The notes beneath the pieces are model-generated. The model made no database searches. It was not told where the DNA came from and worked only from the letters and a program-made list of their open reading frames with translations. The translations under genes and the position numbers were made by a program. 64,000 nucleotides of DNA from Anaeromyxobacter sp. Fw109-5 (GTDB taxonomy: Bacteria; Myxococcota; Myxococcia; Myxococcales; Anaeromyxobacteraceae): positions 186,001 to 250,000 of the forward strand of contig NC_009675.1 in NCBI RefSeq assembly GCF_000017505.1, written 5' to 3'. This document shows positions 1 through 64,000 of this stretch, piece after piece (within the stretch, counting starts at the first letter, position 1; each line of letters opens with the position of its first letter).

Positions 1-1
1 C

Positions 2-949
2 GTGAAGCGCATCGGCTACGTCTCCGGCGACATGGGCTTCGACGGGAACACCTGCGGCGTGCTCGTCGCGGTGGACCAGCAGTCCCCGGACATCGGCCAG
101 GGCGTCGACGTGGGCGGCGCGGGCGACCAGGGCATGATGTTCGGCTACGCCTGCGACGAGACGAACGAGCTCATGCCGGCGCCGATCCAGTACGCCCACG
201 CCGTCACGCGTCAGCTCGCGAAGGCGCGGCGCGGCGGGCTCGACTTCCTGCGCCCCGACGGCAAGAGCCAGGTGACCGTCGAGTACCGCGGCGGCAAGGT
301 GGCGCGCATCGACACGGTGGTCGTCTCCACCCAGCACTCGGAGAGCGTCTCGAACCGCAAGCTCCACGCGGCCCTCCGCGAGGAGGTCATCGCCAAGGCG
401 CTCCCGAAGAAGCTCGTCGACCGGAAGACCAAGGTCTTCATCAACCCCACCGGCCGGTTCGTGATCGGCGGGCCGATGGGCGACACCGGCGTGACCGGCC
501 GCAAGATCATCGTGGACACCTACGGGGGCATGGGGCGCCACGGCGGCGGCGCGTTCAGCGGCAAGGACCCCTCCAAGGTCGATCGCTCCGCCGCGTACAT
601 GGGCCGCTACATCGCCAAGAACGTGGTGGCCGCCGGGCTCGCCCGCCGCTGCGAGGTGCAGGTCGCCTACGCCATCGGCGTCGCCGAGCCGGTCTCGGTG
701 ATGGTCGAGACGTTCGGCACCGCGGCGGTCCCGGAGGAGCGGATCGCCCAGGCGGTCCGCGAGGTCTTCGGCCTCACGCCCAAGCAGATCATCGAGGGGC
801 TCGACCTGCTGCGGCCCGTCTACGAGAAGACCGCCGCGTACGGCCACTTCGGCCGCACCGAGAAGGAGTTCAGCTGGGAGCGCACCGACAAGAAGGACGC
901 GCTCCGCGACGCGGCGGGCGGCAAGGTCCGCGCGGTCGCGGGCGCCTAG
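2..949 (+). CDS. metK: S-adenosylmethionine synthetase, 5'-truncated by window edge
   Basis: Makes S-adenosylmethionine from methionine and ATP in the cytosol. The visible 315 residues carry the family signatures [12 protein letters not shown] (visible residues 39-50) and a P-loop-like [16 protein letters not shown] near residue 181. Full-length MetK is about 385-400 residues and the GAGDQG motif normally lies near residue 115, so roughly 75 N-terminal residues lie before the window; the GTG at position 2 is not a real start. It is followed by a strong hairpin and then by the SahR-like regulator and ahcY, which places SAM synthesis and SAH removal side by side. Confidence 0.97.
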
Positions 950-973
950 CGGCCCGGCCTCCGCGGCGCACAG

Positions 974-1001
974 GGGCCTGCTCCCTCGCGGGAGCGGGCC
1001 C
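974..1001 (+). terminator. Hairpin terminator after metK
   Basis: A 12-base-pair stem (974-985 with 990-1001, one T-G pair) closes a TCGC tetraloop. Only a short TT follows, so the T tract is weak, as is common in very GC-rich genomes. It lies 25 bases after the metK stop. Confidence 0.7.
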
Positions 1002-1056
1002 TTCGAGTCTCTGCGGTGGCCCCCGGCCTTGACCGCGGCGAGGGCCCGGTACATAT

Positions 1057-1080
1057 ATCCGTCCATCCGGATGGATCGAT
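1057..1080. promoter_or_regulatory. Palindromic operator and AT-rich -10 region before the SahR-like gene
   Basis: Positions 1062-1075 form a perfect 14-base palindrome (TCCATCCGGATGGA). It extends to an imperfect 24-base palindrome, 1057-1080, with 10 of 12 arm positions matching. It abuts the AT-rich ACATATAT at 1051-1058, a likely -10 element in an otherwise very GC-rich stretch, and it ends on the start codon of the ArsR-type gene. This is the expected position of an autoregulatory operator; the SahR assignment of the site is inference. Confidence 0.6.
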
Positions 1081-2047
1081 GACTCAGCCTGCCCCCGCCC
1101 GCCCGCACGGTGAGGCCCTCCTCGGCTGGATGGAGGGGCTCGCCGACCCGACCCGGCTCAGGCTGCTGCACGCGCTCGAGCGCAAGGAGCTCTCGGTCCT
1201 GGAGCTCTGCGAGGTGCTGGCGCTGCCACAGTCCACCGTCTCGCGCCACCTCAAGGTGCTCGCGGACCAGGGCTGGCTCGCGAGCCGGCGCCAGGGGACG
1301 CAGAGCCTGTACGGCTATGCGGACGGGCTCGCGCCGGGCGCTCGGCGCCTGTGGCTGCTCGCCCGCGCCGAGAGCGAGGCCTGGCCGGCGGTGCGGCAGG
1401 ACGCGGAGCGGCTCCAGGCGGTGCGCGCGCGCCGCGACGGGGCGCAGCGCTTCTTCGCCGGCGCGGCCGGAGCGTGGGATCGCCTGCGCGCGGAGGTGTA
1501 CGGCTCGTCGGTGGCGCGCGAGGCGCTCCTCGCGCTGCTGCCCTCCTCGTGGACCGTCGCGGACCTCGGCTGCGGCACGGGCGCCCTCTCCGCGGAGCTG
1601 GCGCCGCACGTGCGCGAGGTCGTCGCGGTCGATCAGTCCGCGGCGATGCTGCGCGCCGCGCGCCGGCGCTGCGCGGCGCTCCCCAACGTCGAGCTGCACG
1701 AGGCCCGGCTCGAGGCGCTGCCCATCGCCGACGGCCGCTGCGACGCGGCGCTGCTCGCGCTCGTGCTCGCCTACCTCGACGAGCCCGCGGCCGCGCTGCG
1801 CGAGGCGGCGCGGGTGCTGGCGCCGGGGGGCCGGCTCGTGGTCCTGGACGCGGTCCGCCACTCGGACGAGGCGCTCCGCCGCCGCATGGGCCAGGTCCGG
1901 CCGGGCTTCGCGCCGGAGGAGCTCGAGGCGCTCCTCGCCGGCGCCGGCCTCGGCGCCGTGCGGACCCGCGCGCTGCCCCCCGAGCCCGGCGCCAAGGGCC
2001 CCGGCCTCGTCGTCGCCACGGCCGAGCGCGCCTCACGGCGGCGCTGA
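1079..2047 (+). CDS. sahR: SahR-like ArsR-family regulator with SAM/SAH-binding methyltransferase-fold domain
   Basis: A 322-residue two-domain protein. Residues 20-80 are an ArsR-type winged helix ([12 protein letters not shown], then [17 protein letters not shown]). Residues from about 125 to 315 are a class I methyltransferase fold with motif I ADLGCGTG at 161-168 and an [11 protein letters not shown] strand. ArsR-methyltransferase fusions that sense S-adenosylhomocysteine (SahR) control metK, ahcY and methionine genes in Deltaproteobacteria, and this gene lies between metK and ahcY. The ATG at 1079 is preferred over an upstream GTG at 1016 because the extra 21 residues read through the -10 region and operator. 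An enzymatic methyltransferase role cannot be excluded. ahcY starts 49 bases downstream on the same strand. Confidence 0.78.
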
Positions 2048-2096
2048 CCCCTCCCCGAACGCCCACCACACGACCCACCACGACAAGGAGAGCACC

Positions 2097-3578
<1,482 letters not shown>

Positions 3579-3586
3579 AGGCGCGA

Positions 3587-3614
3587 CGGCCCGGGCCGTG
3601 GACGGCCCGGGCCG
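3587..3614. terminator. Bidirectional hairpin between ahcY and the barrel-like gene
   Basis: Two copies of CGGCCCGGGCCG (3587-3598 and 3603-3614), each itself a palindrome, flank TGGA and pair as a 12-base-pair stem. It sits 8 bases after the ahcY stop and 15 bases past the stop of the convergent gene, so it can serve both strands. Confidence 0.7.
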
Positions 3615-3629
3615 CGCTCGCCGTCTCCA

Positions 3630-4280
3630 TCAGAAGTCCAGCGCGCCCCGCAGCCCGACCTGGACCCAGGTGTGGGTCGCCTCGTCCCACTCCGGGATGT
3701 CGGTGTCTCGGCCGCCGATCTCGGCGCTGATCTCGGTGAAGCGGCCCCAGCTGACGCTCGCCCACGGCCCGATCACGATGGGACCCCAGGCGAAGTCGAT
3801 CCCGCCCTGCGCGCCGACCTCCCACCCCTCGTACGAGAGCTCGAGCGAGTCGGTGTCCACCGCCTCGCTCACGTCTCCGTAGGTCAGCGCCTCGAACCCG
3901 CCGAACGCGCCGATCCAGGGTCCGGCGTTCCCGGGCGCGAGCCGGACGTCCACCTGACCCCCCACCGCCCACCCGAAGGGCCCGTCGCAGTCGAGGGAGC
4001 TCGCGTCACACGCGTCCTCGACGTTGTCCCCCACCACGCCCGGCGAGAGGCGAGCGTACCCGCCCAGCATGAGCCTGTCCGCGAAGCGCCAGCCGAGGTC
4101 CACCTGGAGCGGGATCTGCCCGCGCACCGCGCTGTCGAGGTCCACTCCGTTGCGCAGCTCGCCGAACGGGAACGCCCAGCCCACCCGCGCGCCCACCACG
4201 AAGCCGGCCGACGCCGTCACCGGCGCGGCCAGCCCCGCGAGCGCCAGCGCCACCACCACCGCCACCCGTTGCCTGTCCAT
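3630..4280 (-). CDS. Exported protein, probable small outer-membrane beta-barrel
   Basis: 216 residues starting at an ATG with a GGGAGG ribosome site; a longer frame begins 48 bases upstream but lacks one. Residues 1-25 form a signal peptide (RVAVVVALALAGLAAPVTASA). The rest alternates short Gly/aromatic-rich strands (GFVVGARVGWAF, GPWIGAFGGFEAL) separated by acidic loops, and it ends in LRGALDF with a terminal aromatic residue, as in proteins assembled by BamA. No family could be named. It is transcribed divergently from uppP. Confidence 0.75.
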   Translation of the reverse strand: MDRQRVAVVVALALAGLAAPVTASAGFVVGARVGWAFPFGELRNGVDLDSAVRGQIPLQVDLGWRFADRLMLGGYARLSPGVVGDNVEDACDASSLDCDGPFGWAVGGQVDVRLAPGNAGPWIGAFGGFEALTYGDVSEAVDTDSLELSYEGWEVGAQGGIDFAWGPIVIGPWASVSWGRFTEISAEIGGRDTDIPEWDEATHTWVQVGLRGALDF

Positions 4281-4366
4281 TGTGCCCTCCCTCGTCCTCC
4301 GCATTCCGCTGAGACCAGGCGCGCGCAAGTCATCCGTGTCGCGCTCCCCGGGCGGGAGGGGCCGCG

Positions 4367-4395
4367 TTGATGATCCGCCGACGGTGGACTAGGGT
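4367..4395 (+). promoter_or_regulatory. Promoter of uppP, predicted near-leaderless
   Basis: TTGATG (4367-4372), a 17-base spacer and TAGGGT (4390-4395). Only 11 bases separate the -10 from the ATG at 4407, so transcription would start about 5 bases before the gene. No Shine-Dalgarno is present. Confidence 0.5.
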
Positions 4396-4406
4396 TCCGT
4401 CCGCGC

Positions 4407-5321
4407 ATGAGCCTCCTCGCCGCAGTCTTCCTCGGGGTCCTCCAGGCCGCGACCGAGTTCCTCCCCGTCTCCTCCACCGCCCACCTGCTCGTCTTCGGCG
4501 AGCTGCTCGGCCACGACCTCGCCGACCCGCGCTTCCGGGCGTTCGCGACCATCATCCAGACGGGCACCACCCTCGCGGTGCTCGTGTACTTCCGGACGGA
4601 GATCCTCTCCCTCCTGGCGGCGGGCCTGCGCTCGCTCGCTCGCCGCCGCCCGCTCGAGACCCCGCAGTCGCGCCTCGCCTGGTTCATCGTGCTCGGCACG
4701 GTCCCCGCCGCGGTGCTGGGGAAGCTCTTCGAGGAGCGGATCGAGGCGCTCGGCAACTGGGTCATCGCGGGTTCGCTCGTGGTGCTCGGGCTCGTGCTCC
4801 TCGCCGCCGAGCGCTACGCCCGCCACCTGCGCACCGTCGAGGACGTGGGCGCGCGGGACGCGGTGCTCATCGGCCTCGGCCAGGCCCTCGCGCTCGTGCC
4901 GGGGAGCTCGCGCTCGGGCACGACCATCACGGCCGGCATGCTGCTCGGCTTCACGCGCGAGGCGGCGGCGCGCTTCAGCTTCCTGCTCTCGGTGCCGATC
5001 ATCCTCGGCGCCGGAGGCTACAAGCTCTGGAAGACCGTGCCGGTGCTGCGCGGCGAGCCGAGCTGGGCGCTCGCCACGCTCGTCGGGACCGCGGTGTCGG
5101 CGGTGGCCGGCTACCTCGTCATCGACTGGCTGCTCGGCTGGCTGCGCACCCGCACGACGCACCTGTTCGTCGTCTGGCGCATCGCGGCCGGCGTGGCCCT
5201 CGCGATCCTCATCTGGCAGGGGGTGCTCCCGGCCGGCCACGCCTCCGTGTCCGCGCCCGCCGTCGAGGCGGCGCGCGCCGCGGACCCGGACGCCCCGCTC
5301 GGCGCCGCGCTCCGCCGATGA
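4407..5321 (+). CDS. uppP: Undecaprenyl-diphosphatase
   Basis: Inner-membrane phosphatase that recycles undecaprenyl diphosphate to the monophosphate carrier for peptidoglycan, LPS O-antigen and exopolysaccharide. The 304-residue protein has the two BacA/UppP signatures, EFLPVSSTAH at residues 17-26 and PGSSRSGTT at 165-173, and about eight hydrophobic segments. It has an unusual C-terminal tail of about 30 Ala/Asp-rich residues. Its stop overlaps the ATG of the Nudix gene (ATGA), starting a run of overlapping genes for envelope sugar precursors. Confidence 0.96.
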   Translation: MSLLAAVFLGVLQAATEFLPVSSTAHLLVFGELLGHDLADPRFRAFATIIQTGTTLAVLVYFRTEILSLLAAGLRSLARRRPLETPQSRLAWFIVLGTVPAAVLGKLFEERIEALGNWVIAGSLVVLGLVLLAAERYARHLRTVEDVGARDAVLIGLGQALALVPGSSRSGTTITAGMLLGFTREAAARFSFLLSVPIILGAGGYKLWKTVPVLRGEPSWALATLVGTAVSAVAGYLVIDWLLGWLRTRTTHLFVVWRIAAGVALAILIWQGVLPAGHASVSAPAVEAARAADPDAPLGAALRR

Positions 5322-5908
5322 GCCTCGAGGCCCTGCGGACCGCGCTCGCGGCGCACGCGTGGGGCGTCGCGCCGGTCGCCGAGATCCCGCCGGAGCACTT
5401 CCCGCTCGGCGGGTTCCTGCGCGCGGCGGTGCTCGTGCCGCTCTACGACGGGCCCGGAGGCACGCACGTGGTCCTCACGCGCCGCACGCGGCACCTCCGC
5501 CGCCACGCCGGGCAGATCAGCTTCCCCGGCGGGCGCATCGACCCGGAGGAGGAGCACCTCGCGGCGGCGCTGCGGGAGGCGCGGGAGGAGATCGGGCTCG
5601 AGCCGGCGCACGCGGACGTGCTGGGACGGCTCTCCGAGACGCTCGTCCTCACCTCGGCCTTCCGCTTGACGCCCTGGGTCGCCTCGGTGCCATATCCGTA
5701 CCCCTACGCGGCGGCGGCGCACGAGGTGGCCGAGATCCTCCACGTGCCGCTCGCCTCGCTGCTGGCGCCCGGCGCGCACCGCACCGAGCGCGTCGAGGCC
5801 TGGGGGCTGCCCGTGGACGTGCACCACTTCACCTTCGGCGACGAAACGATCTGGGGCGCCACCGCGCGCATCCTGTCGGAGCTGCTGTCCATCTGGAGGA
5901 CCCTGTGA
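5318..5908 (+). CDS. Nudix hydrolase, CoA pyrophosphatase type
   Basis: 196 residues. The Nudix box runs from residue 72 to 94 with all canonical positions present (G72, E78, R86-E87, E90-E91, G93). The preceding ISFPGG and the RTRHLRRHAGQ segment resemble the UPF0035/CoA-pyrophosphatase (NudL, Nudt7-like) signature, which suggests hydrolysis of CoA or its derivatives. Substrate specificity is inference. The start overlaps the uppP stop, and the stop overlaps the GTG of manC, so it is translationally coupled on both sides. Confidence 0.88.
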   Translation: MSLEALRTALAAHAWGVAPVAEIPPEHFPLGGFLRAAVLVPLYDGPGGTHVVLTRRTRHLRRHAGQISFPGGRIDPEEEHLAAALREAREEIGLEPAHADVLGRLSETLVLTSAFRLTPWVASVPYPYPYAAAAHEVAEILHVPLASLLAPGAHRTERVEAWGLPVDVHHFTFGDETIWGATARILSELLSIWRTL

Positions 5909-6996
5909 AGATCCATCCCGTCGTCATGGCCGGCGGCTCCGGCACCCGCTTCTGGCCGCTGTCCCGCAAGGACCGGCCGAAGCAGTTCCTCGCCCTGGCC
6001 GGCGGGGCGCCGCTGCTCGCGGCCACGATCGCGCGGCTCCCCCCGCTCGGGAAGGCGGATCGGACCTTCGTGGTGTGCGGGCCCCGCCACGCCGTCGCGG
6101 CGCGGCGCATGCTGCCCCAGCTCCCCAAGGAGAACTTCATCGTCGAGCCGTGCGCGCGGAACACGGCCCCCTGCGTCGGCCTCGCCGCGCTCCACGTGGC
6201 GGCGCGCGATCCGCAGGGCGTGCTGGCGATGCTCCCCGCCGACCACCACATCGCGAAGCCCGCGGCCTTCCGCGAGGCGCTCGCCGCGGGCGCCCAGCTC
6301 GCCGAGCGCGGCGCCGTCGCGACGATCGGCATCCGCCCCTCGCGGCCGGAGACCGGCTACGGCTACCTGAAGGTCGGCCCGCGCCTCGCCGCGCGCAGCG
6401 GGAGGGGCAAGGCGCGGCTGCAGGCGTTCAAGGTCGAGCGGTTCGTGGAGAAGCCCGACGCGCGCACCGCGGCGCGCTACCTCGCCGACGGCGGCTACCT
6501 CTGGAACTCGGGGATCTTCGTGTTCCGCGCGGACGTGATCCTGGAAGAGATCCGCCGCGCCATGCCCGTGCTGGGCGAGCAGCTCGCCCAGATCGGCGCG
6601 GCGCTCGGGACGCCGGCGTACGCCCGCACGCTGCGGCGCGTGTTCCCGGAGTGCCCGTCCATCTCCATCGACTTCGGCGTCATGGAGAAGAGCGACCGCA
6701 TCGCGGTCGTGCCCGCCGACTTCGGCTGGAGCGACGTGGGGAGCTTCGCCGCGCTGCCCGACGTGCGCGCCACCGATGCGACCGGCAACGTCGCGGAGGG
6801 GGACGCCCTCGTCATCGACGGCCGCAACAACGTGGTGATCGCCACCGACGGGCGGCCGGTGGCGGTGGTCGGGATCGACGACGTGGTGGTGGTCGACGCG
6901 GGGGACGCGATCCTGGTCTGCCGGCGGGACCGCGCGCAGGACGTGCGCAAGGCGGTGGAGGAGCTCACGCGCCGGGGCCGCGACGAGGTGCTATAG
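5905..6996 (+). CDS. manC: Mannose-1-phosphate guanylyltransferase
   Basis: Forms GDP-mannose from mannose-1-phosphate and GTP. The 363-residue protein starts with the nucleotidyltransferase signature VVMAGGSGTRFWPLSR and contains the FVEKP motif, GYLWNSGIF and FGWSDVGSF. It has only the pyrophosphorylase domain; the isomerase cupin of bifunctional ManC/AlgA enzymes (about 470 residues) is absent. The GTG start overlaps the preceding stop and is served by GGAGGA at 5895-5900. It is followed by the phosphomannomutase gene, so the operon makes GDP-mannose for surface polysaccharide. Confidence 0.94.
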   Translation: MKIHPVVMAGGSGTRFWPLSRKDRPKQFLALAGGAPLLAATIARLPPLGKADRTFVVCGPRHAVAARRMLPQLPKENFIVEPCARNTAPCVGLAALHVAARDPQGVLAMLPADHHIAKPAAFREALAAGAQLAERGAVATIGIRPSRPETGYGYLKVGPRLAARSGRGKARLQAFKVERFVEKPDARTAARYLADGGYLWNSGIFVFRADVILEEIRRAMPVLGEQLAQIGAALGTPAYARTLRRVFPECPSISIDFGVMEKSDRIAVVPADFGWSDVGSFAALPDVRATDATGNVAEGDALVIDGRNNVVIATDGRPVAVVGIDDVVVVDAGDAILVCRRDRAQDVRKAVEELTRRGRDEVL

Positions 6997-7101
6997 CGCC
7001 GCCGGGCGCCCCCTTCGTGCTAGACAGCGCCCGCCCGCCCCGACGTGGACTGCGCGCCGCCGGGCTCGGCACGACATTCTACCCGGAACCCGGAGACCCC
7101 C

Positions 7102-8472
7102 ATGGACACGCTCTCGCCCACGATCTTCCGTGAGTACGACATCCGCGGGCTCGTCGATCAGGACCTGACGGAGCACGCGGTCCACCTCGTGGGCAAGGCG
7201 CTCGGGACGCGCATCCGCGAGGCGGGCGGGCGCAAGGCGGCCGTCGGCCGCGACGCGCGCCTCTCCGGCGAGCGCTTCCGCGACGCGATGGTCTCGGCGC
7301 TCACCTCGACCGGGATCGACGTGCTGGATCTCGGCGTGGTGCCGACCCCGCTCACCTACTTCGCGGCGCACACCGCGGGCGTGGACGGCATCTGCATGAT
7401 CACCGGCTCCCACAACCCGCCGGAGTACAACGGCCTCAAGGTGGGGCTCGGCGCGGCGACCTTCCACGGCGAGGAGATCCAGGCGCTGCGACGGCTCGCC
7501 GAGTCCGGGCGGTTCGCGAGCGGGTCCGGCACGGTGAGCCCGTACGACGTGATCACCCCCTACCGGAAGTACGTCCGGGAGAACCTCCGCCTCGGCGGCC
7601 GCAAGCTGAAGGTGGTGGTGGACGCCGGGAACGGGACCGGCGGCGTGATCGCCGTGCCCATCCTCGAGGCGCTCGGGGTCGAGGTGGTGCCGCTGTTCAT
7701 CGACATGGACGGCCGCTTCCCGAACCACCACCCGGATCCGACCGTGGAGAAGAACCTCGAGCACCTGAAGGCGAAGGTGCTGGAGACGAAGGCGGACCTC
7801 GGCATCGCCTACGACGGCGACGCGGATCGCGTGGGCGCGGTGGACGAGCGGGGGCGGGTGCTGTGGGGGGATCAGATCATGATCCTCTTCTCGCGCGCGC
7901 TCCTCGCCGAGGAGCCCGGCGCCGCCATCGTCGGCGAGGTGAAGTGCTCGATGTCGCTCTACGACGACATCGCGAAGCGCGGCGGACGCGCCATCATGTG
8001 GAAGGCCGGGCACAGCCTCATCAAGGCCAAGATGAAGGAGGAGCGCGCGCTGCTCGCCGGCGAGATGAGCGGGCACATCTTCTTCGCCCACCGCTGGTTC
8101 GGGTTCGACGACGGGATCTACTCGTCGGCGCGCCTCGTGGAGCTGCTCTCCCGGACGGACGCGCCGCTCTCGGCCCTGCTCGCCGACGTCCCCCGGACCG
8201 AGTCCACGCCGGAGCTGCGGGTCGACTGCCCGGAGGACAAGAAGTTCGAGGTGGTGCGCCGCGCCCAGGAGTTCTTCGCCGCGCGCTACGAGGCGGTGAC
8301 GGTGGACGGCGTGCGCGTCGTCTTCCCGGACGGCTGGGGGCTCGTGCGGGCCTCGAACACCCAGCCGCTGCTCGTGCTGCGCTTCGAGGCGCGCACGAAG
8401 GAGCGGCTCGACGAGATCGAGGCGCTCGTGCGCGGCAAGGTCGCCGAGATCATGCGGGAGGTGGGGGCCTAG
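7102..8472 (+). CDS. manB: Phosphomannomutase/phosphoglucomutase
   Basis: Interconverts hexose 6- and 1-phosphates, supplying mannose-1-phosphate to ManC. In the 456-residue protein the phosphoserine loop TGSHNPPEYNG places the catalytic serine at residue 103, the metal-binding DGDADR lies at 238-243, the sugar-binding loop contains GEMSGH, and the phosphate-binding RASNTQP lies near the C-terminus. The first nineteen codons of the longer frame are discarded because the ATG at 7102 begins the conserved LSPTIFREYDIRG start. A 105-base gap separates it from manC, and the ROK kinase starts 2 bases after its stop. Confidence 0.95.
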   Translation: MDTLSPTIFREYDIRGLVDQDLTEHAVHLVGKALGTRIREAGGRKAAVGRDARLSGERFRDAMVSALTSTGIDVLDLGVVPTPLTYFAAHTAGVDGICMITGSHNPPEYNGLKVGLGAATFHGEEIQALRRLAESGRFASGSGTVSPYDVITPYRKYVRENLRLGGRKLKVVVDAGNGTGGVIAVPILEALGVEVVPLFIDMDGRFPNHHPDPTVEKNLEHLKAKVLETKADLGIAYDGDADRVGAVDERGRVLWGDQIMILFSRALLAEEPGAAIVGEVKCSMSLYDDIAKRGGRAIMWKAGHSLIKAKMKEERALLAGEMSGHIFFAHRWFGFDDGIYSSARLVELLSRTDAPLSALLADVPRTESTPELRVDCPEDKKFEVVRRAQEFFAARYEAVTVDGVRVVFPDGWGLVRASNTQPLLVLRFEARTKERLDEIEALVRGKVAEIMREVGA

Positions 8473-8474
8473 CG

Positions 8475-9434
8475 ATGCCGCTCGGGATCGGCGTGGACCT
8501 GGGGGGGACGAACGCGCGCGCCGCGGTCGTGGACGCCGACACGGGCGAGATCGTCGCCGCGCACAAGGAGCCGCTGCGGGACCGCACCCCGGCGGGCGTG
8601 GTCGAGATCGTGCGCCACGCCATCGGGGAGGCCACCTCCGCGGCGAGCGTGGTCCCGGGTGTCTTCGGGGCGGTGGGGGTGGGCGTCGCAGGGCAGTGCC
8701 TGGGGCGCACCGGGGTCGTGCTGAACGCGCCGAACCTGGGGTGGCGCGACATCGCCTTCGGGGAGCTGCTCCGCGACGCGCTCGGCGTGCCCGTGCGGGT
8801 CGCGAACGACCTGTCGGTCGCGGCCTGGGGCGAGAAGCGCTTCGGCGCGGCGAAGGGGATCGACGACGTGGTGCTCGTGTTCGTCGGCTCCGGCGTCGGC
8901 TCGGGCCTCATCCTGGACGGCCGGCTGTACGACGGCGCGCAGGGCGTCGCGGGGGAGTTCGGCCACGTGAAGGTCACGCCGCTGCGCGCCGAGACGGCGG
9001 TGCGTCGCTGCGGCTGCGGTGACTGGGGCTGCCTCGAGGCCTACACCTCGGGGGTGAACGTGGCGACGCGCGTGCGCGAGGAGCTCGCCGCCGGCGCGCG
9101 CACCGCCATCTTCGAGCGGGTGGGTGGAGACCTCGCGCGCGTGACCGCGAGCCTGGTGGACGACGCTTACCGGGCGGGCGACGCCTACGCCCGGGCGCTC
9201 TGGGCGGAGGTGGGCGAGCTGCTCGGCACCGCCATCGCGAACCTCGTCACCGTGCTCAACCCCGCCCGGCTCATCCTGGGCGGCGGCGTGCTGCTCGGCT
9301 GCCCCGCCCTCGGGGAGCTCGTGCGCCGGACCTTCGACGCGAAGGTCTCCAAGTCCGCGGGGAAGGGGCTCAGCATCGAGCACGCGTGGCTGGGAGACGA
9401 TGCGGGCGTGATCGGCGCCGCCGTGTTGCCCTAG
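8475..9434 (+). CDS. glk: ROK-family sugar kinase, probable glucokinase
   Basis: 319 residues. Residues 3-14 (LGIGVDLGGTNA) are the ATP phosphate loop, and the ROK zinc motif CGCGDWGCLEAY follows the GEFGH segment that carries the catalytic histidine region. It phosphorylates a hexose, most likely glucose, feeding the preceding mutase. Glucose rather than mannose or N-acetylmannosamine is inferred from context only. The stop lies 2 bases from the stop of the convergent tonB gene, leaving no terminator between them. Confidence 0.88.
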   Translation: MPLGIGVDLGGTNARAAVVDADTGEIVAAHKEPLRDRTPAGVVEIVRHAIGEATSAASVVPGVFGAVGVGVAGQCLGRTGVVLNAPNLGWRDIAFGELLRDALGVPVRVANDLSVAAWGEKRFGAAKGIDDVVLVFVGSGVGSGLILDGRLYDGAQGVAGEFGHVKVTPLRAETAVRRCGCGDWGCLEAYTSGVNVATRVREELAAGARTAIFERVGGDLARVTASLVDDAYRAGDAYARALWAEVGELLGTAIANLVTVLNPARLILGGGVLLGCPALGELVRRTFDAKVSKSAGKGLSIEHAWLGDDAGVIGAAVLP

Positions 9435-9436
9435 GC

Positions 9437-10198
9437 TCACGGCAATTCGTAGCGCACCGTGTAGCGGAGCCTCGTCGCGACGCGCTCCTCGCCCCTGCGC
9501 GCGGGGTCGAAGCGGCAGTGGCGCTTCACGCCGGCGACGGCGGCCTCTCCGAGGCCGTGGCCGGGCGACTCCACCACCTTCGCGTCCGCGACGCGCCCGG
9601 CCTCGTCCACGAGGAGCGTGAGCACCACGCGACCCTCCACTCCGGCGCGGCGAGCCGCCTCCGGGTACTCGGCCTGCGGGATCTCGCAGGAGATCGGGCG
9701 GGGCAGCACCGTCACCTGAGCGGGTGACGCGTAGCGCTCGGAGCGATACGGCTGCACGTCCTGCGGGTCGGGCGCGGTGCGCGGCATCTCGCCGTGGAGC
9801 GTGTTGCCGGAGGGCGCAGAGAAGGAGCCGCCCTCGGTCGTGGCCGACATGGCCACCCCGACGCGGACCGCCGCGCGCCTCGGCGCGTCCGCGGGCGGCT
9901 CGGCGCTGGGCGGCGGCGGGGCGGGATCGGGGCGCGCGGCCCGCGGTGCGAGCGGCGGCGCCTTCACCGGCGCGCGGCGCGGCGCGGGCCCGAGCGGCTC
10001 CGGCTCGGGCGCCGGGGTGGGGGCAGGCGCGGGCGCGGGCGCGGGAGGTGGGGGCGGGGGCGGCGCGACGTCGACGACCTCCACGGCGACCTCGTCACCG
10101 AGGGCCGGAAGGGGCGGCAGGCGCGCGAGGCCGGCGAGCGCCGCGAGGTGGAGCGCGGCGGAGACGGCGTAGGCGAGCGGCGGCGGGAGGCGCCCCAT
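9437..10198 (-). CDS. tonB: TonB-family energy transducer
   Basis: 253 residues. An N-terminal uncleaved membrane anchor (about residues 8-25) is followed by a Pro/Ala-rich periplasm-spanning stretch from about 45 to 105 and a C-terminal TonB domain (about 165-253) with YPEAARRAGVEGRVVLTLLVDEAGRV. It couples proton-motive force, via ExbB-ExbD, to outer-membrane receptors. It is the last gene of the exbB-exbD-tonB operon, 3 bases after exbD. No receptor gene is adjacent, so the cargo is unknown. Confidence 0.92.
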   Translation of the reverse strand: MGRLPPPLAYAVSAALHLAALAGLARLPPLPALGDEVAVEVVDVAPPPPPPPAPAPAPAPTPAPEPEPLGPAPRRAPVKAPPLAPRAARPDPAPPPPSAEPPADAPRRAAVRVGVAMSATTEGGSFSAPSGNTLHGEMPRTAPDPQDVQPYRSERYASPAQVTVLPRPISCEIPQAEYPEAARRAGVEGRVVLTLLVDEAGRVADAKVVESPGHGLGEAAVAGVKRHCRFDPARRGEERVATRLRYTVRYELP

Positions 10199-10201
10199 CC
10201 G

Positions 10202-10615
10202 TCACCGCTCCCGCTCGACGTGGATCGCGAAGCGGGTCACCCCGCCGTCGCGCACGAGGTCGATGGCGCGCACCACCGCCCCGTGCAGCGCACCCTTGTC
10301 GGCGGAGATCACGGCGCGGGTGCCGGCGTCCTTGCGCACCGCCTCGCGCGTCCGCGCGACGAGCTCCTGCTCGGTCCGCTCGACGCCGTCCAGGTAGACC
10401 TTCCCGTCGCGGGTGAGCACGACCGTGAGGACCGTGCCGGTGGTCTCGCCGCCGTGCGCCGCGCGCGGCAGCTCGACCTCGATGGCCGCCCGGACGATGT
10501 AGGTGGCGGTCACCATGAAGATGATGAGCAGCACGAGGACGACGTCGACGAGCGGCGTGACGTTGATGCCGCTGATGAGGTCGTCGTCGTTCTCGCCGCC
10601 GGAGAGCCCGGCCAT
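10202..10615 (-). CDS. exbD: ExbD/TolR-family proton channel subunit
   Basis: 137 residues. One transmembrane helix near residues 18-38 contains the essential membrane aspartate region (GINVTPLVDVVLVLLIIFMV). The periplasmic part has the ExbD/TolR fold strands and DKGALHGAVVRAIDLVRDGGVTRF. Together with ExbB it converts proton flow into TonB motion. ExbD rather than TolR is chosen because TonB, not TolA, follows. The gene starts 3 bases after the exbB stop. Confidence 0.93.
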   Translation of the reverse strand: MAGLSGGENDDDLISGINVTPLVDVVLVLLIIFMVTATYIVRAAIEVELPRAAHGGETTGTVLTVVLTRDGKVYLDGVERTEQELVARTREAVRKDAGTRAVISADKGALHGAVVRAIDLVRDGGVTRFAIHVERER

Positions 10616-10618
10616 CGC

Positions 10619-11248
10619 TCACGCCTCCCTGCCGGGGCGCGCCTCGAGGTGCGCGATGGCCGCGTGCCCGAGCGCCGTCGCCCGCTGGGCCGTCCGGCGG
10701 AGGCCGCGCTGGAACAGGTTGTAGGCGACCACGGCGGGCAGCGCCACGAACAGCCCGACGGCGGTGGCGACGAGCGCCTCGCTGATGCCCGCCATGACCG
10801 TGCCGGCGCCTGCGGCGCCGGGGTTGCGCGAGAGCTCGAAGAAGGCCCGCACGATGCCGAGGACCGTGCCGAACAGGCCGATGAAGGGAGCGTTGTTGCC
10901 GAGGGTGCCGAGGAAGGCGAGCCGCTGCTCGTAGTCGATGCGCGAGCGCTCGATCGTCCCGGAGACGACCTCGCGCACCGCGTCGGGGCCCATCGCCGCG
11001 TGCGCGACCGCGGCGCGCACCACCTCCGCCTCCATGCCGCGGCGCCCTTCCACCGCGGCGCTCGCGCCCGCGAGGTCCCCGGCGAGGAGCTGCCGCCGCA
11101 GCGCGTCCACGTCGCCCGCCCGGCGGGAGAGGAAGAAGGCGACGCGCTCGATCATCACGCCGATGGAGGCGACGGAGAGGGCGATGAGGAGCCAGAGGAC
11201 CCACTCGGCGCCGAGGTTCGTGAACCCGAGGAGCTGCTTCTGGAGCAT
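10619..11248 (-). CDS. exbB: ExbB/TolQ/MotA-family proton channel subunit
   Basis: 209 residues with three predicted membrane helices (about 15-35, 115-140 and 160-185) and the family signatures FLGTLGNNAPFIGLFGTVLGI and ISEALVATAVGLFVALPAV. The ATG at 11248 has a GGAAGGA ribosome site. A much longer upstream frame is Arg/Ser-rich shadow and is not coding. It is the first gene of the exbB-exbD-tonB operon. Confidence 0.94.
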   Translation of the reverse strand: MLQKQLLGFTNLGAEWVLWLLIALSVASIGVMIERVAFFLSRRAGDVDALRRQLLAGDLAGASAAVEGRRGMEAEVVRAAVAHAAMGPDAVREVVSGTIERSRIDYEQRLAFLGTLGNNAPFIGLFGTVLGIVRAFFELSRNPGAAGAGTVMAGISEALVATAVGLFVALPAVVAYNLFQRGLRRTAQRATALGHAAIAHLEARPGREA

Positions 11249-11275
11249 GGCGTTCCTTCCTGAAAGGCCTGCGGG

Positions 11276-11304
11276 ACGTAACGATCCGCGCTCCTCGAAG
11301 TCAA
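11276..11304 (-). promoter_or_regulatory. Promoter of exbB-exbD-tonB
   Basis: Reading the minus strand, TTGACT (11304-11299), a 17-base spacer and TTACGT (11281-11276). Predicted transcription start is about 20 bases before the exbB ATG, leaving room for its ribosome site. Confidence 0.45.
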
Positions 11305-11446
11305 GGCGAGGGCCGGCGCCGGGGGTGCGAGCGCCGGTCACGTGCCGTGAACCCGTACCCGCCGATCCACGGACCGCGAGGCGACTCGCGCGGGTCGATC
11401 GCGCGAGCGTCGCGCGTCGCGCACGGGAATTTCGCGTGACGCTTGC

Positions 11447-11476
11447 TTGACGTGTGTGATCTCGGCGCGCTAACCT
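11447..11476 (+). promoter_or_regulatory. Promoter of the Lys-rich peptide gene
   Basis: TTGACG (11447-11452), an 18-base spacer and TAACCT (11471-11476). It predicts a transcript starting near 11483 with a leader of about 70 bases, much longer than those of nearby genes. Confidence 0.55.
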
Positions 11477-11487
11477 CCGCGCAACTT

Positions 11488-11534
11488 GTCCATTCTTGAA
11501 TGTCCAGCGACATCGTGAGTGACATCGAATGGAC
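11488..11534 (+). promoter_or_regulatory. Leader with mutually exclusive hairpins before the Lys-rich peptide
   Basis: GTCCATTC (11488-11495) can pair with the adjacent GAATG (11498-11502) or, as eight perfect pairs, with GAATGGAC (11527-11534) just before the ribosome site at 11540-11548. A direct repeat GACATCG occurs at 11509-11515 and 11521-11527. It may be an operator or an RNA switch; the sequence alone does not decide. Confidence 0.4.
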
Positions 11535-11553
11535 GTTCCGAGGAGGGAACACG

Positions 11554-11640
11554 ATGCCTGCGAAGAAGACGACGAAGAAGCCGGCCGCGAAGAAGACGAC
11601 GACGAAGAAGAAGGCGGCGAAGAAGTCCGCCAAGAAGTAG
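11554..11640 (+). CDS. 28-residue lysine/alanine/threonine-rich basic peptide, histone H1-tail-like
   Basis: A very short gene with a strong GAGGAGGGA ribosome site (11540-11548), its own promoter and a factor-independent terminator. The peptide begins MPAKKTTKKPAAKK and consists almost only of Lys, Ala and Thr with one Pro-Ala and two Ser-like breaks; 14 of 28 residues are Lys. This resembles the disordered basic tails of eukaryotic histone H1 and of bacterial histone-like proteins (Hc1, AlgP), which bind DNA or RNA non-specifically. Lys codons are almost all AAG, matching host codon use. A frame-shifted longer acidic frame over the same bases is a shadow. Function unknown; nucleic-acid condensation is inference. 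Confidence 0.75.
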   Translation: MPAKKTTKKPAAKKTTTKKKAAKKSAKK

Positions 11641-11670
11641 TTGCGTCGGCGCGCTTCGTCGCGCAGCGCC

Positions 11671-11701
11671 GCGGCCGCCTTCGGGCGGCCGCTGCTTTTT
11701 T
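11671..11701 (+). terminator. Factor-independent terminator after the Lys-rich peptide
   Basis: Nine base pairs (11671-11679 with 11684-11692) close a TTCG tetraloop and are followed by TGC and six T residues (11696-11701). It is the clearest intrinsic terminator of the window. Confidence 0.9.
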
Positions 11702-11723
11702 GGGCACCTAGTAATGTCTCGGC

Positions 11724-13214
11724 ATGTCGCTCGGCGCGGGTGAGATCGAGGCGGTCGTCCGGGAGCTCGCGCCCCTCGTCGGCTCCCGCGTCGACGCGGT
11801 GCGGGTCCACGCCGAGCGCGCGCTGACCCTCGAGCTGTTCGGGCGCGCCGGGCCCGTGCTCCTCCTCCTCTCCGCCGAGCCGGACGTCACGCGCCTCCAC
11901 GTCACGCGCGCCCGCCCGCCGCAGCCCGCCACGCCCTTCCCCTTCCAGGTGCTGCTGCGCCGCGAGATCGAGGGCGCGCGCCTCGCCGCGATCGAGACGC
12001 TCCCGGGGGATCGGGTGGTGGCGCTCGCGCTCGAGACGCCGCGCGGCCGCCTGCGGCTCGTCGGGGAGCTGACCGGCCGGCACGGCAACCTGTTCCTGCT
12101 GGGCGACGACGGGATCATCCGGGCGAGCGCCGGGCGCAACCTCTCGCAGCGGCGCAAGCTCGTCGCCGGCGAGCCGTACGTCGCGCCCGCGCCCCCGCCT
12201 TCGCCCCGCGTCGAGCGGCCGCGCTTCACGGCCGAGCCCTCGGGCCCGTTCCCGCTCTCGGCCGCGGTCGAGGCGCGCTACGCGGCCCTCGTGCAGGAGC
12301 GGCTCGTGGCGGAGGGCCGCCGCCGGCTCCGCGAGCCGGTCCGCGCGGGCGTCGCCCGCGCCTCGCGCGCGCTCGAGAAGCTGGCCGACGAGGCGGCGCG
12401 CGTGCCGGTCGCCGAGGCCGACCGGCGCGCGGCGGACCTCCTCAAGGCGAACCTCCGCGCGGTGAAGCGCGGGGAGCGCGAGGTGACGCTCACGGAGTGG
12501 ACGGAGGAGGGGCCGCGCGAGGTGCGCGTCGCCCTCGATCCCGCCCTCGCGCCGCAGGCCAACATGGAGCGGCTCTACCGCCGCTATCGGCGCATCGTGG
12601 AGAGCGCGGAGCGCGTGGCCGCGCGGACCGCGGGGGTGCGGGGCCGCGAGGCGGCGCTCCGCTCGCTCCTCGGCGAGATCGACTCGGCGCCGCTCGAGGA
12701 GCTCCCCCGCCTCGAGCGCGAGGCGCGCCGGCTCGGGGCGGGCCCCCGGCCGCAGCCGCAGCCGCAGCCGCGCCCCGCCGGGCCCGGCGGCCGCGCGCGG
12801 GCGCGCCCGGAGCCGCTCCCCTACCGCGTCTTCCGCTCCGCCGCCGGCGCCGCCATCCTCGTCGGCCGTGGCGCCGCCGAGAACGATCGCCTCACGCTCC
12901 GGGTCGCGCGCGGCAACGACCTCTGGCTGCACGCCCGCGGTGTCCCCGGCGCGCACGTGGTGGTGCGGCTCGAGAAGGGCCGCGGCCCCGACCAGGGGAC
13001 GCTCCTCGACGCCGCCCACCTCGCCCTCCACTTCTCCGACGCGCGCGGCGCCCCGCAGGCGGACGTCGCGTACACACGCGCGAAGTACGTCCGCAAGCCC
13101 AAGGGCGCAGGCCCGGGCGCGGTGACGTACAGCCAGGAGAAGGTCCTGCTGCTCCGCACGGAGCCGCAGCGCATCGCGCGGCTGCTGGCGGAGGAGGAGG
13201 GCGGCCAGGAGTAG
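11724..13214 (+). CDS. rqcH: NFACT-family ribosome quality-control protein, RqcH-like
   Basis: Binds stalled 50S subunits carrying peptidyl-tRNA and supports C-terminal alanine tailing in bacteria that have RqcH. The 496-residue protein has an N-terminal NFACT-N part (about 1-170, including ELTGRHGNLFLL), a helical coiled-coil middle (about 190-340) and a C-terminal NFACT-R part with GNDLWLHARGVPGAHVVVR and AKYVRKPKGAGPGAVTYSQ. It is shorter than the roughly 570-residue Bacillus protein, and a Pro/Gln-rich linker near 340-360 replaces part of the helical region. The TAGTAATG just before the ATG suggests a very short leader. Tailing activity is inference. Confidence 0.88.
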   Translation: MSLGAGEIEAVVRELAPLVGSRVDAVRVHAERALTLELFGRAGPVLLLLSAEPDVTRLHVTRARPPQPATPFPFQVLLRREIEGARLAAIETLPGDRVVALALETPRGRLRLVGELTGRHGNLFLLGDDGIIRASAGRNLSQRRKLVAGEPYVAPAPPPSPRVERPRFTAEPSGPFPLSAAVEARYAALVQERLVAEGRRRLREPVRAGVARASRALEKLADEAARVPVAEADRRAADLLKANLRAVKRGEREVTLTEWTEEGPREVRVALDPALAPQANMERLYRRYRRIVESAERVAARTAGVRGREAALRSLLGEIDSAPLEELPRLEREARRLGAGPRPQPQPQPRPAGPGGRARARPEPLPYRVFRSAAGAAILVGRGAAENDRLTLRVARGNDLWLHARGVPGAHVVVRLEKGRGPDQGTLLDAAHLALHFSDARGAPQADVAYTRAKYVRKPKGAGPGAVTYSQEKVLLLRTEPQRIARLLAEEEGGQE

Positions 13215-13308
13215 GGAGGGGCAGGCGGCGATCCGACCGCCGCCAGCCCAGCCCCTGCCTTCCCGCCCGCTCTCCACCCGTCCCCCGCGCCGCCCGCGGG
13301 GGTGGCCC

Positions 13309-13337
13309 TTGCTGTGGCGTGCCCCCCTCCGTAGGAT
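13309..13337 (+). promoter_or_regulatory. Promoter of the SprT-like gene, predicted near-leaderless
   Basis: TTGCTG (13309-13314), a 17-base spacer and TAGGAT (13332-13337), 11 bases before the GTG at 13349. No Shine-Dalgarno precedes that GTG. Confidence 0.45.
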
Positions 13338-13348
13338 CGCGGCCGCCC

Positions 13349-14107
13349 GTGCCCCGCCCCCCGCAGGCCAACCGCCAGCTCGAGCTCTTCGACGCGCGCC
13401 GCGCCTCGCGCGAGGCGCGGCTCTCGGCGGCCAGCCGGCTCGCCGACTCCCTGTCCGGCATCCTCTCCGAGCGCGTGCGCCTCACCGTTCACGACAACCG
13501 CTCGACCATGGTGTCGTTCCGCCGCGGCTCGGGCGGGATCCACTACCGGCTCCACCACATGTTCCTCGGCGCCCCCGGGGAGGTGGTGCGGGCGCTCGCC
13601 GCCTTCGCCGGCCCCACCCGCGGCGCGTCGGCGCGCCGGCGCGAGGCCGGCTCGCGCATCGACGCCTTCGTCCGGCACAACCGCGCGCGGATCGCGGTCC
13701 CGCGCGCCGACCGGCTCCAGCCTCGCGGGCGCGCCCACGACCTGCAGCAGATCTTCGATCGCCTCAACGCGGCCCACTTCGGCGACGCCATCCAGGCGCA
13801 CATCGGCTGGGGGGCCGTCCGCGGCGGGGCGCGCCGCCGCACCGTGAAGACGGGCGTGTACGTGCAGGACGCGCGCATCATCCGCATCCACCCCACGCTC
13901 GATCGACCCGAGGTCCCCGAGTTCTACGTCGCGCTGGTGGTGTTCCACGAGATGCTCCACCAGGCGGTGCCGGCGCGCGAGGTGAACGGGCGCCGCGTGG
14001 TGCACGGCGCGGAGTTCCGGCGGCGGGAGCGCGCCTACCCGGACTACGCGCGCGCGAAGGCCTGGGAGGAGGGAAACCTGGGCCTGCTCCTCTCGTCGCC
14101 CACGTAA
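13349..14107 (+). CDS. SprT-like zinc metalloprotease-domain protein
   Basis: 252 residues from the GTG at 13349; the open frame extends far upstream but overlaps the NFACT gene and is shadow there. The C-terminal half has the zincin motif HEMLH (residues 200-204) with a probable third ligand His219 in VVHGAEF. LNAAHFGDAIQAHIGWG and the distal Arg/Tyr-rich end also resemble SprT/Spartan-like domains, which in eukaryotes cleave DNA-protein crosslinks. The N-terminal 110 residues contain a separate conserved-looking Arg-rich part (LSERVRLTVHDNRSTMVSFRR) of unknown role. The bacterial substrate is unknown. Confidence 0.8.
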   Translation: MPRPPQANRQLELFDARRASREARLSAASRLADSLSGILSERVRLTVHDNRSTMVSFRRGSGGIHYRLHHMFLGAPGEVVRALAAFAGPTRGASARRREAGSRIDAFVRHNRARIAVPRADRLQPRGRAHDLQQIFDRLNAAHFGDAIQAHIGWGAVRGGARRRTVKTGVYVQDARIIRIHPTLDRPEVPEFYVALVVFHEMLHQAVPAREVNGRRVVHGAEFRRRERAYPDYARAKAWEEGNLGLLLSSPT

Positions 14108-14231
14108 GCGGCGCCGCCGCGCCGCGCGGTCGGCGGCCGCAGATCACTCCGCGCGAACCCCCATCGGGCGCCTCGAGCGCGCCGAAAACAAACCGGCGGG
14201 GTCCCCGGGCGTGCGCCATAATCCCCGCTCG

Positions 14232-16253
14232 ATGGTGCGCCGCGTCGCTCTCGCGCTGCTCGTCCCGCTCGCGCTCGGCGCCACCGGCTGCCTGCGCGCC
14301 CGCGGCACGGAGAGCGAGCCGATCGTGACCGAGCTGAAGCTCGAGGGCGTGGAGGCCCTCGACGCCGAGGACATCAAGGCGAAGCTCGCGACGCAGGAGC
14401 CGGCCGCGCCGGGGGGCGTCACGGGGCTCGTCAGGCGCGAGGGTTTCCCGCTGGATCCGGACGCCCTCGCGTCCGATCGGCGGCGCGTCGAGGCGTTCTA
14501 CCGCGACCGCGGCTACTACGCGGCGCGCGTCGACAAGGTCGACGTGGTGCCCGACGGGCCCGGGCGCGCCCGCGTGGTGATGCACGTGGTGGAGGGGAAG
14601 CCGGTCCGGGTGACCGAGCTGCACATCAAGGGGCTGGAGGAGGTGGCCGAGGCGCGCGAGCGGCTGAAGGAGCTGCCGCTCGAGGTCGGGGACGTCTTCC
14701 GCGTGTCGGCCTACGACGCGACGAAGGCGGCCATCACCAGGGGGCTGCGCACGAAGGGCTGGGCGAACGCGGAGGTGACGCAGGCCGCCCAGGTGCTGCC
14801 GCAGGAGGGGACCGCGCAGGTGACGTACGAGGTGAAGGCGGGTCGCCGCTTCCGCTTCGGCCCGATCTTCGTGGCGGGGACCTCGGCGGTCTCGCGCGAT
14901 CTCGTGCGCGAACAGGCCTCGGTGGACGTGAGGACCGGTGCCTGGTTCGACGAGTCGAAGCTCTCGAAGGCGCAGGCGCGCGTGTTCAACCTGGGCGTCT
15001 TCGCCGGGGTGCGCGTGACCCGCGGCACGCCCAGCGCGGAGCGGGGCATCATCCCGGTGGTGGTGGCGGTGCGCGAAGCTCCCTTTCGCACCATCCGCGC
15101 CGGGCCCGGCCTCGGGGTGGAGGCGACGCGCTGGGAGGCGCGGGGCAACGCGTCGTGGCAGCACCGCAACCTGTTCGGCGAGCTGCGGCGGTTCGGGATC
15201 GACCTGCGGGCCGGCTACGCCTGGCTGCCCACGCCGTGGGCCGACCAGCGCAGCGGCGTCGTCGCGCTGATCGGCTTCGAGTTCCAGCAGCCCGCCGCCA
15301 TCGCCCGCCGCCTCGACGTGTCCGCCCGGGTGGAGGTCGAGCGCGGGCTCGAGCTCGCCTACGGGTTCTGGGCAGAGCGGGTCGAGCTCGGCCTCCCCGT
15401 CCGGATCTCCCCGCGCTGGACGTTCATCCCCTCCTACAACCTCGAGGTGTACCAGCTCTCCGACGCGCCCGAGGCGGTGGTGACCAGGCCCGGCACGCCG
15501 GAGGCCGAGACCCGCCCGCTCCTCGTCGGCTGCCCGAGCAGCACCTGCCTCCTCTCCTACCTGGAGCAGCGCCTCGCCTGGGACGGGCGCGACGATGCCG
15601 TGAACACCCGGCGCGGCTACTACGTCGGGCTCTCGCTGCAGGAGGGCTTCCGCATCGGGACCGTCGGCTACCGCTACCTGCGCTTCCTCCCCGAGGTGCG
15701 CGGGTTCTGGCCCCTCTCGCGGAAGCTCGTGCTCGGCGCGCGGGCGCGGGTGGGCGCGCTCGTCCCGCTCACCGAGCCGAAGGAGCCGCCCATCGTCGCG
15801 AACTTCTACTCGGGCGGCCCGCTCTCGATGCGCGGCTACTACACCCGCCGCCTCTCCCCGATGATCGAGGTGGGCAAGAACGACTGGGTGCCGGTCGGCG
15901 GCAACGGGCTCTTCGACGGCTCGCTCGAGCTGCGCTACGCGTTGGCCGGGAACTGGTCCGGCGCGTGGTTCCTCGACGCCGGGAACGTGGCGCCGCCGGA
16001 CAACGGGGAGACCGCCTGGCGCGAGGCCCTCTCGCTCGGCGACCTCCAGCTCGCGAGCGGGGTCGGCCTCCGCTACGCGACCCCGTTCGGACCGATCGGC
16101 GTCGACGTGGGGGTGCGGCTGCCGACCGACCTCTCGTCCGGGGTCCCCTTCGACAAGCGCTTCCCGCCGGTGCCCTCGAACCCGAACGCCGGGACTGCGG
16201 AGCACCGTGAGCCGATCGTCGCCGTTCACATCACCATCGGCGAGGCGTTCTAG
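14232..16253 (+). CDS. tamA: Omp85-family outer-membrane assembly protein, TamA-like
   Basis: 673 residues: signal peptide, two or three POTRA-like repeats (about 35-300) and an Omp85/BamA surface-antigen barrel (about 330-673) with GGPLSMRGYYTRRL, matching the conserved RGY/F motif region, and FGPIGVDVGVRL near the end. Its stop overlaps the GTG of tamB by one base, which supports TamA over BamA; TamA and TamB together help insert autotransporters and move phospholipid toward the outer membrane. The signal peptide ends LALGATGC with Cys20, a borderline lipobox. The start at 14232 follows CATAAT by nine bases and has no ribosome site, so a leaderless message is possible. Confidence 0.88.
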   Translation: MVRRVALALLVPLALGATGCLRARGTESEPIVTELKLEGVEALDAEDIKAKLATQEPAAPGGVTGLVRREGFPLDPDALASDRRRVEAFYRDRGYYAARVDKVDVVPDGPGRARVVMHVVEGKPVRVTELHIKGLEEVAEARERLKELPLEVGDVFRVSAYDATKAAITRGLRTKGWANAEVTQAAQVLPQEGTAQVTYEVKAGRRFRFGPIFVAGTSAVSRDLVREQASVDVRTGAWFDESKLSKAQARVFNLGVFAGVRVTRGTPSAERGIIPVVVAVREAPFRTIRAGPGLGVEATRWEARGNASWQHRNLFGELRRFGIDLRAGYAWLPTPWADQRSGVVALIGFEFQQPAAIARRLDVSARVEVERGLELAYGFWAERVELGLPVRISPRWTFIPSYNLEVYQLSDAPEAVVTRPGTPEAETRPLLVGCPSSTCLLSYLEQRLAWDGRDDAVNTRRGYYVGLSLQEGFRIGTVGYRYLRFLPEVRGFWPLSRKLVLGARARVGALVPLTEPKEPPIVANFYSGGPLSMRGYYTRRLSPMIEVGKNDWVPVGGNGLFDGSLELRYALAGNWSGAWFLDAGNVAPPDNGETAWREALSLGDLQLASGVGLRYATPFGPIGVDVGVRLPTDLSSGVPFDKRFPPVPSNPNAGTAEHREPIVAVHITIGEAF

Positions 16254-19200
16254 TGCGCGCGCTGGTCGCAGCGCTCAGGGTCGCGGGGTGGGGCCTGCTC
16301 GGCCTCGTCGCGCTCGTCGGCGTCCTGCTCTCTGCCGTGACGCTGTTCGCGACCTCGAAGGCGGGCGGGCCGATCGTGGCGCGCGAGGTGATCCGGCTCG
16401 TCGACGACGCGCTCGCCGGCCGGTTCGAGCTCGCGGGCGTGGCGGTGCGGCCCGACGGCACCGTGGAGGTGCGGGGACTGCGCGTGTTCGATCCCGACGA
16501 GCACCTCGTCCTGGCGGTGGACCGGGCGCGCGTGGCGATCGACGTGACCCAGCTTCGCCGCCGCACCGTCGGCGCCGCGATCGCGCTCGACGGTCCGTCC
16601 GTGCTCCTCGAGGAGGAGGAGGACGGCGGGCTGTCGCTCGTGAGGGCCTTCTCGGCCGCGCACCCTGGGCCGCCCAGGCCGGAGGGGCCGCGAACCCCTC
16701 CGCGAGGCCCGGGGCTCGAGGTGCGCGTCAGCGCGCTCGCCATCCGCGGCGGGGACGTGTGGTGGGTCGACGCGGACGGCGCGACGCGCCTCGAGGCGCG
16801 GGATCTCGACCTCGACGCCCGCGGCGCGTGGCAGCGCTCCGCCGCGGACGTCGAGCTCCGGCTGCGGGGCATGCTGGACCTGCCGGTGGCGGCGCCCCTG
16901 TCGCTCGACGTGGTCGCCTCGCGCGAGGGCGACCGCGTGCGCGCGCCGCTCCTGCGCGCCTCCGTGGGTGGGACGGCGGTCTCGCTGATCGGGCACCTCG
17001 ACGTGGTGACCCTCGCCGGGCGCGCCGCCATCACCCGGCTCGACGTCGACCGAGCGCAGGCGCGCACGGTCGTGCCGGAGCTCGGCGGCGGAGAGGACGC
17101 GGCGGCCACGGTCTACGCGGAGTCGGACGGCGCGATCGCCACCGCGGCCGCGCGCGTGGAGCCGCGCGACGGCGGGCCCGCGCTCGGGCGGCGCGCGGAC
17201 GCCGCGGTGGCCCTCCGCCTCGACGGCGCGCGTGCGCTCGGCTTCGACCTCGCCTTGGAGCGGCTCGATCCCTCCGCCCTGCACGCGGCCGCGCCGGCGG
17301 GAGACGTCACCCTCACCGGGCGGGGTGCGCTCGTCGGCAGCTCGCTCGAGGATCTCCGGGCAGACGTGGCGGTGTCGGTGGCCCGCTCTCGGCTCCGCCG
17401 GGGCGAGCTCGGGCCGGGCGAGGTCGTCGCGCGCGCCGAGCGGGGCGCGTACGACGTCCGCCGGCTCACGCTCCGCGCCCCCGGGCTCTCCCTCGACGGC
17501 GCGCTGCGCTGGCGCCCCGGCGGCGCCGTCTCCGGGCGGGTGGACGCCGACGCGGCCGACCTCGGGGTGGCGATGCGCAACCTGGGCGCGCTGCTGGGGA
17601 AGGAGCTGCCCGACCTCCGAGGGAGCGCGCGGGTCGAGGCGGCGCTCTCGGGCACCGAGCGGGCGCCGGTGGCGCGCGCGACGGTGTCCGCGCCGGCGCT
17701 CCGCTCGGGCGGGCTCGCGGTGGGAGGGGTGAAGCTCGACGTCAGCGCCGAGGGGCCGCTTCGCCGTCCGACCGTGAGCGTCGAGGGGGTGGTCGCGGCG
17801 CTGCGCTCCGGCGGCGACGAGATCGCGCGCGGGCTCGTCCTGCGCGCGCGGCTCGCCGACGAGGAGGCCGTCGTGTCGGCCTCCGCGGCCTTGCCGGCGG
17901 TGGGCGACCGGCCGTTCGCCCTCGACGCCCGCGGACGCCTCGGGCCGCGGCGCGATCGGCTCGCGCTCGCGCAGCTCGCGATCGCCTACCCCGGCGCCCG
18001 CTGGACGCTGACGCACCCCGCGGAGCTACGCTTCGCCGGCCCCTCCGTGGACCGGCTGGAGCTCGTGGCGGACGCGCAGCGGATCGCGCTCGAGGGAGGC
18101 CTCACGCCGCGCGGCGGCCTCGACGCGCACGCGAAGCTCGTGGGGGTGGACCTGACCCGCCTGCCGCCCGGCGTCATCCCGCGCAACCTCGGCGTGGCCG
18201 GGCTCGTGAGCGCGGACGCGCGCGCGGGGGGCACGAGGCGCCGCCCCCTGCTCGACGCGAGCTTCGACTTCCGCGGGGGCGCGGTGCGCGGCCTCGCCGG
18301 CCTCGACGGCGCCGGCACCGCGCGCTGGGACGGCCGCGCGCGCCGCGCCGCGGTCACCCTCGGGGTGGCGCGCGCCGACGGCGGCTCGGTGGACCTCTCC
18401 GCCGATCTCCCCATCCCCCTGGATCGCTCGCCGGCCGCGCCGCTCGCCGCGCGGGTCCGCGGGCGCGCGCTGCCCGTCGCGCCCGTCCTCGCCGCCGCGG
18501 GGGCCGCCTCTCCGCTCCAGGGGACCGTCGAGCTCGACGCGGCGCTGGAGGGGACGGTCGGGGCGCCGCGCGTGCGTGCGGACGCGACGCTCGCGGAGGG
18601 GGCGTACGAGGACCTCGGGCCGTTCGCGATCGCGATCGCGCTCGAGGACGCCGGGGAGCGGGCCGAGCTGCGCGCGAGCGCGGCGTACGACGGCGTGCGC
18701 GCGCTCGTGCTCGAGGCGGCCGCGCCGCTGGACCTGTCGGAGGTGATCGCCGGCCCCTCGGAGGCGCTCGCGGCGCTGCGCGGGGCGCCGGTGGAGGCGA
18801 ACGTCGCGGTCCCTGGCCTCGAGCTCGCCCCGCTCGCGGGCGTGCGCGGGATCCCTGCGGGGCTCGAGGGCACCCTCGAGGTGCGCGCGGCGCTCGCAGG
18901 CACGATCGACGCGCCGCGCGGGAGCATCGCGGTCGGCCTGGCCCGTGGAGTGGTGGCGGGCTACCGCGACGTGAGCGCGGGCCTCGCGGTCGCCCTCGAG
19001 GACGCCCGGGTCGCCCTCACGGGCCAGGTCGCGCTGGGAGGGGATCCGGTGCTGCGGCTGGGGGGCGCGCTCGAGGCGCCCCCGGAGCGGCTCCTCCCGG
19101 CGGATCGCCTGGAGAGGACGCCCCTCCAGCTCGAGGTGGTGGTGCCGCGCGTTCAGCTCGCGCGGGCGGCGGGCGCGGACTCGACGCTCCCGCTCGCGGG

Positions 19201-20770
19201 CACCGTCGAGGGCCGCCTGTCGGCGTCGGGTACGCTCGCCGCCCCGGTCGCGCGGGTCGAGCTCGCGGGCAGCGGCGTCGCCGTGGCCGGGCGCCCCCTC
19301 GGCGAGGTGTCGGTTCGCGCCGAGCACGCGAACGCGCGCACCCGGGCGCAAGCGGCCATCCGCGCGGTCGCGGGGGGCGTCGTCGAGCTGTCGGGGACGC
19401 TGGAGGCGGCGTTCGGGGTGGGCGTGCGCGGTCCGCCGCTGCGGGAGGCACCCCTCGACGCCCGCCTCGTGGCCCGCGGGCTCGACCTCGGGGTCCTCGC
19501 CGCGCTGCTCCCGGGCGTGGTGCGCAGCGCCGCCGGGCCGCTCACCGCCGACGTGACGGCGCACGGTCCGCTCGGGCGGCCGCGGCCCCGTGGCAAGGTG
19601 ACGCTGACCGACGGACGGCTCGCCGTCGCGGAGTACGGCGAGTGGACGGCCATCGCGCTCGACGCGGAGGTGAACGACGACACCCTCGAGCTCCGCACCC
19701 TGTCCGCTCGCCGGGGGCACGGCACGGTCCGCGTGTGGGGGGCCGCCCGCGCCCTGCGGGAGCAGAGCTCGCCGGTGGAGGCCCACGTCGAGGCGAGATC
19801 GCTCGTGATCCCCCGGTCCGGCCAGGAGCTCGCGACCATCGATGTCCGCGGGGACGCCACCGGGACGTACGCCCCCGACGCGCTGCGCCTCGAGGTGAAG
19901 ATCCCCGAGGGCACGCTGAAGCTCCCTCGGCAGACTCCGCGCGAGCTCCAGCAGCTGGAGCAGCGGCCGGACATCGTGGTGGGCAAGCCGAAGACCGACG
20001 AGCGGCGCCGGCGGTCCGGGGCCGGCGCGGGGCCCGGGGCGAAGCCGTTCGTGCTGGCGGTGCACGCCATGGCGCCCGGAAGGCTCTTCGTGAAGAGCGA
20101 CGATCCTCCCATGAACGTGGAGCTCAAGGCCGACGTGACCTACGAGCTGGCCGGCGGGAACGACTACACCTCGGGCGAGATCTCCGTGGTGCGCGGGTTC
20201 GTGGAGCCCATCGGCGGGCGCCACTTCGAGCTCGGCCGCGGGCGCGTCCAGTTCACCGGCGGCCCGCCGGCCGCGGCCATGCTCGACGTCGAGGCGACCT
20301 ACGAGAACCCGGAGGCGACGGTCACCGTCACGGTGACGGGCCCGGCGAGGGAGCCGGAGATCCGGCTCTCCTCGAAGCCGCCGCTCGACGAAGGGCAGAT
20401 CGCGATGCTGATCGCGACCGGCCGGACCGAGGTGAAGTCCGGCTCCGGGGACTCGAGCGCGTTCACGGGCGAGGAGGTCGGCAGGGCCGCGCTGGGCGCG
20501 GTGGCCACCCGGGCGTTCAAGAACCTCGTGGCGGACAAGCTCCCGCTCGACACGGTCGCCGTGGACTCGGGAGCGGTGCGGGCCGGAAAGTACGTGACGG
20601 ACAAGATCTACGTCGGCTACGTGCGGCGCTTCGACGCGGACGTCGAGCGCGGAGAGAACGAGAACGAGGCGCGCATCGAGTACCGGATCACGCCGCGCTG
20701 GACGGCCGAGTCGCGCTACGGCACTTCCGGCTCGGGCGGCGCCAGCCTGGTGTGGTCGAAGAGCTACTGA
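16253..20770 (+). CDS. tamB: TamB/AsmA-like translocation and assembly module, 1505 residues
   Basis: Periplasm-spanning bridge-like protein that partners TamA and, in Enterobacteria, contributes to phospholipid transport to the outer membrane. One N-terminal transmembrane anchor (about 10-33) is followed by more than 1100 residues of repeating amphipathic beta segments with many LSGTLE/LDAALEG-type turns, then the TamB/DUF490 C-terminal domain (about 1150-1505) with FVEPIGGRHFELGRGRVQFTGG and SSKPPLDEGQIAMLIATGR. The GTG start overlaps the tamA stop. The last seven bases overlap the end of the convergent membrane-protein gene. E. coli TamB is 1259 residues, so this one is longer. Confidence 0.94.
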   Translation: MRALVAALRVAGWGLLGLVALVGVLLSAVTLFATSKAGGPIVAREVIRLVDDALAGRFELAGVAVRPDGTVEVRGLRVFDPDEHLVLAVDRARVAIDVTQLRRRTVGAAIALDGPSVLLEEEEDGGLSLVRAFSAAHPGPPRPEGPRTPPRGPGLEVRVSALAIRGGDVWWVDADGATRLEARDLDLDARGAWQRSAADVELRLRGMLDLPVAAPLSLDVVASREGDRVRAPLLRASVGGTAVSLIGHLDVVTLAGRAAITRLDVDRAQARTVVPELGGGEDAAATVYAESDGAIATAAARVEPRDGGPALGRRADAAVALRLDGARALGFDLALERLDPSALHAAAPAGDVTLTGRGALVGSSLEDLRADVAVSVARSRLRRGELGPGEVVARAERGAYDVRRLTLRAPGLSLDGALRWRPGGAVSGRVDADAADLGVAMRNLGALLGKELPDLRGSARVEAALSGTERAPVARATVSAPALRSGGLAVGGVKLDVSAEGPLRRPTVSVEGVVAALRSGGDEIARGLVLRARLADEEAVVSASAALPAVGDRPFALDARGRLGPRRDRLALAQLAIAYPGARWTLTHPAELRFAGPSVDRLELVADAQRIALEGGLTPRGGLDAHAKLVGVDLTRLPPGVIPRNLGVAGLVSADARAGGTRRRPLLDASFDFRGGAVRGLAGLDGAGTARWDGRARRAAVTLGVARADGGSVDLSADLPIPLDRSPAAPLAARVRGRALPVAPVLAAAGAASPLQGTVELDAALEGTVGAPRVRADATLAEGAYEDLGPFAIAIALEDAGERAELRASAAYDGVRALVLEAAAPLDLSEVIAGPSEALAALRGAPVEANVAVPGLELAPLAGVRGIPAGLEGTLEVRAALAGTIDAPRGSIAVGLARGVVAGYRDVSAGLAVALEDARVALTGQVALGGDPVLRLGGALEAPPERLLPADRLERTPLQLEVVVPRVQLARAAGADSTLPLAGTVEGRLSASGTLAAPVARVELAGSGVAVAGRPLGEVSVRAEHANARTRAQAAIRAVAGGVVELSGTLEAAFGVGVRGPPLREAPLDARLVARGLDLGVLAALLPGVVRSAAGPLTADVTAHGPLGRPRPRGKVTLTDGRLAVAEYGEWTAIALDAEVNDDTLELRTLSARRGHGTVRVWGAARALREQSSPVEAHVEARSLVIPRSGQELATIDVRGDATGTYAPDALRLEVKIPEGTLKLPRQTPRELQQLEQRPDIVVGKPKTDERRRRSGAGAGPGAKPFVLAVHAMAPGRLFVKSDDPPMNVELKADVTYELAGGNDYTSGEISVVRGFVEPIGGRHFELGRGRVQFTGGPPAAAMLDVEATYENPEATVTVTVTGPAREPEIRLSSKPPLDEGQIAMLIATGRTEVKSGSGDSSAFTGEEVGRAALGAVATRAFKNLVADKLPLDTVAVDSGAVRAGKYVTDKIYVGYVRRFDADVERGENENEARIEYRITPRWTAESRYGTSGSGGASLVWSKSY

Positions 20771-21969
20771 CGGGCCCCGAGCGTCGCACCGCCCGGGCCG
20801 GCGCGCCCGCCGGTCGCGGCGTCCGCCGGCCCGCGCGCCTCGCGCCAGAGCGCCCGGGCGATGAGCGCCGCGAGCGCGAGCCAGAGCAGGGTGCGCACGA
20901 CGGCGGTGGGGTGGAACAGGTGGTCGCGGAACCACGGCTCCCAGCGCCGGGCCCGGACCTCGAACGCCACGTGGAAGTCCCAGATCGACACCGCGGTGAG
21001 CGCCGCGAACAGCGCGGCGGGGCCGGCCGCGAGCGCGCCCGCCAGGAAGCCGTACAGCGCGTACTGCGGGCTCCAGACCTTGTTCGTCGCGATCCAGACC
21101 ACCAGCGCCAGCGCGGTGGCGAGCCGCGCCGCGCGCGCGGCGTCGCCGCCGCGGCGGGCGGCGCAGGCGGTCGCGACGGCGCCGGCGATCGCGGCGGCCG
21201 CGAGGGGCCCGGCGGAGAGCGCCTCGAGGAGGGGGCCGCGCGGGACGGCGAGGGCCTGCCACACGGAGTTCTCGGCGCCCCGGCCGGCGTTGAAGCGGAA
21301 GAACCAGCTCCAGCGCTCGGGGGCGGCCAGCGCGAAGGGGAGGTTCACGGCGAGGACGACGCCGGCGAAGACCACCGCGTAGCGGAGGAGCGCACGCGGC
21401 CGGGTCGCGGCGAGCGCGGCGAGCGCGGCCGGGACGAGCGTCGCCGGGAAGAGCTTCGCCGACACGCCCAGCGCCGCCGCCGCCGCCCCCGCGCCGGCGC
21501 GGCCGCGCTCCTGCGCCAGCAGCGCGCCCGAGAGGAGGGCGATGGGGAGCACGTCCCAGTTCAGCCCCGCGTAGTAGACGAGCGCGGGCGTCGCCCCGAG
21601 CCACCAGGGCAGGGCGCCGGGGAGCCGCGCCAGGGCGAGGAGCGCGGCGGCGAGGCACGCGGCGAGGACCAGGTAGGTGGCGGTGAAGTGACCGAGCGCC
21701 CCTCCCGGCGCGTACGACGGGAGCCAGAGGGCGATCCCGAGCAGCACCGGGTACTCGATGCGGTCCTCGAGGTACGGGAGCGGGTGCGAACCCCCGAGGT
21801 AGCGATCGCCGTGCAGGGCGATGACGTCGGAGTAGCAGTGGTGCTGGAAGGACCAGAACCGGTAGCCCGGCCCGGCGTGGGCCGCGCCGCGGGCGACGTT
21901 GACGTAGCCCACGGCGAGCCACAGCCCAGCGAGCGCGGCGGTCACGACGAGCGAGCGGCGGCGGTCCAC
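20764..21969 (-). CDS. Multi-pass membrane protein, GT87/DUF2029-like glycosyltransferase
   Basis: 401 residues from the GTG at 21969. It has eight to ten hydrophobic segments, an early loop with HCYSDVIALHGDR ahead of LEDRIEYPVL, and NKVWSPQYALYGF near residue 300. These fit the GT-C fold polyprenyl-phosphate-mannose-dependent transferases (GT87/DUF2029), in which the acidic loop after the first helix is catalytic. The Asp in YSDVI and the Glu/Asp in EDRIEYP are candidates. Acceptor and sugar are unknown. The gene is divergent from dedA and overlaps the end of tamB by seven bases. Confidence 0.75.
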   Translation of the reverse strand: MDRRRSLVVTAALAGLWLAVGYVNVARGAAHAGPGYRFWSFQHHCYSDVIALHGDRYLGGSHPLPYLEDRIEYPVLLGIALWLPSYAPGGALGHFTATYLVLAACLAAALLALARLPGALPWWLGATPALVYYAGLNWDVLPIALLSGALLAQERGRAGAGAAAAALGVSAKLFPATLVPAALAALAATRPRALLRYAVVFAGVVLAVNLPFALAAPERWSWFFRFNAGRGAENSVWQALAVPRGPLLEALSAGPLAAAAIAGAVATACAARRGGDAARAARLATALALVVWIATNKVWSPQYALYGFLAGALAAGPAALFAALTAVSIWDFHVAFEVRARRWEPWFRDHLFHPTAVVRTLLWLALAALIARALWREARGPADAATGGRAGPGGATLGARQ

Positions 21970-22075
21970 GGCCAGGCAATAGCACGCGGCGCCGAAGCGG
22001 TCGCGGGAGGGGCGCGATGGGGCCGGGGCGCGGTTGGGAGCGGGCGCGGGGCCCCTTCTCGAATAACATCCGCGC

Positions 22076-22732
22076 GTGGCCTCCTTCTCCGGGCTCGCCC
22101 AGACGCTCGCCGACGCCGTCTCGCGGACCGGGCCGGCCGCGCCGGCCATCCTGTTCGCCGCGAGCTTCGTCGAGTACGTGTTCCCGCCGTTCCCGGGCGA
22201 CCTCGTCGTGGTGCTCGGCGCCTGGTACGCGGTGGACGGCGCGCTCTCCTGGCCCGCCACGTTCGTCTCGGTCACGGCCGGCGCCATGCTGGGGGCCTGG
22301 ATCGACTACCGGGTGGGCGCCGCCGTCGGCCGGCGCCTCGACCGGCGGCTCTCGGGGACTCGATCGCTCTCGGCGGAGAGGCTGCTCCGCTTCGAGGCGA
22401 GCTACCGGCGCTGGGGCGCGCTGCTGCTCGTCTCGAATCGGTTCTTCCCCGGCGTCCGCGCGTTCTTCTTCCTCGCCGCCGGCGCCGCGGGGATCCCCCT
22501 CCGCCGCGTGCTGCTGTACGGCGGGCTCTCCGCCGCGCTCTGGAACGCGGTGCTGCTCGGCGCGGGGGCCCTCTTCGCGCGCAACGTGGAGGAGCTCGTC
22601 CACCTGTTCGAGCACTACACGTACGCCGCGTGGTGGGCGCTCGGGGGCGTCGCCGCGGTCGCGCTCGCCGGCGCGCTGTGGCGCCGCCACGCCGCCCGCA
22701 AGGCCTCGCGCGCGGCCGGAGAGGAGCGATGA
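22076..22732 (+). CDS. DedA/VTT-family membrane protein
   Basis: 218 residues with about five hydrophobic segments. The DedA/VTT signatures are the early FVEYVFPPFPGDLVVVLGA, a glutamate-proline re-entrant region, and NRFFPGVRAFFFLAAGAAG, which holds the conserved Arg and Gly. DedA proteins move lipids across the inner membrane (undecaprenyl phosphate for some members) and affect membrane potential. The GTG at 22076 overlaps no ribosome site; GAATAACAT directly upstream is a probable -10. Its stop overlaps the next ATG (ATGA). Confidence 0.9.
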   Translation: MASFSGLAQTLADAVSRTGPAAPAILFAASFVEYVFPPFPGDLVVVLGAWYAVDGALSWPATFVSVTAGAMLGAWIDYRVGAAVGRRLDRRLSGTRSLSAERLLRFEASYRRWGALLLVSNRFFPGVRAFFFLAAGAAGIPLRRVLLYGGLSAALWNAVLLGAGALFARNVEELVHLFEHYTYAAWWALGGVAAVALAGALWRRHAARKASRAAGEER

Positions 22733-23703
22733 GCGCCGCGGCCGCCCTCGCGGCGCTGCTCGCCCTGGGGCTGCCGGAGGGCGCCGCGCGCTACCGCGTC
22801 GAGCTGGGCGGCGTGACGGTGGGCCTGGCGGAGCTCGAGCTCCGCTGCGGCCGGGAGCGCTGCCGCGCGCGGTGGGAGACGCGCCTGCGCCTGCCCGAGG
22901 AGGCGGGCGGGGCCGTGACGACGCGCCGCTTCGAGACCGAGCTCGATCGCGCGGGGCGCGCCGTCGGGCGGATGCGAAGGACCCGCGACGCCGAGATCGC
23001 GAGGCTGGAGGTCCCCTCGGGGCGGGTCCCGGCGGGCCTCGCCGAGGCGCTGCTCGCGACCGCCGCCGGTCGGGGCGAGGCGGCGTGCGTGGAGGTCTTC
23101 GAGGAGGAGACCCTCGCGACCGGCCGCGCCTGCGGCGCGTGGGAGGGCGACACGCTCCACGCGACCGTGCTCGGCGTCGAGGAGCGGGTGACGTTCGCGG
23201 CCGACGGCCTCCCCGAGACGGTCGCGCTCGCGAGCGACGGGGCGCGCTTCCTCCGCGATCGGCGCGCCGCCGTGCCCTCTCGCCCGCCGCGCCTCACGGC
23301 GCGCGTGGCCGGCCCGGGGGATCCCGCGCGCGCCGAGAGCTTCTGCGGCGTGCCGGTCGACCCTCCCCCGCCGCGGGCGCCGCCGGGGCTCCCCGCGCCG
23401 CGGGCGGCCGGCGAGAGCTGCCGCGAGAAGACCGCGGCCTACCTCGCGACCGCCGCCGCCGCCGGGCACGAGGGGCGCACCGCGATCGGCGTCGCGTGGG
23501 ACGGGGACGGCTTCGTGTGGCACGCGTGGGCGGAGCTCCTCGCGGACGGGAGCTGGGTGCCGGTGGATCCGTCGTTCGGAGAGCTGCCCGCGCGCGGTCC
23601 GCGCTTCACGGTGGCGCGCCACGGCGCCGGACGCGCGGCCGCCCTGGCCGCCGGGCGCCGCGTCCTCGCCTGCTGGGGCAGGGCGGGGGTGCTCGCTCGC
23701 TGA
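22729..23703 (+). CDS. Exported transglutaminase-like domain protein
   Basis: 324 residues with a short hydrophobic N-terminus. The C-terminal third has the transglutaminase-like catalytic triad in order: Cys231 (GESCREKT), His265 (FVWHAWAE) and Asp280 (WVPVDPSFGE). The first 220 residues contain repeated short strands (LELRCGRERCRARWETRL) like those of bacterial DUF3108/transglutaminase-associated proteins. It may act as a periplasmic peptidase or crosslinking enzyme; the substrate is unknown. It is translationally coupled to dedA, and GAGGAG precedes its start. Confidence 0.82.
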   Translation: MSAAAALAALLALGLPEGAARYRVELGGVTVGLAELELRCGRERCRARWETRLRLPEEAGGAVTTRRFETELDRAGRAVGRMRRTRDAEIARLEVPSGRVPAGLAEALLATAAGRGEAACVEVFEEETLATGRACGAWEGDTLHATVLGVEERVTFAADGLPETVALASDGARFLRDRRAAVPSRPPRLTARVAGPGDPARAESFCGVPVDPPPPRAPPGLPAPRAAGESCREKTAAYLATAAAAGHEGRTAIGVAWDGDGFVWHAWAELLADGSWVPVDPSFGELPARGPRFTVARHGAGRAAALAAGRRVLACWGRAGVLAR

Positions 23704-23748
23704 GCGCCGGTGCGGGCCCGCGCGCCGGCGCGGACGCATCTTGGAGGC

Positions 23749-24270
23749 GTGGACCTCATCGCTCTCTACGTCGAAGACCATCTCGCCCTCTCGCTCGGCG
23801 GCATCCGGCTCGCGCGCCGATCGCTCGGCGAGAACCGCGGCACGCCGTTCGCGGCGCCGCTGGAGCGGCTCATCCCCGACCTCGAGGAGGATCGCGACGT
23901 GCTGAAGGATCTCCTCCGGGCGCTCGGCGGCTCGCGGAGCGCGCTGAAGGAGGCGGCGGTCGTGCTCGGAGAGTACGCAGGCCGCCTCAAGCCCAACGGT
24001 CGCCTCCTGAGCTACTCGCCGCTCTCGCGGGTGTGGGAGCTCGAGGGGCTCCTCGCCGGCAGCGAGTCGCGCCGCGGAATGTGGAACGCGCTCGCCCGCG
24101 TGCAGCGCCAGGACCGGCGCCTCGAGGGCTTCGACTTCGCCGCGCTCGAGGCGCGCGCGCGGCGCCACCTCGACGAGCTCGAGCGCTGGCGGCTGCGCGC
24201 GGCCGAGGAGGCGTTCGGGCTCGCTCCGCGGCGCCGCTCGCGCGCCGCCACTCCCCAGCCCGCGCGCTGA
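23749..24270 (+). CDS. Helical protein of unknown function
   Basis: 173 residues from the GTG at 23749, which has a GGAGG ribosome site; an upstream in-frame extension lacks one. The protein looks wholly alpha-helical with a conserved-looking N-terminus VDLIALYVEDHLALSLGGIR and a second helix pair from 60 to 130. It ends in a basic Arg/Ala tail. No catalytic motif was recognised. It lies 45 bases after the transglutaminase-like gene and converges with the M20 peptidase gene. Confidence 0.7.
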   Translation: MDLIALYVEDHLALSLGGIRLARRSLGENRGTPFAAPLERLIPDLEEDRDVLKDLLRALGGSRSALKEAAVVLGEYAGRLKPNGRLLSYSPLSRVWELEGLLAGSESRRGMWNALARVQRQDRRLEGFDFAALEARARRHLDELERWRLRAAEEAFGLAPRRRSRAATPQPAR

Positions 24271-24285
24271 CGCGCGCTCCTCGCC

Positions 24286-25434
24286 TCAGGCGCCGCGGCG
24301 CGCGAGGAAGCGCAGGAACGCGCTGGCCTTCGGCACGAGCGTCGAGAGATCGACCTCCTCGCCCGCGGTGTGGAAGCCCCTGCCGCGCGGGCCGAGCCCG
24401 TCGATGGACGGGATCCCGGCCGCCCCCGTGGTGCAAGCGTCGGAGCCGCCGCCGACGAGCGGCGCCTCGCCGAGCCCGAGGCCGCTCTCCCGCTGGCAGT
24501 CGCCGTACTCCTTGGCGAGCGCGGAGGAGGCCTGCGTCCGCTCGAGGGGATCGCGCCACCCGCCGCGGGAGAGCGCGAGGGTCGTGCCGGGCACCGCCGC
24601 CTCGGCCGCGATCGCCTCCGCGGCCTCGGCGAGCGCGAGCCCGTCCGCGGCCGTCTCGAAGCGGAGGTCCACGTCGCAGCGCGCCTCGGCCGGGACGGTG
24701 TTCTTGGTCGTGCCGCCGGAGACGAGCCCCACGCTCACGGTGACGCCCCGCTCGTAGTCCGTGAGCCCCTGCACGCGGTCGACGAAGCGCGCGATCGACC
24801 AGATCGCGTTGCGACCCTTGTCGTGCTCGTTGCCGGCGTGGGAGGCGACGCCGCGCGCCTCGGCGTGGAGCGAGCCGACACCCTTGCGCCGCGTGACGAG
24901 CAGGTCGCCCGGACGGCCCGACTCGAACCCGAGGGCGCAGGCCGCGCCCTGGGCGTGGGTGCGGGTGAGGGGCTGCGACTCGGGGGATCCCACCTCCTCG
25001 TCGGCGACGAGGATGCCCCTCACCGCCACCCGCTCGAGCAGCCCCGCGCGCTTGGCGGCGACGAGGCCGAAGAGCATCACCACGATCCCGCCCTTCATGT
25101 CGAACACGCCCGGGCCCACCGCCCGGGCGCCGTCGCGGCGGAACCCCTCGAACGTCCCCGGCGGGAAGACCGTGTCGGTGTGGCCGAGCAGGAAGACCGG
25201 CGCGCCGTCCGCCGCGCCGGAGAAGAGCAGGTGGGGCCCGAAGCGCGCCGACGGGCGCAGCTCGACGGAGAGGCCGAGGGTGCGGAGCTGGCCCGCCACG
25301 AGGTTCGCCACCGACTGCACCCCGGCCTTGTTCCCGGTGAAGGAGTTCACCGTGACGAGCCGCTCGAGGAGCGACTCCATCGCGCCCCGCTGGCCTGCGA
25401 GCCAGGTGAGCGCGTCGTCGAGGCGAGCGGCCAT
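24286..25434 (-). CDS. M20-family zinc metallopeptidase, glutamate carboxypeptidase-like
   Basis: 382 residues from the ATG at 25434, which has an AAGGAGG ribosome site. Metal ligands and catalytic residues are visible: His85 and Asp87 in GHTDTVF, bridging Asp112 in FDMKGG, the Glu146-Glu147 pair in ADEEVGSPES, and the C-terminal GFHTAGEEVD that supplies the last histidine. The central dimerisation domain (about 180-290) contains KNTVPAEARCDVDLRF. It resembles carboxypeptidase G2 and ArgE/DapE-type hydrolases. The adjacent divergent argC-argB genes make an ArgE-like deacetylase role possible, but the CPG2-like signature fits a peptidase or amidohydrolase better. Confidence 0.87.
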   Translation of the reverse strand: MAARLDDALTWLAGQRGAMESLLERLVTVNSFTGNKAGVQSVANLVAGQLRTLGLSVELRPSARFGPHLLFSGAADGAPVFLLGHTDTVFPPGTFEGFRRDGARAVGPGVFDMKGGIVVMLFGLVAAKRAGLLERVAVRGILVADEEVGSPESQPLTRTHAQGAACALGFESGRPGDLLVTRRKGVGSLHAEARGVASHAGNEHDKGRNAIWSIARFVDRVQGLTDYERGVTVSVGLVSGGTTKNTVPAEARCDVDLRFETAADGLALAEAAEAIAAEAAVPGTTLALSRGGWRDPLERTQASSALAKEYGDCQRESGLGLGEAPLVGGGSDACTTGAAGIPSIDGLGPRGRGFHTAGEEVDLSTLVPKASAFLRFLARRGA

Positions 25435-25516
25435 GCGTCCTCCTTGTGCCGGGCGCCGGGGCGAGCTCGCCCTCGGCGGGCCGCGCCGGCCCCTGGCCGG
25501 GCGCGGGAGTCCCCGG

Positions 25517-25522
25517 TATAAG
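25517..25522 (+). promoter_or_regulatory. Probable -10 element of argC-argB
   Basis: TATAAG at 25517-25522 ends eight bases before the argC ATG. No convincing -35 hexamer is present at the usual spacing (CTGGCC at 25493-25498 is the nearest). No Shine-Dalgarno precedes argC. Confidence 0.4.
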
Positions 25523-25530
25523 GGCGGCCC

Positions 25531-26595
25531 ATGGCACCGGGCAAGCGCTACCGGGCCGCCGTGATCGGCGGCTCGGGGTACGGCGGGGCGGAGATGATCC
25601 GCCGGCTCCTCCTCCACTCCGACGTGGAGCTCGTGCGCGTCGCCTCCGTGGACTTCGTCGGCGAGCCGCTGGCCGCCGCGGATCCCGCGCTGGAGGGCGT
25701 CACCGACCTCGTCTTCGAGGGGATCCCGCCCGCGGAGGCGGCGCGGGGCGTGGACGTCGTCCTGCTCGGGCTGCCGCACACGGTCGCGGCGTCCAAGCTC
25801 CCGGAGCTCGCGGCGCTCCCGGGCCTGAAGGTCGTGGACATGAGCGGCGACTTCCGCCTGAAGGACGCCGCCGCCTACGAGCGCTGGTACAAGCACACCC
25901 ACCCCTGCCCGGAGCGGCTGCGCGACTTCGTGTACGGCCTCCCCGAGCTGAACCGGGAGTGGATCCGTGCCGCGCGGTTCGTCGCCTCGCCCGGCTGCTT
26001 CGCCACCACCATCGAGCTCGCGCTGCTGCCGCTCGCGCGGGCCGGGCTCCTCGAGGGCGTGGTCCACGTGCAGGGGATCACCGGGTCGTCGGGCTCGGGG
26101 GTCGCGCCGTCCGCGGGCACGCACCACCCGGTCCGCGCCGGCAACCTCCGCACCTACAAGCCGCTCGAGCACCAGCACGTGCCGGAGATCGTCGAGACGC
26201 TCGCCCAGGCCGGCGCGCGCGACCTGGCGCTGCGCTTCGTGCCGGTCTCCGCGCCGCTGTCGCGCGGCATCCTCGCCACCTGCTTCCTCGAGCTGCCGGA
26301 GGAGTGGACGCAGGAGCGGCTCGATCGGCTCTTCCGGGAGAGCTACGCGGGCGAGCCGTTCGTGCGCGTCCCGAGGAAGCGCCTGCCCGAGGTCGCGGCG
26401 GTCTCGGGCTCGAACTACGCCGAGGTGGGCGTCGCGGCGGGGCCGCCGCGCGCCGGGCGGCGCACCGTCACCTGCTTCGGCGCGACCGACAACCTCGTGA
26501 AGGGCGGGGCGGGGCAGGCGATCCAGAACATGAACCTCATGCTCGGGCTCGACGAGAAGGCCTCGCTCGCCGATCCCGGTCCGTGGCCGCCATGA
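25531..26595 (+). CDS. argC: N-acetyl-gamma-glutamyl-phosphate reductase
   Basis: Third step of arginine synthesis: NADPH-dependent reduction of N-acetylglutamyl phosphate to the semialdehyde. The 354-residue protein starts with the Rossmann motif VIGGSGYGGAEMIRRLL and has the catalytic cysteine in VASPGCFATT, about residue 154. The ending FGATDNLVKGGAGQAIQNMNL is the type 1 ArgC signature. Its TGA overlaps the ATG of argB. Confidence 0.97.
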   Translation: MAPGKRYRAAVIGGSGYGGAEMIRRLLLHSDVELVRVASVDFVGEPLAAADPALEGVTDLVFEGIPPAEAARGVDVVLLGLPHTVAASKLPELAALPGLKVVDMSGDFRLKDAAAYERWYKHTHPCPERLRDFVYGLPELNREWIRAARFVASPGCFATTIELALLPLARAGLLEGVVHVQGITGSSGSGVAPSAGTHHPVRAGNLRTYKPLEHQHVPEIVETLAQAGARDLALRFVPVSAPLSRGILATCFLELPEEWTQERLDRLFRESYAGEPFVRVPRKRLPEVAAVSGSNYAEVGVAAGPPRAGRRTVTCFGATDNLVKGGAGQAIQNMNLMLGLDEKASLADPGPWPP

Positions 26596-27407
26596 AGACC
26601 ATCGTGCTGAAGCTGGGCGGGGAGCTCGTCCACGCCCCCGAGCTGGACGTCATCGCGCGCGACCTGCGCGTCCTCGTCGACGGCTTCAACCGCGTGGCCA
26701 TCGTCCACGGCGGCGGGCCGCAGGCGTCCGCCCTGCAGAAGACCCTCGGCCTCGAGACGCGGATGGTCGCGGGCCGCCGCTACACCGACGCGCAGACGCT
26801 CGAGGTGATGAAGTACGTGGTCGCCGGCCAGCTCAACGTCGATCTGTGCGGGCGGCTGCTCGCGAACGGGGTCATGGGCGTCGGGCTCCACGGGGCGAGC
26901 GGCCACGTGGTCCAGGCCCGCCGGCGGCCGCCGCGGGTCATGAAGGGCGCCGGGCCCGAGCCGGTCGACCTCGGGCTCGTCGGCGACGTGCTCGGCTTCA
27001 ACCTGCCGCTCCTCGGCGATCTCTTCGAGCGGCGCTACGTCCCGGTCATCGCCTGCCTCGGCTGCGACGCCCAGGGCCAGGCGCTGAACATCAACGGCGA
27101 CACGGTCGCGAGCCAGCTCGCCGGCGCGCTCGAGGCGGACGCGCTCGTGCTCGTCACCTCCACCCCCGGCGTGCTGCGCGACGTGAACGACCCGTCCTCC
27201 CGCATCCCGCACATCACCCACGCGGAGTTCGAGCGGATGGTGGCGGACGGCACGATCTCGGGCGGGATGATCCCCAAGCTCGAGGAGTCGTTCGCGGTGC
27301 TCGACTCGGGCGCGAAGTCGGTGGTCATCGTCGGCAAGCTCGGCGAGGGCGATCTCGCCCACGCGGTGCTGAACCCCGGCAGCGCCGGGACCGTGCTGGT
27401 CGGCTGA
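26592..27407 (+). CDS. argB: Acetylglutamate kinase
   Basis: Second step of arginine synthesis: phosphorylation of N-acetylglutamate. In the 271-residue amino-acid-kinase fold protein, KLGGE near residue 8 and IVHGGGPQ near 38 bind ATP and substrate, and ISGGMIPKLEE near residue 218 completes the active site. The N-terminal helix that makes some ArgB enzymes arginine-sensitive hexamers is missing, so feedback inhibition is less likely. It is coupled to argC by an ATGA overlap. Confidence 0.96.
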   Translation: MKTIVLKLGGELVHAPELDVIARDLRVLVDGFNRVAIVHGGGPQASALQKTLGLETRMVAGRRYTDAQTLEVMKYVVAGQLNVDLCGRLLANGVMGVGLHGASGHVVQARRRPPRVMKGAGPEPVDLGLVGDVLGFNLPLLGDLFERRYVPVIACLGCDAQGQALNINGDTVASQLAGALEADALVLVTSTPGVLRDVNDPSSRIPHITHAEFERMVADGTISGGMIPKLEESFAVLDSGAKSVVIVGKLGEGDLAHAVLNPGSAGTVLVG

Positions 27408-27449
27408 GCTCCCGCGCCGCGGCCTCCGCCGACGGGGCCCCGGCCGCGC

Positions 27450-28454
27450 TCAGCGCGGCGCGGCCGCGGACAGGCCGAGCCGGGTGAGCACCTGCTCGCG
27501 CAGGAGCGGCAGGTAGCTCTTGTCGCAGTAGCTGCGGATGGCGACGTAGCAGCCGCGGCAGTCGTTCGTGCGCGCGAAGCGCTGGATCAGCTCCCGCTGC
27601 GAGCGCGCCTTCACCGGCTTGTGGGCACACGGGCGGAAGAACCCCTCGGGCGTGACGAGCAGGAAGCGATAGCCGGCGCGGCAGCCGGGGATCCCCCCGT
27701 CCGCGAAGAAGCGGTAGAGGCCGTCCAGGTCGGGCGCCGGGTTGCGCACGGGCCCTCCCCGCCGCTTGAGGTCGAGGACCGCGTCGAGCTGGGCCCGCAG
27801 CCCTCGCAGGTCCTCGGGCGACGAGACGAGGTAGTCCGTGTTCCCCGTCCGCAGGGCGGAGTACGCGCTGAAAGAGATGCTCGAGCCCCATCTGCGCGCC
27901 GTCTCGCACAGCCGGGTCAGGTCGCCGGCGTTGAGGCGAGACACGGCGCAGTTCAGCACCACGTCGCCGTGGCCGCGCGAGGTCAGCTCCGGCACGAGCC
28001 GCTCGAGCCTGCGGAAGAGGCCGGGTACGCTGCGGAAGTCGTCGTGGCGCTCGTCGGGGAAGTCGAGCGAGATGGAGAACTGGTTCACGCCGGCGGCGCG
28101 CAGCGCCTCGTACTTGGGGGCGCTCAGGAGCGTGCCGTTGCTGACCACGATGAGGTAGGGGGCGCCGCGGCGCTCCTTGATCGCGCGCGCCACCTCCACC
28201 ACGTCGCGGCGGAGCAGGGGCTCGCCGCCGGAGAGCTGGACCGCCACCGGCCGGAGCTCACGGTAGATCTCGCCGATGCGCTGCGGCGAGAGCGGCGTCT
28301 CGTCGCGCAGGATCCCGCCCTTGTCGCAGTGCTTGCACCGGGCGTTGCAGGAGCCGGTGAGCTCGAAGGAGACGACCAGCGGGCGATCCGCCAGGTAGTT
28401 CCGGCTGCCGCGCAGGAAGAGGCGGAGGACGGTCGCGACGCCGAGCTGGTCCAT
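27450..28454 (-). CDS. Radical SAM enzyme with SPASM-like C-terminal cysteines
   Basis: 334 residues. The radical SAM cluster motif is Cys36-x3-Cys40-x2-Cys43 (GSCNARCKHCDKGG), followed by QLSGGEPLLR, which binds SAM. The C-terminal third carries Cys258, Cys276, Cys299, Cys302 and Cys310 spaced like a SPASM/twitch domain that holds auxiliary iron-sulfur clusters, as in peptide- and lipid-modifying family members. The start has a GGGAGG ribosome site. It lies 13 bases after the Tes-like gene and is the last gene of the seven-gene minus-strand operon. The substrate is unknown; association with lipid or lipoprotein chemistry is inferred from the operon. Confidence 0.88.
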   Translation of the reverse strand: MDQLGVATVLRLFLRGSRNYLADRPLVVSFELTGSCNARCKHCDKGGILRDETPLSPQRIGEIYRELRPVAVQLSGGEPLLRRDVVEVARAIKERRGAPYLIVVSNGTLLSAPKYEALRAAGVNQFSISLDFPDERHDDFRSVPGLFRRLERLVPELTSRGHGDVVLNCAVSRLNAGDLTRLCETARRWGSSISFSAYSALRTGNTDYLVSSPEDLRGLRAQLDAVLDLKRRGGPVRNPAPDLDGLYRFFADGGIPGCRAGYRFLLVTPEGFFRPCAHKPVKARSQRELIQRFARTNDCRGCYVAIRSYCDKSYLPLLREQVLTRLGLSAAAPR

Positions 28455-28467
28455 GCGGGCGCCTCCC

Positions 28468-30267
28468 TCACACGGTTCGTGCGCCCGCGCCCGCTCCTTC
28501 GCCCGCGGCGCCGCGGCGGGCCCGCCACTCCTGGAGCGGGATGGCGTGCTTCCGCTCCACGCGCTGACGGTGAACGGGGCCGCAGTTGTAGGCGCAGAAC
28601 GGGAACATCCCCTCCGGCGTGGAGTAGTGGATCACGCAGCGCTTCACGCGCTCGACGTCGAAGTTGTAGCGATCCTGGAAGTGCATCCCCGCCGCGAGGA
28701 GCGTCCGGTAGGTGCGCTCGCCGGCGCGCCCGCGGCCGACCCTCTTGTCCGTCATGCCGCGCAGCGCGTGCAGGAAGGTGCGGACGGTCAGCCCCTCCGG
28801 CGCGAGCTCCTTGCGGAAGTGGCGCGCGAAGAGGAGCGGGACGCGGACCTTGTGGAGGCCGCGGAAGCGCGCGCGCTCGACCCGGGAGGCCAGCCGATCC
28901 AGGTCGCGGAAGAGCCCCTCGACGTCGAGGAAGCGCGTGATCGGCACGGCGTTCCCGTGCCGGTCCACGACGAAGTACGCGCCCGACGAGCAGGCCGGAT
29001 GGGCGGTGGCGGTGATCTTGGGGTCGCCGGTGAACGCGGCGATGAGGCGCGACAGCGGCGCGGTGATGGCGAGCGGGTAGAAGTCCCGCATCGGCTCGAG
29101 CCAGCCCGCCGCGCCGAGATCGCCCGCGAGATCACCCAGCGTGTAGCGCTTGGCCTCGCGATCGGCGAGGGAGATGCGCCCCGTGAACGAGACGGGCTGG
29201 TAGGCGATCCCGCTCACCACGTGGATGTTGTCGATCGCGAACCGGAGGATCTTGGCGACCTGATCGTCGTTCACCCCCTTCACGATGGTCGGCACGAGGC
29301 AGACCTTCATCCCGGCGGCGTGGATCTGCTCGAGCGCGCGGCGCTTCACCTCGAGCAGCGGCCGGCCGCGGGTGACCTCGTGCACGGCGTCGTCGACGCC
29401 GTCGAACTGCAGGTAGATGGTGTGCAGCCCGGCCTCCGCGGCGGCCTTCGCGAACCCCGGCTCGGCGAAGCGGATGCCGTTGCTCGCCGCCTGGACGTGG
29501 CTGAAGCCGAGCTCGTTCGCCCTCCGCACGAGGGCGAGGAAGTCGGGGTGGAGGGTCGGCTCGCCGCCCGAGAACTGCACCGCCGTCGCCGGCACCGGGC
29601 GGTAGGCGCGGAGCCGCTCGAGGAGCGCGACGGCCTCGTCGAAGGTCGGCTCGCACACGTAGCCCGTCGCGCTCGCGTTCGCGAAGCAGATGGGGCAGCT
29701 CAGGTTGCAGCGGTTCGTGAGGTCGATCTGCCCGAGCATCGTGTGGCTCTGGTGCATGTTGCACAGGCCGCAGCTGCCGGGGCAGGCGTCGGCGGCGGGC
29801 ACGCGCGGGTTCTCGACGCCGGCGCCGTCGCGGAAGCTCCACTGCTGCATCTTGAGGAACAGGGCGCTGTTCGTGAACACCCGGTCGCGCACGTAGCCGT
29901 GCTCGGGGCACGTCTTCTCCATGTACACGTCGCCCCGCCAGTCGAACACCCGCCCCAGCACCGTCCGCGCGCACTCGGGGCAGAGGGTCTCCACCGTCTT
30001 CGGCAGGGCGCGCACCACCGGCCGGATGGGCGTGCCCGAGTACGTTCGCACCGCGGAGCCGGGGCGATCGGGTGCGGCCTCGTGGAACAGCACGTCGTGC
30101 AGCGCCTCGCGGATGGCCCCGTGCTCGGGGCAGGTCTTCTCGAGGACCACCCCGTCGCCGCTCACCCTCAGCGTCGCCGCGAGCACGCGCTCGCACGCCG
30201 TGCACTGCGACTGCATCGGGCTGCTAGGGGCCTGGGTGAGCCGCGGATCCGAGGACGCCTGCGCCAT
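28468..30267 (-). CDS. Radical SAM enzyme of the MJ0619/Tes (tetraether lipid synthase) class
   Basis: 599 residues. Two N-terminal iron or zinc knuckles (Cys22-x2-Cys25 with CPEHG at 46-50; Cys96-x2-Cys99 with CPEHG at 120-124) precede the CPGSCGLC cluster (Cys162, 166, 169) and the radical SAM triad Cys187-x3-Cys191-x2-Cys194 in TNRCNLSCPICFANA. Cys426 and the C-terminal group Cys544, Cys558, Cys562 (HYSTPEGMFPFCAYNC) complete the family pattern. The archaeal member MJ0619 (Tes) joins lipid tails by carbon-carbon bonds; bacterial relatives are candidates for membrane-spanning lipids. The ATG at 30267 is chosen over one at 30294 because AAGGGGGAG precedes it. Reaction and substrate here are inference. 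Confidence 0.85.
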   Translation of the reverse strand: MAQASSDPRLTQAPSSPMQSQCTACERVLAATLRVSGDGVVLEKTCPEHGAIREALHDVLFHEAAPDRPGSAVRTYSGTPIRPVVRALPKTVETLCPECARTVLGRVFDWRGDVYMEKTCPEHGYVRDRVFTNSALFLKMQQWSFRDGAGVENPRVPAADACPGSCGLCNMHQSHTMLGQIDLTNRCNLSCPICFANASATGYVCEPTFDEAVALLERLRAYRPVPATAVQFSGGEPTLHPDFLALVRRANELGFSHVQAASNGIRFAEPGFAKAAAEAGLHTIYLQFDGVDDAVHEVTRGRPLLEVKRRALEQIHAAGMKVCLVPTIVKGVNDDQVAKILRFAIDNIHVVSGIAYQPVSFTGRISLADREAKRYTLGDLAGDLGAAGWLEPMRDFYPLAITAPLSRLIAAFTGDPKITATAHPACSSGAYFVVDRHGNAVPITRFLDVEGLFRDLDRLASRVERARFRGLHKVRVPLLFARHFRKELAPEGLTVRTFLHALRGMTDKRVGRGRAGERTYRTLLAAGMHFQDRYNFDVERVKRCVIHYSTPEGMFPFCAYNCGPVHRQRVERKHAIPLQEWRARRGAAGEGAGAGARTV

Positions 30268-30310
30268 GATCTCCCCCTTGACGGTCGGTGCCATGGACGA
30301 GGGTACCGGT

Positions 30311-31006
30311 CTACGGCACGACGCTATAGCCCTCAGGTGCGGTGAACAGAAAGAGTGAGCCCTCGATCGCGACCCCTCTTTGCACGTCGGAGAGCACGAA
30401 CCGCGTCGTGTCGCCGGAGGTCTCGTGCAGCAGGATGTCGCGGGGTAAATGATCTTTGGGGTCGAGCGTCAGCTCGACGCGGGTGAACGAGGCGGCGAGC
30501 TCGGGACCGCGCGGCGTCAGGGACAGCACCGGCGCGCCCCCGGCGCCGAAGGCGAGCGTCGTCTCGAACGCGTCCGCGAGCGCCGCTCCGCAGGCGCCGA
30601 AGCCGATCGTCGAGAGGATCCCCTCGGCGCGCGAGCGGCCGACGGTGAACCGCTGCACCTGGCGGATGCGCGGAAACACCGCCCAGCCGCGATCGCCCGC
30701 GATGACGGTCCACGCGCGGTCCGGCGCGGAGTACTCCCACCGGAGCCTGTCCGGCTTCCGGTAGTAGAGGACGCCGGACGAGCGGTCCTCCTCTCCGATG
30801 GCGGTGAACCCCTTCGTCTGGACGAAGCGGGCGCGGAGCGTGGTGGTGGCCTCGCGCGCGCGGCAGTGCGCGTCGAGCACCCCGGCGAGCGTCCGCGGCG
30901 GCCCGTCACGCCCCGCAGCGGGCGAGGGCGGAGCCGCCAGGAGGAGCGCGACGAGCGCGACGGCCGCCGCCGGACGCGCTCCGCGCGGGAGCTCAGGCGC
31001 CGGCAT
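30311..31006 (-). CDS. LolA-like periplasmic lipid/lipoprotein carrier
   Basis: 231 residues. A signal peptide (about 1-31, AAAVALVALLLAAPPSPA) precedes a LolA-type half-barrel: early LRARFVQTKGF, then SGVLYYRKPDRLRWEYSAPD, which is the hallmark LolA segment, and a C-terminal TRFVLSDVQ strand. LolA proteins carry acylated cargo across the periplasm to the outer membrane. The start lies 14 bases inside the preceding VTT gene. The Tes-like gene begins 43 bases after its stop. Cargo is unknown, and because the operon also has an ABC transporter and an outer-membrane lipoprotein, this is probably a dedicated second Lol-like route. Confidence 0.85.
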   Translation of the reverse strand: MPAPELPRGARPAAAVALVALLLAAPPSPAAGRDGPPRTLAGVLDAHCRAREATTTLRARFVQTKGFTAIGEEDRSSGVLYYRKPDRLRWEYSAPDRAWTVIAGDRGWAVFPRIRQVQRFTVGRSRAEGILSTIGFGACGAALADAFETTLAFGAGGAPVLSLTPRGPELAASFTRVELTLDPKDHLPRDILLHETSGDTTRFVLSDVQRGVAIEGSLFLFTAPEGYSVVP

Positions 31007-31676
31007 CGTCGGAGCTCCGGGTGCGCGCGCGCGCCCCGCGCGCGCGATCGAGGGCGGCCTTCGCGGCGCCGACGAGCGCGATCGCGAGCGCGACCACGAA
31101 GATGGTGAGGTTGGAGGGCCGCAGCTCGTGCCCCAGCACCGCGAACAGGAGATAGCGGGGGAACCTGCCCACGTAGGACGCGAGGACGTACGCGGGGAGC
31201 GGGTAACCAGCGGAGATCGCGAGCAGGCGCACCGCGTCGACCGGCAGGGGGACGAAGGAGGCGAGCGCGAGCGAGAGGAACGGCGCCCGGCGGAACCACG
31301 CGACGGCGCGAGCGTGCCACGCGCTCTCGCGCGCCCGCCGGAGCCGGCCGGCGCGCCAGAGCCCGCTCACGATGTGGTAGTCGTGCAGGTTCGCGATGCA
31401 GGTCCCGGCCGTCGCTACCAGCGCGACCCACAGCACGCCGGCCTCGCGCGCCGCCCACAGCACGATCCAGGCCGTCGGCAGCGGGAGGAACGTGCACGCG
31501 AAGCTGAGGTAGAGCAGCAGCAGGATGAGGACCTCGAGGCCGGGGCTCCGCAGCGTGTTGCGGGCGAGCCAGAGCGCCGCGCCGCTCGCGGCGACGAACC
31601 CGGTGAAGGCGAGCGCCCACGAGCGCCAGGCGAGGTCTCGCGTCGCCGCGGCGGCGCGGGTGGCGGGGAGGCTCAT
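30993..31676 (-). CDS. VTT/DedA-superfamily membrane protein
   Basis: 227 residues with about five hydrophobic segments. The VTT-like part runs from about residue 50 to 200 and contains FLPLPTAWIVLWAA, FVPLPVDAVRLLAISAGYPL and ASYVGRFPRYLLFAVLG, which align in kind with the conserved Pro-Arg-Gly core of TVP38/TMEM64/DedA proteins. Relatives move lipids between bilayer leaflets. It ends in a basic Arg-rich tail. Its ATG overlaps the ATPase stop (ATGA), and it overlaps the LolA-like gene by 14 bases. In this operon a lipid flippase or scramblase role is the simplest reading. Confidence 0.78.
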   Translation of the reverse strand: MSLPATRAAAATRDLAWRSWALAFTGFVAASGAALWLARNTLRSPGLEVLILLLLYLSFACTFLPLPTAWIVLWAAREAGVLWVALVATAGTCIANLHDYHIVSGLWRAGRLRRARESAWHARAVAWFRRAPFLSLALASFVPLPVDAVRLLAISAGYPLPAYVLASYVGRFPRYLLFAVLGHELRPSNLTIFVVALAIALVGAAKAALDRARGARARTRSSDDAGA

Positions 31677-32431
31677 GCCCCATCCTCGGGCGCGAGCAGG
31701 GGGGAGGCGGACCGCGGCCGGAGCGCGCCGGCGGGAACGGCTGCGCCGTCCCGCATCTGGATGACCGTGTCCGCCACCGCCGCGCACTCCGCGTCGTGGG
31801 TGATCATGAGGATGGTCGGCCCCGCGCCCGTCCCGATCTGCCGGAAGAGCGACATCACGGTGCGTGCGTTCGTCGAGTCGAGGTTCCCGGTGGGCTCGTC
31901 GGCCAGGACGAGGCGCGGCTCCTTGACGAGCGCGCGCGCGATGGCGACGCGCTGCTGCTCGCCCTGGGAAAGGTCGAGCGGCCGGCTGCGGCGCTTGCTC
32001 TCGAGGCCGACGCGCGCGAGCAGCGTCCGGATGCGCTCGTCCGACCGGTCGGTCCGCCCGGCGATGCGGCAGGCGAGCTTCAGGTTGTCCTCCACGGTGA
32101 GCGCGGAGATGAGGTTGAGCCGCTGGAACACGAACCCCACGTCGCCGCGCCGGAAGGCGGTGAGCGCCCGCTCCGGCGCGCGCGTCACCTCGAGGCCTCC
32201 GACGCGCACCGAGCCGGAGGTGGCCCGGAGCATCCCGCCCACCACGTAGAGCAGCGTGGACTTGCCGCAGCCGGACGGGCCCATGACGGCCGCGAACGTC
32301 CCCGGCGCGACGTCGAGGTCGATCCCGCGCAGCGCCGGAACGGCGATCCGCCCGCTCCGGTACTCCTTCACCAGCCCCCGGACCTGGATGGCGCTCCCGC
32401 CCGGCACCTCGCTCCTCTCGCGCCCCGTCAT
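31673..32431 (-). CDS. ABC transporter ATPase, LolD/MacB type
   Basis: 252 residues. Walker A GPSGCGKST near residue 52, the Q-loop segment GFVFQRLNLISALTVEDN, signature LSQGEQQRVAIARAL, Walker B LVLADEPTGNLDS and the H-loop histidine in ITHDAEC are all intact. The LNLISALTVEDN and TGNLDS forms are typical of LolD/MacB/FtsE-type ATPases that drive mechanotransmission rather than classical transport. It is translationally coupled to the permease upstream and the VTT gene downstream by ATGA overlaps. Confidence 0.95.
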   Translation of the reverse strand: MTGRERSEVPGGSAIQVRGLVKEYRSGRIAVPALRGIDLDVAPGTFAAVMGPSGCGKSTLLYVVGGMLRATSGSVRVGGLEVTRAPERALTAFRRGDVGFVFQRLNLISALTVEDNLKLACRIAGRTDRSDERIRTLLARVGLESKRRSRPLDLSQGEQQRVAIARALVKEPRLVLADEPTGNLDSTNARTVMSLFRQIGTGAGPTILMITHDAECAAVADTVIQMRDGAAVPAGALRPRSASPLLAPEDGA

Positions 32432-33522
32432 TCGTAGCTCAGCGCCTGCACGGGATCCTGCCGCGCGGCGAACCAGGCCGGGTACAGCGCCCCGAGGAGG
32501 CCGCTCGCGATCCCGACCCCCCCGCCCACGAGGATCCAGAACCGCGTCACCTCCACCGTGAGGAGCGGGTACCAGCTCCGCAGCGCCGCGACCGAGGCGA
32601 GCGTGAGGGCGTAGCCCGCGAGGACCCCGCAGCCGGTGAGCAGCAGGGACTCCAGCACGACCGTGCCCATGATGCGGCGCCGCGAGGCGCCGAGGGAGCG
32701 CAGGATCCCGATCTCGCGCGTCTTCCCCAGGATGGTCATGTACATGGCCAGCGAGACGACGAGCAGGCTGACGACGAGCGTGGTGCCCGTGATCGCCCCG
32801 ATGAACTCCCGGAGCCCGGTCATCGAGCGCGCCATCTCGTCGGCGAGCCCCTCCAGGATCTGGCAGCGCACGCCTTCGATCGCGGCCTCGATCGCGGCGG
32901 CGGTCGACTTCACCGCCCCCGGCGACGTGCAGCGCACGAAGAAGAGCGACACGCGCCGCTCCTGGTGGAGCATCGCCTGCAGCTCCGCCATCGGGAGGAA
33001 GATGCGCGCCCCGACGCCCTCCTTCGAGACGCCCACGATCTCGAACCGGGCGCCGAGGATCTCGACGCGATCGCCCACCGCCAGCCGGGCCGCGGCCGCG
33101 AGGCGGGAGTCGACGACCACCTCACCTCGTCCGCGCAGCGGTCGCCCCTCCACGATCCGCAGCCCGCCGCCGATGGAGGAGAACTGCTCGGGGTCGATGC
33201 CGTAGACGACGTAGAACGCGTTCCGGAAGGTGGTCGTCCAGGCGACCACCGGCGAGACGGCCGCGACGCCGGGCAGCGCCCGCAGCCGCTCGGCGTAGCG
33301 CTCCGGGAGCACGCCGCTCTTCAGGGCCAGGAACTGGGTCGCCCCGGCGGGCTGCACGATGAGGTCGCCGCCGACGTTCTGGATGCGCTGCGCGACCTCC
33401 TGGATGGATCCCCGGGTCAGACCCACCACCACGAGCAGCAGCGCCACGCCGATCCCGATGGCGAGGACGCAGATCGCGCTCCGCACCTTCTTCTGGAGGA
33501 CGTTGGCGAGGGCGAGCGTCAC
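32428..33522 (-). CDS. ABC permease, FtsX/MacB/LolC-E type
   Basis: 364 residues: one N-terminal helix (about 18-38), a periplasmic MacB-PCD-like domain (about 45-225), then three C-terminal helices forming the FtsX domain with KTREIGILRSLGASRRRIMGT, the conserved coupling region, and YPAWFAARQDPVQALSYE at the end. Because only one permease gene is present, the transporter should be a homodimer, as in LolF-type systems, instead of LolC plus LolE. It overlaps both neighbours by four bases. Confidence 0.93.
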   Translation of the reverse strand: MTLALANVLQKKVRSAICVLAIGIGVALLLVVVGLTRGSIQEVAQRIQNVGGDLIVQPAGATQFLALKSGVLPERYAERLRALPGVAAVSPVVAWTTTFRNAFYVVYGIDPEQFSSIGGGLRIVEGRPLRGRGEVVVDSRLAAAARLAVGDRVEILGARFEIVGVSKEGVGARIFLPMAELQAMLHQERRVSLFFVRCTSPGAVKSTAAAIEAAIEGVRCQILEGLADEMARSMTGLREFIGAITGTTLVVSLLVVSLAMYMTILGKTREIGILRSLGASRRRIMGTVVLESLLLTGCGVLAGYALTLASVAALRSWYPLLTVEVTRFWILVGGGVGIASGLLGALYPAWFAARQDPVQALSYE

Positions 33523-34352
33523 CGGTCGCGCTCCGTCCCGTCGACCCTCTCGACCCGCGCTCCGGGGGGAGACAGCGGCCGGAAGGCGCGCGCGTCCAGC
33601 CCGGGCGGATTCACCGTGAGAGAATCGAACTCGACGAGGACGGAGCCGCCGGCGACGGGGTCCTGCACGCTCAGCCGCTCGGGCTGGAGCCGCCCGTCGC
33701 GCTCACGCTGGCGCTCCCGGAGGATGACGAGCTCCTCCCGCCCGTCGGCGTCGTAGAGCACCTCGCGCTCGACGGCGAACCGCCGCCGCTCCACCCAGAG
33801 CCGCCGGTGCAGCCGGCCCGCCCGGCGGATCGAGAGGACGTACGTCTCGCCGTCCTCCCGGACCTCCAGCGCGTCTGCGGGGCCGGGCGGCTCCACGAAC
33901 AGCGCGCGGAGGAGCGCGCGCGCGTCCAGGCGGAGCTCCCGGCCCCGGGCCACGACGCCGCGCACCGTGGTGCCCGTGTACACCACGCGCTCGCTCGGGA
34001 CGTGCAGCCAGAAGCGCTCACCGTCGCTCACCAGCGTGAACAGCGTCGGCATGAGGGAGCGGTAGCCCTCCACGAACAGCCCGGGCGCCGCGCCGTCGCT
34101 CCACGGGCTGCGGGCCGCGAGCGCGCCGCGGCAGGAGCGCGCGCCCGCGGCCGCGCGCTCCTGGAAGGTGAGGGTGACCTTTCCCTTCAAGGCCACGAGG
34201 CCCGCGGCGTCGTCGACGAGCCGCCGCGCGAGCTCCTCGGGCGAGGCCGTGCGGATCGGGCGTCCGGAGAGCGGATCGCCTGGCGCCTGGCGCGCCGCGC
34301 AGCCCGCGATCAGCGCCGCGAGCGCCGCCCCCAGCCACGGCCCGGATCGCAT
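33519..34352 (-). CDS. Outer-membrane lipoprotein, DUF4292/LolB-like
   Basis: 277 residues from the ATG at 34352; an upstream in-frame ATG would add 12 residues and push the signal peptide inside. The signal peptide ends in lipobox LIAGC, so the mature protein is lipidated on a cysteine near residue 18 and lacks Asp at +2, consistent with outer-membrane sorting. The body (LKGKVTLTFQER, LVSDGERFWLHVPSERVVYTG) has the strand pattern of LolA/LolB-fold DUF4292 proteins. As the first gene of the seven-gene operon it is a candidate outer-membrane receptor for the LolA-like carrier. Confidence 0.82.
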   Translation of the reverse strand: MRSGPWLGAALAALIAGCAARQAPGDPLSGRPIRTASPEELARRLVDDAAGLVALKGKVTLTFQERAAAGARSCRGALAARSPWSDGAAPGLFVEGYRSLMPTLFTLVSDGERFWLHVPSERVVYTGTTVRGVVARGRELRLDARALLRALFVEPPGPADALEVREDGETYVLSIRRAGRLHRRLWVERRRFAVEREVLYDADGREELVILRERQRERDGRLQPERLSVQDPVAGGSVLVEFDSLTVNPPGLDARAFRPLSPPGARVERVDGTERDR

Positions 34353-34442
34353 GGCCACAGCGTCGCACGGCGGATGGGTGGCGGACACTGCCCCGAGAGA
34401 CCCCCCCGAAGCGACGAGTCGACACGGGGATGAGACGATCCG

Positions 34443-37400
34443 TCAAGCGCGGCGCCGGAAGCGCTCCTTCACCTCGTAGGCGAAGGCGTCGAGGATCTCC
34501 GGGTCGATCGGGTCGCCGTTGAGCGAGAGGGTCAGGGAGAGGAGTCCCTCGCGCTCCCGCGCGTGGACGAGCTGGGCCTCGGTCAGCTTGTCGGGCATGC
34601 ACTCGAGCGGGCCCACGCAGACCGCGCCGTCGATCTCTCCGCGCCGCCACTGCACGAGGGGGAGGCCCACCGCGAGCACCGCCTCGTGCTCGAGATCGTC
34701 GCGGAGGTAGGGCGCCGCGGCCGCGAGCGCCTCGTCCAGGCGCGGGTGATCCGGCCACCCCATGGCCCGCGCCATCGCGCGCCGGCACGTGCGGAGGATG
34801 CGCCGGCGGATCCAGCCCTTGAGGCGGTCCTGCGGCGCGCCGCGGAGGCCGCGGCGCACCTGGACGTGATCGGAGTACTCCAGGTACTCGGCCACCGGCT
34901 CGAGCCGCACCCGGACCCCGCGCTCCTCGAGGGCGTCGCCCACGCCGCCGTTCGCCCCCGGATCGGAGCGCAGGTAGATCTCGCCCACGAGCATCACGGT
35001 GGGGTGCGGCCGCGCGGTCTTGAGCGCCCGCAGCGCGCGGCCGGTGCGCTCGAGCAGCGCCGTGACGCCGTAGTTCCCGCCGCTCGCGGCCTCCAGCAGC
35101 ACGCGGCGCGCCGAGAGGTCGGCGCCGGCCGCGCGCTCCAGGAGCCGCGTGAGCTCGCCGGAGGCCGCCGCGTGGACGCGCGCCGCGGCCCCTCGCTCGC
35201 GCTCCACCGGACGGACGTCGCGGAGCGCGTCCTCCAGCAGGCCGAACGCGGCGATCCCCGCGAAGACGAGCGCGCCGAACCCGGCCGGCACACCCGCGAA
35301 GTAGTCCGAGTCGGGCGGCGACCAGATCCCCACGCGCGCGCCGTGCCCGAGCCGCTCGAGGATCATCTGGTGGAGCTGCCGGTAGTAGCCGAACCGGCAG
35401 GGGCCGTTCGACCCCGGCATGAAGAACGAGAGCCGCTCGCCCGGGTCGGCGCGCTCGAGCCGCTGGAGCAGCGAGCCGAGCGTCACGATCATCGGCAGGC
35501 ACTCCTTGCCGCTCGTGTGGCGCCGCGCCTGGCGGATCGCCTCCGCGCTCGCCGCCGGGAGCACCTCCGCGGGGACGCCGTACCCGCGCAGCGCCGCCGC
35601 GAGCGAGTGGGCCTCGGCGCCCATGGGCGGCACGAGCACGCGCGAGCCTCGACGCGCGATCTCGGGCAGCGACTGGGAGGCGAGCGCGAGCAGCGGCGCG
35701 GCCGAGGCCGCGGCGCTCCCACCGGAGCGCAGATCCTCGCGGACGCAGTGGAGGAAGGCCTCCACGCGCGTCTTCGTCCCCGCGTCGCCGGCGTGGCCGT
35801 CCGTCTCGATGACCGCGAAGGGCTTCCCCTCCATGAGGCGCGCGTACGCGTGGAGGGTGAAGCTGTCGGGCCCGCACCCGTAGTTGCTCGCGAACAGGCT
35901 GTAGACGCCGGGCGTGCGCCGCACCTCGTGGGCGGCCCGGAGGATCCGCTGCGTGTAGCCCCAGAACGCGCCCGGCACCATGGGGGTGGCGGGATCCGTG
36001 GGGTAGCAGTCGGTGGGGATCGCGACCGCCCCCTGCTCGCGCAGCAGCGCCGGGATGTTGGCGCTCAGGACCGGGTCGTGGATCGTGTAGGTGCGGCCGA
36101 GCACGACCACGGGGAGGAGCCCCCCGGCGCGGCAGCGTTCGAGGGCGCTGCGCCCGATCCCGATCAGCGCGGCGTCGAAGCGCGCCTGCTCCTCGCGCGC
36201 GGCGGCGTGGGCGGCGCGCCAGGTCTCCTCGTCGCGGACGCCCAGGTCCTCGGCGATGGAGCGGCAGGTGTCGAGGAACGCCGGCGCGTCGAGGAAGCCC
36301 GGGCCGAGCTTGATCGCCGGCGAGAGCACCCGCCGTCCGGCGAGGAGCGGGCGCAGGTCGAGCCGGAGCACGTCGGCGCTCCCCGCCACGATCGGGCAGA
36401 GCCAGTGCGACTCCTCGTCCTTCACGGGGGGCAGGTCGCGGAGCATGGGCAGGAACACGCGCTCGGCGGGCGCCTGCGCCAGGGCCGCCACGAGGCCGTG
36501 GTACTGCTGCATCGGCGCGCAGAACGGGACGTTCGCCCCCTCCGCCCCGCGGCGCAGCGCCTCCCGCCCCCCGCCCTGCGCCACCACGAGGTCGAAGTCG
36601 AGCGCGCGGAAGAACCGGGCGAAGAACGGGAACAGCCCCTTCAGCTGGAACGCCTCCGCGAGCGCGACCCGCGGCGCGCCCGTCGGCGCCGCCAGCGGTC
36701 GCAGCACCGCCTCCACCAGCTCGGCTCGCTCGCGGAACGGATCGGGCGCGCCGTCGGGGAGCTTGCGCGCGCGCGTCCCTCCGTCGTGGAGCGAGCACCC
36801 ACCCCCCCAGGAGAAGGCGCGCCGCTCCCCCTGCACCCGGGTGCGGATCCGCTCGATGCGGCAGGCGTTCCCCGAGCCGCCGCAGCCGGTGCTCGAGCGG
36901 CAGACGAAGGTGTCCTTCCGCTCCACCCGCGCGTCGAGGAACCTCGCCAGCTCGAGCGGCGCGCCCGAGGCGAGCGCCTCGCGCGCGAGCAGCGCGATCC
37001 CCCACGCCCCCACCGTGCCGGGATTCGGGGGCACGATCACCTCGGCGCCGGTCTGCCGCGCGACCGCCGCCGCGAGCGCGTCCGCGGCGAACGGCATCCC
37101 CTGGCAGAAGACCACCTCGCCCACCGAGCGGTTGCCCTTCACGCGGTTCAGGTAGTTCTGCACCACCGAGTCGTAGAGCCCGGCGACGAGACGCGGCCGC
37201 GTGACGCCGGCGGCCGCCGCCTCGTCGAGGATCTCCGCCATGAACACCGCGCAGTGCTGGCCGAGGGCGGCGCAGGCGTCGGCCCCGACCGCGACGCGCG
37301 CCAGCGCCTCCACGTCGAGGTTCCCGAGGCGGACGCCCTGCTCCTCGATGAACGAGCCCGTGCCGGCGCTGCACGCCTCGTTCATCGCGGCGTCCACCAC

Positions 37401-38687
37401 CCGCCCCGCCGCGAGCCGGATGTACTTCGCGTCCTGGCCGCCGATCTCGAAGATGGTGTCGACCCGCGGGTCGCAGGCGCGCGCCCCCTCGGCGTGGGCG
37501 GCGATCTCGTTCAGGACGTGCACGCGGTCGCCGCCGAAGCAGGTCGTGAGGAGCGATCCGACGATCTCGCGGCCGCTGCCGGTGACGCCGAAGCCCGCCA
37601 CGGCCGCGCCGGCCGGCCCTCCGGCGGCCCGGCGCACCAGCTCCTGCGCCGCGCCCACCGGGTCCCCGGCCGTGCGGGTGTAGCTCTCCCAGAGCGGCGC
37701 GCCCGAGGGGACGTGGAGCGCCACCACCTTGGAGCCGGTCGAGCCGATGTCGAGCCCGAGTAGGAACGCGTCGCCTTCGCTCACCGGGGGTGGTGCACGG
37801 CGCGGGAGGCGGTGGACGCTGCCCATGGCGTCGGACAGGGGGGGACGCAGCTCCACCGGCGCGTGGGCCGGCGGCGAGACGAGGTCCTCCGGCCTCGGCA
37901 GCGGCCCGTCGCCCCGCGCCGCCAGCACGGCGCAGCCGAGCGCGTCCAGGTACAGCGCGTCCTCGCCGTGCTCCTCGGCGAGCGTCATCCCGCGCTCCGC
38001 CAGGCGGCGGCGGAACCGCTCGCGGACCCTGCGCGAGCGTCCGACGCCTCCGGCGAGCACCACCGCGGGAGAGACGGCGCCCGCCCGGGAGCGGAGCAGC
38101 ACCTGCACGTTGTCGCAGATGGCGTCGAAGAGGCCCGCGAGGATCCGCGCCCGGTCCTCGCCCTGGTTCGCGAGGTGGGTCATGTCCGTCTTGAGGATGA
38201 CGGGGCAGCGCCCGGAGAGGTGCGCCGGCTCCTCCACGGGCGCCGCGAGGACGTCGGCCTCCTCGGGCGCGAGGCCGAAGCGCTCCACGAGCTGCCGCAG
38301 GAAGTTGCCGGTGCCTTGCGAGCAGCGCGGGTTCTCCCGGTACTCGGCGTCCTCGCCGCCGTTCACCTCCAGGACCGAGAAGCCGTGCGCGCCGATGTCG
38401 ACGATGACGGCGGGCCCGTCGCCGCGGAGGAAGCGGTGGCCCGCGAGGCGCGCCTGCTTGCCCGGGACCCGCGAGAGCGCGAGCTGCCGGCCGAGGCGGC
38501 CGGTGGCGACCGCGCCGCGGAGGCCGTCCCAGCCCCACTCGCGGAGGAGCTCGCCGAGGGCGGCCCCGGGCGTCTTGTGGTGCTCGACCCGGGCGCGCCG
38601 GCGCCAGACGAGGCCTCCCGGCTCGCCGGCGAGCTCGACCACCTTCAACGTCTCGGCACCTGCGTCCACCCCGAGGAAACGCGGCAT
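34443..38687 (-). CDS. Tandem BcrA/BadF-type activase fused to a dehydratase-like Fe-S reductase, 1414 residues
   Basis: Two complete ASKHA activase domains (about 1-260 and 308-570) each keep the paired cluster cysteines: Cys122/Cys161 in CSQGTG and CPVILK, and Cys439/Cys479 in CSAGTG and CAVF. Ordinary activases are homodimers sharing one [4Fe-4S] cluster, so the tandem could be a single-chain pseudodimer. The remaining 840 residues match the DUF2229/COG3580-3581 group related to 2-hydroxyacyl-CoA dehydratase and double-cubane-cluster proteins, with many cysteines (CRSSTGCGGSGNAC, YGCGPDS, KECLPM, NGPCRFGYYRQ). It probably performs ATP-driven low-potential electron transfer; the acceptor is unknown. 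The stop lies 90 bases before the lipoprotein operon on the same strand, so read-through is possible. Confidence 0.9.
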   Translation of the reverse strand: MPRFLGVDAGAETLKVVELAGEPGGLVWRRRARVEHHKTPGAALGELLREWGWDGLRGAVATGRLGRQLALSRVPGKQARLAGHRFLRGDGPAVIVDIGAHGFSVLEVNGGEDAEYRENPRCSQGTGNFLRQLVERFGLAPEEADVLAAPVEEPAHLSGRCPVILKTDMTHLANQGEDRARILAGLFDAICDNVQVLLRSRAGAVSPAVVLAGGVGRSRRVRERFRRRLAERGMTLAEEHGEDALYLDALGCAVLAARGDGPLPRPEDLVSPPAHAPVELRPPLSDAMGSVHRLPRRAPPPVSEGDAFLLGLDIGSTGSKVVALHVPSGAPLWESYTRTAGDPVGAAQELVRRAAGGPAGAAVAGFGVTGSGREIVGSLLTTCFGGDRVHVLNEIAAHAEGARACDPRVDTIFEIGGQDAKYIRLAAGRVVDAAMNEACSAGTGSFIEEQGVRLGNLDVEALARVAVGADACAALGQHCAVFMAEILDEAAAAGVTRPRLVAGLYDSVVQNYLNRVKGNRSVGEVVFCQGMPFAADALAAAVARQTGAEVIVPPNPGTVGAWGIALLAREALASGAPLELARFLDARVERKDTFVCRSSTGCGGSGNACRIERIRTRVQGERRAFSWGGGCSLHDGGTRARKLPDGAPDPFRERAELVEAVLRPLAAPTGAPRVALAEAFQLKGLFPFFARFFRALDFDLVVAQGGGREALRRGAEGANVPFCAPMQQYHGLVAALAQAPAERVFLPMLRDLPPVKDEESHWLCPIVAGSADVLRLDLRPLLAGRRVLSPAIKLGPGFLDAPAFLDTCRSIAEDLGVRDEETWRAAHAAAREEQARFDAALIGIGRSALERCRAGGLLPVVVLGRTYTIHDPVLSANIPALLREQGAVAIPTDCYPTDPATPMVPGAFWGYTQRILRAAHEVRRTPGVYSLFASNYGCGPDSFTLHAYARLMEGKPFAVIETDGHAGDAGTKTRVEAFLHCVREDLRSGGSAAASAAPLLALASQSLPEIARRGSRVLVPPMGAEAHSLAAALRGYGVPAEVLPAASAEAIRQARRHTSGKECLPMIVTLGSLLQRLERADPGERLSFFMPGSNGPCRFGYYRQLHQMILERLGHGARVGIWSPPDSDYFAGVPAGFGALVFAGIAAFGLLEDALRDVRPVERERGAAARVHAAASGELTRLLERAAGADLSARRVLLEAASGGNYGVTALLERTGRALRALKTARPHPTVMLVGEIYLRSDPGANGGVGDALEERGVRVRLEPVAEYLEYSDHVQVRRGLRGAPQDRLKGWIRRRILRTCRRAMARAMGWPDHPRLDEALAAAAPYLRDDLEHEAVLAVGLPLVQWRRGEIDGAVCVGPLECMPDKLTEAQLVHAREREGLLSLTLSLNGDPIDPEILDAFAYEVKERFRRRA

Positions 38688-39005
38688 GCTGACCGCGAGT
38701 GTCGCTCACGGCGTCCCTCGCGTGCGTGCCCAGAACGGGCGCGGCGCGGGGAGCAGGGGCACGCTTCCCACCGCCCGCCCATCCCTCGTGGGGCCGACCC
38801 GGCGTGGGAGTGGCATCCGCAGCCCGATCCGTCGACTCGGGCGCGCCTGGGGCGCTCGACGAAGCAGGAGGCCGGAACCGGGCGCCGGTTGAATATCGGT
38901 GGTCTACTCCCCGTCGCTTCCCGCAGCCCACCGGCCGCCCGCGCTCCGCGGTTGCGCCACGCTCACTGAGGGAGCTACCTCGCTCCCGCTCGAAAAGGAC
39001 ACTCG
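38688..39005. other. Divergent intergenic region, 318 bases
   Basis: Lies between the starts of the activase fusion and the Ala/Lys-rich exported protein. I found no open frame, tRNA or clear promoter pair here. A small hairpin (GGGAGC 38970-38975 with GCTCCC 38982-38987) sits just before the ribosome site of the downstream gene. TTGAAT at 38889-38894 has no -10 at normal spacing. Confidence 0.5.
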
Positions 39006-39635
39006 ATGACCACGAAGTTCGCATTCACGCTCGCGATGGCGGCGCTGTTCGGCTTCGCGGCCCCGGCGCGGGCGCAGCTCCCCGGCGCGGCACAGAAGCT
39101 CGGCAAGGCGAAGGCCGCGACGGCGGAGGCCGGCACCACGGCGGAGGCGAAGACCACGGCGGCCGCCGCGAAGGCGGAGACGAAGGCGTCCGACGCCGCC
39201 ACGAAGGCCGACGCCAAGGCCGACGCCGACACGGCGAAGGCGGAGCGTAAGGCGGACGCCGGCGCGAAGAAGGCCGAGGAGAAGGCCGCCGCGGCGAGCC
39301 CGGTCGCCGGCGAGCAGGTGGGCCAGGCGAACGCGCTGGGTCACGAGAAGGCCGACGCCGGCAAGGCGAAGGCGAAGAAGGGCAAGGCGAAGGGCCTCGA
39401 GAAGGCGAACGCCGGCCGCGCGAAGGGCCAGGCGACCGCGGCCGAGGCCAAGGCGAAGGCCGTGGACGCCCACGAGCAGGGCCACGCGGCCGCCGCGGAG
39501 GCCGACGCGAAGGGCCAGGCCACCGCAGCGCAGGCGAGGCAGCAGGGCGAGAGCAAGGCGACGGCTGCGCAGCAGAGGCTGCACCCGGTCGTTCCCGCCC
39601 CGGCTCCCGCGCCCGCCGCTCCGGCCGCCAAGTAG
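39006..39635 (+). CDS. Exported alanine/lysine-rich low-complexity protein
   Basis: 209 residues. A signal peptide (about 1-23, cut after ARA) precedes an almost pure Ala/Lys/Glu/Asp/Thr sequence with heptad-like repeats (KADAKADADTAKAERKADAGAKKAEEK) and a second half of Gly/Gln-containing repeats (EKANAGRAKGQATAAEAKAKA). It ends in a Pro/Ala tail. Such composition recalls LEA-like, histone H1-like or coiled-coil periplasmic proteins. Function unknown. It has an AAAAGGA ribosome site and is followed by a strong hairpin terminator, so it is monocistronic. Confidence 0.8.
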   Translation: MTTKFAFTLAMAALFGFAAPARAQLPGAAQKLGKAKAATAEAGTTAEAKTTAAAAKAETKASDAATKADAKADADTAKAERKADAGAKKAEEKAAAASPVAGEQVGQANALGHEKADAGKAKAKKGKAKGLEKANAGRAKGQATAAEAKAKAVDAHEQGHAAAAEADAKGQATAAQARQQGESKATAAQQRLHPVVPAPAPAPAAPAAK

Positions 39636-39658
39636 GGGCCGGCTCTCCTCATGAGGAC

Positions 39659-39686
39659 GACGGCCCGGCCGCTCGGCCGGGCCGTC
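39659..39686 (+). terminator. Hairpin terminator after the Ala/Lys-rich gene
   Basis: Twelve perfect base pairs (39659-39670 with 39675-39686) close a GCTC loop. No T tract follows. Confidence 0.7.
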
Positions 39687-39765
39687 CTGCATCGTCATCC
39701 TTCGTGGGGGCAGCCCCGCCCTGGTCACGGTCTCCCGGCGCGAAGCCGCGGCGACGATCGCGGTC

Positions 39766-40755
39766 GTGCCCGCGAACCTCACCACCCAGTACAAGGACGC
39801 GGAGCTGCGCTTCCGCCAGGCGACGGATCACGACGCGAAGCGCGAGGCGCTCCGCGAGATGCTGGCGCTCCTCCCCAAGCACAAGGGGACGGAGAAGCTC
39901 CACGCGGACCTCAAGAAGCGGCTGGCGAAGCTCGAGGAGGAGGCCGGGCACGCGGCGCGCGGCGGCCACCGCGCCGACCCCGGGCACGTGCGGCGCGAGG
40001 GCGCCGGGCAGTGGATCCTGGTCGGCCCGCCGAACGCGGGGAAGTCCTCGCTCCTCGCGGCGCTCACCCACGCGCACCCCGAGATCGGCGAGTACCCGTT
40101 CACCACGCGCGCGCCGCTGCCCGGGATGGCGGCGGTCGAGGACGTGCAGGTGCAGCTCGTGGACACGCCCCCCGTCGCGGCGGGGCACACCGAGCCGTAC
40201 CTGCCCAACCTCGTGCAGGGCGCGGACGGCGTGATCGTGGTGCTCGACCCGACCGCCGACGACGTGGCGCAGGCGTTCGCGGCGGTCCTCGAGGTGCTCT
40301 CGCGAGGTCACGTGTGGCCGCGCGGGCGCGCGCCGCCCCAGGGCGCGTCGCCCCTCCTCGTCGCGCGGCCGGTGCTGGTGGTCGCCACCCGCCGCGATCT
40401 CGACGACGGCGGCACGTTCGCCGCGCTCGCGCGCGACGCGGCGGGCGCGGAGCTGCCCTTCTTCGCGGTGTCGGCGACGCGCGGCGACGGGCTCGACGCG
40501 CTCCGGCCCGAGCTGTTCCGCGCGCTGGGACGGATCCGCGTCTACACGAAGGAGCCCGGCAAGAAGCCCGATCTGGGCAAGCCCTTCGTGCTCCCCGCCG
40601 GCGCGACCGTGCACGACCTCGCCGCGCTCGTGCACCACGACGTCGCCGCGCACCTCAAGTTCGCGCGCATCTGGGGCCACGCGCGCTTCGAGGGCCAGCA
40701 GGTCGACCGCCACCACGTCCTCGCGGATCGCGACGTGGTGGAGCTGCACGCGTGA
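39766..40755 (+). CDS. TGS-domain GTPase of the OBG/DRG group
   Basis: 329 residues from a GTG start. A helical N-terminus (1-75) precedes a G domain with P-loop GPPNAGKSS at 87-95, the switch segment YPFTTRAPLPGM, DTPP as G3 and a TRRD in the G4 position in place of NKxD. The C-terminal TGS domain has YTKEPGKKPD and FVLPAGATVHDLAALVH. The architecture fits DRG/Rbg-type GTPases linked to ribosome function in archaea and eukaryotes. The G4 change (TRRD) may alter nucleotide specificity. Cellular role in bacteria unknown. Confidence 0.87.
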   Translation: MPANLTTQYKDAELRFRQATDHDAKREALREMLALLPKHKGTEKLHADLKKRLAKLEEEAGHAARGGHRADPGHVRREGAGQWILVGPPNAGKSSLLAALTHAHPEIGEYPFTTRAPLPGMAAVEDVQVQLVDTPPVAAGHTEPYLPNLVQGADGVIVVLDPTADDVAQAFAAVLEVLSRGHVWPRGRAPPQGASPLLVARPVLVVATRRDLDDGGTFAALARDAAGAELPFFAVSATRGDGLDALRPELFRALGRIRVYTKEPGKKPDLGKPFVLPAGATVHDLAALVHHDVAAHLKFARIWGHARFEGQQVDRHHVLADRDVVELHA

Positions 40756-40785
40756 GGCTACGAGCAGATCTTCCCCGGAGCAGGG

Positions 40786-42678
40786 CTACCGGTCCCCCAC
40801 CGTGGCCGCCGCCGGCAGCGGTCGCGGCACGTGCGCGGGGGCGACCTCCTCGCCGCGCATGGCGCGCAGGATCCTGCCCGCGCTGGCGGCGAGCCGGGCG
40901 CTGGCGTCGGGGAGCGGCCGGTCCTGGGGATCGGTGACCTCGGCGCCGGCGAGGCCGGCGTAGACGGTGACCTTGAGGTCCTTGCCGATCACCGCGTAGC
41001 GGGGCTCCCAGCCCACGGTGGACAGCACGAAGCGGTCCTCGGGCGCCTCGAACATCGAGAGGCCGTCGGAGTGGAGCGACGGCGCGTGCGTGTCGCCGAG
41101 CAGCGAGAAGAGCGTGGGGACCACGTCCACGTGGCTCGTCGGGGCGTCGCGCGTGGCGGCGGGGATCCCGTCGCCGAGCACCACGAGCGGCACGTGGATC
41201 TGCTCGTCCGTCACCGCCGACCCGTGGCCGAGGTGCCCCTTCTCCTTGAACTCCTCGCCGTGGTCGCCGGTGAAGATCACGAGGGGCCTGCGGCCGCGCG
41301 CCTGCTCGAACCAGGAGAGGAACTCCTCCAGCGTGCCGTCGAGCGCGTACGCCGCGTTCTTCGCGCGGTTGCGGATGGTCTCGGGCGCCGCCGTCGTGGC
41401 CTGCAGCCCGCCCGAGCCGTCCCAGGCCGGCCGGAACGGCTCGGCGCCGGGCGGGTGGAAGTAGTTGAAGTGGGTCCCGTAGAGGAACAGGAACATGAAG
41501 AGCGGCTGTCCGGGCGGCACCGCCGCGGCCATCGCGCGCGCGTCCGCGAGGAGCTGCGGATCGCGATCGCCCCAGCCCTCGCCGTCGCAGCGGTTCCTGA
41601 GGTCCTCGCTCGATACGCCCGCGAACACCGTCTCGCGGAGATCCATCCAGTCGAGGCAGGAGGCCGAGAGCGCCTTCACCGCGTAGCCGTTGTGGCGGAG
41701 GGCGGGGAAGAGCACCGGCCGCCGCCCGGCGCCGAGGGTCGCCTCGAGCTTCTGCGCCTGGATCCCGTAGAGGAGGCTGAAGAGCGTGTAGTGGGTGGCG
41801 ACGGAGCCCGCGTAGTGGCGCGTGAAGCGGGTGCCGGCCTCGGCGCGGCGCCACAGGTTCGGCATCACCTCCGGCGCCAGGTGCGCGGCGGGGAGGCTCT
41901 CCGCCAGGATGAACAGCACGTCCGGCGCGCGGGTGAAGCGGATCTCCTCCGGCGCGACGCCGGCCGGCAGCCGGAGCGACTCCTGCCCGGCGAACTGGTC
42001 CACCGCGCGCTTGCCGAACACGCGCGAGTAGACGGAGTTCATGCGCAGCGGCACCTGGAGCGGCAGCACGCCGGAGGCGGCGAACATCGCCGGGCCTCCG
42101 AAGTACACGAGCCCGGCGCCGTACACGCGCTCCGCGCCAGCGGCGAGGAGCAGCGCCAGCGCGATGCCCCAGGTCCGCCGCGGCGTCGCGAAGCGACGGA
42201 TGAACCAGGCCCCCAGCGCGACGTCGAGCGCGACGAAGGCGATCCCGATCCCGAGGAACAGCGCCACGTCCGCCGGCGAGATGCCCGTCTCCTTGAGCGC
42301 GTACGGCTGGAACATCACGCGGACGAAGAAGCCGTTCATGTGGAAGCCGACCGCGCCGTAGATGCGGCTGTCCAGCGCGAGGACGCTCGTCGCGAGGCCG
42401 AGCACGGCGGGCGCCGCGACGCGGTACGCGCCCGGCTTGAGCGAGAAGGGGAGCGCGACCACGAACGCGGCGAGCGCGAGGAGCCCCGCCTGCGGGAGGA
42501 AGATGGGCCAGAGCGGGAGCCGGTACGCGGCGGGGGAGTTCCCGACCGCCGCCGCGATCGAGCTCGCGTACAGGGCCAGGAACAGCGGGACGTGCAGGAG
42601 CGACCAGACGAGCGCCGGGAAGCGGTACCCGCTCCCGCCTCGCGTCGCCCCGGCGCCGATGTGGAGCGCACGGGACAT
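40786..42678 (-). CDS. Membrane-anchored sulfatase-superfamily hydrolase, LtaS/YejM-like
   Basis: 630 residues from the ATG at 42678; the frame extends 25 residues upstream but without signal. Five N-terminal membrane helices (about 15-215) precede a periplasmic alkaline-phosphatase/sulfatase domain: DVLFILAESL (metal site and nucleophile region), GTHFNYFHP, FTGDHGEEF with metal-binding Asp-His, and GHGSAVTDEQIHVPLVV. Relatives include lipoteichoic acid synthase, phosphoethanolamine transferases and YejM/PbgA, which monitors LPS. An envelope lipid role is likely; the precise reaction cannot be read from the sequence. Confidence 0.86.
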   Translation of the reverse strand: MSRALHIGAGATRGGSGYRFPALVWSLLHVPLFLALYASSIAAAVGNSPAAYRLPLWPIFLPQAGLLALAAFVVALPFSLKPGAYRVAAPAVLGLATSVLALDSRIYGAVGFHMNGFFVRVMFQPYALKETGISPADVALFLGIGIAFVALDVALGAWFIRRFATPRRTWGIALALLLAAGAERVYGAGLVYFGGPAMFAASGVLPLQVPLRMNSVYSRVFGKRAVDQFAGQESLRLPAGVAPEEIRFTRAPDVLFILAESLPAAHLAPEVMPNLWRRAEAGTRFTRHYAGSVATHYTLFSLLYGIQAQKLEATLGAGRRPVLFPALRHNGYAVKALSASCLDWMDLRETVFAGVSSEDLRNRCDGEGWGDRDPQLLADARAMAAAVPPGQPLFMFLFLYGTHFNYFHPPGAEPFRPAWDGSGGLQATTAAPETIRNRAKNAAYALDGTLEEFLSWFEQARGRRPLVIFTGDHGEEFKEKGHLGHGSAVTDEQIHVPLVVLGDGIPAATRDAPTSHVDVVPTLFSLLGDTHAPSLHSDGLSMFEAPEDRFVLSTVGWEPRYAVIGKDLKVTVYAGLAGAEVTDPQDRPLPDASARLAASAGRILRAMRGEEVAPAHVPRPLPAAATVGDR

Positions 42679-42687
42679 CGGCCGCGG

Positions 42688-42716
42688 AACGTAGCACCGG
42701 CGGGGGCCGCACGCCA
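42688..42716 (-). promoter_or_regulatory. Possible promoter of the sulfatase-type gene
   Basis: Minus-strand TGGCGT (42716-42711), 17-base spacer, TACGTT (42693-42688), nine bases before the ATG at 42678. The -35 is weak. Confidence 0.3.
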
Positions 42717-42889
42717 CCGAGGGGAGGGCGAAAGGGGGAGCAGGCGAGCGCACGCGTGGAAGGACGCGGGTTCTGGCCGCGCCCCGCGAGTCCCGCGCGT
42801 GATCGCGTCCGGCGGGGGCGCGGGCCTTCCACCTCGCGCCGAGGTCGGTCGCCGTCGCGGTCGCCCGCCGCGTGGGCTAAGAAGCGGCG

Positions 42890-43486
42890 ATGGCCGACGG
42901 ACCGCGCAGGGACTTCGAGAGTGCCTATCTGGCGGGCTCGCCCCCCTGGGACATCGGCCGGCCGCAGCCCGAGATCGTGAAGCTCGCCGACGAGGGCGAG
43001 GTGAAGGGCACCGTGCTCGACGTCGGCTGCGGCACCGGGGAGAACGCCCTCCACCTCGCGAGCCTCGGCAAGCGGGTGGTCGGCGTGGACGGCTCGCGCG
43101 CGGCGATCGCGCGGGCGCGGGAGAAGGCTGCCGAGCGCGGCCTCCCGGTCGCGTTCCACGTCGCCGACGCGCTCCAGCTGAGGCGCCTCCACCTCCGCGT
43201 GGAGACGGTGGTCGATTGCGGGCTGTTCCACGTCTTCTCGGACGAGGAGCGCCGTCCGTACGCGGAGTCGCTCACCGAGGTGCTCTCGCCGGGCGGCACG
43301 CTCCACGTCCTCTGCTTCTCGGACGAGGAGCCGCCCGGCCCCGGCCCGCGGCGTGTCGCCGAGTACGACCTCCGCGCCACGTTCCGCTCGCTCTTCGCGA
43401 TGGTGCGGATCCGCCCGGCGCGCTTCGAGAGCCTCGTCCACCCGGGCGGCGCGAAGGCCTGGCTCGCGACGCTCGTGCGGATCTGA
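42890..43486 (+). CDS. Class I SAM-dependent methyltransferase, thiopurine/TehB-like
   Basis: 198 residues. SPPWDIGRPQP near residue 19 is the hallmark N-terminus of thiopurine-methyltransferase-like enzymes, and motif I DVGCGTGENAL follows at about 45-55. VDCGLFHVF and LSPGGTLHVLCFSDEEPPGPGP complete the fold. Relatives methylate small sulfur, halide, tellurium or phenolic compounds in detoxification. The substrate is unknown. It is divergent from the sulfatase gene and is followed by a strong hairpin. Confidence 0.86.
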   Translation: MADGPRRDFESAYLAGSPPWDIGRPQPEIVKLADEGEVKGTVLDVGCGTGENALHLASLGKRVVGVDGSRAAIARAREKAAERGLPVAFHVADALQLRRLHLRVETVVDCGLFHVFSDEERRPYAESLTEVLSPGGTLHVLCFSDEEPPGPGPRRVAEYDLRATFRSLFAMVRIRPARFESLVHPGGAKAWLATLVRI

Positions 43487-43511
43487 GCGAGCGCCGGTGC
43501 CCGGAAGCGGA

Positions 43512-43544
43512 GGGGCCGCGCCTCCTCGCGGAGGGCGCGGCCCC
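43512..43544. terminator. Bidirectional hairpin between methyltransferase and Tsx-like genes
   Basis: GGGGCCGCGCC plus TCC (43512-43525) pairs with GGAGGGCGCGGCCCC (43530-43544) with a single bulge and a TCGC loop. It separates two convergent genes. Confidence 0.7.
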
Positions 43545-43571
43545 GGGTGCGGTTCCGTCGCGGCGGCGGGA

Positions 43572-44408
43572 CTAGTACACCGTCCACTGCACCATGATCT
43601 GCGGCGCCGAGGCGGTCTCCACCGGGTGGCGGTGGTAGAACCACTCGGTCCCGACCCACAGCCGGTTCGGCTTCCCGCCGAACGGCGCGAGCGCGTCCAC
43701 GAGGAGCTGGGGCTGCGCCCAGATCTCGACGAAGGACTCGTCCGCGGCGAAGTCGTGCGTGCCGTTCACGTCGACGAAGCCCGTGAAGAGGAAGGGCACC
43801 TTGCCGATCGAGAAGGGCACCGTCCAGAACGGGCTCACCTGCCACTGGTTCCCCTCGTCGATCGAGTCGAGGACGGAGTCGTAGCGGTAGTAGAGGTTCA
43901 GGCCGGCCACCGCGAAGCCCGGGAGGGTGAGGTCGAAGCCGACGCCGGCGAGGTAGGCGCCGAAGCCCTCGCTCTGGTTCAGCTCGCCCGCGAGGCCCCA
44001 GTTCTTGATGAAGCCGAACAGCGGCTCCTTCTGGCCGAGCACGCGGTTCAGGAACAGGCGAGGGTGCCACTCGGCGTACAGCTTGTACTCGCCGGCGTCC
44101 TCGTGGGAGGGGCTGAACCCGTTCCTGAAGTGGCCGGCGTAGAAGTCGGCGAACGCGAAGTTGTCGCCGTACTCCCAGGTCGAGAAGTGGTTCAGCGTCA
44201 CCGTGGTCATGCGACCGTCGGTGTAGTAGAGCGGATCGTCGAAGTTGTAGCCCTGGAGCAGCTGGACGTTGGTGCTCGAGAAGGCCTGGAAGGGCGGCTC
44301 GGCGGCGGCGGCGGTCGCGCGCGCGCCGCCCGCCTGCTGGGCGCTCGCCGGCGCCGCGGCGAGCGCGAGCACGGCGAGGAGGGCGAGGAAGCGGGGGTTC
44401 GAGGTCAT
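43572..44408 (-). CDS. Outer-membrane nucleoside-type channel, Tsx/OmpK-like
   Basis: 278 residues. A signal peptide (about 1-23, ending ASA-Q) is followed by a 12-strand-like barrel with TNVQLLQGYNF, TLNHFSTWEYGDNFAFADFY and a C-terminal VQWTVY that ends in an aromatic residue, all typical of the Tsx/OmpK family (nucleoside-specific channel, phage receptor). It begins 98 bases after the astA-like stop on the same strand, separated by nested inverted repeats. Nucleoside specificity is inferred from family only. Confidence 0.85.
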   Translation of the reverse strand: MTSNPRFLALLAVLALAAAPASAQQAGGARATAAAAEPPFQAFSSTNVQLLQGYNFDDPLYYTDGRMTTVTLNHFSTWEYGDNFAFADFYAGHFRNGFSPSHEDAGEYKLYAEWHPRLFLNRVLGQKEPLFGFIKNWGLAGELNQSEGFGAYLAGVGFDLTLPGFAVAGLNLYYRYDSVLDSIDEGNQWQVSPFWTVPFSIGKVPFLFTGFVDVNGTHDFAADESFVEIWAQPQLLVDALAPFGGKPNRLWVGTEWFYHRHPVETASAPQIMVQWTVY

Positions 44409-44426
44409 GGGGCGAGCCTTCTAGCT

Positions 44427-44467
44427 CAACCCTCTGACACTCGAAAGGGTATTCCTTACCCGGGGTT
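44427..44467. repeat. Nested inverted repeats between astA-like and tsx-like genes
   Basis: CAACCC (44427-44432) pairs with GGGTTG (44462-44467), and inside this GGGTA pairs with TACCC across five bases (GGGTATTCCTTACCC). The arrangement may be an operator for the Tsx-like gene or the astA terminator on the minus strand. Confidence 0.45.
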
Positions 44468-44506
44468 GCTTCGCTCCTCGTGAAGGCGCCGCGTCGACCG
44501 AGGCGC

Positions 44507-45532
44507 CTACTCGAAGGGCACGAGGTGGAGCCGCTCGCCGGGGCTCGCCTCGAGAATCGCGCGTGCCTTCGCGGGGATGCGGAGCACCTCGCCGTCGAGC
44601 CGGGCCGGGGTGCGCACCGCCCGGAAGCGGATCTTGCCGCCCGTCCGGTAGCGCCCGACGAGCCGCTCCTCGCCGTCGCGCTCCAGCGGCTCCGGGGCCA
44701 GCTTCGCCCGCCGGTACGCGCGCACCAGCGTCACGTCCTCGAGCCTCGCCTCGTAGTGCGGACCGCCGTCGAACGGATCGATGCGGTTCACGTAGTGGAA
44801 CCCGATCCGCTCGAGCATCCGCCGCACCGGCTCGGTCTCCGGGCCGACCTTGCCGAGGTTGCGCTGCACCTGCTCCGGGAAGAGCGTCGCGTACACGTCC
44901 ACGGGCGGGAAGAGCTGCTGGATGAACTCCTTGTTCTCGCGGCTCTTCTTGTCGGCGGTCTGGTAGTCGAGGTCGGTGAAGCGCTTGCCGAACGCCTCCC
45001 AGAACGCGCTCCGCCCGTCCTTGGTGAGCGGCGGCATGAGCTCGGCGAGGACCTTCTCGCGGAACCGCTCGCGGAACATCGCCAGGTACAGGAAGCGGAC
45101 GTAGGCGAGCTGCTTGCCCGCGCGCTCCTCGCCGCCCCGCTCCTCCGGGTCCACGACCAGGCCGCCGATCTCCGTCGGGCCGTCGAAGTGGTAGCCGATC
45201 GAGAGGACCTCGTGCTTGAAGTGCCGGTCGATCGTGGACGAGTAGTGCTCGCGCTCGGAGACGTCGAAGAAGGTGCAGGGGGACTCCCGCGTGCCGTGCT
45301 GCGCGATCACCATCGAGGTGCCGATGATGCGGCCGGAGCGCGGCTCCTCGGCGACGAACACGTAGGCGCGCTGCAGCGGATCGCGGATGCGCCCCGCGAA
45401 GCTGCGCACCGATTGCTCGATGATCCGGGCGAGCGCGCGCTCGTCGTACGGGAGGTTGACGGTGTTCAGCACCTTCGCGAGCCGGGAGAGGCTCGGGAGA
45501 TCCGACTTCTGCGCGTCGCGGAGGAGGAGCAT
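44507..45532 (-). CDS. astA: Arginine N-succinyltransferase-like acyltransferase
   Basis: 341 residues, close to the usual 340-345 for AstA, which transfers succinyl from succinyl-CoA to arginine in the AST catabolic pathway. GNAT-type features and the AstA signature are visible: [39 protein letters not shown] and [21 protein letters not shown]. The ATG at 45532 is preferred to a start at 45556 because GTGACA and TAGTCC promoter hexamers lie immediately before it. No other ast gene is nearby, so the substrate could be ornithine or another amino acid. Confidence 0.87.
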
Positions 45533-45546
45533 GCGTCGGGTGGGGA

Positions 45547-45575
45547 GGACTAGCACGCGCCCCCCGGGCTGTCAC
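45547..45575 (-). promoter_or_regulatory. Promoter of the astA-like gene
   Basis: Minus-strand GTGACA (45575-45570), 17-base spacer, TAGTCC (45552-45547), 14 bases before the ATG at 45532. Predicted leader is about seven bases and there is no Shine-Dalgarno. Confidence 0.45.
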
Positions 45576-45668
45576 CCGAGGGGACCCGCAGGCCCCGCGA
45601 GGATCCTCACCCGCCCGCGCGCGCCGCGCGCCCGCACGGGAACGTTGAACCCGGCGCGCCGGCGTGCC

Positions 45669-46130
45669 ATGGAACGGTCCGTGCGCGCGGTGGTGCAGCG
45701 GGTGTCCCGGGCAGAGGTCCGGGTCGAGGGCCGGGTGTCCGGGGCGATCCTCCGCGGCCTCCTCGTGCTCCTCGGCGTCGCGCGGGAGGACGGACCCTCC
45801 GACGCGGACCTCCTCGCCGACAAGCTCGCCGGGCTGCGCATCTTCGAGGACGACGCGGGCAAGATGAACCTCTCCGTCGGCGAGGTGGGCGGCGGCCTGC
45901 TGGTCGTGTCGCAGTTCACGCTCCTCGGCGACGCACGCAAGGGCAACCGGCCGAGCTTCGTCGACGCGGCGAACCCCGAGCTGGCGAACGCGCTCTACGA
46001 GCGGGTCTGCGGCCGGCTGCGCGAGAAGGGGCTCGCCGTCGCGACCGGCGTCTTCCGCGCGCACATGGACGTCGAGCTGGTGAACGACGGGCCGGTCACG
46101 ATCCTGCTCGACTCGCGCCGCCTGTTCTGA
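45669..46130 (+). CDS. dtd: D-aminoacyl-tRNA deacylase
   Basis: Removes D-amino acids mischarged on tRNA. The 153-residue protein has the chirality-discriminating [17 protein letters not shown] segment and the Gly-cis-Pro region [31 protein letters not shown] is the conserved N-terminus. Two or three extra residues precede the usual start. hinT follows 69 bases downstream on the same strand. Confidence 0.96.
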
Positions 46131-46199
46131 CGGCGGCGGTGACGACACCCTGGGCGAGCGCCCGGGACGCAGCCCGCAGGGCTACCGAGGAGAACGAGC

Positions 46200-46544
46200 A
46201 TGTCCGACTGCCTCTTCTGCAAGATCGTGGCGAAGACGCTCCCCGCGAAGATCGTCCACGAGGACGCCGACACGGTCGCGTTCGAGGACCTGAACCCGCA
46301 GGCGCCGACGCACGTGCTGATCGTGCCGCGCAAGCACGTGGCCACCATGGTCGACCTCGCCCCCGAGGACGACGCGCTCGTCGGCAAGCTCTTCCGCGCC
46401 GGCGCCGCGATCGCGAAGGCGCGCGGCATCGACGGCCCGGGCTACCGGGTGGTCATGAACCACAACCGGGACGCGGGCCAGAGCGTGTTCCACATCCACC
46501 TGCACGTCCTCGGCGGACGGCGGATGGGCTGGCCGCCGGGGTAG
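46200..46544 (+). CDS. hinT: HIT-family purine nucleoside phosphoramidase
   Basis: 114 residues with CLFCKI at the N-terminus and the histidine triad HIHLHVLGG near residue 100. HinT hydrolyses AMP-lysine and related phosphoramidates, including aminoacyl-adenylates released by tRNA synthetases. The ATG has GAGGAGAA upstream. It ends three bases from the stop of the convergent coiled-coil gene. Confidence 0.95.
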   Translation: MSDCLFCKIVAKTLPAKIVHEDADTVAFEDLNPQAPTHVLIVPRKHVATMVDLAPEDDALVGKLFRAGAAIAKARGIDGPGYRVVMNHNRDAGQSVFHIHLHVLGGRRMGWPPG

Positions 46545-46547
46545 AGC

Positions 46548-47459
46548 TCAATACCCGGCGCCGGTCCCCGTCGTCGCCGCGGCCGCGCCCGCCCCCTCGC
46601 GCGCGAGCGCGTGCGCTCCCCGCGCGGCGAGGGTCGCGCGCACGAGCGCGAGGCGGGCCGTGAACAGGTCGCCCCGCGCGAGCGCCTCGCGTGCCTCCGC
46701 CAGGTGCGCCGCGCTCGCCCCGGTGCCCGCCGCCTCGGCGAGCGCGCCGTGCCGCTGCGCCTCGCCGCGCGTCGCCTCCAGCGCGTCGGCCTGCGACGCC
46801 AGCGCGGCGTCGAGCCCGCGGGAGTCGCCCGCCTCGAGCGCGCGCATCGCCGTGTCCAGGTCGCCCAGGGCCGCCGCGGTGGACTCCGCCCGGGCGAGGG
46901 TCGACTCCGCCGCCTCGGCCGCGCGGCGGGCCTCCTCCGCCTCGCGCGCCTGGAGGCGCTCTTCCAGGGCTTCGGCCCGCGCGCGCTGCGCGTCCACCTC
47001 GTCTCGGAGCGCCTCGATCTCGAGCTGGAGCTGCTCCGCGCGCGCGGCGGACTGCGCGTCGGCGAGCGCCTGCGCGTCGAGCCGGATCTGCTCCTCCCGG
47101 ATCGCCTCCTGCCGGTCGGCCTCGAGGCTCTCCTCGCCCCCGGGGGAGCTCGCCTCCGGGCGCGCGATCCCCGCCGCGCCCGGGGTGGCCGGGTCGGCGG
47201 CCGCCGTGGGGCCGGCCTCGGGCGCGGCCGCAGGCGGCGCCGGCGCGCCGGTCGGCGACGGCGCGCTCGCCGCTCGCTCGTCCGGAGCCCGGGCTTCGGT
47301 CGCTGCCGCTCCCTGCTGGCCCGGTTCCTCCGCGCCCGCCTGCCGCTCCGGGATCGCGATCGTCTGGACGGCTTCCCGTGGGGGCGGCGTGCGGGGAGAA
47401 GCCTGGGCCTGCGCCTGGGAGGAGAGGAGCGCGGCGACGACGGCGGCGGCGTACGTCAT
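46548..47459 (-). CDS. Exported coiled-coil protein of unknown function
   Basis: 303 residues. A signal peptide (about 1-19, ending AQAQA) leads into a Pro/Ala-rich disordered stretch (20-105) and a long Glu/Arg/Ala coiled coil (about 108-215; DRQEAIREEQIRLDAQ, LRDEVDAQRARAEALEERLQ), then a helical tail with LGDLDTAMRALEAGDSRGLDAALA. The tail looks like helix-turn-helix repeat units. No known domain was recognised; a periplasmic structural or cell-envelope spacer role is possible. Confidence 0.7.
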   Translation of the reverse strand: MTYAAAVVAALLSSQAQAQASPRTPPPREAVQTIAIPERQAGAEEPGQQGAAATEARAPDERAASAPSPTGAPAPPAAAPEAGPTAAADPATPGAAGIARPEASSPGGEESLEADRQEAIREEQIRLDAQALADAQSAARAEQLQLEIEALRDEVDAQRARAEALEERLQAREAEEARRAAEAAESTLARAESTAAALGDLDTAMRALEAGDSRGLDAALASQADALEATRGEAQRHGALAEAAGTGASAAHLAEAREALARGDLFTARLALVRATLAARGAHALAREGAGAAAATTGTGAGY

Positions 47460-47583
47460 GCGAGGAGGATTCGGCGGCGCCGCCCTGCCCGCAACCCGGC
47501 GCGACCTTAGGGGCGCGGCCCGGGCTGGGCGCGCCGCGCGCGCTCTGGCAGGCTGCGGGGCGCCACGCCTGGAGGGAGCCCCC

Positions 47584-48453
47584 GTGAACCTCGTACGTCC
47601 CCGCCGCAGCGTCCTCTACGTCCCCGGCGCGCACGCGCGCGCGCTCGAGAAGGCGCGCTCGCTCGAGGCCGACGGCCTCATCCTCGATCTGGAGGACGCC
47701 GTCGCCCCGGCGGCGAAGGGGGACGCGCGCGCCAGGGTGGTGGAGGCGCTCCGGGCGGGCGGCTTCGGCCAACGCGAGGTGGCGGTGCGCGTCAACGGGC
47801 TCGCCACTCCGTGGGGACCGGACGACCTCGCCGCCGCGGCGCGGGCCCGGCCGGACGCGATCGTGCTGCCCAAGGTCGAGTCCGCCGCGCAGGTGCACGC
47901 CGCCGACGCGGCGCTCGCTGCCGCCGGAGCCTCCGAGAGGCTCGCGCTGTGGTGCATGATCGAGACGCCGCGCGGCGTGCTCGCCGCCGCCGAGATCGCG
48001 GCCGCCTCGCGCAGGCTCGCCTGCCTCGTGGCGGGCACGAGCGACCTCGTGAAGGACCTCGGCGCGCGGCACACGCCCGCGCGGACGGAGGTGCTGACGA
48101 GCCTCGGGCTCATCGTGCTGGCCGCGCGCGCGTTCGGGCTCGCCGCGCTCGACGGCGTCCACCTCGAGCTCGACGACGACGCCGGCCTGGAGGCGAGCTG
48201 CCGGCAGGGGCGCGACCTCGGCTTCGACGGCAAGACCCTCATCCACCCGAGGACCATCGCCGCGGCGAACCGCGCCTTCGCGCCGGACCCGGCCGAGCTC
48301 GAGGAGGCCCGGCGCGTCATCGCGGCGCACGCGTCGGCGGAGGCGGCGGGGCAGGGGGTGGTGGTGGTGGACGGGCGGCTCGTCGAGGCGCTCCACGTCG
48401 AGGCCGCGCGGCGGAGGGTGGCGCTCGCGGAGGCGATCGGGGCGCGCCGCTGA
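47584..48453 (+). CDS. CitE-like CoA ester lyase, HpcH/HpaI aldolase superfamily
   Basis: 289 residues from the GTG at 47584, which has a GGAGGGA ribosome site. Conserved residues include the N-terminal RRSVLYVPGAHARAL, GLILDLEDAVAP, IVLPKVESA and MIETPRGVLAAAEIA, which form the magnesium and CoA site, and GFDGKTLIHPRTI. Family members cleave citryl-, malyl-, methylmalyl- or citramalyl-CoA. Without citrate lyase alpha or gamma subunits nearby, a malyl-CoA/citramalyl-CoA lyase or thioesterase is more likely than citrate lyase. Confidence 0.9.
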   Translation: MNLVRPRRSVLYVPGAHARALEKARSLEADGLILDLEDAVAPAAKGDARARVVEALRAGGFGQREVAVRVNGLATPWGPDDLAAAARARPDAIVLPKVESAAQVHAADAALAAAGASERLALWCMIETPRGVLAAAEIAAASRRLACLVAGTSDLVKDLGARHTPARTEVLTSLGLIVLAARAFGLAALDGVHLELDDDAGLEASCRQGRDLGFDGKTLIHPRTIAAANRAFAPDPAELEEARRVIAAHASAEAAGQGVVVVDGRLVEALHVEAARRRVALAEAIGARR

Positions 48454-48543
48454 GCCGAGGACGGCGGGCCGCCGGCGCGCGGCGGTTCCTCGGGCCAGTC
48501 GCCCCGGGCCGGGCGTCCGGTCGGGGCGGGAGGATGCGCTCGT

Positions 48544-48572
48544 TTGACAGCCCCCGGCGGCGCCGCTATCGT
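48544..48572 (+). promoter_or_regulatory. Consensus promoter before the Com-like gene
   Basis: TTGACA (48544-48549), a 17-base spacer and TATCGT (48567-48572), nine bases before the ATG at 48582. This is the best match to the sigma-70 -35 consensus in the window. Confidence 0.6.
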
Positions 48573-48581
48573 CTGCTGAAA

Positions 48582-48788
48582 ATGAGAAGCAGTCGCAACT
48601 TGGAGGAGGGAGACGCCTCGGCGCCGCACGCGTGCGAGGACGTCCGCTGCGGGTGCGGCTGCCTGCTCGCCCGGGTGATCGACGGCGCGGTGGAGCTGAA
48701 GTGCCGCCGCTGCAAGCACGTCTGGCGGCTCCCCGTCGAGGGTGCTCCCCGTCCCCTCGCGCGCCCGGATCGCGTCGACGCTGGGTGA
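48582..48788 (+). CDS. Com-like zinc-ribbon protein
   Basis: 68 residues with CGCGCLLARV and LKCRRCKHVWRLP, a CxC...CxxC knuckle like the phage Mu Com translational regulator and related small zinc ribbons that bind RNA or DNA. The ATG at 48582 is chosen because a consensus promoter ends nine bases upstream; an in-frame ATG at 48534 would add 16 Arg-rich residues and place the promoter inside the gene. A GGAGGAGGGAG stretch inside codons 7-11 precedes no usable start. Function is unknown; nucleic-acid binding is inference. Confidence 0.65.
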   Translation: MRSSRNLEEGDASAPHACEDVRCGCGCLLARVIDGAVELKCRRCKHVWRLPVEGAPRPLARPDRVDAG

Positions 48789-48835
48789 AGAGCGCGCGCG
48801 AGGGCCGCGCTGCGCACGTCCGGCCCCTCGCCCTG

Positions 48836-48864
48836 TGGACAGGGGTGGGCGCATTCCTTAGACT
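48836..48864 (+). promoter_or_regulatory. Promoter of the shikimate operon
   Basis: TGGACA (48836-48841), 17-base spacer, TAGACT (48859-48864), 12 bases before the aroH ATG at 48877. Predicted leader is about five bases and no Shine-Dalgarno is present. Confidence 0.55.
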
Positions 48865-48876
48865 CTTCCGCTCCCG

Positions 48877-49230
48877 ATGCGCGGAATCCGTGGGGCGACC
48901 CAGGTCGCGGCGAACACCGTTCCGGCCATGGAAGAGGCCGTCGTCGAGCTCTGTCGCGAGATCGAGCGGCGGAACGAGATCGGCCCGGCCGACGTGGTGT
49001 GGGCGATCTTCACCGTGACGCACGACCTGGACGCCGACTTCCCCGCGCGCGCCGCGCGGGTGGCCGGCTGGACGCAGGTCCCCATGATCTGCTCCCAGGA
49101 GATCCCCGTGCCGGGATCGATGCCGCGGGTGGTGCGGGTGCTACTGCACGTCGACTCCGCGGGCCCACGCAGTCACGTGTATCTTCGCGGCGCGCAGGCG
49201 CTGCGGCCGGATCTGCACCGGCAGCCGTGA
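48877..49230 (+). CDS. aroH: Chorismate mutase, AroH type
   Basis: Converts chorismate to prephenate. The 117-residue trimeric AroH-fold protein opens with [10 protein letters not shown], which supplies the active-site Arg, and ends with [16 protein letters not shown], which supplies the second catalytic Arg and Tyr. [20 protein letters not shown] is the conserved core. Being first in the operon it is the gene closest to the promoter, although it acts last but one in the pathway. Its stop overlaps a GTG that could also start aroF. Confidence 0.95.
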
Positions 49231-49259
49231 CGGTGGGGCGAGAGAGGAACTGGACGACG

Positions 49260-50138
49260 ATGGTGCCGATCGAGAAGAGCGCCTCCGAGGCGGAGATCGA
49301 GGGCGTCCCGGAGCCGTACGCGCTCGCCTCCCTGGAGCTGCACCCCGGCCGGACGGTGGTGACGGTGGGCCGCGGCACGGGTGCGGTGACGTTCGGCGGA
49401 GCGCGGGTGCCGGTCGTGGCGGGGCCGTGCGCCGTGGAGAGCTGGGAGCAGCTCGAGGCGGTGGCGCGGGCGGCCAGGGCCGCGGGCGCGCGGCTGCTGC
49501 GCGGGGGCGCCTTCAAGCCGCGCTCCTCGCCGTACACGTTCCAGGGCCTCGGCGAGGAGGGGCTGAAGCTGCTCGCCCGGGCGCGCGAGCTCACCGGCCT
49601 GCCGGTGGTGACCGAGGTGATGAGCCCGGACGCGGTCGGGCTCGTGGCGGAGTACGCCGACTGCCTCCAGATCGGCGCGCGCAACATGCAGAACTACGAC
49701 CTGCTGCGCGCCGTCGGCCGGGCCTCGAAGCCGGTGCTCCTGAAGCGGGCGCTGTCCGGCACCATCGAGGAGCTCCTCATGGCGGCGGAGTACGTGCTCG
49801 CGGCGGGGAACCCCGAGGTGATCCTCTGCGAGCGCGGCATCCGCACCTTCGAGCGCGCCACGCGGAACACGCTCGACCTCTCCGCCGTCCCCGTCCTGAA
49901 GGAGCTCACGCACCTGCCGGTGCTGGTCGATCCCTCCCACGGCACGGGCAAGCGGAGCCTCGTGCCGGCGATGGCGCTCGCCGCCGTCGCGGCCGGCGCC
50001 GACGGGCTGCTCCTCGAGGTGCACCCCGACCCCGCGCGCGCCCGCTCCGACGGGCCGCAGTCGCTCACGCCCGCGGACCTCGAGGCCCTCGTGCCGAGGC
50101 TCGCCGCGGTGGCCTCCGCCGTCGGCCGGGAGCTCTAG
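49260..50138 (+). CDS. aroF: 3-deoxy-7-phosphoheptulonate synthase, type I beta
   Basis: First committed shikimate step: phosphoenolpyruvate plus erythrose-4-phosphate to DAHP. The 292-residue protein has [58 protein letters not shown] and [11 protein letters not shown], the barrel metal and substrate site of the Bacillus/Thermotoga class. A short N-terminal segment (about 1-40) is the remnant of the regulatory ferredoxin-like domain. The ATG at 49260 is chosen for its GAGAGAGGA site; the GTG at 49227 that overlaps the aroH stop is an alternative. Confidence 0.95.
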
Positions 50139-50140
50139 CC

Positions 50141-50998
50141 GTGGCCGCGAGCCCATTCCCTCGCACGGTCGGCGTGGTGGGCCTCGGGCTCATGGGCGCC
50201 TCGCTCGCGCGCGCGGTGCGCGCGGCCGACCCCGGCGTGCGCCTCGTCGCCGTCGAGCCGCGCGAGGACGTGCGCGCGCAGGCGCTCGCCGACGGCGTCG
50301 CGGACGAGGCGCGCGCGGCGCCGGACGTCGCCCTCGAGGCGTGCGAGCTCGCCGTGCTCTGCACCCCCGTCGCGGCGATCGAGGCGCTCCTCGGGCCGGT
50401 GTCCCGGCTGCTGCCCGACGGCGCGGTGCTCACCGACGTCGGGGGCGCGAAGGCGCACGTCGTGGCGGCGGCCCGCGCCTCGGTCCGGCCGGGCGTGGCG
50501 TTCGTGGGCGCGCACCCGATGTTCGGCGGGCACGGCGGCTACGCCGGCGCGAGCGCCGAGAAGTGGAAGGGGGGCACGGTGGCGGTGTGCACCGACGCCG
50601 CGCCCGCCGAGGCCCCCGACGCGGTGGAGCGCGTCGTCGCCCTCCACCTCGCGCTCGGCGCGAGGGTGGAGCGCTGCACCGCCGCCGAGCACGACGCCGC
50701 GGTGGCGATGGTCTCGCACCTGCCGTACCTCGTGGCCTCCGCCCTGGCGGTGGCGGCGAGAGAGGCCGGCCCCCTCGCGGTGAGGCTGGCGGGGCCGGGG
50801 CTCAAGGACATGACCCGCCTCGCCGCCTTCCCGTTCGACATCCAGGGTGAGGTGGCCCGGCGGAACGCGGGGCTCCCCGAGGCGGCGGCGCGCCTCGAGC
50901 GTCATCTGGCGCGGCTCCTCGCCGCGATCGCCGAGTCGCCGGAGGCGGCGCGCAGCGCCCTCGAGGCCGCGCGCGCAGCGCGGGAGGAGATCTTTTGA
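50141..50998 (+). CDS. tyrA: Prephenate dehydrogenase
   Basis: NAD-dependent oxidative decarboxylation of prephenate toward tyrosine. The 285-residue protein has the Rossmann motif GLGLMGASL at 14-22, the substrate-binding [17 protein letters not shown] and [11 protein letters not shown]. It lacks the ACT regulatory domain and the fused chorismate mutase of enterobacterial TyrA. The GTG start lies 2 bases after the aroF stop, and its stop overlaps the TTG of aroA. Confidence 0.95.
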
Positions 50999-52287
50999 CA
51001 GGCTCGCTCACCTGCCGCCGCAAGGGGCCGCTCCGGGGATCGATCGAGGTCCCGGGCGACAAGTCCATCTCCCACCGCGCGCTGCTCTTCGGCGCGCTCT
51101 CCACCGGCGAGACCCGCGTGCGCGGCCTGCTCGACGCGGAGGACGTGCACGCCACCCGCCGCGCCGTCGAGGCGCTCGGCGCCACCGTCCGCGCCGAGGG
51201 CGAGGAGCTCGTGGTGGTGCCGCCCCCGGCGCTGCGCGAGCCGGGCGACGTCGTGGACTGCGGGAACTCGGGCACGAGCCTCCGGCTCCTCACCGGCGTG
51301 CTCTCCGGCGTGCCCGGGCTGTCGATCCTGACCGGCGACGCCTCGCTCCGGCGCAGGCCCGTCCGCCGCGTCATCGAGCCCTTGCGCCGCATGGGCGCGG
51401 ACCTCTCGGCGCGCGACGGCGATCGGCTCCCGCCGGTGGTGGTGCGCGGCCGGCCGCTGCGCGGCGCGCGCCACGTGCTGGAGGTGGCGAGCGCCCAGGT
51501 GAAGAGCGCGTGCCTGCTCGCGGGGCTGTTCGCGGAGGGGGAGACGACCGTCGTCGAGCCGGAGCGCTCGCGCGATCACACCGAGCGGATGCTCGCGGGC
51601 ATGGGCGTGCCGGTGCGCGTGGACGGCCTCGAGGTGACCGTGGCGCCGGCGCGGCCCCGCGGCGGGCGGGTGGACGTGCCGGGCGACATCTCCTCGGCCG
51701 CCTTCTTCCTCTGCGCCGCCGCGGCCCTGCCTGGCTCCGAGGTGACGGTGCGGAACCTGGGGGTGAACCCGACCCGCACCGGGCTCCTCGACGTGCTCGG
51801 CGCCATGGGCGCCGCGCTCTCGCGCGCGAACGAGCGCGAGGTCGCAGGCGAGCCGCGCGCCGACGTGACGGTGCGCGCGGCGGCGCTCCACGGCACGGAG
51901 ATCGGCGGCGCGATCATCCCGCGCCTCATCGACGAGCTGCCCGTGGTGATGGTGATGGCCACCCAGGCGCGGGGCCGGACCGTCATCCGCGACGCGAAGG
52001 AGCTGCGGGTGAAGGAGTCGGACCGGCTCGCCTCCATGGGCGAGGCGCTCGCCCGCGCGGGCGCGAAGATCGAGCTCTTCGAGGACGGCTGCGCCATCGA
52101 GGGGCCCACGCCGCTCCGCGGCGTGGCGGTGCAGACGCGCCTCGATCACCGCATCGCCATGTCGATGGCGGTCGCGCAGCTCCTCGCGGGCGGCGAGGAG
52201 GTGGTGCTCGACGACGTGGCCTGCGTGGCGACCAGCTTCCCGTCGTTCTTCGCCCTCCTCGACGGGTTGTGCGAGGGCGGCGCGTGA
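50995..52287 (+). CDS. aroA: 5-enolpyruvylshikimate-3-phosphate synthase
   Basis: Joins shikimate-3-phosphate and phosphoenolpyruvate. The 430-residue protein has [27 protein letters not shown] (the PEP and glyphosate-sensitivity region), and [16 protein letters not shown]. The rare TTG start at 50995 overlaps the tyrA stop and has GGGAGGAGA just upstream. The unusual start codon probably tunes its expression within the operon. Confidence 0.96.
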
Positions 52288-53123
52288 TCACCGGACGGAC
52301 CGCGCTCTACGGCGTCCTCGGCAACCCCGTGCGCCACAGCCGCTCGCCGCAGATGCAGGCGGCGGCGTTCGAGCACCTCGGCCTCGACGCCACCTACGTC
52401 GCGCTGCCGGTCGAGCCCGAGCGGCTCCCGGCCGCGGTCGCCGGCGCCCACGCCCTCGGGTTCCAGGGGCTGAACGTCACCGTCCCGCACAAGCGCGCGG
52501 TGGTGGCGCTGTGCGAGGCGGTGGACCCGGTGGCGCGCGAGGTCGGGGCGGTGAACACGCTGCGCCGCACCGAGCGCGGCTGGGAAGGCTTCAACACCGA
52601 CGCCGCCGCGTGCCTCATGCTGCTCCGCGAGGAGGGGCTCCGTCCCGGAGCGCCCGCGCTCCTCGCCGGGGCGGGCGGGGCGGCGCGGGCCGCGGCGTGG
52701 GCGCTCGTCCGCGCCGGCGCCGTGCTGCGCATCGCGGCGCGCCGGCAGGATGCGGCGGAGCGGCTCGCGGCCGAGCTCGGGCCCCTGGCCGGCCCGGGCA
52801 CGCCGGCGCCCGTCGCGGTGCCCTGGGGCGCGCTCGAGGCGGAGGCGGACGCCGCCGAGGCGGTCGTGAACGGGACGACCGTCGGCCTGCACCCGGAGGA
52901 CGCGCCGCTGCCGCTCCGCGTGCGCGCCGGCCAGCTCGTCGCCGACTTCGTCTACGGCGACACGCCCCTCGCCCGCGCCGCGCGGGACGCGGGGGCGCGG
53001 CTCGTCTCCGGCGAGCGCATCCTCGTGCGGCAAGGCGCGCTCTCGTTCGCGCTCTGGACCGGGCGCGCCGCGCCCGAGGCGCTGATGGCGGCCGCCATCG
53101 CCGCGCCGGGAAGGGCCACATGA
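52284..53123 (+). CDS. aroE: Shikimate dehydrogenase
   Basis: NADPH-dependent reduction of 3-dehydroshikimate. The 279-residue protein has [21 protein letters not shown] with the catalytic Lys, FNTDAAACL and the nucleotide loop [12 protein letters not shown]. It starts at a GTG that overlaps the aroA stop and overlaps the aroC ATG at its end, all by four bases. Confidence 0.96.
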
Positions 53124-54265
53124 CCATCCGCTACCTCACCGCCGGCGAGTCCCACGGGCCGGGTCTCGTCGCCATCGCCGAGGGGTTCCCCGCCGGCCTC
53201 GCCGTGGACTTCGACGAGGTGAACCGGGATCTGCGCCGGCGCCAGAAGGGCTACGGGCGCGGCGGGCGCCAGAAGATCGAGAAGGACGAGGCGGAGTTCC
53301 TCGCCGGGCTGCGCGGCGGCGTGACGCTCGGCGCCCCCATCGCGCTCGTGGTGTGGAACAAGGACCACGAGAGCTGGAAGGACCTCGTCTCGCCGTACGC
53401 GCGCGGAGGGCGGCCCTTCACCCAGGTGCGCCCCGGCCACGCCGACCTCGCCGGCGCGCTGAAGTACGCGCTCACCGACGCGCGCGACGTGCTCGAGCGC
53501 GCCAGCGCGCGCTCCACCGCGGTGACCGTGGCGCTCGGCTCGCTCGCGAAGCAGCTCCTCGCGCGCTTCGGCGTGCGGGTCTCCTCGCGCGTGGTCGCGA
53601 TCGGGCCGCGCCTGCGCCACGTGGAGGAGCCGCCCACCGACGCGGAGCGCGACGCCATCGAGGCCTCCGACCTCCACGTGGAGGACGAGGCGGTCGCGGC
53701 CGAGTGGCGGGCGCTCATCGACGCGGAGAAGGCGCGCGGCGGCTCCATCGGCGGCGCCTTCGACGTCCACGCCACGGGCCTCCCCATCGGGCTCGGCAGC
53801 CACGTGCACCCGGACCGGCGCCTCGACGCGCGGCTCGCCGGCGCGCTCTGCGGGGTGCAGGCGATCCGCGCCGCGGAGATCGGCGACGGCACGCAGGTCG
53901 GCCGCTCCGGCCCGGAGTTCCACGACGCCATCCAGCACGACCCCGCGCGCGGCTTCCACCGGCCCTCCAACCGCGCGGGCGGGCTGGAGGGCGGCATGAC
54001 GGACGGGATGCCGCTGCGGGTGCGGGCGTACATGAAGCCCATCCCCACCATGCTCACGCCGCTCGCGACGGTGGATCTCGCGACGCGCGAGGCGACGCAG
54101 GCGCGGTACGAGCGGAGCGACGTGTGCGCGGTGCCGGCCGCGGCGATCGTGGGGGAGGCGGTCGTCGCCTGGGAGCTCGCGAACGCCTTCCTCGAGAAGT
54201 TCGGCGGCGACGCCCTCGTGGACGTCGAGAAGGCGGTGGAGGCCTATGCCGCTCGCATCCGCTGA
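53120..54265 (+). CDS. aroC: Chorismate synthase
   Basis: FMN-dependent last step to chorismate. The 381-residue protein has GESHGPGLV, the [18 protein letters not shown] phosphate region, [29 protein letters not shown] and the C-terminal [20 protein letters not shown]. The aroK frame starts 20 bases before its stop, the largest overlap in the operon. Confidence 0.97.
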
Positions 54266-54737
54266 GACGCTGGCGCTCGCCGGGATGATGGGCTCCGGCA
54301 AGTCCACCGTCGCGCGCCACCTCGGCCGGCTCCTCGGGCGCCGGGTGGTGCACCTCGACGAGGAGATCGTCCGCGCCGCCGGCAAGCCCATCCCGGCGAT
54401 CTTCGCGGAGGACGGGGAGCCGCGCTTCCGCGCGCTGGAGCGGGAGGCGGTGGCGGCGCTCCCGGCGGGCGTGGTCGCCGATCTCGGCGGCGGCGCCTTC
54501 TGCGATCCCGCGAGCGCCGCGCGCCTCCTCGCCGCGGGCCGCGTGGTCTTCCTCGACGTCTCCGCCGCCGAGGCCGCGCGCCGGCTCGGCGCCGGCGACG
54601 CGGGCCGGCCCCTCGCGGAGCGCTGGCCGGAGCTCCTCGGGCGCCGGCTGCCGCTCTACCGCCGCGCCCACCTCACCGTCGCCGTGGACGGCCTCACCGC
54701 CGAGGCGGTCGCCCGGCGCATCCTGGAGTCGCTGTGA
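54246..54737 (+). CDS. aroK: Shikimate kinase
   Basis: Phosphorylates shikimate. The 163-residue P-loop protein has Walker [10 protein letters not shown] at residues 13-21, the substrate-binding [17 protein letters not shown] and LGGGAF, and the lid [20 protein letters not shown]. The start overlaps aroC by 20 bases and its stop overlaps the aroB GTG. Confidence 0.95.
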
Positions 54738-55909
54738 CCGACGTCGTCGAGGTGATCCCGGCCCGGCAGGGCGAGCACGAGTACCCGGTGCGCGTGGGCG
54801 CCGGCGCGGCCGAGCTCGTGGGCGCGCTCGCCGACGAGCACGATCGCGTGATGCTCGTCTCCTGCGCGCGCGTGCTCCGCACGCCGTTCGGGAGGGCGGT
54901 GCGCGCCCGGCTGGAGCGCGAGGCGCCGCTCGCCCTCGTCCACGTGCTGCCGGACGGGGAGCGCGGCAAGACCCTGCGCGAGCTGGAGCGCGCCGCGGTG
55001 GCGATGCTGCGCGCGGGCGCGACGCGCGGGAGCCTCGTCGTCGCGCTGGGCGGCGGCGCGGTGACCGACGCCGCCGGCTTCCTCGCCGCGACCTACATGC
55101 GCGGGGTGCGCTGGGCGGCGGTGCCCACCACGCTCCTCGGGATGGTGGACGCCGCCATCGGCGGCAAGACCGCGGTGAACCTGCCGGGCGCGAAGAACGC
55201 CGTGGGCGCCTTCCACCCCCCGGAGGCGGTCCTCGCCGATCCCGCCGCGCTCGAGACGCTGCCCGCGCGCGAGCTCCGGAGCGGCAAGGGAGAGGTGCTG
55301 AAGTACGCCGCGCTCCAGCCCGCCCTCCTCGGCGCGTTCGGGCAGCAGCTCGCGGGCGACGAGGTGGACCCGCTCGTCATCGCCACCTGCGCCCGCATGA
55401 AGGTGGACGTCGTCGAGGCGGATCCCACGGAGCAGGGGCCGCGCAAGCTCCTCAACCTCGGCCACACCTTCGGGCACGGGGTGGAGGCCGCCGGCGACTT
55501 CTCCCGCTACGCGCACGGCGAGGCGGTGGCCATCGGGCTGGCGTTCGCGTTCCGGCTCGCGGCGCGGCTCGGCCGGGTGGGGGCGGACGCGGTCGCCGCG
55601 GTCGAGGAGCGGATCGCCCAGGCCGGGCTCCCCGCGCGCGTGCCCCGGGCCGACGCGCGCGCGGCGGCGAAGCTCATGGCGTTCGACAAGAAGCGCGGCG
55701 AGGGCGGCCTGCGCTGGGTCCTCCCGCTCGCGACGGAGAACGGGGGCTGGACGGTGGAGTGGGACGTCGCGGCGGAGCCGGCGGCGATCGAGGCGACGGT
55801 CGCCGAGCTGGAGGCGCCCGCCCCTTCGCGCGCTTCGACTCCGGCGCGCGGGCGCGCTAGGCTCGCCCGCGGCCGCGGCGCGGCCGGAAAGGCGAAGGCG
55901 ACCAGATGA
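54734..55909 (+). CDS. aroB: 3-dehydroquinate synthase with basic C-terminal extension
   Basis: NAD- and zinc-dependent cyclisation of DAHP. The core has [59 protein letters not shown] with zinc ligands, and [14 protein letters not shown]. At 391 residues it exceeds the usual 350-365: after about residue 362 it carries an Ala/Pro/Arg/Lys-rich tail ([20 protein letters not shown]) that runs into the aroQ start by four bases. The tail may be an evolved read-into-spacer rather than functional. Confidence 0.95.
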
Positions 55910-56373
55910 TACTCCTCGTGAACGGCCCGAACCTGAACCTGCTCGGCGAGCGCGAGCCCGACGTGTACGGGCGCACCACGCTCGCCGAGGTCGAGGCGCT
56001 CGTCCGCGACGCCTGCGCCGCCTGGAACGTGGAGGTGAAGGCGTTCCAGTCGAACCACGAGGGCGCGCTCGTGGACTTCCTGCACGAGCACCGCAAGGTG
56101 GCGCGGGGCATCGTCCTCAACCCGGGCGCGCTCACGCACACGAGCTACGTGCTGCACGACTGCCTGAAGTCGATCCCGCACGTCCCGGTCATCGAGGTGC
56201 ACCTCTCGAACATCCACGCCCGCGAGGCGTTCCGGCGGACGAGCGTGGTCGCGCCCGCCTGCCGCGGCCAGATCACCGGGCTGGGGATGCGCGGCTACCT
56301 GCTCGCCGCGGAGTGGCTGTGCGCCGAGATCGGCGCGGTGCCGGTCGAGCGGGAGGGCGCCGTCCGCGGCTAG
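55906..56373 (+). CDS. aroQ: Type II 3-dehydroquinate dehydratase
   Basis: Dehydrates 3-dehydroquinate by the trans mechanism. The 155-residue protein has the catalytic Tyr in [62 protein letters not shown] and [11 protein letters not shown]. It is the last of nine overlapping aromatic genes. A 37-base gap to the GT2 gene could end the operon, but no hairpin was seen. Confidence 0.97.
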
Positions 56374-56410
56374 CCAGGCGCTCCTCGCCGCCCGCGCTCG
56401 CGCCGCCCGC

Positions 56411-57415
56411 GTGCCCCGCGTCGCCGTCCTCATGCCCGCCCGCGACGCCGCCGCCACGGTGCGCGCCGCGGCGGTGTCCATCCTGCGCCAGACGGAGCGC
56501 GACCTCGCGCTCGTCTGCGTGGACGACGGCTCGCGCGACGCCACCGGCGAAGTCCTCGAGCGGCTCGCCGCGCGCGACCGGCGCGTCGTCGTCGTGCGCG
56601 GCCCGGGCGAGGGCATCGCGCGCGCGCTGAACCGAGGGCTCACGCGGTGCGACGCCGAGCTCGTCGCGCGCATGGACGCGGACGACGTCGCTCACCCGCA
56701 GCGGCTCGCGCTCCAGCGCGAGGCGCTCGGGGCGGATCCCACGCTCGCCGTCCTGGGCGCGCGGGTCCGGCTCTTCCCCGGGCCGCTCGTCCGTCCGGGG
56801 ATGCGCCGGTACGTCGGCTGGCTGAACGGGCTCACCACGCCCGGCGAGCTCCGGCGCGATCTCTTCGTCGAGGCGCCGCTGGTTCACCCTTCGACCACCC
56901 TCCGCCGCGCGACCCTCGAGGCGGTCGGGGGCTGGCGCGACGGGGACTTCCCCGAGGACTACGACCTCTGGCTGCGCGTGGACGCGGCCGGCGGCCGCCT
57001 GGCCAATCACCCGCGCACGCTGCTCGCCTGGCGCGAGGCCCCCACGCGCGCCACGCGGACCGACCCGCGCTACGCGCTGGCGCGCCACGTGGCCCTCAAG
57101 TGCCGGTACCTCGCCGCGGGTCCGCTCGCCGGCCGGCGCGAGGTGGCGCTGTGGGGCGCGGGCGAGACGGGGAAGGCCTTCGCCGACGCGCTCGCCCGCG
57201 AGGGGATCGGGGTGGCGATGTTCGTGGAGGTCGACCGCAACAAGATCGGCCGGCAGGTGCGCGGCGCGCCGGTCGTCGGCTACCAGGACGTCGGCCGCGT
57301 GCGCGGGCTCCCGCTGCTCGTGGCGGTCGGAGCGCCGGGGGCGCGCGGGCTCATCCGCGAGGAGCTCGCGAAGGGCGGGTTCGAGGAGGTGCGCGACTTC
57401 CGTTGCGTCGCCTGA
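56411..57415 (+). CDS. Family 2 glycosyltransferase with C-terminal nucleotide-binding-like domain
   Basis: 334 residues from a GTG start. The GT-A part (about 1-220) has VLMPARDAAATVRAAAVSIL, CVDDGSRDAT and ARMDADDVAHP with the DXD metal site. The C-terminal 100 residues (EVALWGAGETGKAFADALA, VEVDRNKIGRQVRGAPVVG) resemble the sugar-binding PglD-type N-terminal or Rossmann domain of acetyltransferases. The combination is uncommon and may add a regulatory or sensing part. It follows the shikimate operon by 37 bases; acceptor and donor are unknown. Confidence 0.84.
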   Translation: MPRVAVLMPARDAAATVRAAAVSILRQTERDLALVCVDDGSRDATGEVLERLAARDRRVVVVRGPGEGIARALNRGLTRCDAELVARMDADDVAHPQRLALQREALGADPTLAVLGARVRLFPGPLVRPGMRRYVGWLNGLTTPGELRRDLFVEAPLVHPSTTLRRATLEAVGGWRDGDFPEDYDLWLRVDAAGGRLANHPRTLLAWREAPTRATRTDPRYALARHVALKCRYLAAGPLAGRREVALWGAGETGKAFADALAREGIGVAMFVEVDRNKIGRQVRGAPVVGYQDVGRVRGLPLLVAVGAPGARGLIREELAKGGFEEVRDFRCVA

Positions 57416-57493
57416 CCGCGGCGCGTCACGGCCAGCGCGCCGCGCCGGCGCGGGAACCCGACCCCTGCGGTCGCCGACCGGCGCGGGGGTGGA

Positions 57494-57522
57494 TGGAAGC
57501 GCGCGGGGGGTGGCGCTACCGT
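57494..57522 (+). promoter_or_regulatory. Possible promoter of the DUF4303 gene
   Basis: TGGAAG (57494-57499), 17-base spacer, TACCGT (57517-57522), eight bases before the ATG at 57531. The -35 matches the consensus at only three positions. Confidence 0.35.
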
Positions 57523-57530
57523 TGGTGCTC

Positions 57531-58613
57531 ATGCGATCGCCGTCCTCCGTCGGCTCCGGGCCCGCGCCGTCGTTCGATCTCGCCGCCTTCCGGCGCGCGC
57601 TCACCGATCGCACGGCCGCCGCGGTGAAGGCGCTGCGAGCCCAGATCGGCTCGGAGACCCTCTACGCCTTCGCGCTCTACACGAGCGCCGAGTCCGGCTA
57701 CGCGTGGGTCGAGGCCTCCGCGAACACGGAGGAGGGGCTGGCGCGCGCCGCGACTTCCCGGGCGGCGGACGATCCGCGCTTCCGCGGCGAGGCGGGGCGG
57801 CGCCTGCTCCGCTGGTCGGTGGAGGACTGGGCGCACCACGACTTCGACGCGGCCGTGCGGGCGGTGCCGCTCCCGGATCCCCTGGAGCGGCGCGAGTCCC
57901 TGGACCGCGCCCTGCTGACGGCGATGGTGGGCGCGCTGCGGACGCTCGACCGGGCGGGGCTGTTCGGGCGGGGGGCGGATCGCGCCTTCCTCACGGTGAA
58001 CGTGCTGTGCCCGCACCCGTCGCGCGCGTTCTTCGTGCGGAACCTGCGCGCCCTGAACCCCGTCCCCACGGTGGAGCGCCACCTCCGCGAGACGGACCCC
58101 GCCCCCTTCGTGCGCGCGGTGAACCGCGCCCCGCGCCGCGAGCGGATGCGGATCTGGCTCGCCCTGTACGAGGACCTGTACATGGAGTGGAAGACGCCCA
58201 TCGCCGAGGAGGCGCGGGCGCGCGGCATGTCCCCGTGGGAGGTGGAGGTCGAGCTCGCCCGGTTCGGCCCCAAGGTCGTGCCGAAGCTCGTCGATCTGCT
58301 CGCCCACTACGGCTTCGCGCCGCCGTTCGACTCCGCCCGCGAGCTCGAGACGCGCGAGGTCTGGCTGGCCGGCAGCGCGCTCTTCCTCGTCCGGCGCATC
58401 GGCCTGGTGCCCGAGTCCCAGATCCGCAGGCTGCAGGCGCTGGTGGGCGCGTTCGAGGAGCGCGACCGCCGCCTCAAGATCGCCTCCACGCTCGCCGAGA
58501 ACACCGCCCGCGTGCTGCACGAGCTCCGCCCGCGGAAGTTCCCGGAGAGCGTGATGGACCCGCAGACCTACAAGCTGCTCAACCCCGAGCCCTTCCTGCC
58601 CCGCCGCCCGTGA
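57531..58613 (+). CDS. DUF4303-domain protein with helical C-terminal part
   Basis: 360 residues from the ATG at 57531; an in-frame GTG at 57489 lacks a ribosome site. The first 190 residues fit DUF4303 (LYAFALYTSAESGYAWVEASANTEEGL, LRWSVEDWAHHDF), a domain of unknown function found in proteins adjacent to many bacterial polymorphic loci. The C-terminal part (about 195-360) is helical with LARFGPKVVPKLVDLLAHYGF and LKIASTLAENTARVLHELRP. No catalytic residues were identified. It is convergent with the pseudouridine synthase gene. Confidence 0.7.
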   Translation: MRSPSSVGSGPAPSFDLAAFRRALTDRTAAAVKALRAQIGSETLYAFALYTSAESGYAWVEASANTEEGLARAATSRAADDPRFRGEAGRRLLRWSVEDWAHHDFDAAVRAVPLPDPLERRESLDRALLTAMVGALRTLDRAGLFGRGADRAFLTVNVLCPHPSRAFFVRNLRALNPVPTVERHLRETDPAPFVRAVNRAPRRERMRIWLALYEDLYMEWKTPIAEEARARGMSPWEVEVELARFGPKVVPKLVDLLAHYGFAPPFDSARELETREVWLAGSALFLVRRIGLVPESQIRRLQALVGAFEERDRRLKIASTLAENTARVLHELRPRKFPESVMDPQTYKLLNPEPFLPRRP

Positions 58614-58635
58614 TCGCTCGGCGGTCGCGCCGGCG

Positions 58636-59532
58636 TCACTGCGGGAGGAGCGCCCCCTCCGCCGCGCGGAGGTCCTCGGGCACCGGCGCCTCCAGCAGGA
58701 GGCGCGCGCCGGTGGCCGGGTGGTCGATCTCCAGGCGCCGCGCGTGCAGCATCACCCTCGGGATGGCGACCTCCCCGACCCGCCGCGGCCCGCCGTAGCG
58801 AGGGTCGCCGAGCAAGGGCGCGCCGAGGTGAGCGAGGTGCACGCGGATCTGGTGGGTGCGCCCGGTCTCCGGGCGCGCCTCCACGAGGGCGGCGAGCGGG
58901 CCGGCGCGGAGCGTCCGGTAGCGCGTGGCGGCCGCGTCGCCGCGCGGATCGACGCGGCGGAGCCCCGCGCGAGCGGGATCCTTCCCGAGCGGCGCGTCGA
59001 TCCGCCCGTCGGGCGGCGCCGGCGGCCGGGCGCAGAGCGCGAGGTAGGTCTTCTCCGGCGTCCCGGTGCGGAACGCCTCGGCGAGCGCAGCGGCGGCGGC
59101 GGCGGTGCGCGCGAGCACCGTCACGCCGCTCGTCTCGCGATCCAGCCGGTGGACGAGCGTCACCGGCGCGCCGAGCAGGTCCGAGACCAGCTCGGGCAGG
59201 GTGCCGCGATCCGTCGTGAGCGTCGGCTGCGACGGCACCCCGGCCGGCTTGTCGACGGCGACGAGGTCCTGGTCCGCGTAGAGGAGCCGCGCGCGCTCGA
59301 GCGCGCTCCGCGCCGGCGCCGCGCGCCCCGCCTCCTCGAGGTTGACGACCACCTTCTGGCCGGCCTGAAGAAGGCGCCCCGAGACCTTGCAGCGGCGCCC
59401 GTCGAGGAACACGCCGCCGGAGTCCAGCGCGCGCCGCGCGGCGCCGCGGGAGACGCCGCCGCGGGCGGCGATGAAGCGATCGAGCCGCTCGCCCCCGTCC
59501 GCAGATGCGACGACCAGCGAGAGCCGCTTCAA
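58636..59532 (-). CDS. RluA-family rRNA pseudouridine synthase, RluD-like
   Basis: Converts specific uridines of 23S rRNA (or tRNA) to pseudouridine. The 298-residue protein has an N-terminal S4 RNA-binding domain (about 13-70) and a catalytic core with HRLDRETSG, in which Asp131 is the catalytic residue, and RPETGRTHQIRVHLAHLGAPLLGDPRYGG. Which uridines it modifies cannot be read from the sequence. fmdB starts the same minus-strand unit, 10 bases upstream. Confidence 0.93.
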   Translation of the reverse strand: MKRLSLVVASADGGERLDRFIAARGGVSRGAARRALDSGGVFLDGRRCKVSGRLLQAGQKVVVNLEEAGRAAPARSALERARLLYADQDLVAVDKPAGVPSQPTLTTDRGTLPELVSDLLGAPVTLVHRLDRETSGVTVLARTAAAAAALAEAFRTGTPEKTYLALCARPPAPPDGRIDAPLGKDPARAGLRRVDPRGDAAATRYRTLRAGPLAALVEARPETGRTHQIRVHLAHLGAPLLGDPRYGGPRRVGEVAIPRVMLHARRLEIDHPATGARLLLEAPVPEDLRAAEGALLPQ

Positions 59533-59542
59533 GCCCGCGCCA

Positions 59543-59839
59543 TCAGCACGCGCCTGCGCCCTGCTTGGCCGGGCAGGTCGCGCACGCGTCGGGCTTGGAC
59601 TCGACCTTCGGCTCCGGCTTCGACTCGGCCTTGTCGCCCTTGCCGGTGATCGCGGCGGAGTTCCGGCCGTTGTAGTCGGTGATGTAGAAGCCCGAGCCCT
59701 TGAAGGCGAACGCGCTCGCGGACATGAGCTTCGTCACCTTGGAGCCGCAGACGTCGTGGACCTCGAGCGCCGGCGAAGACATCTTCTGCAGGTGGTCGAA
59801 CCGCCCGCACTTGGGGCACTCGTACTCGTAGATGGGCAT
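59543..59839 (-). CDS. FmdB-like zinc-ribbon protein with altered second knuckle
   Basis: 98 residues starting MPIYEYECPKCG, the FmdB/putative regulatory protein signature. The first knuckle is Cys8-x2-Cys11; the second, normally CPxCG, is His28-Asp-Val-Cys31-Gly, so His replaces one Cys. FVVTKLMSASAFAFKGSGFYITDY-like text follows in usual form. The C-terminus is a Lys/Glu/Pro linker ending in CATCPAKQGAGAC, three extra cysteines. It may bind zinc as CCHC or use the C-terminal cysteines. Ten bases separate it from the pseudouridine synthase gene. Confidence 0.85.
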   Translation of the reverse strand: MPIYEYECPKCGRFDHLQKMSSPALEVHDVCGSKVTKLMSASAFAFKGSGFYITDYNGRNSAAITGKGDKAESKPEPKVESKPDACATCPAKQGAGAC

Positions 59840-59860
59840 ACCCGCGAATCTCCGACGGAG

Positions 59861-59888
59861 AAGCTAAAATCGGCGGACCCGCTGTCAA
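59861..59888 (-). promoter_or_regulatory. Promoter of the fmdB-pseudouridine synthase unit
   Basis: Minus-strand consensus TTGACA (59888-59883), 16-base spacer, TAGCTT (59866-59861), 21 bases before the fmdB ATG. Confidence 0.55.
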
Positions 59889-59983
59889 GCGGACGCCCGG
59901 CACGGCCGTGGGAGCGTCGCCGTCGCGAACCCGGTTCGCGCGCGGCGCCCTTGGCCCGGCCGGGACGGAGGGAGCCTTTTATC

Positions 59984-61354
59984 ATGGACGCGCTGGAGAT
60001 GGATCTGCTGGGGGCCGAGGTCGACCGGCTCGCGGCCGCCGTCGACGAGGAGCGGTTCCGGCACGTCGCCGGGCTGGAGCGCGAGCCGTCGCTCGCTCCC
60101 CTGTTCGCCGCGAGCTCGCGCGCGGCGCACCGCGAGACCGTGCAGGCGCTCCGGGAGCGGGGCGAGGAGCCGCTCGCCGGGCGCGTGGCGGCGCTCCGCG
60201 CCGAGCGCGCCCAGGCCGAGGCCGAGGAGGCGTGGCGCGCCGAGGAGGCGCAGGCCACCGCGCGCGGCCCCGACGGCACCGCGCCGCTCGCCGCGCTGGA
60301 GGCCGCGCTCGTCCGCGAGCCCGATCGCGCGCGCCGGCTGGGCCTCGCGCGCGCCGCCGCCGAGGCGCTCGCGCCGGTCGCTTCCCTGCGCGAGCGGGCG
60401 GTGGAGGCGCGGGCGCGGGCGCGGGCCGAGGTCGGGCTCGCGCCGGACTGGCGGCTCGTCGTGGAGGGCGACCAGGCGCTCGCGGCCTCCGACGACGCCT
60501 TTCGAGACGTGCTCGCCTTCGCCGCCCGCCGCGAGCTCGGCCTCGGGCCACAGCCCGGAGGCGAGCTCGCGCGCGCGGACCTCCTGCACCTCGTCGAGGC
60601 GCCGCGCTACGACGGCCTCTTCCGGCCCGGGATGCTGCCCATCGCGCTGAAGCTGACGCTCGAGCCGCTCGCCCTCGACCTCGGCCGCGTGCGCATCGAC
60701 GACGCGGCGCGCGCGGGGAAGTGGCCCGGCGCCCACGCGCTCGGCGCGCGCGTCTCCTTCCGTCCTCGCGGCGGCGCCGGGGACTGGCACGATCTGCTGG
60801 CGGCGGTGGCGCGCGCGCTCCCCGCGGCCGTGGCGGCGGCGCGAAGGGCCGATCCCGTGCTCGGGGAGGCGCTCTCGTGGGTGCTGGGCGGGCTGCTGCT
60901 CGAGCCGCGCTGGCTGCACGACCGGGCCGGCGTCGACCGGCGCCAGGCGCCGGACGTCGTCCGCGCGCTCGCGCTGCGCCGCCTCCTCGCGCTGCGCGCG
61001 GACGCGGCGGCGCTGCGGGTGGCGACCGAGGTGGAGCGCGGCCTCTCGGGCGCGGCCTGGCGCGAGGCCCACCGCGAGGCGCTCACCGCCGCCACCGGCG
61101 CGGCCTGGGACGTCGGCCGGGCCTCGCGCGACGCCGACGCCGGGCGGCTCGGCGCGGCGCTCTCGGGCGCCGCCGCGGGCGAGGCCCTCCGGCGCGCGCT
61201 GGTGGAGCGGTACGACGAGGACTGGTGGCGAAACCCTCGCACCGCGGCGCACCTCGCCGGGCTCCTGGCGGCGGGTCGGCTCCCGGAAGCGGCGGAGCCG
61301 CCGGCGCCAGCGGAGGCGGCGCGGCGGCTCGTGGGCAAGCTCGAGGGGAGGTGA
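59984..61354 (+). CDS. Large helical protein of unknown function
   Basis: 456 residues from the ATG at 59984, which has a GGAGGGAG ribosome site. The protein is Ala/Arg/Glu-rich and almost wholly helical, with a conserved-looking core LLHLVEAPRYDGLFRPGMLPIALKLTLEPLALDLGRVRIDD cut here by category: see residues 190-240, and a C-terminal YDEDWWRNPRTAAHLAGLLAAG. The overall pattern recalls M3/M32-type helical metallopeptidase folds but no HExxH is present, so if related it is inactive. It is convergent with a small minus-strand gene. Confidence 0.65.
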   Translation: MDALEMDLLGAEVDRLAAAVDEERFRHVAGLEREPSLAPLFAASSRAAHRETVQALRERGEEPLAGRVAALRAERAQAEAEEAWRAEEAQATARGPDGTAPLAALEAALVREPDRARRLGLARAAAEALAPVASLRERAVEARARARAEVGLAPDWRLVVEGDQALAASDDAFRDVLAFAARRELGLGPQPGGELARADLLHLVEAPRYDGLFRPGMLPIALKLTLEPLALDLGRVRIDDAARAGKWPGAHALGARVSFRPRGGAGDWHDLLAAVARALPAAVAAARRADPVLGEALSWVLGGLLLEPRWLHDRAGVDRRQAPDVVRALALRRLLALRADAAALRVATEVERGLSGAAWREAHREALTAATGAAWDVGRASRDADAGRLGAALSGAAAGEALRRALVERYDEDWWRNPRTAAHLAGLLAAGRLPEAAEPPAPAEAARRLVGKLEGR

Positions 61355-61367
61355 CGCCCGCGGGCGC

Positions 61368-61715
61368 CTAGGTCTTCTTCCGGAGGGCGCGGATGATCTT
61401 CTCCTTCGTCCGCGACGGCACCGGGGTGAGCGCCGGCGCCGCCCGCGCGCTCTCGCGGCCGCTCTCCTGTGCGGCCTTGTGCGCCTTCCACTTCAGGTGC
61501 GCCTCGATCTCGTAGGCGAGGAGCTCGATCTCGAGGTCGCTGAGCCCCGCGCCGGCCTTCTCGAGCGGGGCCGCCCGGGGGGGCGTCGCGCCGAGGCGCA
61601 TGCGGAGGACCTTCTCCTCCGCGGGCGCGAGCTCCTTGGCCGCCGAGCGCCGGAGAGCGGCCTGGGCAGTGCCCTCGGTGACGACCGCGACGCCGGGCTT
61701 CTTCTTCGTTTCCAT
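61368..61715 (-). CDS. Small basic protein of unknown function
   Basis: 115 residues from the ATG at 61715; ATG at 61724 would add three residues. The first 30 residues are Lys/Ala-rich, the middle contains EKVLRMRLGATPPRAAPLEK and LSDLEIELLAYEIEAHLKW (a likely helical pair), and the end is basic (RTKEKIIRALRKKT). Promoter hexamers TGGACA and TACCAT precede the start. No family was recognised; a nucleic-acid-binding role is possible from charge alone. Confidence 0.6.
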   Translation of the reverse strand: METKKKPGVAVVTEGTAQAALRRSAAKELAPAEEKVLRMRLGATPPRAAPLEKAGAGLSDLEIELLAYEIEAHLKWKAHKAAQESGRESARAAPALTPVPSRTKEKIIRALRKKT

Positions 61716-61722
61716 GAAGGTC

Positions 61723-61750
61723 ATGGTAGGCGGGCACCGCCCCCTGTCCA
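61723..61750 (-). promoter_or_regulatory. Possible promoter of the small basic protein gene
   Basis: Minus-strand TGGACA (61750-61745), 16-base spacer, TACCAT (61728-61723), seven bases before the ATG at 61715. Confidence 0.35.
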
Positions 61751-61895
61751 TTTTTCGCGAGCCGCTCGGCCGTCGGAGGGACGTGGGAGCAAGCCCCCGA
61801 TATCGCACACGAATCCCCGGCGTTTCCGCGAGCGATTCCGCGGGCCTGAGGGCTCCCGGACGCCCGGTTGCGCGGTCTCTGTCGTGCCGGCATGT

Positions 61896-61914
61896 TTCCC
61901 TCCAACGGAGGGAA
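61896..61914 (+). promoter_or_regulatory. Hairpin that encloses the ribosome site of the CoA-binding protein gene
   Basis: TTCCCTCC (61896-61903) pairs perfectly over eight bases with GGAGGGAA (61907-61914) across an AAC loop. The Shine-Dalgarno GGAGGG is wholly inside the stem, five bases before the ATG at 61919. Confidence 0.55.
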
Positions 61915-61918
61915 CGGA

Positions 61919-62365
61919 ATGGCCGACTGGCGCGCGAACATCCTGGACGACGACGCGGCGCTCCGCCCGCTCCTCAGGTCCACCCGGCGCGTGGCGGTGC
62001 TGGGCATGAAGACCGAGGCGCAGGCGAGCCAGGCCGCCTTCTACGTCCCCCAGTACCTCGCCGGTCAGGGCGTCGAGGTCGTGCCCGTGCCCGTCTACTA
62101 CCCCGAGGTGCAGGAGATCCTCGGCCGGCGCGTGTACCGGAGCCTCGCCGCGGTGCCGGGCGATATCGATCTCGTGGACGTGTTCCGCCGCCCGCGCGAC
62201 GTCCCCGGCCACCTCGACGATCTGCTCGCGAAGCGGCCGCGCGCGGTCTGGCTGCAGCTCGGGATCCGCCACGACGCCGTCGCCGAGCAGCTCGCCCGCG
62301 CGGGCATCCAGGTCGTCCAGGACCGCTGCTTGATGGTCGACTGGCGGCGGCTCGTGTCGGGCTGA
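61919..62365 (+). CDS. CoA-binding domain protein, YccU type
   Basis: 148 residues from the ATG at 61919; in-frame ATGs exist at 61892 and upstream. It is a single Rossmann-like CoA-binding domain as in YccU and succinyl-CoA synthetase alpha: RRVAVLGMKTEAQASQAAFYVPQYLAGQGVEVVPV, shortened here to signature positions 23-57, then VDVFRRPRDVPGHLDDLLA and VWLQLGIRHDAVAEQLARAGIQVVQDRC. The role is unknown. Translation is likely controlled by the ribosome-site hairpin. It is convergent with the lipoprotein gene, two bases apart. Confidence 0.88.
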   Translation: MADWRANILDDDAALRPLLRSTRRVAVLGMKTEAQASQAAFYVPQYLAGQGVEVVPVPVYYPEVQEILGRRVYRSLAAVPGDIDLVDVFRRPRDVPGHLDDLLAKRPRAVWLQLGIRHDAVAEQLARAGIQVVQDRCLMVDWRRLVSG

Positions 62366-62367
62366 CG

Positions 62368-63423
62368 CTAGGGCTCGTCGTCGGCCGGCTCCGAGGCGCC
62401 GGCCTCGGCGTCCGCCGCCTTCTTCTTCAGCCCGGCGGCCTCGAGCGCGCCGGCGACGCCGGGCGGCTTGCGGACGTCGGGCAGCGCCGCGCTCGGCGCC
62501 GCGATGGGCGCGGCCGTCTCCCCGAGCGCCGTCACCTGGGCGAGGAGCTCCACCCGCGCGCGCACGCCGGGCGCGTCCTTCACGGTGAAGGAGCCGGCGA
62601 GCCGGACGCGCAGCGGCGCGCCGGTCTCGGCGTCGAGGAGGAGCTCGCCCTCGGCGGACTCGGGCACGCGGGCGTCCAGGAACGCGAACCGGGCGGCGGA
62701 GTCGGGATCGGGCGCGCCGGTGGGGAGGACGCGCGGCTTCGCCGCCGCCTGGGGCGCGCCGGGGGCGAGCGAGAGCCGGAAGCGCCGCGCGGAGCGCCCC
62801 GCGACCGTCGCCTCTCCGGCCGGCTCCAGCGCGAGCGCCTCGCCGTAGAGCGCCGCGAGCGCGTGCGCCACGCGGAAGCTGTCGTCCCGGAAGCGGCGCG
62901 CGTCGCGGCCGCGATCGGTGGGGCGCTCGCGGAACGGCGCGTAGCGGGCGCGCGCGTAGGTCATGCCGCCCGCGTAGATGATCTCCTTGCCGGTGTCGGA
63001 CCCGGGCCCGAGGCCCGGATCCACGTCCGCCTCGACGTGGAACTCGCCGGTCGCCGACTGGCGGAGGCGGTGGCGCTCGAGGGCGTGGACCCGCGGCGGT
63101 GGCGGCGGCGGCGGGACGAACGGGGCGGGCTTGCCGTCCACGGCGGGAGCCGTCGCGGGCGGGGGCGGCGGCGCGGGGTCGTCGCCCTCCCGCGCGACCG
63201 TCCAGTCGATCGCAGCGGACCACTCGAAGGAGCCGAGTCGCGCGGCCACCTCGTCCGCCGTCAGGGCGAGCGCCTCGCGCGGCTTCGACGGGTCGACGGT
63301 CGCCGCCTGGCCGGCGCGCGCGGTGTCGGCGCCGCCCTCGAGGCGCTGCTTGCCCTCGGGCTCTGGGCCGCCGGAGCAGGCCGCGAGCAGCGCGGCGAGG
63401 GTCAGGGCGAGCGTGCGGGTCAT
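62368..63423 (-). CDS. Lipoprotein of unknown function
   Basis: 351 residues. The signal peptide ends LAALLAAC with the lipobox cysteine near residue 16. The mature protein contains Pro-rich linkers (about 80-110), a middle domain with LALTADEVAARLGSFEWSAAIDW and HALERHRLRQ, and ends in an Ala/Lys/Asp tail. YGEALALEPAGEATVAGRSARRFRLSLA and GELLLDAETGAPLRVRLAGSF are strands of the kind seen in lipoprotein-carrier-like (LolA-fold) domains. No family was assigned. TAGAGT ten bases before the ATG is a likely -10. Confidence 0.75.
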   Translation of the reverse strand: MTRTLALTLAALLAACSGGPEPEGKQRLEGGADTARAGQAATVDPSKPREALALTADEVAARLGSFEWSAAIDWTVAREGDDPAPPPPPATAPAVDGKPAPFVPPPPPPPRVHALERHRLRQSATGEFHVEADVDPGLGPGSDTGKEIIYAGGMTYARARYAPFRERPTDRGRDARRFRDDSFRVAHALAALYGEALALEPAGEATVAGRSARRFRLSLAPGAPQAAAKPRVLPTGAPDPDSAARFAFLDARVPESAEGELLLDAETGAPLRVRLAGSFTVKDAPGVRARVELLAQVTALGETAAPIAAPSAALPDVRKPPGVAGALEAAGLKKKAADAEAGASEPADDEP

Positions 63424-63472
63424 GCGGAGCGCGACTCTAGACCGGAAGCGTGCCCTGGCGCGAGCGGAGGCG

Positions 63473-64000
63473 CTACGACACGCGCGCGATCCGGGAAGGG
63501 AGCAGGCGCGCCGCGGGGGAGGGCGGTGTGGGCTCGGGCGCGGCGCGATCCGTCGCTGCCGCGCGTGCGGCTCCCTCCTCGCCCGGTTCCGGCGTCGCGG
63601 GCGGCGGCGGCGCGCTCGCCGCGACGTCGGCGAACGCGACGCGGCGGTCCTCCCACAGCAGGCGGTCGCACAGGTGCAGCAGCTCGGCGAGCCCGTCGCG
63701 CGAGAGCGCCGAGACCGCGATCCCCTCCGCGCGGTGCGCGAGCGCGGCGCCCTCACCCGGCGGCAGCCGGTCGGCCTTGTTGAACACGAGCAGCCGCTGC
63801 TTCTGCTCGAGGCCGAGGGAGGCCAGGATCGTCTCGACCGCCTCGATCTGCTCGGGGTGGCGCGGGTCGGAGGCGTCCACGACGTGCAGCAGCAGGTCCG
63901 CGTCGGAGAGCTCCTCCAGCGTGGCGCGGAACGCGTTCACGAGGTCGGGGGGCAGGTCGCGGATGAAGCCGACCGTGTCGGTGATGATGACCTCGCGGTC
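63473..64000 (-). CDS. hflX: GTPase HflX, C-terminal part, cut by window edge
   Basis: The visible 176 residues start inside the G domain with [24 protein letters not shown], which includes the G3 motif and the unique HflX switch sequence, then [18 protein letters not shown] and VFNKAD as G4. A C-terminal extension of about 60 Pro/Ala/Glu-rich residues follows the usual end. HflX splits stalled ribosomes. The N-terminal domain lies beyond position 64000. Confidence 0.93.

Follow-up and report, generated by a model that had tools for sequence, protein, structure and literature searches.

A horizontally acquired gene cassette of Anaeromyxobacter sp. Fw109-5 joins a tetraether synthase-class radical SAM enzyme to a putative Lol-type route to the outer membrane

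In a window of 64,000 nucleotides from Anaeromyxobacter sp. Fw109-5 (the whole stretch that was analysed, contig NC_009675.1), a radical SAM enzyme of the tetraether synthase (Tes) class was found within a compact block of seven genes, together with a set of Lol-like transport proteins. We propose that this acquired cassette modifies and exports a lipid, in such a way that tail-to-tail coupling would be tied to dedicated Lol-type delivery to the outer membrane, and we give this reading about an even chance of being correct. Its biosynthetic part is well supported, and the part that concerns the cargo is one that we infer.

The seven genes lie on the minus strand at positions 27450-34352. Their coordinates match those of the original prediction, and the families and close spacing that it had named were borne out by the positions of the open reading frames and by profile scores, and for the lipoprotein by a fold model. 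In gene order, they encode a LolB-like outer-membrane lipoprotein (33519-34352), an FtsX/MacB-type permease of a LolC/E-like ABC exporter (32428-33522), a LolD/DevA-type ABC ATPase (31673-32431), a membrane protein of the VTT/DedA superfamily (30993-31676), a LolA-type periplasmic carrier of lipids or lipoproteins (30311-31006), Tes (28468-30294) and a second radical SAM protein, rSAM2 (27450-28454). The junctions lipoprotein/FtsX, FtsX/LolD and LolD/VTT each overlap by 4 bp and the VTT and LolA genes by 14 bp, while 16 bp separate LolA from Tes (43 bp if the second Met is the Tes start) and 13 bp separate Tes from rSAM2. For the lipoprotein, a GTG at 34388 is a possible alternative start. A scan of the locus for promoters and terminators found none, at a G+C content (74%) where such a scan is uninformative.

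The assignment of the first radical SAM protein to the Tes class, already made in the original prediction, was confirmed. The protein passes the NCBIfam equivalog model NF045702 with 514.9 bits against a curated cut-off of 450, and is 41% identical to the crystallised enzyme of M. jannaschii (MJ0619, PDB 7TOL). When compared with the ligand list of that structure (PMC9433317), 15 of the 15 metal ligands of the archaeal enzyme, which hold a rubredoxin iron and three [4Fe-4S] clusters, were found to be kept. These are the rubredoxin site C-X2-C-X20-C-X2-H (C105, C108, C129 and H132), the N-terminal auxiliary cluster with three Cys and one His (C171, C175, C178 and H181), the radical SAM cluster CX3CX2C (C196, C200 and C203) and the C-terminal auxiliary cluster (C435, M537, C553 and C567), in which Met537 corresponds to the labile Met. 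Thus the window protein shares with archaeal Tes (GDGT-MAS) the radical SAM core, the rubredoxin-type iron site, both auxiliary clusters and the labile Met, but it belongs to a bacterial clade, carries one extra N-terminal zinc ribbon and must use bacterial glycerolipids. It also sits among LolA, LolB-like and VTT genes, whereas a profile search of the flanks of the examined archaeal Tes loci showed none of the three. In the tree, it joins at full support the proteins of two metagenome-assembled contigs described below (L008 and L009), with a Planctomycete clade as their sister. An assignment as the selenoprotein radical SAM TrsS was rejected (333 bits against a cut-off of 490). It is strongly implied by this conservation of sequence that Tes forms a C-C bond between the ends of lipid tails. 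Bacterial Tes has been proposed as a source of branched tetraethers (brGDGT; PMC8941075), and its activity has been called unproven (PMC11868695).

The second radical SAM protein (Radical_SAM, 69.7 bits) shows the CX3CX2C motif and four conserved Cys in a reduced SPASM/twitch-type C-terminus, and its predicted fold, modelled alone, reached a mean pLDDT of only 45. The identities Gms and Grs were considered and neither was given, as the B12 domain is absent and the SPASM region is incomplete.

The original prediction was of a seven-gene operon and overlooked the next upstream gene on the same minus strand (34443-38687), a ger/plsA-like gene for a predicted ester-to-ether glycerolipid reductase of 1,414 amino acids. 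This protein contains PF01869 (BcrAD_BadFG) in two stretches and a DUF2229 region (137.5 bits). The architecture with two activation domains, called 'BB', has been assigned to Ger (PMC13274423), and since it is found here along with DUF2229 in one long protein, we class the gene as Ger-type. Whether the product would be an alkyl ether (Ger) or a vinyl ether (PlsA) is a question that sequence cannot decide (PMC11868695, PMC13274423). Of 20 bacterial genomes with Tes, 18 contained a Ger homologue, and a Ger-type gene adjoins Tes in eight other loci (L010, L012, L014, L020, L023, L024, L161 and L163) from Planctomycetes, Glassbacteria and Acidobacteriota. The gene probably belongs to the same lipid pathway. 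Most members of the genus and family carry copies with 60-84% identity, and ger is a resident of the family that lies outside the acquired block.

The acquisition of the block could be traced through G006 (L118), the genome of the same genus that is the closest relative by its ger. Both sides of the locus are collinear in this genome, where argB comes directly after ger and nothing corresponds to the stretch from around 27408 to 34380; the borders of the original prediction correspond essentially to this stretch. Because G006 is collinear on both flanks without the block, the seven genes evidently entered between ger and argB as a single piece, by horizontal transfer. At E <= 1e-100, this Tes was detected in the window genome only, among 195 Myxococcota genomes that include eight of the same genus, and the cassette was not found in those eight. 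A loss in G006 is less likely, because the remaining members of the genus are also without Tes. The G+C content of the block is 0.70-0.75, against around 0.76 in the flanks.

Among the transport proteins, the lipoprotein has a lipobox, ALIAGC, with Ala at position +2 (non-Asp, as judged by eye), and gives no match in a Pfam search. Its model (mean pLDDT of 75, built from four sequences) shows the LolA/LolB fold, with Foldseek TM scores, normalised by target, of 0.68 to LolB of P. gingivalis and 0.74 to LolB of E. coli, and its homologue in the Acidobacteriota locus L170 matches Pfam LolA_like with 44 bits. The LolA protein is recognised by PF03548 (63.0 bits, cut-off 23.6) and stays below the equivalog cut-off of TIGR00547 (67.9 against 112); a search of the window genome found two LolA genes only, this copy and one housekeeping copy. 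VTT is the weakest family call of the set (PF09335, 39.3 bits against a gathering score of 33.9), and the protein is a putative lipid scramblase. For the ATPase (ABC_tran, 113.7 bits), the best NCBIfam scores were those of DevA (192, cut-off 295.8), FtsE (190) and LolD (183.5, cut-off 307.75), each of them below its cut-off, and the permease (MacB_PCD, 95.4 bits; FtsX, 52.6 bits) scores 76.2 with LolCE, whose equivalog cut-off is 362.45. Neither protein is thus a canonical LolD or LolC/E by the equivalog models; they are better described as LolD-like and LolC/E-like, with DevA and MacB as apparent near relatives.

The set resembles the LolCDE-LolA-LolB system in its ABC ATPase, FtsX-type permease, LolA and LolB-fold lipoprotein and in the order of tasks. 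It differs in that it stands as a second set alongside the housekeeping LolA, has a single permease, has an ATPase and a permease that score far below the LolD and LolCE cut-offs, and is joined to VTT, Tes and rSAM2.

When 84,980 species genomes were scanned, the association proved not to be confined to this organism. Full seven-gene sets were found in an Acidobacteriota assembly (L008) and in a Desulfobacteraceae assembly (L009), which account for two of the three full sets; both are metagenome-assembled contigs, placed in their phyla by binning. Identity to the window proteins is 67-68% for Tes, 58-62% for rSAM2, 57-68% for FtsX, 52-53% for LolD, 44-51% for VTT, 35-41% for LolA and 32-40% for the lipoprotein. 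Gene order differs from that of the window, in such a way that the five transport genes keep their order and Tes and rSAM2 move. Reduced sets were also detected. In the Acidobacteriota loci L170, L180 and L258, Tes is followed by the lipoprotein, FtsX, LolD, a small membrane protein that occupies the place of VTT, and LolA; the permease is 42-43% identical in the first two. Eisenbacteria-type loci (L017, L227 and L228) have a LolB-like gene, Tes and LolA, and in the Desulfobacterota loci L214, L224, L225 and L226 Tes is followed by LolA. The neighbourhood search that the original prediction had suggested therefore found the set together across phyla, in full or reduced form, but not in the rest of the genus.

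The frequency of this linkage was estimated from profile hits to all open reading frames and from genome-wide PF03548 hits. Of the 70 Tes-bearing bacterial genomes, 8 have a LolA gene no more than 2 kb from Tes, where genome sizes and LolA counts predict 0.12 (P of about 5e-13), and 12 have one no more than 7 kb away (expected 0.42). Kinship among the genomes makes this enrichment weaker than the P value suggests. In the tree, the linkages are spread over around three separate Tes clades, and at least three linkages would arise by chance with P of about 2e-4 at 2 kb and 8e-3 at 7 kb. These counts bear on a reading in which unrelated envelope genes came in together, or gathered on an island, by mere co-location. 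Such a history would agree with the gain of the set as a single block and with the fact that most bacterial Tes genes have no LolA neighbour (in 58 of the 70 genomes there is none within 7 kb), but the set recurs across groups in differing gene orders, reduced versions of it appear in separate Tes clades and LolA is found near Tes far above chance, and we consider it hardly credible.

The transport genes are also found on their own. Among 396 Acidobacteriota genomes, 144 carry the permease family, and many of these have LolB-FtsX-LolD-LolA without an adjoining Tes; in L259, L260 and L265, LolA is followed by a Tes-like radical SAM protein of a second, less complete type. Genes for CDP-alcohol phosphatidyltransferase and of Mla type were observed near other cassettes without Tes. 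The permease is present in 26 of 36 Tes-bearing Acidobacteriota genomes and in 118 of the other 360 (odds ratio of 5.3, with kinship ignored). Because these four genes occur without Tes in Acidobacteriota, the cassette is a general envelope-transport module that was joined to Tes several times. The dedicated pathway for delivering a lipid to the outer membrane, as originally predicted, is supported by the recurrent linkage of Tes with Lol genes but weakened by the existence of the same module without Tes, and the Lol-like parts may carry the Tes product itself, or lipoproteins in membranes that hold this product.

The second of these options amounts to an adapted form of lipoprotein sorting, an alternative Lol system whose lipoprotein cargo would be extracted from membranes with tail-linked, tetraether-type chains, or would itself carry such chains; Tes would change the membrane, and the Lol parts would be adapted to that change. 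Lipoproteins are the established cargo of LolA, LolB and LolCDE, the module without Tes agrees with this option, and the enrichment of the permease in Tes-bearing Acidobacteriota is what would be expected if it served such membranes generally. But lipoprotein sorting has no need of VTT, nor of a lone LolA beside Tes without LolCDE or LolB, as in the Desulfobacterota loci L224-L226, and the window genome has retained its housekeeping LolA. Moreover, LolA adjoins lipid-making enzymes in aryl polyene and flexirubin clusters, where a lipid cargo is supposed, and the cassette follows that pattern. On this evidence, we regard lipoprotein sorting as an unlikely function, though the one among the alternatives that deserves most attention.

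Aryl polyene and flexirubin clusters are alike to the cassette in that lipid-making genes have their own LolA paralogue. However, the window LolA scores 56.7 bits with the NCBIfam flexirubin LolA2 model (cut-off 125), and the seven genes plus ger are without the ketosynthase/dehydratase/ACP set and without MMPL; a distant relation to these clusters is seen in the Desulfobacterota loci L224 and L225 only. In L225, a lipid A-type acyltransferase, Tes, LolA, VTT (92.8 bits) and two small secreted proteins are followed by further genes, among them a B12-binding radical SAM protein, an ABC-2 exporter and ketosynthases, so that the locus covers a parallel list of tasks, carried out partly by other protein families, which counts in favour of the coupling and export proposed here. 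In L224, Tes is accompanied by a lipid A-type acyltransferase, ketosynthases, an ABC-2 exporter and an MMPL exporter. Such surroundings would suit the export of another hydrophobic product (a glycolipid, a lipid A-like molecule or a polyketide-type chain) that the Tes-class enzyme modifies; tetraethers of the membrane would then be incidental. The best NCBIfam match of the window ATPase, DevA, points the same way, as the DevBCA exporter of heterocyst glycolipids also exports an unusual envelope lipid; in place of the DevB adaptor and TolC, though, the window has LolA and LolB-fold proteins. Against such a product, the window cassette contains no ketosynthase, acyltransferase or glycosyltransferase and adjoins a Ger-type glycerolipid reductase, and the ligand set and the 41% identity of Tes fit an enzyme that couples glycerolipids. 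We find it distinctly improbable.

Returning to the coupling and export of a glycerolipid, the following pathway can be proposed. On the cytoplasmic side of the inner membrane, Tes would join the tail ends of glycerolipids through a C-C bond by the radical mechanism of archaeal Tes, using bacterial chains that are probably iso-branched. The resident Ger/PlsA-type reductase would turn esters into ethers and so yield tail-linked ether lipids, either of brGDGT or of macrocyclic-diether type; this step is implied by the position of ger beside the cassette and by its co-occurrence with Tes across genomes. The joined chain could be altered further by rSAM2, for example by a cross-link or by a methyl or ring change, and VTT could transfer the lipid, or a precursor of it, from one leaflet to the other. 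The LolD/FtsX pair would then pull the lipid out of the inner membrane at its outer leaflet and load it onto LolA, which would carry it through the periplasm to the LolB-like lipoprotein for insertion into the outer membrane. A macrocyclic product confined to one leaflet would, we infer, agree better with extraction by LolA and with the requirement for flipping than a bipolar lipid that spans the membrane, whose two head groups would be hard to fit into the LolA pocket. A macrocyclic lipid is also made by the M. jannaschii enzyme (PMC9433317). A Ger-type reductase and Tes are common to this scheme and to the pathway proposed for bacterial brGDGTs (PlsAR/Ger, followed by Tes or Mss and finally by Grs), which has been put forward as PlsAR-Tes-Grs for Solibacter usitatus (PMC10087280), Ger and Tes being also discussed elsewhere (PMC13274423). 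Whereas the published proposals name no transport step, the window unites Ger, Tes and a Lol-type export set. The wider version of the scheme, in which a mobile Tes with a private Lol-type relay and VTT puts archaeal-like lipids into the outer membrane of several Gram-negative phyla, is more tentative and falls somewhat short of an even chance.

The original prediction knew of no described system of this composition, and our search of the open full-text literature agrees with it, as no paper was found that joins Tes or tetraethers with Lol/LolA-type transport. What is new here is the Tes-Lol linkage, its recurrence across phyla, the arrival as a single block beside ger and the parallel cluster of Desulfobacterota. 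Branched tetraether lipids are used for the reconstruction of past climates, while the bacteria that make them, their pathway and the membrane that hosts them are uncertain. The portable cassette ties a tail-coupling enzyme to outer-membrane transport beside an ether-forming enzyme, and thus offers a compact gene set in one species whose genome is complete, for which the cassette-free relative of the same genus provides a natural control. If the proposal is true, bacteria would possess a dedicated export route for tail-linked ether-type lipids, and Lol-type transport would extend beyond lipoproteins to whole membrane lipids of the archaeal kind.

The Tes of the window (the tetraether synthase-class radical SAM, 28468-30294) has as its sister a clade of Planctomycete loci (L010, L011, L012, L014 and L021) and one from an unclassified bacterium (L015). 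Most members of the clade have another radical SAM gene after Tes, so that a radical SAM gene pair is common to both, although its second member, of full SPASM type in L011 and L012, is only around 26% identical to that of the window (27450-28454). The window Tes, its relatives in the Acidobacteriota and Desulfobacteraceae assemblies with all seven cassette genes (L008 and L009) and its Planctomycete relatives have an additional zinc-ribbon stretch at the N-terminus, and most other Tes hits, bacterial and archaeal, begin downstream of it.

A second design of Tes-plus-export cluster is found in Desulfobacterota. In L225 (genome G696, 28-11309), a single gene run encodes a lipid A-type acyltransferase, Tes, LolA, VTT and then two small secreted proteins; it also holds a B12 radical SAM (DUF4070), an ABC-2 exporter and a pair of genes of ketosynthase type. 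In L224 (genome G826, 3976-14383) the setting of Tes is aryl-polyene-like, with an MMPL exporter, a lipid A-type acyltransferase, LolA, an ABC-2 exporter and a ketosynthase.

At three further loci (L259, 1374-9319; L260, 719-6594; L265, 5043-12862), a Tes-like radical SAM of a second kind comes after LolB-FtsX-LolD-LolA; in L259 it reaches around 311 bits against the Tes model, below the cut-off. A related protein, in L229, retains the ligands of the radical SAM cluster and of the C-terminal cluster but has lost those of the N-terminal cluster.

Upstream of the ester-to-ether reductase gene of the window lies a sulfatase-family membrane protein (40786-42753; Sulfatase and weak DUF3413), collinear in the cassette-free relative L118, which may add a head group to a lipid or change one.

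Among the control genomes, the Pfam LolA model scored above its cut-off in two archaea, which have no outer membrane: Methanosarcina acetivorans and Methanocaldococcus jannaschii. At two loci with the Tes-less cassette (L262, 2312-6853; L286, 3201-7691), LolA adjoins genes for CDP-alcohol phosphatidyltransferase and for lipid transport of the Mla type, a hint that the cassette generally carries lipids.
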